Shown here: positions 1 to 43,615 of the stretch, one piece after another
How positions within the stretch are numbered: the first letter of the stretch is position 1
How the letters are laid out: every line of letters starts with the position of its first letter
Program-made: the position numbers and the translations under genes
The notes under the pieces: generated by a model
The model's database searches: none
What the model saw: only the letters and a program-made list of their open reading frames with translations
What the model was told of the DNA's origin: nothing
Assembly: GCA_023480825.1 (NCBI GenBank)
Contig: JAMCWQ010000098.1
Span: 1-43,615, forward strand
DNA: 43,615 bases
Origin: Chloroflexota bacterium
GTDB taxonomy: Bacteria > Chloroflexota > Chloroflexia > JAMCWQ01
Direction of reading: 5' to 3'

Positions 1-244
1 TGTGGCGGCGGCGGAGCTGGTGGTGGCGCTCGCAGCATCTTATCTCTTCCTTGGCGAAAGGCTGGCCCTACTGCAGTTGTTTGGGGCCGTCCTGATAATG
101 AGCGCGGGCGTGTTGTTGCAGCGCCAGCCGCCGGAGCAACGGGTGGCTCAAAGTCGTTCCCGAGTGGATAGAGAAGTTGCGGGCGTAACAGCTTGCCGGG
201 AGGAAATGCCGGTTCTTGAAGATGGGCAGATAAGGGATGAGTGA
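1..244 (+). CDS. EamA/DMT-family transporter, C-terminal fragment (runs off left edge)
   Basis: ORF 2..244; 'ASYLFLGERLALLQLFGAVLIMSAGVLLQ' is the typical last-helix pattern of EamA proteins and closely resembles the end of the next ORF; 8-bp overlap with the next gene. Confidence 0.75.
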   Translation, partial: VAAAELVVALAASYLFLGERLALLQLFGAVLIMSAGVLLQRQPPEQRVAQSRSRVDREVAGVTACREEMPVLEDGQIRDE

Positions 245-1184
245 ACCACGAATTCCGGATATGGCGACGAAAGGCTGGCGCCGGCTGGGCTATCTGGTAG
301 CGCTGCTCGCCGCCCTGGGATACGGCACCGGCTGGGTATTCGTAAAATGGGTGTACTCGCTCGGCGTCGGGCCAATGCAACAACTATCCGTTCGTTATCT
401 TCTCGCTATTCCTCTCGCTTGGGCGCTTCTCTTTGCACTGCAACGGGGGAAGCTTCAAGTCTCGCGCCGCAGCTTACCGGCTCTCGCAGGAGTCGGGCTG
501 TTCATCGCCGCCACCGAGACGTTCCTCTCCCTGGCGCTGGCGAGGTTGGATGCCTCCCTGGTGTCCGTACTCTTCTACACCTACCCGGTTTTCGTCAGCG
601 TGGCGGCAGTAATAGTATTCTCGGAATCACTCAACCGCTTCCGGGCCGCTTCGCTGATGCTCATCGTGTTCGGCTCTGTTCTAGTCGCCCAGCTAAACCC
701 CTTTGGCGCGCTGCGGGTAGATGGGTTGGGGCTCGTGCTCACCTTTCTCGGTGCTCTTTCCGCCGGGTCCTTCGCCTTGCTGGCGCAGTCCATTGGAGAC
801 AAGAACGGGCCGTTCACAATGGGCGCCTTCTCGCTGACGGTCGCGGCGGTGCCGCTGATGGCAAGCTCTCCGCCGACGTTTCTTTTCGATGGCAGCTTGA
901 GTGGGGAGGCGCTGCTGGCGCTGGCCTTGCTGTCCGTATTCTGCACGGTAATGCCTGTGTTCTCGTTCGTTGCGGCGGTGAGAATGGTGGGAGCCTCCAA
1001 CGCGGCAATTGCGGTGAGCCTCGAGCCGGTGGTGGCGGTAGTGAGCGCCTTCTTCATCCTTGGCGAGCGAATGGCGTTACTCCAGATATTGGGTATGTCA
1101 GGCATAATCGCCGCGGTGGTTTTGCTCCAGTTTCAACCACGGAAATCGCCGCAATTGGCTGGTAGTAATGCTCCAGTCGAGTAA
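237..1184 (+). CDS. EamA/DMT-family transporter
   Basis: 315 aa, about 10 hydrophobic segments, two EamA repeats ('EPVVAVVSAFFILGERMALLQILGMSGIIAAVVLLQ'). Confidence 0.85.
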   Translation: MSEPRIPDMATKGWRRLGYLVALLAALGYGTGWVFVKWVYSLGVGPMQQLSVRYLLAIPLAWALLFALQRGKLQVSRRSLPALAGVGLFIAATETFLSLALARLDASLVSVLFYTYPVFVSVAAVIVFSESLNRFRAASLMLIVFGSVLVAQLNPFGALRVDGLGLVLTFLGALSAGSFALLAQSIGDKNGPFTMGAFSLTVAAVPLMASSPPTFLFDGSLSGEALLALALLSVFCTVMPVFSFVAAVRMVGASNAAIAVSLEPVVAVVSAFFILGERMALLQILGMSGIIAAVVLLQFQPRKSPQLAGSNAPVE

Positions 1185-1255
1185 CTGCCGGACGCTTCTC
1201 ACGTTCGAATAGATTAGAGCGATGCAGTAACGAGGAAAGATCGAGGAGATTAACC

Positions 1256-1696
1256 ATGGGCAAGATAATCGGTGATAGTTTACCCGCCAATGTTGTGCGG
1301 TTGCTAAATGCCGGAAAGACGGTGGTTGCGGCAACGGTTGACGCCGACGGCTGGCCGAACACGGCTCCGATGACGTGGGTAGTCGCCAAGGATGAGAAGA
1401 CCATCCGCCTGGCGATCAATAAGGAGATTGCTACTTACAGCAATATTGCTGGCAACGGCCGCCTCACGCTCTCACTCAAGGGGCAGGGGATGAGCCTCGG
1501 CGTGCGCGGCACTGCCAAGATCGTGAAAGACCAGATGAAATCGGTGCCGTTCCCCTGCGCCATGATCGAGATGAAGGTCGAACAGGTGAAGGACGACAAC
1601 ATCATCGGCAAAGTAGGGGAAGAGGGCATCGAGCGCTGGGAGGACCGCCGCCGCCTCGTCTCCGATGTCTCCGTCGCCAATGAACTGAGGGAGTGA
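1256..1696 (+). CDS. Pyridoxamine 5'-phosphate oxidase-like (split-barrel FMN-binding) protein
   Basis: 146 aa; 'VVAATVDADGWPNTAPMTWVVAKDEKTIRLAI' resembles the PNPOx-like fold. Confidence 0.75.
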   Translation: MGKIIGDSLPANVVRLLNAGKTVVAATVDADGWPNTAPMTWVVAKDEKTIRLAINKEIATYSNIAGNGRLTLSLKGQGMSLGVRGTAKIVKDQMKSVPFPCAMIEMKVEQVKDDNIIGKVGEEGIERWEDRRRLVSDVSVANELRE

Positions 1697-1792
1697 GGGG
1701 GGCGCGCCGGTAAGTATCTATCCCGGCTGCGTCCTTCAGAAGTAGATCTGCTCTCCGAATGATGAACTCTAACCAATAAATCAGATGTTAGG

Positions 1793-1913
1793 GTAGGGCG
1801 GGTCCCTTCGCTGCGCTCAGGGCAAGCTATGAGCGCAGCGAATGGGGCAAGCGCCTGGCCCGCTGTGGTGCTACAAGCTGTTATTGCGGCGGGGGACAAG
1901 CCACCCGCCCTAC
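1793..1913. repeat. MITE-like element with 11-bp perfect terminal inverted repeats
   Basis: GTAGGGCGGGT (1793-1803) and ACCCGCCCTAC (1903-1913); internal perfect 13-bp inverted repeat TTCGCTGCGCTCA/TGAGCGCAGCGAA (1807-1819/1830-1842). Confidence 0.7.
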
Positions 1914-1959
1914 ATTAGACACTCGACTATTTAGTGAAACCTCATAATTCGACTCTGGC

Positions 1960-4900
1960 CTATCCCATGGGTCCCGCGCCATCGCCCTCTCCCTCCCACG
2001 CGCAGAGGTGCCCGAAGTCGCAATAGGTGCACCATGAGCCGCTCTGCCGGGGGAACAGGCCGGCGTCAATCCGCCCCGTTGTCTCTAGTACCTCGGCCTT
2101 GGTCTGCTCCAGCGCCTCGGGCCCGAAGCGCACGGTCACCGGCCGGCCATGCTGCAGATAGAACAATGTGCAGGACAGCTTGTCCTCCGGCACGCCCCAA
2201 ATTTCCCGGGCGGCAAGGGCGTAAATGCGAAGCTGCAGGTCATTTGCCGCCTGCTCTGGGGATGGGACGTACCGGCCGGTCTTGAAATCCACGATCTCCC
2301 ACGAACCGTCCGGCAAATGGTCCAGGCGGTCGATCCGCCCCCGGACTACCACCCCCCCGATCCTCAAGTTGAAGGGCTGCTCGACGTATTGAGGTCTTCG
2401 CCGGGCGTAGACGCTCTCGAGATAGCGATCGAACAGGGTTCGGCCGGCCGCGCCGAAGGCGCCTTCCAGCCACTCACCGCTCCCGGCCAGTTCATCGAAA
2501 TCCGCCTGTGTGGCCACTTGCTGCCCGAGGGCATGCCGGCGGATAAGCTCGTGGACATCTGTGCCTACGCTGGCCGCCGGCGAGGGCCGGGATGGTAGCC
2601 TGTCGATGTAGGCATAGCGGTACTTCGCCGGGCACTGCCGGTAGCAGGCGAGGGCCGAATAGCTGGCCACCCTCACCGGAGGTGGCTTCAGAGTCTCGAT
2701 AGTCCCAACCTCCGCTGTCACCGTGGCGATTATGCGGTCCGCCCCGGCCTTCAGCTCCTCCCAGTGGCCGTCCATGCCGGCACGGTCGACTGTGTCGTTC
2801 AGCCAGCGCCTGGCCGCCTCCTTGTCCAGCAGCAACTTCGACATCGACTCCTCACGAGTCTCCTCTCTACGCTCCTGTGACCGGGCGAGTATCTCGGGTT
2901 CGGGCCCTTCCACGCCCAGATCGTCTGCCAATCCGGTTTGGACCATTTCCTCCCAAAAGACCGAGGGCTCTTTCTCCTTCTTGGCCGTCCCATACCATCT
3001 AGCCCGTGAGAAGAACAGCTTGAATTGGGCGCGCGTGACTGCGACGTAGCACAGTCTCCGCTCTTCTTCCAGCTTTAGCGCTTTCAGGGCGTCTTTCACC
3101 CGCTTTTCTTCCCGCTTGAAGTCCTTCTCGGTCCGGCATCCGGCCAGATTCATAGAGGGGTAGGTAGCAGAGTCCGCTCGCAATCCCGGTGGCAGGTTGC
3201 AGTACTTATCGAGTGGGTTGGTGGACCTTGTGGGGAAATAACCTTTCACTAAGCCGGGGATGAATACGCAGGGAAACTCCAGACCCTTCGCCTGGTGGAC
3301 ACTCATCACCTTTACTGTGTTAGAGTCCTCATCCACCGGCCTAACTTCCCCTTCGATATCCTCAGATTCCACTGTGAACTTGACGTATTGGACAAAGGCG
3401 GAAAGGGAAGAGCGGGAATCGGCAAGCTGAAACTCCGCCGCCAGGTCCACCATCTTTTGTAAGTTCAGAAGGGCGATCTTGGAGGATGAGCTGGAGTCTG
3501 CTTCCAGCTCCCAGCGGTAGCCGGTCCTGTCCAAAATGTGAAGCGCCAGGCCGGGGATGCTCAACCGGTTCGCCTGCCGGGTGAAGTCGTCCAAGTCGTC
3601 GCGCAGGACCTGTAGGCGCTCCAACGCTTGCGGCGATAACTCGGGTATCTCCGAGACATGGGACAGGGCGTCGATCAAGGCCACCGGAGCGCTGATATCC
3701 TCTGCTTCCTCGGCCTCTTTCAGGGCCTTCTTCTTCCATTGTCCTAGGAAGAAGATGTCCCGGTCGGAAAGCCGGAAGCGAGGCGATATGAGGATACGGG
3801 CGAGGGCGATATTGTCTCCCGGATCCGTTATCACCATGAGATAGGAAAGGATGTCCTTTATCTCCGGCCGGTCGTAGAAGCCGGTGCCGCCGATTAGCTC
3901 ATATGGTATCCCGGCGGCATCCAAGGCTGCGGCTACGGCGGGGAACATCGCCCGCTTGCGGCAGAGCACAGCGAAGGCGCCCCAACCATGTTTGCGGTCG
4001 TCGAGACCCTCCGCCCAGGGCAGGAGGCTCTCGATTCTGCCGGCAATCCACTGGGCCTCGCTGGCACCCGTGGCAGCGACGTAGTGGCCCACTTCCGCCT
4101 GCCCGGTCGCATGGTGATACCCCAGCCGCTTCTCGTGCCTATTCTTGATGGGGTTGATCACCGCTTGCGCGAGATCGAGGATTGGCGGGTAGGATCGCCT
4201 GTTGGTGACGATCGTCGATTTGGCTACCTTGTGATCCCCGAAGACGCCCAATTTGTCGAAGTTGAGGATGTTGTCCACCATGGCGCCGCGCCACTGGTAG
4301 ATGGCCTGGTCGTCATCGCCGATCACTACGACATTTGGGCTCTCCTGGTTGATGAGAAGGCTCAGCAACGCGGCCTGAGCGGCATTGGTGTCCTGGTACT
4401 CATCGACGAAGATATACTTGAACCGCTCGAGGTAGCGCTGCCGGATGGCCGGACTCGAGAGGAATAGCTTCACCGGCAGCCGGAGCAGGTCCCCGAAGTC
4501 AAGGAACTCTCGCTCGCGTAGCCCCTCCTCATAGCGTACGTAGGCCGCCTGCACGTCGCGCCACTGGGCCAGGCAGCCCTCCCAATATCCCCTGGCATAC
4601 TCCGGAAGGCCGGAAGGGGTCTGGCTGTCGAGGTATTTCAGCAAATCCTCCGGCGCGACCATGTGGTCCTTGGCCTGGCCGAAGAAGTCGAGAAGATTGG
4701 AGAACACCGTGCTTACACTCAGGGAAATGTCGACGGCGTCGAATGTAAGGTCGTTGAACAGGCCGGTTAGCAGGTCCCACTGGACGCCGCGGGTGGCCAG
4801 GCGGTAGCCCGGATTGATGCCCAAGCGCACCAGATTCTCCCGCACGATCTGCTCGCCAAAGGAGTGAAAGGTGCTGATGTTTAGGGAGGATGCCGGCACA

Positions 4901-5190
4901 TCGATGCCGTCGCGGGTTAGAGCGGCCCGGACCCTTTCCGCCATCTCCCCGGCGGCCTTGTCGGTGAAGGTGAGGCCGAGGACACTGCCGGCGTCCGCTC
5001 TCTTCTCCCGGATGACGGCGATGAGCTTCTCGGTGAGCACGGTCGTCTTGCCGGTCCCGGCGCCCGCAATTATAAGTTGGGGCGGTAGGCACTCCACCGC
5101 CGCCGCCTGCTCAGGAGTGAAGATGATGGGGTTTGGCTTGTCGCCTTTCAATGATTCAGTCACATTGACCCTTCGCGCCTGGGTAGGCAC
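1960..5190 (-). CDS. UvrD/PcrA-family helicase fused to RecB/Cas4-like PD-(D/E)XK nuclease with Fe-S cysteine cluster (AdnAB/AddAB-like subunit)
   Basis: 1076 aa, GTG start (alternative GTG at 5163); Walker A 'GAGTGKT', 'VDEYQDTN', 'GDDDQAIYQWRGA', 'VMSVHQAKGLEF'; nuclease motif 'EIVDFKTG'; cysteines 'CYRQCPAKYRY' plus C-terminal 'CTYCDFGHLC'. Confidence 0.9.
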   Translation of the reverse strand: MPTQARRVNVTESLKGDKPNPIIFTPEQAAAVECLPPQLIIAGAGTGKTTVLTEKLIAVIREKRADAGSVLGLTFTDKAAGEMAERVRAALTRDGIDVPASSLNISTFHSFGEQIVRENLVRLGINPGYRLATRGVQWDLLTGLFNDLTFDAVDISLSVSTVFSNLLDFFGQAKDHMVAPEDLLKYLDSQTPSGLPEYARGYWEGCLAQWRDVQAAYVRYEEGLREREFLDFGDLLRLPVKLFLSSPAIRQRYLERFKYIFVDEYQDTNAAQAALLSLLINQESPNVVVIGDDDQAIYQWRGAMVDNILNFDKLGVFGDHKVAKSTIVTNRRSYPPILDLAQAVINPIKNRHEKRLGYHHATGQAEVGHYVAATGASEAQWIAGRIESLLPWAEGLDDRKHGWGAFAVLCRKRAMFPAVAAALDAAGIPYELIGGTGFYDRPEIKDILSYLMVITDPGDNIALARILISPRFRLSDRDIFFLGQWKKKALKEAEEAEDISAPVALIDALSHVSEIPELSPQALERLQVLRDDLDDFTRQANRLSIPGLALHILDRTGYRWELEADSSSSSKIALLNLQKMVDLAAEFQLADSRSSLSAFVQYVKFTVESEDIEGEVRPVDEDSNTVKVMSVHQAKGLEFPCVFIPGLVKGYFPTRSTNPLDKYCNLPPGLRADSATYPSMNLAGCRTEKDFKREEKRVKDALKALKLEEERRLCYVAVTRAQFKLFFSRARWYGTAKKEKEPSVFWEEMVQTGLADDLGVEGPEPEILARSQERREETREESMSKLLLDKEAARRWLNDTVDRAGMDGHWEELKAGADRIIATVTAEVGTIETLKPPPVRVASYSALACYRQCPAKYRYAYIDRLPSRPSPAASVGTDVHELIRRHALGQQVATQADFDELAGSGEWLEGAFGAAGRTLFDRYLESVYARRRPQYVEQPFNLRIGGVVVRGRIDRLDHLPDGSWEIVDFKTGRYVPSPEQAANDLQLRIYALAAREIWGVPEDKLSCTLFYLQHGRPVTVRFGPEALEQTKAEVLETTGRIDAGLFPRQSGSWCTYCDFGHLCAWEGEGDGAGPMG

Positions 5191-5217
5191 ATATTACACC
5201 GCCTATTGTGAGCTTGC

Positions 5218-5328
5218 AGTGTCCGCTCCCGATGGTCGTCTCTTTGTCCTAGCTGACCCTCATCCCCCTGGCCCCCTTCTCCCTTTGCGAAGGGAGAAAG
5301 GGGGAAACAAACACTACTGACGGACACT
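5218..5328. repeat. TIR-bounded palindromic element (AGTGTCCG ... CGGACACT) with internal hairpin
   Basis: AGTGTCCG at 5218-5225, CGGACACT at 5321-5328, near-perfect hairpin CCCCCTTCTCCCTT-TGCG-AAGGGAGAAAGGGGG at 5272-5304. Confidence 0.6.
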
Positions 5329-5356
5329 AGTAATGCTTTCACCTCATCACCCCCAA

Positions 5357-5386
5357 CCCCTCTTCCCCTTCGAAGGGGAAGAGGGG
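5357..5386. repeat. Perfect 30-bp palindrome
   Basis: CCCCTCTTCCCCTTC|GAAGGGGAAGAGGGG, 15-bp arms, no loop; followed by a related hairpin near 5406-5435 (CCTCTTCCCC...GGGGAAGAGG). Confidence 0.85.
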
Positions 5387-5593
5387 GGTGCCTTCGTCCT
5401 GGTTCCCTCTTCCCCTCAGTATTGGGGGGAAGAGGGTTAGGGAGTTAGGGGGCGTGACCGATAAAGGGCTGGGGTTTGGGGGTGAAAGGGCCACTCCATT
5501 CAATTATTAGTGTCATCCATATTGCCGGCCTGGCGGCCGGCGGTCAGAATAAATTCCGACCCACAGGGCGTGCCCCTTTGACCCCTTGTCCCC

Positions 5594-8500
5594 TCACTCC
5601 TCCTCCCCATCCGTGCACAGCCATGTCCACTCACACGTGCGGCAGGGGTTCTTCTTCAGCCACTCCATTTCCTTGAGGTCCAACTGGCCTCCCCATGTCT
5701 CGACGATGCGCGAGTGGGGAGGGAATAGCTCATCCAAAATCCCGTCGGACAGGCGCTGCAGCTTCCCGGAAAGCGCCTCGCGTATCCCCTCGCCAGGAGA
5801 ATAGCTGCGCTTCCAGTCCGCTCCCAAGCTCTCTACACCCAAGTAGAGGTAGCTGACCAGCGAAACCACTCCGAGCTGCGACAATTCGGGGCAGCTTTCG
5901 GCTGCCAGGGCATAGATCGCCAGTTGCAGATCCTCTTCTGCCTCCGCTCTACTCATTACGCTGCTGCTGGTCTTGTAGTCTATTATCTCCAGCTCGCCTT
6001 CCGGGAGCCGGTCGATGCGGTCGATACGGCCGGTCATCGTATGGCTCTGGAATGGGAAGGTGAATTGCGTCTCCACCCGGAGCGTGTCTTCATACGGGTA
6101 CTTCAGGAAATATCTCCTGAGCTGATCCTCTGATTTCTTGCGGGCCTGCTTGGCGATGGGCCGGAAGGGAAAGGCGTCGTCGCGCCAGCACTGGTCCAGC
6201 AGCTTCAGCAGTCGCTCTTCGGAGGCCTCTTGCGGCCCCTCGGGATTGTGGTAGGATTCCAGCACTGCGTGCATTACGCGTCCCCGCTCGGCTTGCGGCG
6301 AGGTGGTGGCGGCCAGCCGCCAGAAATACTGGAACTTGTAGCGCAGCGGGCACAGCCTGTAGAGCGCCAGCTGGCTGGCCGAAAGATAAAGCCGGCCGGA
6401 TGGGCAAGGGGAGTTCGGACAATCCGTGGTCTCGGTGTTCTCCCACCAGCACTTTGGCTGAGAGGCCATCGCACCGTCCAAAGCCAGGATTCCGTACACT
6501 CCCTGCGCACGAACCAAGGAATCATCCGCGGCCAGCCCCCTCCTGAAGAACACCTCGGCCTCACGGGCATTGAGCGGGCGGACAAATTCCGCAGGCTCCT
6601 CGGAGATTTTCTCCGCGTCTGGCGATGCGGCTGCTTCCTCAAAGAAGCGCGAGGGAGCGCTGTTGTCCTTGCTGGGTGCGGCGGTGGAGCTATAGCTAAG
6701 GTAGCAGCGGCTCTTGGCCCTCGTCAGCCCTACATAGAACAGGCGTCTCTCCTCTTCGTAGTAGCGTTGCTCCCGGGTCTGTCCGGCATCTTCCATTCTC
6801 TGCAGCAGAACGGGGTCGGCAATCTCTTTCGGGGAGTAACGGCCGGGGAAGGCGCCCTCGCTGAGGCCGGGCAGGAAGACACAGTCCCATTCCAGCCCCT
6901 TGGCCTGGTGGAGCGTCATGATGTTGACCAAGTTGGTGAGCTGGTCGACCGGGTCCGCCAGGGGGACGTCGGCAAACCGGCCCTCCTCCACCATGACCAA
7001 ATAGGCGCTAACGCCGGTTTCCGGTTGCCTCCCGGAAAAGCGCTCCACGTCCTCGATGAACCGGCTGATATTAGCCAGAGCTTCACGCCTGGCTATTTCT
7101 TCAGCCGTGTTCTTGTACCTGGCCAAGCAGAGACCGGCGAAATAGGGGATGGTTGTCCAAATGGCGAAAGCCACTTCCGCCGGGCTATCGAGCTTCCTCT
7201 CACGAAGGAATGCCAGATGGCCGGTGAACGTCTTCGCTTTCTCGATGTCGGCGGCGCCGGCCGCGCTGTCCTCTAATTCGCCCTGAAGGTACTCGTAGAG
7301 GCTCTTCCTGGCCCGCGCCGCTTCGCGCTGCAGCAGGCGAATCGCAAATGGACCGGCTCCGCATAGATCGGACTGGAGCAGGCGCACCAAGCCCGCGGAG
7401 TCGACTTCCTCTGCGGCAAGGAACGCCATGAGGTCGAGTACCGTCCTGACCAGTGGGTGGTTGTAAAGCTCTCCGGTGCCGCCGCTCAAACGGACCGGCA
7501 CGCCCGCCGCCTGCAGTTCATCTCTTATGAGCCCGGCCAGCGGTCCCTTCACCGAGCGGAAGAGAACGGCTACCTGGTTGTATCTCTGCTCCGGACCGGC
7601 AAGCTCGATTATTTTGCCGGCTATCCAGTTCGCCTCGTCTGCATAGTGGGGAAAGAAGCGGCATTCCACCGGCTTTTCGATAGGATCATTCCCCTCCCCG
7701 GCACTGATGAGGTTCTTGGCGAGCCGGTAGGCGTTGCGCTCGATTACGGAGCGCGCCGTCTCCACGATGCCCCGGCAAGAGCGGTAGTTGGTTCGCAACT
7801 CGATAGTCTCCGCACCATACCGTTGATCAAAGCTCAAGATGTTCTCCACCGTTGCGCCCCGGAACCCGTGGATAGACTGGTCATCGTCGCCGACCACGCA
7901 GATATTGCCGCGGCCCTGCTGGAGCCGGAAGACGATCTGGTCCTGAGCGTAGTTTGTGTCCTGATACTCGTCGACCAGGATGTAGCGGAAGCGCTCCCGG
8001 AGTTCGGCGAGCGCGGCCGAGCCTTCCTCTAGTAGATCAACCGTCCGGGCGATCACACCGCCATAGTCGATAAAGCCGTGGCTGCGCACATGATCGAGGT
8101 AATAAGCATAGAAGTCGATTATCTCCGGCCAGTCTTCGCGATTCGTCTCTTGGCGTAAGGTGGATGGAGTGTGCAGATTCTCCTGCGCCCGGAGGATGAA
8201 ATCGAAGACCTCCTGCACGAATCCATCCTTACCCAGGACATCCCGGTAATGCGGCCAGAGTTCGGGCAGTTGGGACTTCAGCAAGTCCTTGACTAGGACC
8301 CACTGCTCAGTGGCTACGAGAAGCTCGGGTGGGTTCTTGTAGCCGAGGTCCTGAAAGTGGTCCCTCACAACCCCGAAGCAGAAGCCATGGAAGGTGCTCA
8401 CTGCGAGGCTGGAATAGCTGATTTGGAGGCGCAGCGCCACGCGGTTGCGCGTTTCCTCCGCGGCCTTGCGGGAGAAGGTGAGGGCGAGGATGTTCTCCGG

Positions 8501-8857
8501 TTTGGCCCTCCCGGTCTCGATCAGGTGGGCTATCCGCTCCACGATGACCATGGTCTTGCCCGTCCCTGGCCCCGCCACGATGCGTAGAGCCCCCCCGGTG
8601 TGCCGCACCGCCGCCAGTTGGTCGGGGTTGAGGAGGGTGGACGTGCTGAATCCATTGCGGGGACAACCGGCCCGCTCGGCCATGCCATCGCAGTCGGTGT
8701 TTACCGGTGAGCGTAGGGGAGGTGCCTTGTGCCCTCCCGTTTGGCCCGGCTCACGGTTGTCTGTTGCTTCCCTGCTGGTAGCGTGAGGGGCCGTCTTCGT
8801 AGGGGAAGGGCTTGTCCCTTCCCGTTCGCTAGTCGTCGCCTCGTCTTCAGGATTCAT
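5594..8857 (-). CDS. Second UvrD/PcrA-family helicase-nuclease fusion with Fe-S cysteine cluster (AdnAB/AddAB-like subunit)
   Basis: 1087 aa; 'GPGTGKT', 'VDEYQDTNYAQ', 'GDDDQSIHGFRGA', 'IMTLHQAKGLEW'; nuclease 'EIIDYKTSSS'; 'YRLCPLRYKF' plus 'CRTCEWTWLC'. True start may lie downstream, because the first ~70 aa are low-complexity and overlap REP-like repeats. Confidence 0.9.
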   Translation of the reverse strand: MNPEDEATTSEREGTSPSPTKTAPHATSREATDNREPGQTGGHKAPPLRSPVNTDCDGMAERAGCPRNGFSTSTLLNPDQLAAVRHTGGALRIVAGPGTGKTMVIVERIAHLIETGRAKPENILALTFSRKAAEETRNRVALRLQISYSSLAVSTFHGFCFGVVRDHFQDLGYKNPPELLVATEQWVLVKDLLKSQLPELWPHYRDVLGKDGFVQEVFDFILRAQENLHTPSTLRQETNREDWPEIIDFYAYYLDHVRSHGFIDYGGVIARTVDLLEEGSAALAELRERFRYILVDEYQDTNYAQDQIVFRLQQGRGNICVVGDDDQSIHGFRGATVENILSFDQRYGAETIELRTNYRSCRGIVETARSVIERNAYRLAKNLISAGEGNDPIEKPVECRFFPHYADEANWIAGKIIELAGPEQRYNQVAVLFRSVKGPLAGLIRDELQAAGVPVRLSGGTGELYNHPLVRTVLDLMAFLAAEEVDSAGLVRLLQSDLCGAGPFAIRLLQREAARARKSLYEYLQGELEDSAAGAADIEKAKTFTGHLAFLRERKLDSPAEVAFAIWTTIPYFAGLCLARYKNTAEEIARREALANISRFIEDVERFSGRQPETGVSAYLVMVEEGRFADVPLADPVDQLTNLVNIMTLHQAKGLEWDCVFLPGLSEGAFPGRYSPKEIADPVLLQRMEDAGQTREQRYYEEERRLFYVGLTRAKSRCYLSYSSTAAPSKDNSAPSRFFEEAAASPDAEKISEEPAEFVRPLNAREAEVFFRRGLAADDSLVRAQGVYGILALDGAMASQPKCWWENTETTDCPNSPCPSGRLYLSASQLALYRLCPLRYKFQYFWRLAATTSPQAERGRVMHAVLESYHNPEGPQEASEERLLKLLDQCWRDDAFPFRPIAKQARKKSEDQLRRYFLKYPYEDTLRVETQFTFPFQSHTMTGRIDRIDRLPEGELEIIDYKTSSSVMSRAEAEEDLQLAIYALAAESCPELSQLGVVSLVSYLYLGVESLGADWKRSYSPGEGIREALSGKLQRLSDGILDELFPPHSRIVETWGGQLDLKEMEWLKKNPCRTCEWTWLCTDGEEE
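8713..8739 (-). repeat. REP-like hairpin, minus orientation
   Basis: GTAGGGGAGGTGCCTTGTGCCCTCCCG; reverse complement matches the family GGG..GGGACAAGCC..CCCTAC. Confidence 0.55.
8799..8824 (-). repeat. REP-like hairpin, minus orientation
   Basis: GTAGGGGAAGGGCTTGTCCCTTCCCG; same family; stem GGGAAGGG/CCCTTCCC. Confidence 0.65.
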
Positions 8858-8860
8858 AGT

Positions 8861-9346
8861 TCAGAGCTCATAGACCAGAGATCCAGCATAGCGGTAGCCT
8901 CTCCAATCCTCGGCCAGCCCACGGCGGACCGGGTTGTTTAGGACATAGGCTATCGCTTCCCCGAGGTCCTCGTCGTCGCGGAGAAAGTGATCCCAAAAGC
9001 TTCTTTGCCAAAATGCGCCGGTTACTCCGCATTGCCAAGATGCTCTCTGGGCAAGATTTTTGTACTGCCCGACAAAGGTTATGATGTCACATGTGGGTGA
9101 TGCCTCAGTAACGAGATGCACATGATCGGGCATGACACAGTAAGCATAGACTGGGACGGCCGTTCGCTCGGCATGGGCCGACAGCGTGTCGACAGCAGCT
9201 TGCGCCACTATTGGTGATCGAAAGACAGGAAGCTGGTCTTTGACGGCTATCGTTATGGAGCAGATAGCGCCGGCAATCCGATATGTATCCTCATCGAGTC
9301 TGATTCTCCTACGGTTGGGAAGGGATACATTATGTTCGTGTTGCAC
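8861..9346 (-). CDS. REP-associated tyrosine transposase (RAYT), IS200/Y1 HUH family
   Basis: 161 aa; 'YAYCVMPDHVHLVTEA' (HUH motif), 'FVGQYKNLAQRA', 'FWQRSFWDHFLRDDEDLGEAIAYVLNNPVRRGLAEDW' are the standard RAYT signature. Confidence 0.9.
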   Translation of the reverse strand: MQHEHNVSLPNRRRIRLDEDTYRIAGAICSITIAVKDQLPVFRSPIVAQAAVDTLSAHAERTAVPVYAYCVMPDHVHLVTEASPTCDIITFVGQYKNLAQRASWQCGVTGAFWQRSFWDHFLRDDEDLGEAIAYVLNNPVRRGLAEDWRGYRYAGSLVYEL

Positions 9347-9391
9347 TATCGAGACGCTCCCTCTGCGCGCTGCAGCAATAATTCTGAAGTA

Positions 9392-9419
9392 GCCCGCGCT
9401 TTTCTATCCCCCATGTCCA
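9392..9419 (+). repeat. 28-bp inverted duplicate of an internal yhaN-like gene segment
   Basis: GCCCGCGCTTTTCTATCCCCCATGTCCA, exact reverse complement of 9835-9862 inside the ATPase CDS. Confidence 0.95.
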
Positions 9420-9420
9420 G

Positions 9421-9447
9421 CGGGCGGGGACAAGCCGCCGCCCCTAC
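9421..9447 (+). repeat. REP-like hairpin, plus orientation
   Basis: CGGGCGGGGACAAGCCGCCGCCCCTAC; same family as 8713, 8799, 1889 and 22894-23001. Confidence 0.65.
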
Positions 9448-9458
9448 GTTTCAAGGTT

Positions 9459-9504
9459 GCCGGCCTGGCGGCCGGCGCCCCGATAAATCGGGACCTACAG
9501 GGTC
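9459..9504 (+). repeat. Second dispersed palindromic repeat (GCCGGCCTGGCGGCCGGC + CCCGATAAATCGGG)
   Basis: GCCGGCCTGGCGGCCGGCGCCCCGATAAATCGGGACCTACAGGGTC; partial copies at 5524-5570, 22621-22660 (reverse) and 39541-39592. Confidence 0.75.
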
Positions 9505-9514
9505 ACCTTCCTCG

Positions 9515-11677
9515 TCACCCTCCTGCCGCGGGTAGGGTGATCACCTGGTCGGCGAAGTGATCGTATTGGTCTGAGCAGGTGAAGAGCAGAACCTGGTACC
9601 CTTGCGAAATCTCCTTCAGCAGCTCCATGGCCCTCTGCCTCCGACCGGCGTCAAAGGTAACAAATGGATCGTCGAGCAGAATAGGCGGCTTGCGGCCGTT
9701 CAGGACCAAGCGCATCAGTCCCAACCGGGCAGCCAGGTAGAACTGGTCGATGGTCGCCCGGCTGAGAGCGGTGATAGGCACCGGCCCGCCACTGTCCGGA
9801 GAGACGACGCTGATAGACAAGGTGTTCCGGTCGATGGACATGGGGGATAGAAAAGCGCGGGCCATCCTCTCTACATGTTGCCCGACTTCCGCCTCCAAGG
9901 CCACGGTGGCGGATACCATTGTCTCCGAGTGCGCCTGCCGGATTCCTTCGATGGCCAGCTCCACAACGCGCTTGCGCCGCATGAGGATGTCGAGCCGGTG
10001 TTGTAGCTCTCCCGCTTTCTCCTCCAGCGTGGTCAGCTCCTCGGGGTCCAACTTCGCGGTGTCGATGGCCCCTTTCAGACCCGAGATCTCGTCGCGCAGG
10101 GAGCTTTGCTGCCTTTGGAGTCCACTCAAGTCCATTTTCAGCCGGCCCAGAACACCGGCCGGGTCGGAGTCCTGTCCGGCGGCTCCACTGCTCTCGTCGA
10201 AAACGTAGCGCCGTATTGGCTGGAGGAGCGTCGACCGCAACTGCAGCAGGGCGTCCCGCCGCTGCTGGATCTCCAGAGCTAATAAGGAATGCTTTTCCTC
10301 GAAGCGCTTCCAAGGCGACGCCCAGGCAGCCGGCGGGGTATCTGGAGGTATTCCAAGGGTAGCGGCAAGCTCGGTGCGCGCCGCCGCCAGAGTGGCAGTA
10401 GCGCCCAAATAGCGATTCCGGCCCTCGGCCAATTCATTTGCAGACGAGAACCCGTACTTCTGTAGCACTTGGTCCAGCGCCGTCCTCGTGCCAGCCACGG
10501 CGCGCCGGTGCTCGTCGAGCTCGCTTTCCAGGGCCCGGGCCACCAGGTATTCTCGCATCTGCAGCGCCGAATAGACGACGCCGCAGAGCCCGGCGATGGC
10601 TAGTATTGCCAGGTAAGGGGCGGCGAAGAACCCGGCCATCCCGGCGACTAGCAGGGCGATGCTGACGGCCAGTAGAGCCGGGGCGATCCGCCCCCGCCCG
10701 CCACCCAGTTTCCGGTATCGCTGCTCCTGCTTTTCCAGCAATTGCTCCTCGGCCTTGAGGCGGGCGGCCAAATCACCTGCTTGGGAGAGATCGGGCTCTG
10801 CTTTGGCGAAGGCTGCCAGCTCCTCGAGCTCCCGGGTCGCGCTTCGTATGCGGTCGCACTGCTCGGTGGCGAGCCGGAACCGGGCATATTTCTCCATCAA
10901 TTGCCCAATTTCGTCCTTCAGGTCGACGGCTCGCCGGTTGGCTTGCAGCATCTCTTCTTGGTGAGCTGTCTCCTCTTCGATGCGGCTCATTTCCTGGAGC
11001 TTGTCCGCCAGCCGGGCTTTCTGGCCGTCAAGGGCGGCGAGTTGGGCGGAAAGCTCCTGGCGACGGTTTTCCACCTGGTCCAGCTCATCCCGGAGCTGTC
11101 TTACCGGACCGGGGTTCTTCGCGGGAGAAGACAAACCCACGGAGAGAGAGCGCAAATACTCCTCCAGCTTCTGGACCGCCGAAGACGAGCTTACGTCGTT
11201 CCCTCCGGTGACGGTCGCTTGCAGCCGGTCACTCAGCTCTCGCCGCCCTTCGGCAACATCCGGCAGCTCGTCGTGAGCCACGCAGGCGGTGCTGGAAAAT
11301 AAGGCTTTCGTGGAGCATCCAAGCCAGTCTGCCAGCCGGGAGGCTATAGCCTTGGCATCGGTCAAGGGGGTGGGCAAAGCCTGCCCCGATAGCGACTGGA
11401 CGTGATTTTCGAAATCACGCTGCAGCAGGTAAGTCTCGCCATCCACCTCAAAATCCAGCGCCAGCTCATACATGTGCTCCGACTGCCATTTCATCAGCTC
11501 GCGCAGCGTCCGGTTGCTCGATTTCGCGTTCTCGAAGAGGCAGGTCTGGATCGCGGCGTGGACAGTGGATTTCCCGGCCTCGTTGGGACCTTTGATGATG
11601 TTGATGCCCGGCCCGGCGGAGGTTTCCAACTCTCCGAAGCGCTTGAAGCGTTTTGCAGTTAGGCGGCGGATTATCAC
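9515..11677 (-). CDS. YhaN/SbcC-like AAA ATPase with coiled coil and central transmembrane segments
   Basis: 720 aa; Walker A 'GPNEAGKST'; hydrophobic centre 'IAPALLAVSIALLVAGMAGFFAAPYLAILAIAGLCGVVYSAL'; C-terminal 'PILLDDPFVTFDAGRRQRAMELL' (Walker B); 4-bp overlap with the phosphoesterase gene. Confidence 0.85.
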   Translation of the reverse strand: MIIRRLTAKRFKRFGELETSAGPGINIIKGPNEAGKSTVHAAIQTCLFENAKSSNRTLRELMKWQSEHMYELALDFEVDGETYLLQRDFENHVQSLSGQALPTPLTDAKAIASRLADWLGCSTKALFSSTACVAHDELPDVAEGRRELSDRLQATVTGGNDVSSSSAVQKLEEYLRSLSVGLSSPAKNPGPVRQLRDELDQVENRRQELSAQLAALDGQKARLADKLQEMSRIEEETAHQEEMLQANRRAVDLKDEIGQLMEKYARFRLATEQCDRIRSATRELEELAAFAKAEPDLSQAGDLAARLKAEEQLLEKQEQRYRKLGGGRGRIAPALLAVSIALLVAGMAGFFAAPYLAILAIAGLCGVVYSALQMREYLVARALESELDEHRRAVAGTRTALDQVLQKYGFSSANELAEGRNRYLGATATLAAARTELAATLGIPPDTPPAAWASPWKRFEEKHSLLALEIQQRRDALLQLRSTLLQPIRRYVFDESSGAAGQDSDPAGVLGRLKMDLSGLQRQQSSLRDEISGLKGAIDTAKLDPEELTTLEEKAGELQHRLDILMRRKRVVELAIEGIRQAHSETMVSATVALEAEVGQHVERMARAFLSPMSIDRNTLSISVVSPDSGGPVPITALSRATIDQFYLAARLGLMRLVLNGRKPPILLDDPFVTFDAGRRQRAMELLKEISQGYQVLLFTCSDQYDHFADQVITLPAAGG

Positions 11678-12792
11678 CGGAGCACCTCCCGGCCTTGGAG
11701 AAGGGCGACCCCCAGCCGCAGCGCTTCTTCATATTCAGAGGCCTCTCCGGCGCTCGCCGAGGCAATGCGTTGTTGCATGAGCCGCACATAGCGGCCCACC
11801 ACTGTCTCTGGAGCGAAAGAGTTGATATCGACCTCGCTCAGGGCGGCATGGGAATGGTCCACTATTCTCAGAGCGAAGAACTCATCCTCCAGCGCTCTCT
11901 CCATTTCCTCAACATCCAACTGAAAGTCGAGAGCCTGCAATCCCTCGAGGCTGACCTCCAGTATGAGGCTTCTATCGGCCAGAGCGGCGATGGACTCGCG
12001 AACCGCGGCGGGCGATATTGCCGTATCCAGGGGTATTCGCAGGCGCTCGAAACGGCGCGACCCAACTTGAACTGGCTGGATAGAGACATCGCCGCTACGC
12101 TCGATATTCACAAGGACCACCTTCCCCGCTCCTGCTTGATCGAGATCGATCACTTCCGGCGCGCCGGAGTAGCAGGCTTTGGTGGAGCCACAGGTGAATT
12201 CGGAGAAGGAGTGCCAATGGCCAAGGGCCAGGTAATTCAGGCCGCTGGCTGCCACCTCCTCCCGGGTGACCATTAGGCTGTCACCTTCGACCCGGTCCGG
12301 AATATGGAACGAGCAATGCGCGATCCCGATTTGCAGCGCCGCCTCTTCCAGACGAAGGGACCGCAGGGGGCTGACCCCGGCTCCATCGGGCGGAAGCAAG
12401 CCGTATACGACGGCATCCAGCTCGGGAAGACGTAGGGTACTGGATTCGCCAGCGAGGATCCTGAGCGCCGGGCAGTGCCCGGCGAAATCGTAGGCATTGT
12501 AGACGGAACGCGGTTCGATGGGGTCGTGAGTGCCGGGAATAAGGCAGGTAGTGATGCCGGCATCTCCAACCTTCCTAAGAATTCTTATTGCTTCTTGCAC
12601 ATAGAAGGGAGGCGGGTTGTTGGAATCGAAGAGGTCGCCGGCAATAATGAATAGGTCGGAATGCTGGGCGATGGCCAGGCTGGCGACCTGCTCGAAGGTG
12701 CGCAACAGCTGGCGGCGATGCTCCTGTCCCTTGTCCCCAAGGCTGAGAAATTTGGCGCCGAGATGAACGTCGGCGGTATGGAGAATCCTCAT
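11674..12792 (-). CDS. YhaO/SbcD-like metallophosphoesterase (DNA repair exonuclease family)
   Basis: 372 aa; 'MRILHTADVHLGAKF', 'IIAGDLFDSNNP', 'IPGTHD', 'LALGHWHSF' Mre11/SbcD motifs. Confidence 0.9.
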   Translation of the reverse strand: MRILHTADVHLGAKFLSLGDKGQEHRRQLLRTFEQVASLAIAQHSDLFIIAGDLFDSNNPPPFYVQEAIRILRKVGDAGITTCLIPGTHDPIEPRSVYNAYDFAGHCPALRILAGESSTLRLPELDAVVYGLLPPDGAGVSPLRSLRLEEAALQIGIAHCSFHIPDRVEGDSLMVTREEVAASGLNYLALGHWHSFSEFTCGSTKACYSGAPEVIDLDQAGAGKVVLVNIERSGDVSIQPVQVGSRRFERLRIPLDTAISPAAVRESIAALADRSLILEVSLEGLQALDFQLDVEEMERALEDEFFALRIVDHSHAALSEVDINSFAPETVVGRYVRLMQQRIASASAGEASEYEEALRLGVALLQGREVLR

Positions 12793-13044
12793 CGGTTGAT
12801 CTCCGCGACGAAAGATGGAAGTTTGCCCTTATGAGGGTACGGCCACGCTGCCCGAGACGAGCATCCTCACCGTCGGGGCCGCTCCGCGAGTATAGCACCG
12901 GAGGGGGGAAAGTCAATAGAAGGCCGGTTCCCCTCTTACCCAATGCTGTCTTCCGCCCCGTAACCCGGCGGCCCCCCTCTGGACGGGCCAGCATGACACA
13001 AGCCGCACATCCGTTGTATATTTGATGGGGAGGAGTTCCGAATC

Positions 13045-14769
13045 ATGTCCAACGCGGAGATCTCCGAGATCCTGAACCGCATCGCCGAGTTGCTGGAGAT
13101 CAAGGGGGAATCGCGCTATCGCATCTACGCCTACCAGCGCGCCGCCGAAGCAATAGCCAGCGAGCCGGTCGATGCCCGAACCTTGATGGAACAGGGCAGA
13201 CTTGAGAATGTGCCGGGCATCGGGAAAAGCATCGCCGCCAAAATCACCGAACTGCTGAAGACCGGCCACTTAAAGTATTATGAGGACCTGCAGGCCGGTT
13301 TGCCCAGCGCCATAGTGCACTTGATGGAGGTCCCCGGCATCGGCCCCAAGACGGCCATGAGGCTCTACAATGAGCTGGGTATAACCTCCGTTGCAGAGCT
13401 GGAGGCGGCGGCTAGAGCCGGTCGAATAAGCGGCCTGCCGGGCTACGGTCCCAAAACGGAAGAGAACATCCTTCGCGATGTCCACAACCTGCGGCTGCAT
13501 GAGGAGCGCAGGCTGTTGGGAGAAGTGCTTCCGGTGGTCGCGGATATGATCGCCGCGCTCCGGTCCGTTCCCGGCATACGCAATATCGTGCCGGCGGGGA
13601 GCATCCGGCGAATGGAGGAAACCGTCGGGGACATCGACCTCGTAGCCACTGCCGGCGACCCGGCCAAAGCCGTCCAGGCTTTTGTGAAGTTGCCGCAGGT
13701 GCGCGAGGTGCTGGGGCAGGGCCCAACCAAGGCAACGGTTGTCCTTCGCAATGGCATACAGGCGGACATACGGGTTGTTCCCGATGAGGCCTTCGGCTCG
13801 CTGCTGCAGCACTTCACCGGCAACAAAGCGCACAACATCATCCTCCGGGAATACGCTAAGTCCAAGGGCTATAGCATTAGCGAGTACGGGATCACCGACC
13901 TCAGGACCGGCACGATCAAGCCCTATGCTGACGAAAATGAGGTTTATGAGTCTCTGGGGCTGCAGCCCATGCCGCCGGAGATCCGGCTGGGCACCAATGA
14001 AATAGAGCGAGCGGCCAGGCACGATATTCCCCGGCTGGTGACACTCGCCGACATCAAGGGCGACCTGCACGTCCATTCCGACTGGAGCGATGGAGTCGCC
14101 TCGATTGAAGACCTGGCTCGAGGCGCCAAGGCCATGGGCTACGAATACATAGCCATCTGCGATCATTCGGCGAGCCTGGCCATCGCCAACGGACTCAGCG
14201 CGGAGCGGCTGCGAAAGCAAATAGACACCGTTCGCCGGCTGAACGAAGCGGATCCCTCGTTCCGTATCCTCACCGGCATCGAGGCCAATATTCGCGGCGA
14301 CGGTACAGTGGAGGTGCCCGAGGAACTGCTGGGCGAAATCGATGTTGTGGTGGCCAGCATTCATTCAGGGCTCAGCCAGTCTTCTGAGAAGATAACGACC
14401 CGGCTGACCAAGGCTATCCATCAACCCTTTGTGGCCGTAATCGGCCACCCCACGGGCAGAATTCTCGGACACCGCGAGCCCTCAATGGTCGATCTGGGTG
14501 CGATCTTCGCCCAAGCCGCCGGGCAGAGAACTGCCATGGAGATCAATGGGATTCCGGACCGGCTGGACCTGCGGGACGTGCAGGCTCGCCAGGCGATGGA
14601 GGCGGGGGCCATTCTCTCCACGAATTCCGACGCCCATTCAGTTGACCAATTATCGCAGATGCTGTACGCTGTGGCAGTAGCGCGGCGTGGATGGCTCGAA
14701 GCTCGCCACATTTTGAACACCAAGCCGCTGGGCGAGCTGCTGGAATGGCTGCGAGCCCGCCGCAAGTGA
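13045..14769 (+). CDS. polX: DNA polymerase/3'-5' exonuclease PolX (Pol beta-type + PHP domain)
   Basis: 574 aa; N-terminal HhH 'NVPGIGKSIAAKI', 'PGIGPKTAMRLY', 'GSIRRMEETVGDIDLVAT'; PHP 'GDLHVHSDWSDG', 'ICDHS', 'STNSDAHS'. Confidence 0.95.
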   Translation: MSNAEISEILNRIAELLEIKGESRYRIYAYQRAAEAIASEPVDARTLMEQGRLENVPGIGKSIAAKITELLKTGHLKYYEDLQAGLPSAIVHLMEVPGIGPKTAMRLYNELGITSVAELEAAARAGRISGLPGYGPKTEENILRDVHNLRLHEERRLLGEVLPVVADMIAALRSVPGIRNIVPAGSIRRMEETVGDIDLVATAGDPAKAVQAFVKLPQVREVLGQGPTKATVVLRNGIQADIRVVPDEAFGSLLQHFTGNKAHNIILREYAKSKGYSISEYGITDLRTGTIKPYADENEVYESLGLQPMPPEIRLGTNEIERAARHDIPRLVTLADIKGDLHVHSDWSDGVASIEDLARGAKAMGYEYIAICDHSASLAIANGLSAERLRKQIDTVRRLNEADPSFRILTGIEANIRGDGTVEVPEELLGEIDVVVASIHSGLSQSSEKITTRLTKAIHQPFVAVIGHPTGRILGHREPSMVDLGAIFAQAAGQRTAMEINGIPDRLDLRDVQARQAMEAGAILSTNSDAHSVDQLSQMLYAVAVARRGWLEARHILNTKPLGELLEWLRARRK

Positions 14770-14806
14770 TGTAAGATACTCGTCCTCAGAAGAAGGGACC
14801 CCCATC

Positions 14807-16570
14807 TTGGGCGACGATTTTGCCCGGAGTCTGACAGGCCATACGCTCTGGTCTCCCGCCGCCGGGACCGCGGAGACCGGACCGGAACTGATGGTGCCCA
14901 AGGGGCTGCGAGGCCAACCTTTCGTGGTGGTGGATCTAGAGACCACAGGACCGAGTGCGCTGCTGGACCACGTCATCGAGGTAGCGGCCCTACGCGTCGA
15001 GGGAGGCCGGGTGGTCGACCGTTTTGAGAGCCTCGTGGACCCCGGCGTCTCCATCCCGCCATTCATCACCTCACTTACCGGCATAGATGACGACATGGTG
15101 CAGGGCAAGCCCAGGTGGCACGAAATCGCGCCCTCGTTATTCGCCTTCCTCGCCGGGGCGATCTTCGTGGCTCATAACGCGGGATTCGATCACGGCTTCC
15201 TGAAACAGGAGTTTCGCCGGCTGAAAATGACCTACGACAGCCAGCGGCTGTGCACCGTCCGCTTGTCCCGGCGCGTCTTTCCGGGGCTGGGCAGCTACTC
15301 GCTGGACTCGATTATCTCCCACCTCGGCATCAACTGCTCCAGCCGCCACCGGGCGGGCGGCGACGCCGATGCGACCTGTGAGCTGCTGCTAAGGATACTG
15401 TCGGAGATGTCCGGATTTGGCATCGAGGAGGCGGAGGATTTGCTCCGCTTCCAGGAGACGCCCAGCCGGAAATGCGCCGATATGCGCGATGGCGAGCGTC
15501 TGGTGGCCCATCTGCCTTCCGCCTGTGGCGTGTACATGATGAAGGACGAGCAGGGCCATGTCATCTACGTCGGCAAGTCCACGAACATTCGCCGGCGGGT
15601 GCGTGAGCATTTCCGGGCAGAGACCAACGGGCAGCGGCGGCTGCGCAAGCGCCTGCGCTTTGTCAAGCAGGTGGACTACATCGAGACCGCTTCGGAGCTC
15701 GAGGCGCTGCTTGTGGAATCCCGCCTTATCAAGCACTGCCTGCCGGAGGGCAACAAACTCCAGCGAGATTACGAATCCTACCCCTTCATCAAGATCAATA
15801 TCAATGAGAAATTCCCGCGGGTGGAGTTCACCCGCGAGCCGCAGGACGATGGCGTCCGCTACTTCGGGCCCTTCACGCAATCCTCTCTTGTCGACGCCGC
15901 GGTAGACGCCGTGCGGGATGAATTCCGCCTGCGCACCTGCGCCCGGCGCTTTGGCCAGAAGGAAGGTAGCTGCGCCCGGCGGGATATGGGCCGCTGCCTG
16001 GCGCCGTGCTCCGGCGAAATCAGCCGGGAAGAGTACATGGAACGGATCGAAGAGGCCATGCGTCTTCTCTCGGGCCACGGGAGCACCTATCTACAGACCA
16101 TGGAAGAGCGGATGAATACCTTTGCCGAGGAATGGCGCTTCGAAGAGGCGGCCGCGCTTAGGGACCGCATAGCCGCTTTGCGGGCCCTGGTGCAGGTGCA
16201 AGAGAAGCTCAACTCCGTCGGCTGTTACGACCTCGTGGCGCTGATGCCCTCGGCGCGGTCCGGTTGGATCCAACTATTCCTGATCCGCCAGGGCCGGCTG
16301 GCGATGCAGGTGGCCTGCCCGCAGGACATCGAGCCGGAAGACGTGCGAAGGCTTTTGCACCAAGTGTATTCGCCGGAGCACCGGACCATGGCCATCTCCA
16401 AGGACGAGGTGGACGAGATGCATATCATCGCCGACTGGCTGCGCCGCGGCGGCGAGGCCCTCCGCAAAATCCCCATTCGCCCCGAACCCGAAAGTCTGGA
16501 AGAGGTGGTGGAAGAAGTGATCCGCGAGCTCAAGAAGGGTGATGCCGCGCTGGCGGAGACTGGCGACTGA
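14807..16570 (+). CDS. DEDDh 3'-5' exonuclease fused to GIY-YIG (UvrC N-terminal-like) nuclease
   Basis: 587 aa, TTG start; DEDDh motifs 'VDLETTG', 'HNAGFD', 'HRAGGDADAT'; GIY-YIG 'GVYMMKDEQGHVIYVGKSTNIRRRVREHF'; UvrC-type cysteine cluster 'CARRFGQKEGSCARRDMGRCLAPC'; UVR-like motif 'FEEAAALRDRIAAL'; no C-terminal UvrC RNase H/HhH region. Confidence 0.9.
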   Translation: MGDDFARSLTGHTLWSPAAGTAETGPELMVPKGLRGQPFVVVDLETTGPSALLDHVIEVAALRVEGGRVVDRFESLVDPGVSIPPFITSLTGIDDDMVQGKPRWHEIAPSLFAFLAGAIFVAHNAGFDHGFLKQEFRRLKMTYDSQRLCTVRLSRRVFPGLGSYSLDSIISHLGINCSSRHRAGGDADATCELLLRILSEMSGFGIEEAEDLLRFQETPSRKCADMRDGERLVAHLPSACGVYMMKDEQGHVIYVGKSTNIRRRVREHFRAETNGQRRLRKRLRFVKQVDYIETASELEALLVESRLIKHCLPEGNKLQRDYESYPFIKININEKFPRVEFTREPQDDGVRYFGPFTQSSLVDAAVDAVRDEFRLRTCARRFGQKEGSCARRDMGRCLAPCSGEISREEYMERIEEAMRLLSGHGSTYLQTMEERMNTFAEEWRFEEAAALRDRIAALRALVQVQEKLNSVGCYDLVALMPSARSGWIQLFLIRQGRLAMQVACPQDIEPEDVRRLLHQVYSPEHRTMAISKDEVDEMHIIADWLRRGGEALRKIPIRPEPESLEEVVEEVIRELKKGDAALAETGD

Positions 16571-16603
16571 TTCTTGGCACATCTCTTGCGTCCACTACTC
16601 GCC

Positions 16604-17023
16604 ATGAAAGCGTATGTGTACATCGACGGCGACGGTGTGGGAGACAAGCTCGAAGGATACATCATCAACAACGACCTCCAGAGAGCGGCGGAGCTCAGCA
16701 CCCGAATAAACGAGAACCTAAAGGAGATGATCGCCACTCTCCTGGCAAGAGATGTGGAGATCTTCTTTGCAGGCGGAGACAACGTCTTCGCTTGCCTGGA
16801 CCTGGACCGCGAGCTACTGCACCGGCTCTTGAACTCATTCCTCAATTGGACGGGCATCACGGCTTCCGCCGGGGTGGGGACGACACCCGCCGAAGCCTTC
16901 CTGGCCTTGCGGGCCGCCAAGGCCTTGGGTGGTGGCCGGCTCATTGTCCGTGGACTGGACGGCAGCGAAGAAAGAGACCGCACCGGCCAGGCCATCCATG
17001 CGGGGGCGGACGAGGCGCCGTAG
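16604..17023 (+). CDS. Stand-alone GGDEF/Cas10-palm protein, mCpol-like (minimal CRISPR polymerase) candidate nucleotide second-messenger synthase
   Basis: ATG at 16604 preferred over TTG at 16574; 139 aa 'MKAYVYIDGDGVGDKLEGYIINNDLQRAAELSTRINENLKEMIATLLARDVEIFFAGGDNVFACLDL...GITASAGVGTTPAEAFLALRAAKALGGGRLIV': D-G-D motif, then GGD about 50 residues later, then SAGVG..EA...L..AK as in palm-domain cyclases. Confidence 0.7.
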   Translation: MKAYVYIDGDGVGDKLEGYIINNDLQRAAELSTRINENLKEMIATLLARDVEIFFAGGDNVFACLDLDRELLHRLLNSFLNWTGITASAGVGTTPAEAFLALRAAKALGGGRLIVRGLDGSEERDRTGQAIHAGADEAP

Positions 17024-17109
17024 ATCGCGTAACGAGAGAGGCCCTCAGACAGCCCCTTTGACAGGACAAAATTCCGATGATGACTGCCTGACAGGAGGAG
17101 ACAACCAGC

Positions 17110-17196
17110 AAGTCCCCCTGATAAGGGGGATTTAGGGGGTTTTATGCCTGTGCTAAGCCCTAACCCCCCTAGCCCCCTCTTGTCAGGGGGGACTTA
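17110..17196. repeat. MITE-like element with terminal palindromes (AAGTCCCCCTGATAAGGGGG ... CCCCCTCTTGTCAGGGGGGACTT)
   Basis: Inverted termini AAGTCCCC(C)CTGA; related copy at 23158-23233. Confidence 0.65.
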
Positions 17197-17271
17197 GATC
17201 CGTGCGCCGCTGCATCTTGCCCGCGGCCACTGGCTTCTGGCTACTCGTCTTCGCCCCTTGACCCGTTTCCT

Positions 17272-17838
17272 TCACTTCCCCTTCAGCTTCTTCCCGATCT
17301 CAAATGCCTTGCCGAGGTGCTCGCCGATACGCCAGTAGTTGTCGTCATGGTAGGTGAAGATTATGGGCTGCATCTTCAGCGGGTCCGGTAGCTTGTTGGT
17401 GAGGTAGCGCTCTTCGCTATAGACTGCGACGATTTCTCCGATGAATGACTCGTGCCTCCCCAGTTGCAGCGTCTGGATCAACCGGCACTCGAGATTCAGG
17501 GCACATTCCTCGATCATCGGCGCCGTCTCCAACTTGCCATAGAAGACCTTGAACAACGACGACTTGTCCACCTTGTGGCCGGACACCAGGCCGCAGTAGT
17601 CGGTAATCTCCGCCATCTCCGCTGTGGGAATGTTGACACTGAACGTCCCGTTCTCGTGAATGCCCCGGTTTGTGTAATGGGGTTTGTTGCTGGAGACGGA
17701 GATCGCCGGCGGCTTGTCGTCCATAATGCCACAGTAGGCGACCGTTAGAAACGTCGGCTTGCCATCGACGTTGGCTCCCACCAGGACGGTGGGCATCGGG
17801 TAGAGAAAAGTATTCGCGCCGATCTCGATTTTGGCCAT
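17272..17838 (-). CDS. Flavin reductase-family protein
   Basis: Start likely ATG 17838 ('MAKIEIGANTFLYPMPTVLVGANVDGKPTFLTVAYCG...'); FMN-binding split barrel 'NGTFSVNIPT', 'CRLIQTLQLGRHESFIGEIVAV'. Confidence 0.85.
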   Translation of the reverse strand: MAKIEIGANTFLYPMPTVLVGANVDGKPTFLTVAYCGIMDDKPPAISVSSNKPHYTNRGIHENGTFSVNIPTAEMAEITDYCGLVSGHKVDKSSLFKVFYGKLETAPMIEECALNLECRLIQTLQLGRHESFIGEIVAVYSEERYLTNKLPDPLKMQPIIFTYHDDNYWRIGEHLGKAFEIGKKLKGK

Positions 17839-17985
17839 GAGAAGCTCCTCCGTAAAGTTGGCGGCCGCGCGCCTCAAGATTCTGCACCTTATTATAATGC
17901 CTTCTCGCCGGGAGTGATGACCCTGCCTGGGAACGAGATACCACTTCTGGCCAACTTTCTGGCTTCACGAAGGGAGAAAAGCCTC

Positions 17986-18252
17986 TTGTCATTCTGAGCT
18001 TCCGTAGGCGGTGGGGGGCCGCCGGGCATCAGGAATGACATCTCGATGTCATGGAAAGGGCCCGTTCTTCCTGACTAAAGAACAGTTACTGCCAATAAGA
18101 GGGCCCGAAGAATCTAGTGCCTGGTGGTCAAACAACCTGAACTAGATTCTTCACTTCGCTCCTGCTCTCAGCCTCCAGTCCTCCTGGTCGGCCCTATCGC
18201 TCATTCCAGTATGTGCCTACCTAGCCGGCCAAACGCTCGTTCAGAATGACAA
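17986..18252. repeat. MITE-like dispersed element with 12-bp TIRs
   Basis: TTGTCATTCTGA (17986-17997) and TCAGAATGACAA (18241-18252); the 18100-18251 half has an imperfect inverted copy at about 41000-41150. Confidence 0.7.
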
Positions 18253-18453
18253 ATCCGTCTCGTCCCATCACTCCCAACCTCTTCCTTCGTCCTTCTGGGG
18301 AAGAACTCGAGAGCCTGTCTCGAGCGAAGCGAAGGAGGCGGGGTTTACGGGTGAGGCGTCAGGGCACGAGACCACGACCTACGGAGACTTGGCCGACAGG
18401 GCCGTTGGCCACCATATTTGACTTCTTGGCGCACGGGGCCGAGACGAGCCGCC

Positions 18454-19302
18454 CTACGGGCTTTGCCGCCGGTCCTGGTAGGGCACGGGGATGAACTCCA
18501 CGGAGGGTTGGCCGGATTGGGGTTGCGGGTAGAGACTCATTAGCCGGTACACGGTGCGCGGCACTTCTTCTCTGACGTTCAAACCCATCTCCTGCAGCGC
18601 CGGGAGAGTCAGGGGGTAATCGTGGGTCCAGCGCCCGGAAGTAAGCACCGTGGCGATCTCGGCGGCCCTGGCGTCATCCATTTTGCCCTTCAGGAGAAAG
18701 AGAGTGAAGTCACGGATTTGCCGGATGGCCTTAGTGGAGACATCCACCATGGCGATCGTTTCGTCGGAGAGCCGGTTCCGCTCTTTCAGTTCCATGACCG
18801 TGAGCAGCGAAGCGGCGGGAAGATAGGAGCCGCGAAGAGCGATTTGGGGGTCCAAAGGGCCGAGCACGGCGTTGGGATCCATTATGATCTCATCAGCGGC
18901 CAGCGCCACCAGCGTTCCGCCGGACATGGCGTAGTTTGGCACGATCACGGTGACCAGCGCCGGGTGCTTCTTCAGGGCGTAGGCGATCTGCTGCGCCGGC
19001 AAGACCATTCCGCCGGGCGAGTGAATGATCAGGTCGATGGGGGTGCTCTCCGGTGTGAGGCGAATGGCCCGCAGCAATTGCTCGGCGTCCTCCATGTCGA
19101 TAAACCTGATGAGAGGCACGCCGAGGATGGAGATGCGCTCTTGGCGGTGAATGAGCGTGATAACGCGGGAGCCCCGTTGCCGCTCCAACTGCTGGATCAA
19201 GCGCCGGCGGGAGTTGTGTCGCATCTGGTGCGAGATGCTGGGTATCAGGAAGGATAGTATCAAGAGAGCGATCAAGACGGTGATAGCGATTTCGATCATG
19301 GG
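18454..19302 (-). CDS. SDH (ClpP/crotonase-fold) family serine proteinase, membrane-anchored
   Basis: Start likely M28 of the ORF ('MIEIAITVLIALLILSFLIPSISHQMRHNSRRRLIQQLERQRGSRVITLIHRQE'); N-terminal TM, 'LIIHSPGG', 'MSGGTLVALAADEIIMDPNAVLGPLDPQI'. Confidence 0.85.
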   Translation of the reverse strand, partial: PMIEIAITVLIALLILSFLIPSISHQMRHNSRRRLIQQLERQRGSRVITLIHRQERISILGVPLIRFIDMEDAEQLLRAIRLTPESTPIDLIIHSPGGMVLPAQQIAYALKKHPALVTVIVPNYAMSGGTLVALAADEIIMDPNAVLGPLDPQIALRGSYLPAASLLTVMELKERNRLSDETIAMVDVSTKAIRQIRDFTLFLLKGKMDDARAAEIATVLTSGRWTHDYPLTLPALQEMGLNVREEVPRTVYRLMSLYPQPQSGQPSVEFIPVPYQDRRQSP

Positions 19303-19487
19303 GGGTCTCCCTTTGCTTGCGGCCTGGCAATCCGGCAGCCCGGATGGCCCCGGCCGCGCCATTCTGGATGCAGTGAACTGCATGCACCGTGCCAGAGATT
19401 GACTTTACCCTTCCCCTATACGATACTATGATAGTAAGAATAAATATGGCTGTTGATTCACGTTAGTGGCCCCATATGCGGAGGTGA

Positions 19488-20219
19488 ATGATGGGAATAA
19501 TGTCACGGATGTCAACTGTGTTCCAGGCCAAGATTAGCAAGCTGCTGGAACGGGCGGAAGACCCCATGGAGACCCTCGATTACTCTTACGAGAAGCAGCT
19601 CGAACTGCTTCAGCAGGTCAAGCGCGGCATCGTGGAGGTGGTTACCTCCAAGCGCCGGCTGCAGATGGAAGAGGCTCAACTGCAGCAGAACGTGGACAAG
19701 CTGACCTCTCAGGCTCAGCAAGCAGTCGCCGCCGGCCGCGATGATCTGGCCAAACTCGCCCTTCAGCGCAAGCAGGACACTGTGCAGCAGATTCAGGGTC
19801 TAGACCCGCAGATTGCCAGCCTCGAGGAGGAGCAGAATCGCCTCACCGCCGCCGAGCAGCGGCTTCAGGCCAAGGTGGAAGCTTTCCGCACCCACAAAGA
19901 GGTCGTGAAGGCTCAGTACTCCGCCGCTGATGCCCAGGTGAAAATCGGTGAATCGGTAACCGGCCTCTCTGAGGAAATGGCCGATATGGGTCTGACCATA
20001 CAGCGGGCGGAAGACAAGACTCAGCGCCTGCGCGCCAAGGCCGGAGCGATTGACGAGTTGGTGGCCGCCGGCACTCTGGAAGATATCACCGGTAGCCAAG
20101 ACTCCATCGATCAGGAGTTGTCCAAGATCACCGTTTCTAAGAACGTCGACGACGAGCTGGCAGCTATGAAAAAGCAAATCGCGGCTCCCGACCAGAAGCA
20201 GCTCAAGGAGGGCAAATGA
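19488..20219 (+). CDS. pspA: PspA/IM30 (ESCRT-III-like) protein
   Basis: 243 aa; 'MSTVFQAKISKLLERAEDPMETLDYSYEKQLELLQQVKRGIVEVVTSKRRLQ', long coiled coil. Confidence 0.9.
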   Translation: MMGIMSRMSTVFQAKISKLLERAEDPMETLDYSYEKQLELLQQVKRGIVEVVTSKRRLQMEEAQLQQNVDKLTSQAQQAVAAGRDDLAKLALQRKQDTVQQIQGLDPQIASLEEEQNRLTAAEQRLQAKVEAFRTHKEVVKAQYSAADAQVKIGESVTGLSEEMADMGLTIQRAEDKTQRLRAKAGAIDELVAAGTLEDITGSQDSIDQELSKITVSKNVDDELAAMKKQIAAPDQKQLKEGK

Positions 20220-20497
20220 TCGCACGCATCTCTTCGGAAGGGCAATACCGGCTGGACGACGGCGACGTAATTAAGAAGCTCGACGAGATCGACGACAAGC
20301 TTGTGGATGTATGTGCGAGGGATGATGAGGCGGAGTATCAGCGCCTCTTCGGCGAGATGCTCACGCTCGTTCGCAAAGAGGGACATCCCGTGCCGGTGAC
20401 CGAGTTGGTGAAGTCGGACGTGATACTGCCGGCTCCAGGCACAACCCTGGCCGAGGCCAAAGAGATATTCCGGGGCGAGGGAATGTTCGCCTGCTAG
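20216..20497 (+). CDS. PspAA-domain protein
   Basis: 93 aa; overlaps the pspA stop by 4 bp (ATGA); 'MIARISSEGQYRLDDGDVIKKLDEIDDKLVDVCARDDEAEYQRLFGEMLTLVRKEG' matches the PspAA pattern. Confidence 0.8.
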   Translation: MIARISSEGQYRLDDGDVIKKLDEIDDKLVDVCARDDEAEYQRLFGEMLTLVRKEGHPVPVTELVKSDVILPAPGTTLAEAKEIFRGEGMFAC

Positions 20498-21063
20498 AGC
20501 GGCATGTCCCAGAGGGGATACCAGCGCTCCAGCTCTTTCTCGATCGGCAACTCCCGCTCCATCACCGAGCGCATGCGTAGCTCGGTGGCGTTGTCACGCT
20601 GTTTCTTTCCCTCTATTGGGGCAAAGGGGTAGAAGCTGCCGCGCTTGTAGTTGTAGATCCAGTAGACCGGCTGTTCGTCCTGGAAGAACTTGAAGGCCGC
20701 GGCCAGCAACTGGTCGCGGAACCCGTGTTCCTGGAGCGTGAGGCTTACCACGTGGACTGTGGAGACCAGGTCCTCGAACTGTGGATCGGTCAGCACGATC
20801 CATTGGAAGCCAAAGCTGTCCTTTAGCTGCTCGACCTTGGTTTCCGTTTCCTTCCCGCTTATGGCGAGCAGGTTGGTGAGTTCCTGGTCAGTCTCCTGGA
20901 AATCAGTCGAGGTAATCGGGCGGAAGGTCACTCCCGCCCGTTCCGATGGCTTGAGTCCGAGGTTCTCGGTCAGGGTTAGATATGCCGTCGATATGGCGAA
21001 AAGCTGGTTGGGTTGCGACTTAACGGGCTTTGTCCGTCCGAGAAGCTCGTCGAATAAACTCAT
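20494..21063 (-). CDS. PspAB-like protein
   Basis: 189 aa from ATG 21063 'MSLFDELLGRTKPVKSQPNQLFAISTAYLTLTENLGLKPSERAGVTFRPI...'; 4-bp overlap with the htpX stop; convergent with pspAA. Confidence 0.75.
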   Translation of the reverse strand: MSLFDELLGRTKPVKSQPNQLFAISTAYLTLTENLGLKPSERAGVTFRPITSTDFQETDQELTNLLAISGKETETKVEQLKDSFGFQWIVLTDPQFEDLVSTVHVVSLTLQEHGFRDQLLAAAFKFFQDEQPVYWIYNYKRGSFYPFAPIEGKKQRDNATELRMRSVMERELPIEKELERWYPLWDMPL

Positions 21064-21971
21064 TGCCCCTCCATCTGCTGCTCCAGCTTCTTCAGCCGCT
21101 CGATCCTCTTTTCCACCGATGGATGAGTCGAGAAGATTTCCGTGAGGGATGAACCACTGACCGCCGGGACAATGAAGAAAGCGTTCATCGGCTCCGCCTG
21201 GCGCAGGTCCTGCGTCGGGATGCGGCTCATGACCCCGCTGATCTTCAGCAAGGCCGCCGCGAGCTGCGACGGCGCCCCGGTGATAATGGCTCCTCCCCGG
21301 TCCGCGGCGTATTCCCGATAACGGGATAGCGCCCGGATCAAGAAGTAGCTGATCACCCACACCAAGATCGAAGCTATGTACACCAGGATGATTATCTGCC
21401 CGCTGTTGTCCCGGCCGCCCCTCCGGCCGCCGACTCCTCCAGCCAAACCAGCGAACATGAACGACCGCATCATCAAGAAAGCGAGCGTCGAGAGGAAGCT
21501 GGCGATCGTCAGGACCGCCATGTCGCGGTTCTTGATATGAGTCATCTCGTGAGCCAGCACGGCCTCGAGTTCCGGCCCATCAAGGCGGTCCATGAGGCCA
21601 GTTGTAACGGCCACCACTGCGCTCTTCGGCCCGCGGCCGGTGGCGAAGGCGTTCGGCATCGAGGTGTTGACGATGGCGACCTTCGGCTTGGGCAGGTTGG
21701 TCATCTGGGCCAGCCTATCGATTATTCCGTGCAACTCCGGCGCTTCGGAAGGCTGAACGATCTTGGCGTGCATCGACCATAGAACCAGCCTGTCGGAATA
21801 GTAGTACTGGATGAACAGAAAGACCGCGGCGATCAAGACCAACGGCAAGAGTCCGACGCCGATGTACCATAGAACCGCCATGAACGCGGCGTAGACCGCG
21901 AACAGCAGGAACATGGTCAAAAACATTCTAATCGTTAACTGTGTATCTCTACCGTACCATTTGCGGCGCAT
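21060..21971 (-). CDS. htpX: HtpX-like M48 zinc metalloprotease
   Basis: 303 aa; 'VLAHEMTHIKNRDMAVLTIAS' (HExxH), multiple TMs, 'ATGRGPKSAVVAVTTGLMDRL', 'FSTHPSVEKRIERL'. Confidence 0.92.
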   Translation of the reverse strand: MRRKWYGRDTQLTIRMFLTMFLLFAVYAAFMAVLWYIGVGLLPLVLIAAVFLFIQYYYSDRLVLWSMHAKIVQPSEAPELHGIIDRLAQMTNLPKPKVAIVNTSMPNAFATGRGPKSAVVAVTTGLMDRLDGPELEAVLAHEMTHIKNRDMAVLTIASFLSTLAFLMMRSFMFAGLAGGVGGRRGGRDNSGQIIILVYIASILVWVISYFLIRALSRYREYAADRGGAIITGAPSQLAAALLKISGVMSRIPTQDLRQAEPMNAFFIVPAVSGSSLTEIFSTHPSVEKRIERLKKLEQQMEGQ

Positions 21972-22226
21972 TGCGCCCTCCTACTAGTCAAAAAAAGATG
22001 AGCAAGACGCATTGAGATCGAACTTGTTCAGGACGCAGGCTCATGCGGCTCCTACTCACAACTTTGCATGGTAATTGTACCAAAATTGGGAGTGAGGCAC
22101 CAATGATGCCTGAAGGCCCTACTAGATTATACGGCAGAAACCATGCCGCGGTTTCATTCTCCCGGAAACCGGTGATGCGTGGCACCGAGTTTGCTTAATG
22201 CAATTGGAACCAAAGGAGGTGGAAAT

Positions 22227-22610
22227 ATGGCAGGATGGGTAGGAAATATCGAGGAAAAGACATTGGCCAACGACTACTTCCGGGAGGTGCTGTTCACGGC
22301 GCCTCATAGCCAGCTGGTGGTGATGAGCCTGAAGCCCGGAGAGGACATCGGCACGGAGACCCACGCCGACGTCGATCAGTTCCTGAGAATAGAGTCCGGC
22401 GAGGGGAAAACCGTCTTAAACGGGCAGGAGCAGGCGATCAGAGATGGCTCGGCGATCGTCGTCCCGGCCGGGACGGAGCACAACATCATCAATACATCTT
22501 CCACCCGGCCGATGAAGATCTACACCATCTACAGCCCACCCGAGCACCGGCACGGAGTCATCCACAAGACCAAAGCCGAAGCCCAGGCCGACACGACCGA
22601 CCATCCGTAG
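22227..22610 (+). CDS. Cupin-domain protein
   Basis: ATG 22227 preceded by AAAGGAGGTGG; 'LKPGEDIGTETHADVDQFLRIESGEGKTVLNGQEQAIRDGSAIVVPAGTEHNIINT' cupin motifs. Confidence 0.88.
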   Translation: MAGWVGNIEEKTLANDYFREVLFTAPHSQLVVMSLKPGEDIGTETHADVDQFLRIESGEGKTVLNGQEQAIRDGSAIVVPAGTEHNIINTSSTRPMKIYTIYSPPEHRHGVIHKTKAEAQADTTDHP

Positions 22611-22893
22611 CGCGCTGGCAGTCTGTAGGTCCCGATTTATCGGGACGGTGGCCGCCAGGCCGAGCACATGCAACAAACGTAGCGCCGGGGCGGTAGGTTC
22701 CCCGGCCACTGTGATGGGCAAGGGAGAAAGAATGTAGCGGCGCACGGCCCTGTGCGCCATGATCGGCCACGATGGTCCGTGGGTCGTCCTTCGGCGGAAG
22801 GATGCCTGCCTGGCGGCTGGCAAGTAGGGCGTCCTTCCTCAGAAGGATTGCGGCCCCCCCGTGGGGCCATAGGCTGATCCTTCTCTGAAGGAC

Positions 22894-23001
22894 GGCGGGG
22901 GACAAGCCACCCGCCCTACATTAAACACGCGAGCGGCTGGGGACAAGCCACCCGCCCTACATTAAACACGCGAGCGGCGGGGGACAAGCCACCCGCCCTA
23001 C
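22894..23001 (+). repeat. Tandem repeat, about 2.6 copies, 41-bp period, built on the REP-like hairpin
   Basis: GGCGGGGGACAAGCCACCCGCCCTACATTAAACACGCGAGC, with 'gacaagcc' at 22901, 22942 and 22983. Confidence 0.9.
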
Positions 23002-23005
23002 TGTG

Positions 23006-23152
23006 ATGTTCGACCATGAGATCATCGACCGCAGGGGGCCGGACTTTTACCACGAAGTCTTCGCCCCCACCATCGCCCGTCGCTTCGAGGCCGGCGACCG
23101 CTACGAGACCATCCGCGACTCCGTCCGCAAGAACTGGAAAGCGGGTGCATGA
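23006..23152 (+). pseudogene. Short ORF, probable C-terminal remnant of an unidentified gene
   Basis: Reads MFDHEIIDRRGPDFYHEVFAPTIARRFEAGDRYETIRDSVRKNWKAGA*; starts exactly where the third tandem repeat ends; protein-like composition but no family assigned. Confidence 0.4.
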
Positions 23153-23157
23153 TAATG

Positions 23158-23233
23158 CCCCCCTGATAAGGGGGGTAGGGGGGTTACGGCTTTGGGTAGG
23201 CACAAAACCCCCTCAGTCCCCCTTATCAGGGGG
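23158..23233. repeat. MITE-like palindromic element, related to 17110-17196
   Basis: CCCCCCTGATAAGGGGGG ... CCCCCTTATCAGGGGG. Confidence 0.7.
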
Positions 23234-23280
23234 AAGTGACAGGAACCCCTAACCCCTAAAGGGGGATGTAGGCTGAAGGC

Positions 23281-23640
23281 CTACCCTACATGGTTGGTGC
23301 TGTACTGGCCCGGTGTTCGCCGCTCCAGAGCGAACTTGGTGGCGGCGCCGGCGAGGACGAATAGCAGCGGGATGATCCAGAGGGAGAGGAAGATAACGAT
23401 GGTGTCCACGGTCAGGGTGTGCTGGGTGTGTTTGACCTGAAACTGGCCGTAGGAGAATATCACCGCACTGTGCAGAGCGATAACCGAGAACACGGCCCCC
23501 GCCCGCAGCCAGTCGACGTCGTACCGCCTTTGGGTGCCGGCTGCCGTCGGCGCCAGGGCTTGAGGCATCTGCTCTTCCGTCCGGTTTTGCAGTCCTCCGT
23601 CTATTTCGCCGCTGTCCCGTACAGGTCGCTTTACGGCCAT
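23281..23640 (-). pseudogene. N-terminal fragment of an acyltransferase-3-family membrane protein
   Basis: 'RRYDVDWLRAGAVFSVIALHSAVIF...LFVLAGAATKFALERRTPGQY' then a premature end 'STNHVG*'; intact family members are normally several hundred residues. Confidence 0.6.
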
Positions 23641-23879
23641 AGACTACTTCCTTTTTGCGCGTAGCCTGTACCTCAATAGTACTGTTGGCAGGTCGCGCGC
23701 GCAAATGCTGGAGGTGAGGCAGTGTAGGGTCAGATCGTGCGGCCACTCGGCAAAGCCTACCCTATCGATGGTCTCGGATGCCGCTGACCACCAGATCATG
23801 TGACGCTGATCCGCTAACTGCCGGGCTGGTCTCTGTCAAAATCGCCCTAAACCAGTCGAATTCGATGGGTTTAGAATGC

Positions 23880-23921
23880 CGGTGGCGGCACTCCATTTGG
23901 AGTGCGTGTGGCTTGCCACCG
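23880..23921. terminator. Nested hairpin downstream of the helicase operon (terminator or dispersed palindrome)
   Basis: CGGTGGC...GCCACCG (23880-23886/23915-23921) around CACTCCA-TT-TGGAGTG (23889-23904); no clear U-tract. Confidence 0.45.
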
Positions 23922-23961
23922 CTTTGAAGAGCGCAGGTCCTTCCAGAGGGCGTTCTCCAAA

Positions 23962-26900
23962 TCAGACCAGCCCTTCGCTACAGACGATCTTCGGTGTGGC
24001 CTTGCTCGATTCGCCGTTCTGGTGGCGGACCCAGTCCTTCATGTTGTGCTGCAGGTAAAGGTTCTTCAGGTGCTCGTATAGAGCTTCGCCGTTCACCCCG
24101 TTTCGCCGCAGGAGATTCAGCTCCTTCTTGACGGCTTCGGTTGGGGATGCCCGCAGCGCTTGGTCCAGCAGGTTGATCATCTCCTTGCGGGCCTCGTCGT
24201 CCTCATTGGCGTACATTATGTGGAGTTCGCGCAGGACGTATTTCTGGCCTGAGGTGTGGGAGACGCTGAAGGACTTGTCATTCTGCCGCTGCTGCACGTC
24301 CGCATCGAAGGCGTGCTTCACCTTCATCACCGCCGCGTTGTAGCCGCCGGGCCGCGGCTCGCTGGGCGTGTAAGGCCCGCACTTGATCGTCCCCAGCACC
24401 CTGGGTATATCCTCGGAAACGATCTCGCCGCTTTCCCCTACCAGGTACATCTTCAGGTACCTATCCGCCTGGCAGAAGACGAACATGCCCTTTTGGCTGG
24501 AGTACTTCGCCGAGCGGATGCCGTCCCGTAGGCCGGCGATGCGGGCGTATTCTTCGGGGTGGTCCCGCCTCAGCTCGCGCATTATCTCCTCGGCCTCGTT
24601 GAGGTCCAGGAAGTCCGCCTCATCCTCCCACATGCTGAGCTGGCCGCCGTTCTTCTTTTCGTAGATAGCGTACATCACCTCTTCATTCAGCCGCTCGCTG
24701 ACGTCGAGTATTTTCGCATCCTCCCCGATGGTGTCATGAATCTCTTGGATGCGGTTGTGCAGCTTCTCGTGCAGGTGCAGGTTCTGCTCGATGCCCAGCT
24801 CTGGCAGGAAGTTGAACCCGTACACCACTTCGTTCTCCGTTCCAATGCGGTCGATGCGGCCGAAGCGCTGGATCAGCCGGACGGGGTTCCAGTGCAAGTC
24901 GTAGTTCACAATCTTGTCGCAGTCCTGCATGTTGAGGCCCTCGGCCAGCACGTCGGTAGCGATTACCGTGTTCAGCTCCGGGCCGGGGTAGAACTCCCGA
25001 ATCTCGGCGTTGGCTTTGGGAGCGAAGCGGGCGACCACGCGGTCCTTGCTCTTCTCCCCACTGAAGATCACGTCGATGTCCTCTCTCTTGCCGTCCGGGT
25101 TCAGGTTATCGTAGAGGTAGCGGGCGGTGTCAGCGTACTCCGTGAAGATCAGCCGCTTGCCATCCTTCAGCGGCGATTGGGCCAGCCATTTCTTCAGGGT
25201 CTGAAGCTTGTCGTCCGCCTGCGGCGTTATGGGCTGGACCAGAGCGAACATTTCCTTGTAAAGCCGGATGTCCTGCTCGATATGGGCGCGGAGCCGCTCG
25301 ACGTCGAAATCTTCGATCCGGTACTTGCCGGACACTTCCGCCAGAGCATCCAAGAGGTCCGTTTGGTCATCGAAATCGGACTCGTACAGTATCATTTGCG
25401 CTTCTTCGCCGGCCGGGACGATGCCGGCATCGAGGGCCGCCACGAACTTCTCGTGAATGGCTTGCTGGCGGAGGACGGTTTCGCGGAAGGCGTAGACGCT
25501 GGATTCGAACCGCTTGAACAGGAGGATGCGGATCAGCCCCCGCAGGTTGAATCCGGCCCGCTGCAGACCGGCGTAGGGCTCCTTCTTGCGCTTGTCCGGC
25601 AGGACGTAGTTGTAGAGACCGTAGCGGGCGTAGGTCAGCTCATTCGGGGCGAAGTTGTTCGCAGCGTTTTGCCGCTCTTTGCCCATGTACGCCCGCAATT
25701 GCCGGTATATCCCCTGGTAGGTGCTTTCGATGCTGTATTCGATGGTCTCCAGCCGGCGGGCGGGGAAGAACTGGTGCTTGCCGCCGACCTCCACGTAGGC
25801 CTTCTTCTTGCCGGAGAGGTAATCATCGAAATCCGCTTCGGTCAGGTCCTTGTGAGTGCCGGCGTCTTTGCCGTACCAGCGCAGTATGTGGTTGCGGGTG
25901 CGGCGGATCAGGACGTTGGCCAGAAGGTCCGGCAGCTTGCGCTGTCCCTGCTCGATGAGCTTGAAGTACTCCTTTAGGTCTGCCGGCGAGATGGGCAGGT
26001 CCGTCTTGTCTTCGGGATGAAAGAGCTTCATCTGGTTGTAGACATCCAACGCCGACTTGTTCCGCGGCGTCGCGGTGAGGAAGCAGCATTTCTTGTCGCC
26101 GGCGCTCAGGAATTCCTGCAAAAGCTTGTAGCGCTGCGTGTCCTTATGGCGGAAGTTGTGGCTTTCGTCCACCAGCACGAAATCGCGGTCCCGGTACTTC
26201 TCAGTCCACAGGATGTTGGAGCCATCACCTTCCTGCAGATAGCCCATGGAGAGGACGCGGGCATGCAAATCGTAGCGCTCGTCATAGCGCTCCCACATGT
26301 TCACCAGCGGCGGGGGGCAGATGATGAGCGGGCGGGCCCGGCTGATCCGCTCGAAATGCTTCACGATGGCCGCGCCGATGTAGCTCTTGCCCAGACCGAC
26401 AACGTCGGCAATGAAGACGCCGCCGTAGTCCCGGATGATGCCCACCGCCTGCTTCACGGCCACCTTTTGGAACTCGGCCAGCTTGCGGGTGATCTCGTCG
26501 TCCCAGAGGATCTCCGGTTTGTCCGTGCCCTCGATCCGGTCATGGACGAGAGTGTAGAGCGTCTTCATGTAGATGTCGTACGGTGTCACCGGGGCCATCG
26601 CCCACGATTCCCGCATCTCGTACATCAGGGACTCGTCGAAATCCTGAGCATCGTTCCACAGCTCGTCGAACCAGCGGCAAAGCTCGTAGTAGTTGTCATT
26701 GCCGTGGACCACGACGTTCATCTCCGTGTTGTGGCTGAGGCCGGAAAGGGAAAGGTTCGAGGAGCCGACCACGGCGATGCCCTTTTCATCCCGCTGGAGC
26801 ACATTGCCGAAGAGGTCGTAGACGGGGCCGTAGCCGAAGATGTAGGCTTTGGCGTGCATGCGCCCCTTCGTATAGACGCGGACTTTGAGCCGCTTCTCGG

Positions 26901-27285
26901 CGATCAGGTCGGCTAGGGTCTTCACGAGCGACTCGTTGGCGTCCGTCTGGTCCATGAGGGCGATGGAGCCGGATACCTTGCCGGCCGCCTCTCCGGCCAG
27001 GCGCTTCTGGTCCGTGCGCTTCTGGTAGAGTTGCTCTTCCAGCTCTTTCCCGGCATCGTCCAGCCGCAGATGCCTGGCAGCCAGTTGGTCGATAGTCTCG
27101 TGGTCAGTGGTATTGCCGATGAGCAGCCGGACCTCTTTCAGCCGCTGAAGCTGGGCGGCGATGCCCTCGAAGCCGGAGAGGAAGAAATAACCGACCGCAA
27201 ACCGCGCCTGCTCGGAGGAGTCCAGATACAGGTTTATCCGGTCCAAGAGCTTCTCGTTGCGATTGTCGATGATGTCGTGGGCCAT
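23962..27285 (-). CDS. Helicase with N-terminal phospholipase D-like domain (SNF2/DEAD-type, defence-associated)
   Basis: 1107 aa; PLD motif 'HAKAYIFGYG...VVGSSNLSLSGLSHNTEMNV'; helicase 'IADVVGLGKSYIGAA', 'LVDESHNFRH', 'FLTATPRNKS', 'IATDVLAEGLNMQDCDKIVNYDLHWNPVRLIQRFGRIDRIG'. Confidence 0.9.
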   Translation of the reverse strand: MAHDIIDNRNEKLLDRINLYLDSSEQARFAVGYFFLSGFEGIAAQLQRLKEVRLLIGNTTDHETIDQLAARHLRLDDAGKELEEQLYQKRTDQKRLAGEAAGKVSGSIALMDQTDANESLVKTLADLIAEKRLKVRVYTKGRMHAKAYIFGYGPVYDLFGNVLQRDEKGIAVVGSSNLSLSGLSHNTEMNVVVHGNDNYYELCRWFDELWNDAQDFDESLMYEMRESWAMAPVTPYDIYMKTLYTLVHDRIEGTDKPEILWDDEITRKLAEFQKVAVKQAVGIIRDYGGVFIADVVGLGKSYIGAAIVKHFERISRARPLIICPPPLVNMWERYDERYDLHARVLSMGYLQEGDGSNILWTEKYRDRDFVLVDESHNFRHKDTQRYKLLQEFLSAGDKKCCFLTATPRNKSALDVYNQMKLFHPEDKTDLPISPADLKEYFKLIEQGQRKLPDLLANVLIRRTRNHILRWYGKDAGTHKDLTEADFDDYLSGKKKAYVEVGGKHQFFPARRLETIEYSIESTYQGIYRQLRAYMGKERQNAANNFAPNELTYARYGLYNYVLPDKRKKEPYAGLQRAGFNLRGLIRILLFKRFESSVYAFRETVLRQQAIHEKFVAALDAGIVPAGEEAQMILYESDFDDQTDLLDALAEVSGKYRIEDFDVERLRAHIEQDIRLYKEMFALVQPITPQADDKLQTLKKWLAQSPLKDGKRLIFTEYADTARYLYDNLNPDGKREDIDVIFSGEKSKDRVVARFAPKANAEIREFYPGPELNTVIATDVLAEGLNMQDCDKIVNYDLHWNPVRLIQRFGRIDRIGTENEVVYGFNFLPELGIEQNLHLHEKLHNRIQEIHDTIGEDAKILDVSERLNEEVMYAIYEKKNGGQLSMWEDEADFLDLNEAEEIMRELRRDHPEEYARIAGLRDGIRSAKYSSQKGMFVFCQADRYLKMYLVGESGEIVSEDIPRVLGTIKCGPYTPSEPRPGGYNAAVMKVKHAFDADVQQRQNDKSFSVSHTSGQKYVLRELHIMYANEDDEARKEMINLLDQALRASPTEAVKKELNLLRRNGVNGEALYEHLKNLYLQHNMKDWVRHQNGESSKATPKIVCSEGLV

Positions 27286-27352
27286 AAAAGTTCTCCTAGG
27301 AGTCGATTTGCGGATGAGCCTTCGGCCTTACAAAATAACCTTGATATCCATA

Positions 27353-28303
27353 TCAGAAACCTGGAAAGCGCTGCTGGCCCGATATTCTCTCATGGAACAG
27401 TAATGGTCTGTTCTTGTAACAGCCAGACAGCGCCCTAGCAAAGGGATCACCCAACTGTGTGAGCGTAAGCTCTTCTTTCGGGAAGAAGATCACTGAAAGT
27501 CTGTTGGCGTGATTGAACCGGCTATTAGGATTGTTGCACTGACGATAGTCAACAAGGTGCTGGAGTAAAGGCAATAATTTCTGCGCCACCTCACAGCATC
27601 CGAGTTTTGTGCTGCTGTCGTCCAAGCATTGACGGAATCCACCCAAGATCACATCGCATAATTGTATGAAGTGGCTGTCTAGTGGATAAGTGCACTCGAG
27701 TTGGTGATCGGAATCTATGAATTCAATCCTGTCTGTCGGAAATACCAGATCAGGTTGGCTAGAGTTAAGCCTCCAGATAGTGTGCCAATCGAAAAGGGGG
27801 TGCCTGCTCATGTCATCTTTGTCGTGAAACACGTGCGTTACGACAGCCCGCCCCCGGAAAGAAATTTTCATAGCACCGGTCGTAAGAGCCCGAAAGAACC
27901 GATTGTACGCATTCTTCTTTTTCATTTTTCCGGGCCCGAATGCTTCCCATTGGAGTTTATTGGTATTAAATCCGAACATGTGGAAATGAAACATATTGGT
28001 GAAGTCGGTCATGACTCTCTGGGCCCAAAGGGAAGCTAACTTGGTTTTCATACCGAACTGTCGATCATTGGAAGACACACCTAGTTCCTTATAGTGCACC
28101 TCATTTGAGTAAGAGGCAGCCTGTCTATCGCTGTTCAGTAGAGATATGGCGGATTGATACTTATCTTCTGGGATAGCCAGAAGGCCAATGTACGTCCAAT
28201 TCTCTCCGAGGCTGTTCTTGGAGTCGTAAGAACCATCAACGTAAAGACGGACTCTGGGTGGCTGATAATCAGAACGATACTGACCGTCTATACCAAGCTG
28301 CAT
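27353..28303 (-). CDS. DUF3800-like protein
   Basis: 316 aa; 'RVRLYVDGSYDSKNSLGENWTYIGLLAIPEDKY', C-terminal 'DSHFIQLCDVILGGFRQ', typical of DUF3800; 1-bp gap after the MTase. Confidence 0.65.
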   Translation of the reverse strand: MQLGIDGQYRSDYQPPRVRLYVDGSYDSKNSLGENWTYIGLLAIPEDKYQSAISLLNSDRQAASYSNEVHYKELGVSSNDRQFGMKTKLASLWAQRVMTDFTNMFHFHMFGFNTNKLQWEAFGPGKMKKKNAYNRFFRALTTGAMKISFRGRAVVTHVFHDKDDMSRHPLFDWHTIWRLNSSQPDLVFPTDRIEFIDSDHQLECTYPLDSHFIQLCDVILGGFRQCLDDSSTKLGCCEVAQKLLPLLQHLVDYRQCNNPNSRFNHANRLSVIFFPKEELTLTQLGDPFARALSGCYKNRPLLFHERISGQQRFPGF

Positions 28304-28304
28304 A

Positions 28305-31300
28305 CTATTTGGACTCCATCTTGCCCGAGGCCAAGTCGCGTACCGAGATTCCGTAGAGACGAGCTACTCGCTCGTCAATTTCGAGTTCAAGTGCCTTACG
28401 GTCTGGGCAACTGGGCTGGGCGCACTTGATGGCAAGAGCAGAGATTCCCAGTCGATCGTGTTCGCCAGCGATCGGGATAGGCAGGCTGCGGAAATTCGCC
28501 CACTGGAGCATTACTCTTCCACCCTTACCTTCATCTCCTAGAACTGCACAAATAGACTTTGCGTACAGCCACGCGAGATCAGAATTTAGTACCCCCAACA
28601 AATACGGGTCGTCCAAATTTACTAGAAACACCTTGTTGTTCAAATAGAGTCCTTGATCATCCAAGGCAAATCGCGGCTCCTTGCAGATCTCGGGGTATAC
28701 GATCTTCGGCCCTTCAAATGCATCGTAGTATGCACACGCCCGCAACTCCCACCAATGCTCTCCCTGGTCTTGGCGGTTCTCCAATTCCTTTTGCCACTGC
28801 TTCAAGTGAGCAAAGATGGCCGGGTACCGCTTGATGTCGACGCCGATTTTGGTGACAATTAGCCAGCGGTCCCGGTCCTCTACTCGCCATTTCCGGATAT
28901 CGTCTCCCACGGCTAGTGGCTTAATGATCTCTGAGCTCTTGGGGTCTTGGGCAATCAATTCGCTACGCTTGGCACCATCGATCACAAAAGCGGTATTGAA
29001 GCCGGTGAGAATTCCTCGATAGATTTGCCCGTTGACGTACTCCCCAAGAGAAATGGTGCCCGCTTCCATCCGGCGGAGGATGTTCGCGGAATGTGCATCT
29101 GCCAAGGTCCATTTGTGGCCGGAGATGGCGTTGGGCGGAAGAGCTTGACCGTTCTCTTTAACCAGTGCCAGCACGTCCGGGTAAGGCTCGGCAAGCGATT
29201 TGACTTGCGTGAAAACTTGGCTCTCCTCGTGTTGTCCCTTTCGGGCCACGAAGATCATTGGAAAGGTCGCGGCATTCTGGAATACCGGGAGTTCGCCGAA
29301 GTCAGTTATGCTGCGCACGTCGCAATGCTCTGCCACGTACTTCCGCAGGTTCGCCCCGTAGCCCGCCCGGAACCACTTGTTGGACGAGATGAAGGCCAGC
29401 ATGCCGTCAGCCCGAAGCATCTCGATGGCCCTGGTATAGAAGTAGCAATAGAGGTCCGCGGTACCGCAGTAGACCTCAGGATAAAACCTCTTCAGATCGG
29501 GCTTGATGTCCTTGATCAGCTCTTGACGCACGTATGGGGGATTGGCAACCACGATATCGAAGCCCCCGCTACCGAATCCATCTTTCTCACTGTCCTTGAA
29601 GACCTCAGCGAATTCCACAGGCCAATCAAATCCGGGGAAGGACTGGCCCACATGCGTGAGATGAGCTATGTCGGCTCTAAGTTGTGCCGCCTCTTTGCGG
29701 AGCGCCCTCTTCTCCTCGCCGTGGGCCACCAAGAACGATTGCTTGAGTGTCGAGTATCTTTCGACAAGATGATCCCGCATGGAGAGGTACTCCCCGTCTT
29801 TCCTCTCAGGGCTTGGCGACAGAATGCTATCGCCCGGTTCGATCTTGAAGTCGAGGTTCGGGAGGGGCTCAGGTTTAGGCCCATCGAAATCAACGGCCAG
29901 AGAAAGCCACAGGCGTAGGCGGGCGATATTGACGGCGAAGGGGTCTATGTCCACCCCATAAAGGTTTTGCTGGATGATTTCCAGCTTGCGGTTATAGGTC
30001 GATATGGGGTCGAGGTTCTTGACGGCAAACAGTGAGGCGCGGAGGTCGAGAAGCTCATGCAGCATGCCCAGCAGGTAGGCGCCACTGCCGCAGGCCGGGT
30101 CACACACTTTCACGTCCCGGAGTACTTGCAACACCGCCTCCGGGTCCCGCAGGCCGGCGGGATCATGTTCGTCGACGAACCTCTCAATATTTTCCTCATT
30201 CTCACTGGGGAGGGCCGACTGCAAGTAGCCTTTCAGCACCTCACGGCACATAAAGGAGACTATCGGCTTTGGGGTGTAGTAACTGCCGGTGTCGTGCCTG
30301 CCGGTGACAAGCTCCTCGAAGACCTTGCCGAGCATCTCTGGATCGACGGCGACCTCGATGTCCAGTGGGGTGCTTTCTGTCACTGTGAAGTTGAACCGGT
30401 CGAACAGGTCGGTCAGAATATCGCGAATGGCCTCATCCGGTATCATCACATCCGGGTTCTCGTCGTCCACGTGCAACTCAAATAGGCCGCCGTTCAAGTA
30501 TGGTACTTCACCGACCAGGTTATTCAGCACCCCGTCCGAGCGAATGCCGATGACATCCACCTCGTGCTTTGTGTTCAGCGCGGCGAAGAAGAGCGGCTTC
30601 AGACGGTCGCGGTAGAAGTTGTCTTCGTCCGGCATGCTCCTGCGGTAATCTTTCCATAGAGAAGACAGGTAGCCGGTTTGCCCTTGATACCTCAACCATC
30701 CCTTCTTCTCAACAAAGGCCAGGAACATGAGGCGGTTGAACAGGCGCTGGGTGAACAGCCGCTTCCGATCGCTATCGCTGAACCCCGAAATGAGCTTTTC
30801 GGCTTTCGCGAAGACGCGAGCATATTCCTCGAAGAACTTCTTGGTGACCTTCTCGACATCAAATGCCGTGTCCACCGCCTTGCGAATCTCGGTGATGGGC
30901 ACGCCGAATAGTCCCGGCTGCATCTTGTCCAGATCGAGCAGTGAGATGCGCTCGGCGGCGGTGCGGAGGCGCTCTTCCCTGCCCACGGTGATCCGGCGGA
31001 TGACATGGCGCTTGGCCGTTTTGGTATCCGGCTTGACGTTGACGAAGTGCCAGCGCTCCTGCGCCTTGTCGGAGAAGACGAAGAGCGAATCCGGGTGGCT
31101 CTGGATGAGCTTGTTGATCAGCAGGCGCTCCGGGCTCAGCAAGAGCTTGTCGGATGCCAGATGCAGGTAGATGATCTGGAATCCTTCGTAGAAGGACTGC
31201 CCATCACCGGCCGCAGCGAATAGCAGGGGCGGCCCGGCCAGGCTGCCACGGAGGTCATGGCCCCAGCCGGCCATCGAGATAGGCTCATTCACCCGGTCGT

Positions 31301-31397
31301 AGTTCAGGTACTCCCAGAAGAGCTTCTTCAGCGGCTCGAGGCCGGTGAATTCGTGGAGGATTTGCCAGACTTCTTTCTTAGGCTCGATGTCCTGCAT
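28305..31397 (-). CDS. Eco57I/type IIG-like N6-adenine DNA methyltransferase
   Basis: 1030 aa; 'VCDPACGSGAYLLGMLHELL', 'IVVANPPYVRQELI', C-terminal TaqI-like specificity region 'FLVNLDDPYLLGVLNSDLAWLYAKS'. Confidence 0.9.
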   Translation of the reverse strand: MQDIEPKKEVWQILHEFTGLEPLKKLFWEYLNYDRVNEPISMAGWGHDLRGSLAGPPLLFAAAGDGQSFYEGFQIIYLHLASDKLLLSPERLLINKLIQSHPDSLFVFSDKAQERWHFVNVKPDTKTAKRHVIRRITVGREERLRTAAERISLLDLDKMQPGLFGVPITEIRKAVDTAFDVEKVTKKFFEEYARVFAKAEKLISGFSDSDRKRLFTQRLFNRLMFLAFVEKKGWLRYQGQTGYLSSLWKDYRRSMPDEDNFYRDRLKPLFFAALNTKHEVDVIGIRSDGVLNNLVGEVPYLNGGLFELHVDDENPDVMIPDEAIRDILTDLFDRFNFTVTESTPLDIEVAVDPEMLGKVFEELVTGRHDTGSYYTPKPIVSFMCREVLKGYLQSALPSENEENIERFVDEHDPAGLRDPEAVLQVLRDVKVCDPACGSGAYLLGMLHELLDLRASLFAVKNLDPISTYNRKLEIIQQNLYGVDIDPFAVNIARLRLWLSLAVDFDGPKPEPLPNLDFKIEPGDSILSPSPERKDGEYLSMRDHLVERYSTLKQSFLVAHGEEKRALRKEAAQLRADIAHLTHVGQSFPGFDWPVEFAEVFKDSEKDGFGSGGFDIVVANPPYVRQELIKDIKPDLKRFYPEVYCGTADLYCYFYTRAIEMLRADGMLAFISSNKWFRAGYGANLRKYVAEHCDVRSITDFGELPVFQNAATFPMIFVARKGQHEESQVFTQVKSLAEPYPDVLALVKENGQALPPNAISGHKWTLADAHSANILRRMEAGTISLGEYVNGQIYRGILTGFNTAFVIDGAKRSELIAQDPKSSEIIKPLAVGDDIRKWRVEDRDRWLIVTKIGVDIKRYPAIFAHLKQWQKELENRQDQGEHWWELRACAYYDAFEGPKIVYPEICKEPRFALDDQGLYLNNKVFLVNLDDPYLLGVLNSDLAWLYAKSICAVLGDEGKGGRVMLQWANFRSLPIPIAGEHDRLGISALAIKCAQPSCPDRKALELEIDERVARLYGISVRDLASGKMESK

Positions 31398-31422
31398 TCC
31401 CGCCCTCCTGCCGGTCTGTTGC

Positions 31423-31578
31423 TTAGTCTTCGGTGAAGCCGAGTTCTCTCAACAAATACTGCACCCGCTCATAGACGTCTCTCTGACGTAGTGCCCTGTC
31501 TTCAGGGGCGGTTAGCTCTTCGAAATCGGTTAAAACAACGGCGATCAAAGCCTCTTTCACTGAAATAGCGATTTTCAC
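31423..31578 (-). CDS. Small 51-aa ORF upstream of the methyltransferase
   Basis: GTG start; MKIAISVKEALIAVVLTDFEELTAPEDRALRQRDVYERVQYLLRELGFTED*; follows the operator-like palindrome, not in the ORF track because of size. Confidence 0.45.
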   Translation of the reverse strand: MKIAISVKEALIAVVLTDFEELTAPEDRALRQRDVYERVQYLLRELGFTED

Positions 31579-31591
31579 CAATTGGTGAAAG
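31574..31591. promoter_or_regulatory. Perfect 18-bp palindrome, candidate operator for the defence-like operon
   Basis: TTTCACCAATTGGTGAAA; additional half-sites TTTCACTGAAA just left and AGTGAAAA just right. Confidence 0.5.
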
Positions 31592-31618
31592 TGCGATTAA
31601 TAGTGAAAATATCGGCTG

Positions 31619-32326
31619 CTATGGATGGTGTCCGGGTATACATTGGGCCTCAGTGACTCTCACAACCTGGTACCGGAATCTGCCCCGCGACTCGCGGCCC
31701 ACCTGCGAATAGTCATGCCAATCCATTTTGTACGCGCCTCGAAGGACAATCGGCTTTTCTCGGTTCTTCTTTGTACCGGGACCACAATTCGGCCCCCAAT
31801 CGAGCTTGCCGCTTATGGTCCGGCTCGTGTGCAGACGGAAGTCGAGATCGATGGCTACCTCCCGCCCGGAGTCGGTCCAGTACATTGAGTCGTTGGTCAG
31901 CCATATTGCACAGCCGGTGATGTCGTTCCGCCCCTCTACGACACGCTCCAATCTCTCCACATCCTTAAGGAAGTCATACCGTCCGGGCGGGTTGGCGCCA
32001 TGGTTCAGCAACTCAAACGTCTCGCCGGCCACCACAAACCTTGCTCCCCTGGTCTTGTATTTGAGCTCGATAGCTAGGGACTCCTTGCCGTCTGAGGCCC
32101 ATATGTCCAGGTAGATACGATCGGAAAGGTGAGCCGGCTTGTATTCCAGACGCATGGCACAGTCCGGCCATGCTCGATGTATCTCCCAGGCAAGCGCGTG
32201 CTGGAAATCTGCTTCGGAGCAGAAGACAGGCCGCGTTGTAGCGAGTTGCGTCATGGCTTGGTCTGGATCAATCAAGTCCGCCCACCTCCAGAAAGATCGC
32301 ACCGCTGGCCGCCGGGGAATTGACAA
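31619..32326 (-). CDS. Putative PD-(D/E)XK nuclease-like protein
   Basis: 235 aa; 'RIYLDIWASDGKESLAIELKYKT' gives D...E-x-K spacing typical of restriction-endonuclease-like folds. Confidence 0.55.
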   Translation of the reverse strand: MSIPRRPAVRSFWRWADLIDPDQAMTQLATTRPVFCSEADFQHALAWEIHRAWPDCAMRLEYKPAHLSDRIYLDIWASDGKESLAIELKYKTRGARFVVAGETFELLNHGANPPGRYDFLKDVERLERVVEGRNDITGCAIWLTNDSMYWTDSGREVAIDLDFRLHTSRTISGKLDWGPNCGPGTKKNREKPIVLRGAYKMDWHDYSQVGRESRGRFRYQVVRVTEAQCIPGHHP

Positions 32327-32607
32327 TAGGGCATCGCAAAGGACAGTTCCATTTTAGACCGCTTGTCAAGTGGCGGACACCTTTACACATTCTTGGCACG
32401 CTGCTTGCATAAGGGAACCGTCAACCACGGGAAATTCCACGAAGGAATCCACCGGGACTGTTCGGTTCTTCACATTGTAGGCCGGTCTGGGTTGTCAGCA
32501 TGACAGGAAGGAGGGTGTCCTTAGCAGAGCCATCTCAATTTTCTCCAGTCGTCTGAAAGCAATCTGTTTCGTACGTTCAACCGTCTTAGCCCGAGGAGGA
32601 AAGCGCT

Positions 32608-35600
32608 ATGTTGTCCAGACGTGAGTTCTTGAAATTGATGGCCCTGGTTCCCGTGGGAGTCAGTCTTCACTGGTGGTCCGGCTCAACGCTCGCCGCACAA
32701 GCGCCGGCGGTGCCCATCAAGAAACACAAAGGCCGGATAAAGCCTGGAGAGCGAAAGGCCGCCGCCAAGAATGCCGCCCAGCAAGGCCTCAAGCCCGGTG
32801 TTGCCGCGGTTCAGACGGCCACGATGAACCCCGGTGGAATACCACACTATTTCGGCCCATTTGCCAACTACGCCAATAGCCCCGTGCCGACCGGCGCAAT
32901 CGCCGCCATTGCCCTTGCAAGTGGAGGCAGCAGGTATACCAGCCCCACCGTCACCATATCCGACGCCTACGGCACCGGCTCGGGAGCTACTGCTTCTGCG
33001 ACTGTTTCCGGAGGCGTCATTACGGGCATCTCCATCGGTAATGCCGGCGCGAATTACAGCGGCCCGGTTGTCAGCATCCAAGACGCCACCGGCACCGGCG
33101 CATCGGCTTCAGCCACGATCGGTGGGGCCTTGACCGGTGGGATAAGGAAATTCGTGGACGCGTTGCCAGGCGTCGGCTATGCCAATAGAAACCTTCTCGG
33201 ACAGTACATACCCCAAGCGATTCCAGATACGACTACCTATGCTGATGCCGACTATTACGAAATCGAACTCGGGGAATACAGCGAGCAGATGCACTCTGAC
33301 CTGCCGCTCAAGACTAGGCTGCGCGGTTACCGGCAGACCAATACCACTGACCCAACTGTCAGCCAGTTCCACTACTTGGGCCCCCTGATCGTGGTGGACC
33401 GCGACCGGCCGGTGCGGATCAAGTTCACGAACAATCTCCCGACGGGTTCGGGAGGCGATCTCTTCATCCCGGTGGACAAGACCGTCATGGGTGCCGGCAT
33501 GGGCCCGCTGGATATGATCGGAATGCCGGGAATGAAGGAAGAATACAAGCAGAACCGGGCTACCCTACACCTCCACGGCGGCTTCACCCCGTGGATCAGC
33601 GACGGCACTCCTCACCAGTGGACCACTCCCGCGACCGAGACCACCCAGTACCCAAAGGGCGTCAGCGTGGTGAACGTGCCCGATATGCCGGACCCGGGGC
33701 CTGGTTCTCTGACCTTTTACTACACCAACGCCCAGAGCGCCCGGCTCATGTTCTACCACGATCACGCCTATGGCATCACCCGCCTCAATGTGTACTCGGG
33801 TGAGGCTGCTCCCTACCTGATCACAGACCAAGTAGAGAAAGACTTGATCAATGGCTCCAACGTGTCCGGCGTTAATCCTACCAATGCGCAGCTCTTGCCT
33901 GATGTTGGCACACCGCTGGTCATTCAGGACAAGACCTTTGTGGACGCGGCCAAAATAGCTGGCCAGGACCCCACCTGGAGCTGGGGCGGAACGGGCAGCG
34001 GCGCAGGTTGGCTGCCCCAAACAGGAGATCTTTGGTTCCCCTCCGTCTACATGCCGGCCCAGAATCCCTGGGACCCGACAGGCGCGAACGCTTTCGGCCG
34101 CTGGCAGTATGGACCATGGTTCTGGCCGCCGACGACCACCATCACCCACCCGCCGGTCCCAAATGAGTACTATGATCCAGTGAACGCTCCGTGGGAGCCG
34201 CCGATGCGGCCGGACATGCCCAGGCCGTCAATGGGAATGGAAGCGTTCATGGATACCCCGGTGGTAAACGGCACTGCCTACCCGTATATGGATGTGGACC
34301 CGAAGACCTATCGTTTCCGCATTCTCAATGCCGCCGATGACCGCTTCTTCAACCTGCACATGTACGTTGCGGATTCCACCGTTACGACTTCGGACGGCCG
34401 GAGCAACACCGAAGTGAAGATGGTCCCAGCGGCTCCGACCGCCGGCTTCCCGGCCAAGTGGCCGACCGATGGACGAGCTGGAGGGGTGCCCGATCCGACT
34501 ACCCAGGGCCCTTCGTGGATACAGATTGGCAACGAGTGCGGATTCCTGCCGGCGCCGGTAGTGATCGACCCGCAGCCCATCAACTATAATACCAACCCCC
34601 TGGCATTCAACTTCGGCAATGTGACCGACCATTCGCTGCTTCTGGGTTGCGCCGAGAGGGCGGACGTGCTGGTGGACTTCTCGGCATTTGCGGGCAAGAC
34701 CATCATCCTCTACAACGACGCTCCGGCCGGTTTCCCGGCGATAGACACGCGCTACGACTACTACACCGGCGACCCGTCGCAGGTGGACACAGGCGGCGCA
34801 CCGGCCACTCAGCCGGGTTTTGGCCCGAACACCCGCACAATCATGCAGTTCCGGGTGAGCAATGCGACGCCAGCCGCGACCTACGATGTGAGCGCTCTGA
34901 AGACGGCGTTCGCCAAGACGGCGTCTAAGCGCGGCGTCTTCGAGGTCTCCCATGACCCGATCATCGTCCCGCAAGCGGCCTACAACTCGGCCTACAATGC
35001 CAACTTCCCGAACACAATGGGGGCGCAGTATGTACAAATCGCCGACACCTCCAAGACTTTCACTCCCATCGGCGCGACATCGCCCGTCACGATCAGTCTC
35101 CAGCCAAAGGCATTGCATGACGAGATGGGTGCCAGCTACGACACCGCTTACGGCCGCCAGAGTGGAATCCTTGGCCTGGAGCTTCCCAGCACCACGAGCA
35201 CAACCCAGAACTTCCTTCTCTACCCCTTTGCCAGCCCGCCGGTGGACCTGACGAATGACTCGACGATGACCCAAATCGGCCAAGCAGGGGATGGTACGCA
35301 GATCTGGAGGATCACACATAATGGCGTTGACGACCACGCTATACACTGGCACCTGGTCAACGTGCAACTGATCAACCGTGTTGCCTGGGATGGGGCTCTC
35401 CTGCCTCCGGACCCGAACGAGCTGGGCTGGAAGGAGACTGTGAGGGTCAATCCCCTAGAGCATGCCATCATAGCTTTCCGGCCGGTGGTTCCCCCGGTGC
35501 CGTTTGACCTTCCGAACAGTATCCGACTGCTCGACCCGACGATGCCGGACGGCACCCCACTGAACGCCCCACCCGCCGGGTTCACCGATCCAGCCGCGGT

Positions 35601-36636
35601 AGGCGTGACGGTGACGAACCACAAAGTCAACTTCGGCCATGAGTACGTGTGGCATTGCCATCTCCTCAGCCATGAGGAGATGGACATGATGCACCCGCTC
35701 TTGTTCGCCGTGGCGCCTAAGACCCCCACCGCTCTGACCGCTGTCGTGGTCGGCAGCGGCACCACCAAGAAGGTGGTCCTGAACTGGACTCACAACACGG
35801 CCACGGCGACGGGTTATACAGTCCAAAGGGCAACAGACTCGGCCTTCACCACCAACCTGAAAACCTTCCAGGTCACAACCAACGTGACGACCTACCAGGA
35901 CGTGATCGGCAATGTCACGCCGAGCTTCTACTACCGCGTGAGGGCCACGAACGTGGTCGGCGATACTGCCACCTACACGGGGTCAAGCGGTTTCCCGACC
36001 GAGACCATGGTATCGGGATGGTCCGATCCGGCGGCGCCTGGTAAATCGCCAATCCCACAGGCGCCGAGCAACCTGGTGGCCACGATTTCTTCAGCAACCC
36101 AGATTCACTTGACCTGGAAGGACAACTCGGACAATGAGACCGCCTTTGTCATCCAGCGCTCGGTGAACGGTGCCGCCTTCTCTGTGCTGAAGCAAGTCGC
36201 GGCCGCGGCCGGCGTTGGAACCACGGTTGCCGCCAATGACGGAACCGTACAGGCCTGGAACACCTATGCGTATCAAGTGATGGCGGTGAACGGGACAAAC
36301 CAGTCGCCTTTCTCCAATGTGGCTACCGTCAGCTTCACCGTCCCGGCCACTCCTTCCGGCCTCACGGCAACCGCCGCCCGCATAACGGGCACTCCGCAGG
36401 ACACCGTGACGCTGAACTGGACGGACAACTCTAATAACGAGACCGGCTTCCGCATCCTGAGGGCCACAAACGCAGCCTTCACGGCAAATGTGACCATCAT
36501 CAACGTCACGCAGGCCAACAAGACGACGAAGATAGATACCGTATCCCGCTTCACGACCTACTACTACAAGGTCAGAGCCGTCAACTTGGTCGGCATGTCG
36601 ACGTGGTCCAATACGGTGAGCGTGAAAACACCGTAA
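32608..36636 (+). CDS. Very large Tat-exported multicopper oxidase with C-terminal fibronectin type III domains
   Basis: 1342 aa; 'MLSRREFLKLMALVPVGVSL' Tat-like signal; copper motifs 'HLHGG', 'FYHDHAYG', 'HAIHWHLVNV', 'HVWHCHLLSHEEMDMMHPL'; three FnIII-like repeats after about residue 1040. Confidence 0.92.
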   Translation: MLSRREFLKLMALVPVGVSLHWWSGSTLAAQAPAVPIKKHKGRIKPGERKAAAKNAAQQGLKPGVAAVQTATMNPGGIPHYFGPFANYANSPVPTGAIAAIALASGGSRYTSPTVTISDAYGTGSGATASATVSGGVITGISIGNAGANYSGPVVSIQDATGTGASASATIGGALTGGIRKFVDALPGVGYANRNLLGQYIPQAIPDTTTYADADYYEIELGEYSEQMHSDLPLKTRLRGYRQTNTTDPTVSQFHYLGPLIVVDRDRPVRIKFTNNLPTGSGGDLFIPVDKTVMGAGMGPLDMIGMPGMKEEYKQNRATLHLHGGFTPWISDGTPHQWTTPATETTQYPKGVSVVNVPDMPDPGPGSLTFYYTNAQSARLMFYHDHAYGITRLNVYSGEAAPYLITDQVEKDLINGSNVSGVNPTNAQLLPDVGTPLVIQDKTFVDAAKIAGQDPTWSWGGTGSGAGWLPQTGDLWFPSVYMPAQNPWDPTGANAFGRWQYGPWFWPPTTTITHPPVPNEYYDPVNAPWEPPMRPDMPRPSMGMEAFMDTPVVNGTAYPYMDVDPKTYRFRILNAADDRFFNLHMYVADSTVTTSDGRSNTEVKMVPAAPTAGFPAKWPTDGRAGGVPDPTTQGPSWIQIGNECGFLPAPVVIDPQPINYNTNPLAFNFGNVTDHSLLLGCAERADVLVDFSAFAGKTIILYNDAPAGFPAIDTRYDYYTGDPSQVDTGGAPATQPGFGPNTRTIMQFRVSNATPAATYDVSALKTAFAKTASKRGVFEVSHDPIIVPQAAYNSAYNANFPNTMGAQYVQIADTSKTFTPIGATSPVTISLQPKALHDEMGASYDTAYGRQSGILGLELPSTTSTTQNFLLYPFASPPVDLTNDSTMTQIGQAGDGTQIWRITHNGVDDHAIHWHLVNVQLINRVAWDGALLPPDPNELGWKETVRVNPLEHAIIAFRPVVPPVPFDLPNSIRLLDPTMPDGTPLNAPPAGFTDPAAVGVTVTNHKVNFGHEYVWHCHLLSHEEMDMMHPLLFAVAPKTPTALTAVVVGSGTTKKVVLNWTHNTATATGYTVQRATDSAFTTNLKTFQVTTNVTTYQDVIGNVTPSFYYRVRATNVVGDTATYTGSSGFPTETMVSGWSDPAAPGKSPIPQAPSNLVATISSATQIHLTWKDNSDNETAFVIQRSVNGAAFSVLKQVAAAAGVGTTVAANDGTVQAWNTYAYQVMAVNGTNQSPFSNVATVSFTVPATPSGLTATAARITGTPQDTVTLNWTDNSNNETGFRILRATNAAFTANVTIINVTQANKTTKIDTVSRFTTYYYKVRAVNLVGMSTWSNTVSVKTP

Positions 36637-36686
36637 TCGGGCCTTGGGGACCCCTTTCCCCACTGCCCAACGCCCCCTATACCCAA

Positions 36687-36714
36687 CCCTTCCCCCCAGA
36701 ATTGGGGGGAAGGG
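36687..36714. repeat. Intergenic hairpin CCCTTCCCCCC-AGAATT-GGGGGGAAGGG
   Basis: 11-bp perfect arms; related hairpin at 36788-36812 (CCCCTCTTCC-CGCAT-GGAAGAGGGG). Confidence 0.8.
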
Positions 36715-36733
36715 AGTGACTTCACTAAAGGAG

Positions 36734-36770
36734 TTTGGTTGGCAAATCGCCGGACGATTTGCCAACCAAA
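36734..36770. repeat. 16-bp perfect inverted repeat, 5-nt loop
   Basis: TTTGGTTGGCAAATCG-CCGGA-CGATTTGCCAACCAAA. Confidence 0.9.
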
Positions 36771-36893
36771 CAAAGAACTGTTCTGTTCCCCTCTTCCCGC
36801 ATGGAAGAGGGGCCAGGGGTGATGGGGCATTGGGGTACGACATATGTCTGACTCCCAAACGAGATACACGAGTTGGCGTATATTGTGAGGAAT

Positions 36894-37517
36894 CTAGGCC
36901 TTCCGGCGCACCAAGTAGCCGGCTCCCAGTAGGGCGGCAATGGCGCCGGCAACCACCAAGAGCAGGGTGCCACCGAATTGCGCGCCGCCGCTAGCCGGCA
37001 ATGTCGGGTTGGGAGTGGCAGTCGCCGTCGGCGCGGGAGTGGCGGTGCCGGTCGTCTGGCCCGCCTGCTCCGAGGTGGTAGTAATCGTGACCGGGGCGGA
37101 CTCGACATTCTGCTCGGCCGTCGAGATGCCGATTACCTGGTACTGTCCCGGCATGGCCGGCTGGCCTTCGTTGGTGATTTGCGTCCAGCTATCTTGGAAA
37201 GTCCGTGATTCGCCGGGCGCCAGGGTCACGCTGTGCAACTCTTGGGTGAAGAACTTGCCCGTCGACCACTTCCAGACCTCTTGGCCGTCCTTGTTGACGA
37301 TGATGTCGTACTCCTGCCCGCTCCGGTAATTCAGAGTCACCGAGGAGGAGCTGGCGTTGGTGACATCCACCGTGATATTGACAGGCTCACCTAAGGCGTA
37401 GGTGGTCTTATCGGTCTGTACTGTCACTTGTATGTCTCCACCCTGGGCAAAAGCGGGCACGGCAAACGCGCAGGCAAGCGCCGTTAGGCCGACTATGGCG
37501 GATACAAACCTCAACAT
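36894..37517 (-). CDS. Secreted BsuPI-like domain protein with C-terminal LPASG-type sorting signal
   Basis: Start likely ATG 37517 'MLRFVSAIVGLTALACAFAVPAFAQGG'; BsuPI-like 'KTTYALGEPVNITVDVTNASSSSVTLNYRSGQEYDIIV'; tail 'LPASGGAQFGGTLLLVVAGAIAALLGAGYLVRRKA'. Confidence 0.8.
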   Translation of the reverse strand: MLRFVSAIVGLTALACAFAVPAFAQGGDIQVTVQTDKTTYALGEPVNITVDVTNASSSSVTLNYRSGQEYDIIVNKDGQEVWKWSTGKFFTQELHSVTLAPGESRTFQDSWTQITNEGQPAMPGQYQVIGISTAEQNVESAPVTITTTSEQAGQTTGTATPAPTATATPNPTLPASGGAQFGGTLLLVVAGAIAALLGAGYLVRRKA

Positions 37518-37634
37518 GGCTGCACATCCTTTCACTCTGTTTTACCTTTGTCTATCGATTATACTGCCTTAAGGGCGATTGGGGTTACGAACTTTCCCAA
37601 GAGGGCCCTAGAGTGCTATTATTCCCTCCACATT

Positions 37635-39113
37635 ATGCAGGCGACAAGACCTTTGACTTCCAGCAGAGACGCTCTTCGCTATCCCCGGCTCATCGCCTGG
37701 GCCGGCATGACGCTGCTCTGCGTTGGGCTGGGATGGAAGGTGTGGTCTTTGCTGCCGCGGGCCTATGGCCTCCTCTCCTATCCCTACGAATTGGTTTACG
37801 GCGAGGGCACGGTCCTCCACGAGAGCCTGTTGATCAAAGCCGGAGCATCCATCTACTTGCCGCCCTCGCCCGATCAGTTCATCGCGGGCAACTACACCCC
37901 CATCTACTACTGGCTTAATACGCTATTCGTCTCCGCGTCTGCTCCCGATTTCTTTGCCGGGCGGCTGATCTCCTTTGCCGCCGGAATTCTCATCGCCGTC
38001 CTCATCGTTGCCATCGTCGCCCGTTCCTGGAAGGACCTTCCGGCGGGACTGATAGCGGGCTTGCTGTTCCTCTGCCTGACTCAAGTAAACCAGTGGTTCA
38101 CTTTCTACAAACCGGATCTCCTCGCCCTCCTTTTCACTGCCGCCGGCGTGTTCCTGATGACCCGGAGAAAGCCATTCGTATACTTCTCCGTTCCTCTATT
38201 CCTCCTCGCTTTCTATACCAAGCAATCGATGGTGGTTGCTCCGCTCCTTGCCGCCGCCTACTTGCTCGTGAGGGATAGAGACCGCCGGGCCGTCGCCTAC
38301 ACTGCTGCTATGGCCATAGGGGTGGCAGTGCCCTTCGCCATTCTCGACCTGCAGACCGCCAACGGCTTTGCCATCCACACCATCTTCTTCAACCGCCGCG
38401 AATGGTCCCTCGACCTTTTCACAGAGCTGGTAGTCCGGCCCGCCCTGAAGTACCAGTACGAGTTGATCGTGGCCGCCGGTTTGATTGCCGTGCAAGCCGC
38501 GACGAAGAGAATTTCTTATCCTCTGCTCTACCTGCTGGGAGCGTCCCTCACCCTGCTAGCCGCCGGCTCCGCCGGCTCGGCCAGGAACTACACGCTGGAA
38601 TTTGGCCTGGCCTCCTGCGTCGCGGTGGGCCTTTTCCTGAGAGGGATGTGGGAGCGCCGCACCTGGCCGGCGGCGGCCCTGCTGCTGGTGGCGGTCCTCT
38701 TGCTGGGGCTGCAGACGCAAGCGATCTATGGAATGCCCCAGCGGTTGCTGGGGCGGGAGGTAGACAACGATCAGACTAATGCGCGGATGAGTGGGATAGC
38801 GAAGCTCGTGCGGCAGGCCCCCGACCCCGTGCTGTCGGAAAACGTCGGGCTTCTTGTCACAAACGGGAGGCAGGCCCAGTTCAACGACCCCTTCCTAATG
38901 AAGCAAGTAGCCGGCAGCGGCTTGTGGGACCAAACCGGCCTCATTCAAGACATACAACAGAAGAAGTTCCCATTCTTGATTATGGAAGAGGACGTAATCT
39001 CGGACACGGGACCGCAGGAGCGGTGGTCGCCGGAGGTGCTGGCGGCCATCAGAGCCAACTATAAGATCTTGTACCGGGATGTAATGTTCGTGTATGTTCC
39101 GGCCGGAAACTAG
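37635..39113 (+). CDS. Multi-pass membrane protein, GT39/ArnT-like glycosyltransferase candidate
   Basis: Likely ATG 37635; about 10 TMs, 'YGEGTVLHESLLIKAGASIYLPPSPDQFIAGNYTPIYYWLNTLFV' resembles GT39-like proteins. Confidence 0.6.
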   Translation: MQATRPLTSSRDALRYPRLIAWAGMTLLCVGLGWKVWSLLPRAYGLLSYPYELVYGEGTVLHESLLIKAGASIYLPPSPDQFIAGNYTPIYYWLNTLFVSASAPDFFAGRLISFAAGILIAVLIVAIVARSWKDLPAGLIAGLLFLCLTQVNQWFTFYKPDLLALLFTAAGVFLMTRRKPFVYFSVPLFLLAFYTKQSMVVAPLLAAAYLLVRDRDRRAVAYTAAMAIGVAVPFAILDLQTANGFAIHTIFFNRREWSLDLFTELVVRPALKYQYELIVAAGLIAVQAATKRISYPLLYLLGASLTLLAAGSAGSARNYTLEFGLASCVAVGLFLRGMWERRTWPAAALLLVAVLLLGLQTQAIYGMPQRLLGREVDNDQTNARMSGIAKLVRQAPDPVLSENVGLLVTNGRQAQFNDPFLMKQVAGSGLWDQTGLIQDIQQKKFPFLIMEEDVISDTGPQERWSPEVLAAIRANYKILYRDVMFVYVPAGN

Positions 39114-39490
39114 CCCTTCAGCCGCTCGGTATCCAGGTAGTCCCTCAGCCGCTTGATCTTGTCGCCGGAGAATTCGATTATGGTTACGCCCCGATTCTCG
39201 TAGGGGGCGCCCTTGAGGGTAGTGCCGCGGTTGGTCCATTCCAGCGCCACCAGGCTTCCGGTGGCCAGGGTGTTTACCACTGTGAACTGCAAATCGGGGA
39301 CAGCGATGGTCATTCGCTTCAGAAAGCGGCGGATGCCTTTTTCCCCTTGATGGGCCCCGGCGAGCAGGGAAGTGCCGGGAAACTCGAAGGAGGCGTCTTC
39401 GTGCACCAGGTCCACAAAGGCGTCGAAATCGCGCCTGTTGATGGCCTCGAAAGCCGCCAGTGCTTTGGAAAGGCATTCCGTCTGTTCCAT
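39110..39490 (-). CDS. SnoaL/NTF2-like (ketosteroid isomerase-type) protein
   Basis: 126 aa; 'ALAAFEAINRRDFDAFVDLVHEDASFEFPGTSLLAGAHQGEKGIRRFLKRM...LVALEWTNRGTTLKGAPYENRGVTIIEFSGDKIKRLRDYLDTERL'. Confidence 0.85.
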   Translation of the reverse strand: MEQTECLSKALAAFEAINRRDFDAFVDLVHEDASFEFPGTSLLAGAHQGEKGIRRFLKRMTIAVPDLQFTVVNTLATGSLVALEWTNRGTTLKGAPYENRGVTIIEFSGDKIKRLRDYLDTERLKG

Positions 39491-39603
39491 CTAGGGTCTC
39501 CTTCCGTTTTATCCAGGACCTCGCACCCCATTATACTCTTTCCGGCGGCCGGTCCTTCTGCAGAAGGACGTTAAATCGGGACCTACAGAGTCTCCTCCAT
39601 ACC

Positions 39604-40338
39604 TTAGACTGCACCCGACAGAGCCGGTCTTCTTTCCGGTCGCGAATTCCTATCTGAGCGGCGCTCGAATATATAGCCCACACCCCGTTTGGTCAGTATC
39701 CGCTTGGGACGTCGGGGGTCCTTCTCCAACTTCTGGCGCAGATACCAAACATATAGCCGAACATATTCGAAGTCTTCGGCGCAATCCGGTCCCCACACCG
39801 CCGTCAGTAGCTCACTCATGGGCACCACTCGCCCGGCGTTTCTCACCAGGTAGGCGAGGACATTGAATTCCGTGGCCGATAGCTGCACTTTCCGCTCGCC
39901 TACCCAGACCTCGCGCTGCAGGAAGTCTATGCGCCACTCCCCGTCTGTATACCGTGGCGATGGTCCGGGAGATTGCGAGCCACGGCGGGCAATTGCGCGC
40001 ATGCGAGCCAAAAGCTCATCGTTATCGACCGGCTTTACTATATAGTCGTCCGCCCCGCTGGTGAGAGCCGCTATCACATCGACGCGGCGGCGGTGAGCGG
40101 CCACCATTATTACCGGCACATTGGAGAGTTGCCTTACGCGTTTGCATAGCTCCAAGCCATCGACCGACCGCAACTCTTGCTCCAGGATCACAAAGGCCGG
40201 AGAGTTGGTGACTACCGCGGCAGGCGCTTCCAGTGGGGCATCGAAGAGCGTGGGGAAATACCCTTCCTTCTCGAGGAATGCCACGACTTCGCTCATTTCC
40301 ACAGGGTTTTCAGTTATGATCAGGACTAGCTTAGCCAA
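39604..40338 (-). CDS. OmpR/PhoB-type response regulator with degenerate receiver domain
   Basis: 244 aa; C-terminal winged helix 'VQLSATEFNVLAYLVRNAGRVVPMSELLTAVWG...VRLYVWYLRQKLEKDPRRPKRILTKRGVGYIF'; receiver lacks the usual Asp ('FVILEQELRSVDGLELCKRVR'). Confidence 0.88.
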   Translation of the reverse strand: MAKLVLIITENPVEMSEVVAFLEKEGYFPTLFDAPLEAPAAVVTNSPAFVILEQELRSVDGLELCKRVRQLSNVPVIMVAAHRRRVDVIAALTSGADDYIVKPVDNDELLARMRAIARRGSQSPGPSPRYTDGEWRIDFLQREVWVGERKVQLSATEFNVLAYLVRNAGRVVPMSELLTAVWGPDCAEDFEYVRLYVWYLRQKLEKDPRRPKRILTKRGVGYIFERRSDRNSRPERRPALSGAV

Positions 40339-40555
40339 GGCTGTCTTCCTTATTCTCTCTGACGTGATCGTTCAGGAAGGCCATCACGTCTTGGAGCATG
40401 AACCGGCGCCGTCCCTTAGAGCTGAACTGGTAGTACTTGAGCTCTCCGGCATCAGCCCATCTCCGGACAGTCTGCGGGTGCACCCTCAGAATCTCGGCCA
40501 CCTCTCTAATGGTCAATAGTCGTAAGTCAGAGTCAAACTGGCTCAACATTTGCAC
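40331..40555 (-). CDS. Excisionase/MerR-type helix-turn-helix protein
   Basis: 74 aa; 'LLTIREVAEILRVHPQTVRRWADAGELKYYQFSSKGRRRFMLQDVMAFL'; 8-bp overlap with the response regulator. Confidence 0.88.
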   Translation of the reverse strand: MQMLSQFDSDLRLLTIREVAEILRVHPQTVRRWADAGELKYYQFSSKGRRRFMLQDVMAFLNDHVRENKEDSLG

Positions 40556-40999
40556 TCCTTGTATTTGTTTTCGTCAAATCTCTCTAAAAACTTAGGGGAA
40601 GTAGTAATTTGTAACAATAGGAAAGTGGTAGTGCGGCCTATGGGAGATTAGGCTAGGGGAAGATAGGACAAAAGTAAGCTGGGCTGGAGCTAGGGGAAAA
40701 GGGTCAAAGTGGAAGGGGACAAGGAATTGGAAATGTCATGTAGCGGAGCGGTGGGATTGAGAGAATATCCGAAGCAAGTATGTGATAGTGACTGATCCTT
40801 CCGCAGAAGGACGTAACCTGGCGAGGGGCCAAAGCCCCCTTGTTGGAGTAACGAGGTGCTAGATTCCTCAGCCCCGCGTCGATCCCATGTAGATGATCCC
40901 GGCAGAAGCAGGGCGGGGCTCTCGGAATGACAGAACGGGGTTCCTCATTTCCCCTCCGAAGAGAAGAGGGGTCGGGGGTAATGGTGTGGGAAGGTTATG

Positions 41000-41150
41000 T
41001 GTCATTCTGAACGAGCGTCGCACTGGCTAGGTAGACGCAAACCGGAAACCGTGAGAGTACCGGCCAGGCGAACTCGAGGCTAGGAATAGGAGCGAAGTGA
41101 AGAATCTAGTCCAGGTGGTATAAGCACCAGGTACTAGCTTCTTCGGGCCC
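41000..41150. repeat. Imperfect inverted copy of the 18100-18251 dispersed element
   Basis: GTCATTCTGAACGAGCGT...CTAGGTAGACGCAA...GGAGCGAAGTGAAGAATCTAGTCCAGGTGGT...ACTAGCTTCTTCGGGCCC. Confidence 0.7.
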
Positions 41151-41318
41151 GCCTTGAAGCCAACGACGTTTGTAAGGCAGACGCATCGGGGCGCGACATG
41201 ACAAGGGAATGTCCCCTCTCCCGGCGGTGCGAGAGGTTAGGGGTTAGGGCCGGTCAGGATCCATCTCCCCACTGGTGGCGGACACGGCCGTCGCCGCTAC
41301 ATTCGAGGCTTCCGACCG

Positions 41319-42191
41319 TCACACGCCCCGCCGCACGCGGCTCTGGTAGAACAGAGCGCGGCCTAGCACTTCGGCGGCGATCATCAGCGCACAGGCCACG
41401 AGCATCGTGAGGCCCGGCGCTGGGAGCCACTGAGTTCCGCCGGGAAGCGCCAGAGGCGCGAGTGCGAAGGCGCCGGCCAGTGAGAGGGCCAACCGCAGCC
41501 GGAGCGCGCTGAAGTTTGCGCGCCGCTGGAAGGGGTTCAAACCAGGCCCCTCGACATCGGACATTCGCGTCACCCACAAGACCGCGACGAGGAATTGCGC
41601 CGACACCAGGACCATCCCCCACACGGCAAGCGAGTGGATGACGCCGCCGGCCATTGGTTCTGCTCCCCCTTCCTGGGCCAACAGCAATGCAGCCGTCACC
41701 ATGGAGCCGAGCAGCAGCGTCGTCAGAAGGAACGAAGCCGGCGTCGCCCACGTGTCCCAGGCGGGAATGGTGCGCAGACGGTATGTCTGAGCCATACAGT
41801 AGACCAGCACGAAGCCCAGCAGGCCAATCGCCAGAGCGGCACCGTCGAACACGGCTGGGGCGGCTGGGACGAAGCGCTGCAGCAGCGAGACCAGGATGCT
41901 GCAGCCGGCGAACGCGGCGGCGCACAGAATTTCGCGGCTGAGCCAGGAGCGCCGAAAGCCGCTGAGGGCCCGCCAGGCGTTGCCGGGCGTTCCCAGGTGC
42001 AAGAAGGAGGCGATGACGCCCAAGGTAATCAGCGTGGCCACCAGCGGCCAGGCGATAGCCGGGGACGCCGCGTTCACTCCTCTGTTGGAAACGGCCCAAA
42101 CGTGCACCGCGCCCTCAGTCCACAACGTACCGACGGCAAGCTGCGCCAGGATTGTGAAGGCGATCAGGGAGCGTTCCTTCATCCTACTCAT
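41319..42191 (-). CDS. DmsC-like membrane anchor subunit
   Basis: Start likely ATG 42191 'MSRMKERSLIAFTILAQLAVGTLW'; 8 TMs; 'FLHLGTPGNAWRALSGFRRSWLSREILCAAAFA' is DmsC-like; overlaps the dmsB-like stop. Confidence 0.85.
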   Translation of the reverse strand: MSRMKERSLIAFTILAQLAVGTLWTEGAVHVWAVSNRGVNAASPAIAWPLVATLITLGVIASFLHLGTPGNAWRALSGFRRSWLSREILCAAAFAGCSILVSLLQRFVPAAPAVFDGAALAIGLLGFVLVYCMAQTYRLRTIPAWDTWATPASFLLTTLLLGSMVTAALLLAQEGGAEPMAGGVIHSLAVWGMVLVSAQFLVAVLWVTRMSDVEGPGLNPFQRRANFSALRLRLALSLAGAFALAPLALPGGTQWLPAPGLTMLVACALMIAAEVLGRALFYQSRVRRGV

Positions 42192-42819
42192 CTGGCCGGT
42201 TCCCCACCTCCTCCCAGTTGGCCACCGAGGCCTCTTCACGTCTCGCTCGCTCCGCCTCCTGGTGGGGAGCAACGACCAGAGAGGGACCGGTCAGAGCGGA
42301 GTCTGGCAGCGGGGGCACCGTGTCGTGGTCCCCGTAGCGGGCTTCCAGGTCTGCCTTGTCGCCAAAATCCAGCGCGCGCATCGGGCAAGCGGCCACACAG
42401 GACGGCGGCAATCCTGCGTCGATGCAGTCCGCACAGAAGCTGCACTTGGTGGTGAGACCGTGCTCTGCATCATACTGCGGCGCGCCATAGGGACAAGCCC
42501 AGACGCAGAGCCGACAGCCGAGGCACTTGCTGCCGTCGAGAATGACTATGCCATCGGGCCGTTTCTGGTAAGCACCGGCGGGGCAGACTTCGACACAGAT
42601 GGGGCGCTCGCAGTGGTTGCACGCCAGCGACATGTTATAGGCGAACACGGTCGAGACCCAGGCCTCGCCTTGCCGCGTCCAGTCGCCGCCGGTCACTTCG
42701 TATACCCGCCGCCAGCGAACGCCCAGTGGCAGCTTGTGCTTGTCCTTGCAGGCGATCTGGCATGCCTTGCAGCCGGTGCAGGACGACGAATCGAAGTGAA
42801 ATGCCCACTGCTTCGTCAC
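42184..42819 (-). CDS. DmsB-like 4Fe-4S electron transfer subunit
   Basis: 'KQWAFHFDSSSCTGCKACQIACKDKHKL', 'CNHCERPICVEVCPAGA', 'CLGCRLCVWACPYGAPQYD', 'CSFCADCIDAGLPPSCVAACPMRALDFGD'; likely GTG start 42819 (ORF opens at 42849). Confidence 0.92.
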   Translation of the reverse strand: MTKQWAFHFDSSSCTGCKACQIACKDKHKLPLGVRWRRVYEVTGGDWTRQGEAWVSTVFAYNMSLACNHCERPICVEVCPAGAYQKRPDGIVILDGSKCLGCRLCVWACPYGAPQYDAEHGLTTKCSFCADCIDAGLPPSCVAACPMRALDFGDKADLEARYGDHDTVPPLPDSALTGPSLVVAPHQEAERARREEASVANWEEVGNRPDE

Positions 42820-42859
42820 GCCGCCGCCTCCACGCGCCCGGCGCGGCACGTCACCCAGC

Positions 42860-43615
42860 TCATCGTTCCTTCTCCACCTCGACCATGATCGTGTGCTGGG
42901 TCGATCCGAACGCCAGTGGCGTGGGCCGCTGCGAAGTCAGCACGTTGATCGAGCCGCGGCGGTCAACGCCGTCCTCGTCGGGCATCCACCACGCGCCCTG
43001 GGGAATGTCGACCACCCCGGGCATGATGCGGTTGGTCACCCGGCACGGCAGCACCGTCACGCCCCGGTCGTTGTAAACCCTGACGCGGTCGCCATCCGCG
43101 ATGCTGCGAGGTCGGGCGTCGATGGGGTTGATGAACACACGCTGCGGGAAGGCTTCCTCCAGCCAATCGTTGTTGTCGTGGGTCGAATGAACGCGGTGAA
43201 GCGTGTGATGGCCGATGGCTTGCAGCGGATACCGTTTCGCCTCCGGCCCGAAGGGGCTCTCCCACTCCTGAATGTACTTTGGTACGGGCGGGATTTCCGG
43301 ATTCTGCATGTCGTACAGACGCTTCGAAAAGATCTCGATCTTGCCTGAGGGAGTAGGCAGCGGATGAGCTACAGGATCGGTGCGAAAGTCGGCGAAGGCC
43401 ACTGCCGGCTGAGTCACGGGCATCGAAAAGACGCCGGCATTTGCCTGCACCATCTGTTCGAACGGTGGCGCGTCATGATACCTCAAGGAGCGAAAGCGCT
43501 CCCAGCACCATTCCGCCCATTCGCGCTCGTCGCGTCCTTCGGCGAACTGCTCGCCAATGCCCATCCGCTCCGCCAGCCCGGCGCAGAATCCGGAAATCCC
43601 GCCCGTACCAAAGTA
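42860..43615 (-). CDS. DmsA-like molybdopterin oxidoreductase, C-terminal part (runs off right edge)
   Basis: Frame stays open to the window end; 'HPLPTPSGKIEIFSKRLYDM', 'VFINPIDARPRSIADGDRVRVYNDRGVTVLPCRVTNRIMPGVVDIPQGAWW'. Confidence 0.88.
   Translation of the reverse strand, partial: YFGTGGISGFCAGLAERMGIGEQFAEGRDEREWAEWCWERFRSLRYHDAPPFEQMVQANAGVFSMPVTQPAVAFADFRTDPVAHPLPTPSGKIEIFSKRLYDMQNPEIPPVPKYIQEWESPFGPEAKRYPLQAIGHHTLHRVHSTHDNNDWLEEAFPQRVFINPIDARPRSIADGDRVRVYNDRGVTVLPCRVTNRIMPGVVDIPQGAWWMPDEDGVDRRGSINVLTSQRPTPLAFGSTQHTIMVEVEKER

Follow-up and report, generated by a model that had tools for sequence, protein, structure and literature searches.

A solitary mCpol-like nucleotide cyclase gene beside polX and a DEDDh-GIY-YIG nuclease gene in a Chloroflexota contig

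The minimal CRISPR polymerase, mCpol, was reportedly proposed in a 2015 paper. That mCpols act through inhibitory signals is a recent finding, and in the described systems an effector accompanies the mCpol. According to the text of Sullivan et al. (PMC12657218), mCpol is coupled to S-2TM-beta, and CARF-2TM accompanies 40% of mCpol genes, with SAVED-2TM, HEPN and other 2TM partners being fewer. The text of Doherty et al. (PMC12657230) gives 295 mCpol loci, 109 of them in the Panoptes clade.

Here we describe an mCpol gene in a 43,615-nucleotide stretch of a Chloroflexota genome (the window), where it is the last of three plus-strand genes:

12993..13022, plus strand: candidate sigma-70-like promoter match (10/12, consensus scan), upstream of polX
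13045..14769, plus strand: PolX, an X-family DNA polymerase with a C-terminal PHP domain, 574 aa (NF006375; HHH_8, pol beta thumb and PHP in Pfam)
14807..16570, plus strand: DEDDh exonuclease, GIY-YIG and UVR protein, 587 aa (RNase_T, GIY-YIG, UVR)
16604..17023, plus strand: mCpol (minimal CRISPR polymerase) as a standalone protein of 139 aa (PF18182, NF033576, PDB, AF2, Foldseek, tree)

The ORF list and the sequence agree on these three genes and on gaps of 37 bp between polX and the nuclease gene and 33 bp between the nuclease gene and mCpol, as had been described in the original prediction, which was made from the sequence alone. The mCpol ORF gives 149 aa from a start at 16574 and 139 aa from the ATG at 16604; the latter is the better start because the mCpol family begins there. 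On the plus strand from polX to mCpol, a consensus scan found no promoter match inside the gene group and one weak terminator-like match, at 16548-16565, where the nuclease gene is about to end. The codon-position GC of mCpol resembles that of the polX and nuclease genes. Judged by these sequence features, co-transcription of the three genes is plausible. PolX scores 544 bits against NCBIfam NF006375 (cut-off 426, E 3e-163). The nuclease, whose motifs seem intact by sequence, matches RNase_T (3.1e-33), GIY-YIG (5.2e-10) and UVR (9.8e-8) in Pfam, and its NF005906 score of 486.2 bits (E 1e-145) lies slightly below the cut-off of 495.

The product of 16604-17023 matches Pfam mCpol (PF18182) far more strongly than chance would allow, scoring 87.3 bits (E 1.2e-24; cut-off 26.4) over positions 1-111 of 114, and NCBIfam mCpol (NF033576) with 55.9 bits against a cut-off of 40 (E 5.9e-15). 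By sequence, its best PDB matches are the OptS/mCpol structures 9mnr and 9nwn (E 2e-11). An AlphaFold (AF2) model, for which the input alignment held 14 mCpol family members, reached a pLDDT of 90.3 and a pTM of 0.80, and Foldseek ranked 9pd0, 9mnr and 9nwn as its best PDB matches (target-normalised TM 0.84-0.87, rmsd 1.5-1.9), followed by Cas10 and, lower, by GCH III structures. The protein carries all of the motifs that had been pointed out from the sequence, namely IDGDGVG (residues 7-13), FAGGDN (55-60), SAGVG and the C-terminal EAFLALRAAKALGGGRLIV. The earlier call of an mCpol-like palm protein also held up in the two checks proposed for it: the best profile match was mCpol, well above Cas10, and the model fits the solved OptS/mCpol structures. 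Profile, tree and fold comparisons each give mCpol as the best match, and we regard this protein as a genuine mCpol and its family assignment as firm.

In a tree that included Chloroflexota Cas10 palms, the window protein grouped with the mCpols and apart from Cas10 (100/99). Within the mCpols it forms a long branch that belongs to no supported subclade and falls outside the 99/99 OptS group, a placement flagged as unsure. Its end branch amounts to 2.25 changes per column, and yet, of the 14 columns in which the 13 other alignment members show at least 80% conservation, it keeps all 14. Keeping these columns over such a branch suggests long purifying selection, and because the core is fully conserved, simple decay of mCpol is disfavoured. 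Exact-peptide scans of genome contigs, viral contigs, plasmids and phages found no close relatives. A three-member alignment, scanned against genome contigs, led to four distant loci; with Cas10 added, an alignment became too divergent to serve as a query. The viral contigs held no match to the Oscillatoria mCpol, and an Rfam search gave no match. Standalone mCpols are rare: across 400 Chloroflexota genomes and 158 genomes of the class, strong short matches occurred only in G000, G051, G027 and G114. Nearly all other Chloroflexota matches sit in ORFs of about 550-730 aa, presumably Cas10 by their length and, at one locus (L035), by Cmr neighbours as well. In the phylum of the Oscillatoria locus, strong matches were present in 7 of 386 genomes.

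At every one of the 14 other mCpol loci with complete context, a CARF or 2TM-beta effector adjoins the mCpol or is fused to it, although two of the CARF calls are weak and one effector is broken. These loci, from Chloroflexota, Cyanobacteriota and Pseudomonadota, are a small sample found partly by mutual similarity, and 14/14 describes that sample rather than a frequency; L037, which ends at a contig edge, was left out. The partners are as follows:

CARF-TM partner (PADLOC CARF_m9--CARF_TM): L069, L103, L104, L106, L109, and L034 in frameshifted form
CARF-HEPN-mCpol fusion (PADLOC PDLC01967): L101, L102, L105
CARF-like gene directly upstream of mCpol: L036 (E about 2e-5), L068 (weak, E 0.004)
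Cap15/2TM-beta partner: L070, L071, L108

In L034 (8553-9742; G114, Chloroflexota), an intact mCpol is followed by a CARF-TM gene split by a frameshift, which may reflect decay of the effector or else an error in sequencing. In L036 (7451-8925; G051, same class), a 364-aa CARF-like protein, possibly a soluble CARF effector, is encoded 2 bp upstream of mCpol. L108 (4001-8357), on a conjugative Sulfitobacter plasmid, has a Panoptes-like mCpol and a 2TM effector near a CBASS-type DncV-like cyclase and a ThiF gene.

Compared with these systems, the window protein shares with Panoptes OptS (9mnr/9pd0/9nwn) the fold, about 30% identity, the catalytic aspartates, KpOptS-like base-recognition residues and the form of a standalone palm protein of about 14 kDa. 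However, an OptE/2TM-beta gene lies next to OptS and none lies beside the window mCpol, and the second motif is GGDN here but AADG in OptS. The intact CARF-TM pairs likewise contain a standalone PF18182 mCpol, but their CARF-TM gene is directly downstream, whereas the window has none. CARF-HEPN-mCpol proteins have a homologous mCpol domain with a GD-D/N second motif, although they are single fusions of roughly 500 aa and the window encodes the mCpol domain alone. The palm fold and the DGD and GGD-D/N motifs are also shared with the Cas10 (Csm1/Cmr2) palm, which differs in being part of a multi-domain protein rather than a 139-aa single domain.

The window genes scanned gave no match to 2TM-beta, CARF, SAVED or a further Cas10, in keeping with the original prediction that none was visible, and included neither an adjacent 2TM-beta/Cap15 effector nor an adjacent or fused CARF protein. 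In this genome assembly (1.57 Mb, 51% complete), searches targeted at CARF-TM, Cap15/2TM-beta (PF18153), CARF-HEPN-mCpol and Cas10, including that of type III CRISPR, returned only this mCpol. Because the genome is 51% complete, absence of an effector elsewhere is weak evidence. The orphan state of this mCpol is unusual, a description based on one locus and a half-complete genome. A hidden effector directly downstream was considered and rejected, as six-frame translation of 17024-17271 yielded no substantial ORF of family-like sequence. The stretch at 17100-17200 looks repeat-like by eye; no inverted repeat of at least 12 was found in 17020-17280, and one test motif from 17100-17200 was no commoner in the window than expected by chance.

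Residues D8 and D59 align with the catalytic D6 and D57 of KpOptS in the sequence alignment, and S32 and N36 align with its base-recognition residues S30 and N34 in the PDB alignment. As described in the text of PMC12657218, KpOptS activity requires the metal-holding D6 and D57, contacts to the base are made by S30 and N34, an S30N substitution favours 3',2'-cGAMP more and 2',3'-c-di-AMP less among the products, and the S30 position is highly variable across mCpol domains. Given these four matching residues, an adenine preference is expected, and the predicted product is most likely 2',3'-c-di-AMP.

We favor, as somewhat better than an even bet, the explanation that this is an active orphan mCpol cyclase whose effector acts in trans or has been lost, and whose repair neighbors are incidental. 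The enzyme would constitutively join two ATP molecules into a cyclic dinucleotide, working like KpOptS in homodimeric or tetrameric form, and its gene is probably the last, 3'-most one expressed from a transcription unit that begins with the housekeeping repair genes for PolX and the nuclease. It would have been orphaned from a CARF or 2TM-beta effector of its evolutionary past, and would either silence an effector encoded elsewhere, in the manner of Panoptes, or have outlived its lost effector. Direct support extends to the family, the fold, the catalytic residues, the lack of a partner among the scanned genes and the lack of a conserved repair neighborhood in the relatives available; activity, product, co-transcription and the trans action or loss of an effector are inferred. 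In the text of PMC12657218, OptS alone leaves growth unaffected and OptE alone is toxic, so that cells should tolerate a loss that strikes the effector before the mCpol. L034, with its intact mCpol and frameshifted CARF-TM gene, is a candidate parallel for such a loss. Both the trans-effector and the lost-effector version are compatible with the present data, although the searches of the half-complete assembly, which yielded no effector in trans, count against the explanation.

Two alternatives concern the protein itself. It could be a palm protein with another reaction, such as a GTP cyclohydrolase III-like nucleotide cyclohydrolase or a non-cyclising polymerase, and both a weak Pfam match to GCH_III, secondary to mCpol at 27.3 bits, and the GCH III structures in the fold search point that way. 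However, mCpol outscores GCH_III by 60 bits in Pfam and the OptS fold match is better by more than four orders of magnitude in E, and we consider a different chemistry quite improbable. A Cas10-Cmr2 palm2 secondary match (40.2 bits) would suit a palm domain broken off from Cas10, but the ORF is complete and family-length with a native start, and the tree, length and profile scores separate it from Chloroflexota Cas10 and led us to reject such a fragment. Nor does an assembly artefact fit a gene that lies mid-contig (43.6 kb) with a composition like that of its neighbors; a fragment or artefact is largely refuted, with almost no probability left to it.

The other alternatives concern what the cyclase acts on. 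The mCpol nucleotide might restrain or activate the DEDDh-GIY-YIG nuclease (or PolX) in a defense or damage-response module with the nuclease as effector. The shared strand, the short gaps free of plus-strand promoter matches, the similar codon-position GC, the intact nuclease motifs and the lack of any other candidate partner are all consistent with this coupling. However, linkage was absent in every mCpol and nuclease relative examined: polX and the nuclease were missing from 14 of 14 loci by tblastn (13 mCpol loci, including L037, and one Cas10 locus) and, judged from annotation, from L108 and L109, and neither mCpol nor polX lay within the flanks of about 1.5 kb around 29 class-level DEDDh-GIY-YIG homologues (31-36% identity). 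The original prediction had suggested a link to these neighbors and had named a neighborhood not conserved in relatives as a refuting outcome; the survey found no conservation in these relatives, class level being the closest among the 60 relatives listed, and at that distance a conserved linkage is not supported. Moreover, the alignment of the nuclease with an ordinary repair family spans its length, and no extra ligand-binding domain was recognised by Pfam or NCBIfam. The passages of PMC12657218 and PMC12657230 on mCpol partners name no association with polX or a DEDDh-GIY-YIG protein. A nuclease-effector module is rather unlikely, and it is doubtful that a constitutive cyclic dinucleotide acts on the nuclease and/or PolX to feed into repair or DNA-targeting defense as an arrangement fixed in this Chloroflexota lineage; any link of this mCpol to DNA repair is a hypothesis. 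We also consider it doubtful that the protein was repurposed as a general signalling cyclase for a non-defense c-di-AMP-type receptor. Its long solitary branch within the mCpol family, retained catalytic core and lack of a defense partner would agree with repurposing, but no receptor was identified and all other context-bearing mCpols are effector-linked.

A solitary, intact and divergent mCpol offers a test of trans action, of persistence after loss of a toxic partner, or of a new target. Were the nuclease link true, mCpol signalling would reach beyond the effectors described in the texts of PMC12657218 and PMC12657230.

Two further gene groups lie on the minus strand of the window. At 1960-12792, a divergent DNA-repair cluster oriented away from polX encodes an SbcC-like AAA protein, an SbcD-like phosphoesterase and two UvrD-helicase/PDDEXK proteins, and also holds a Y1 transposase-family gene. 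At 23962-31397, about 7 kb from mCpol, a PLD-SNF2 helicase (PADLOC C3a139), a 316-aa protein and a type IIG restriction-methylase likely constitute a defense island.
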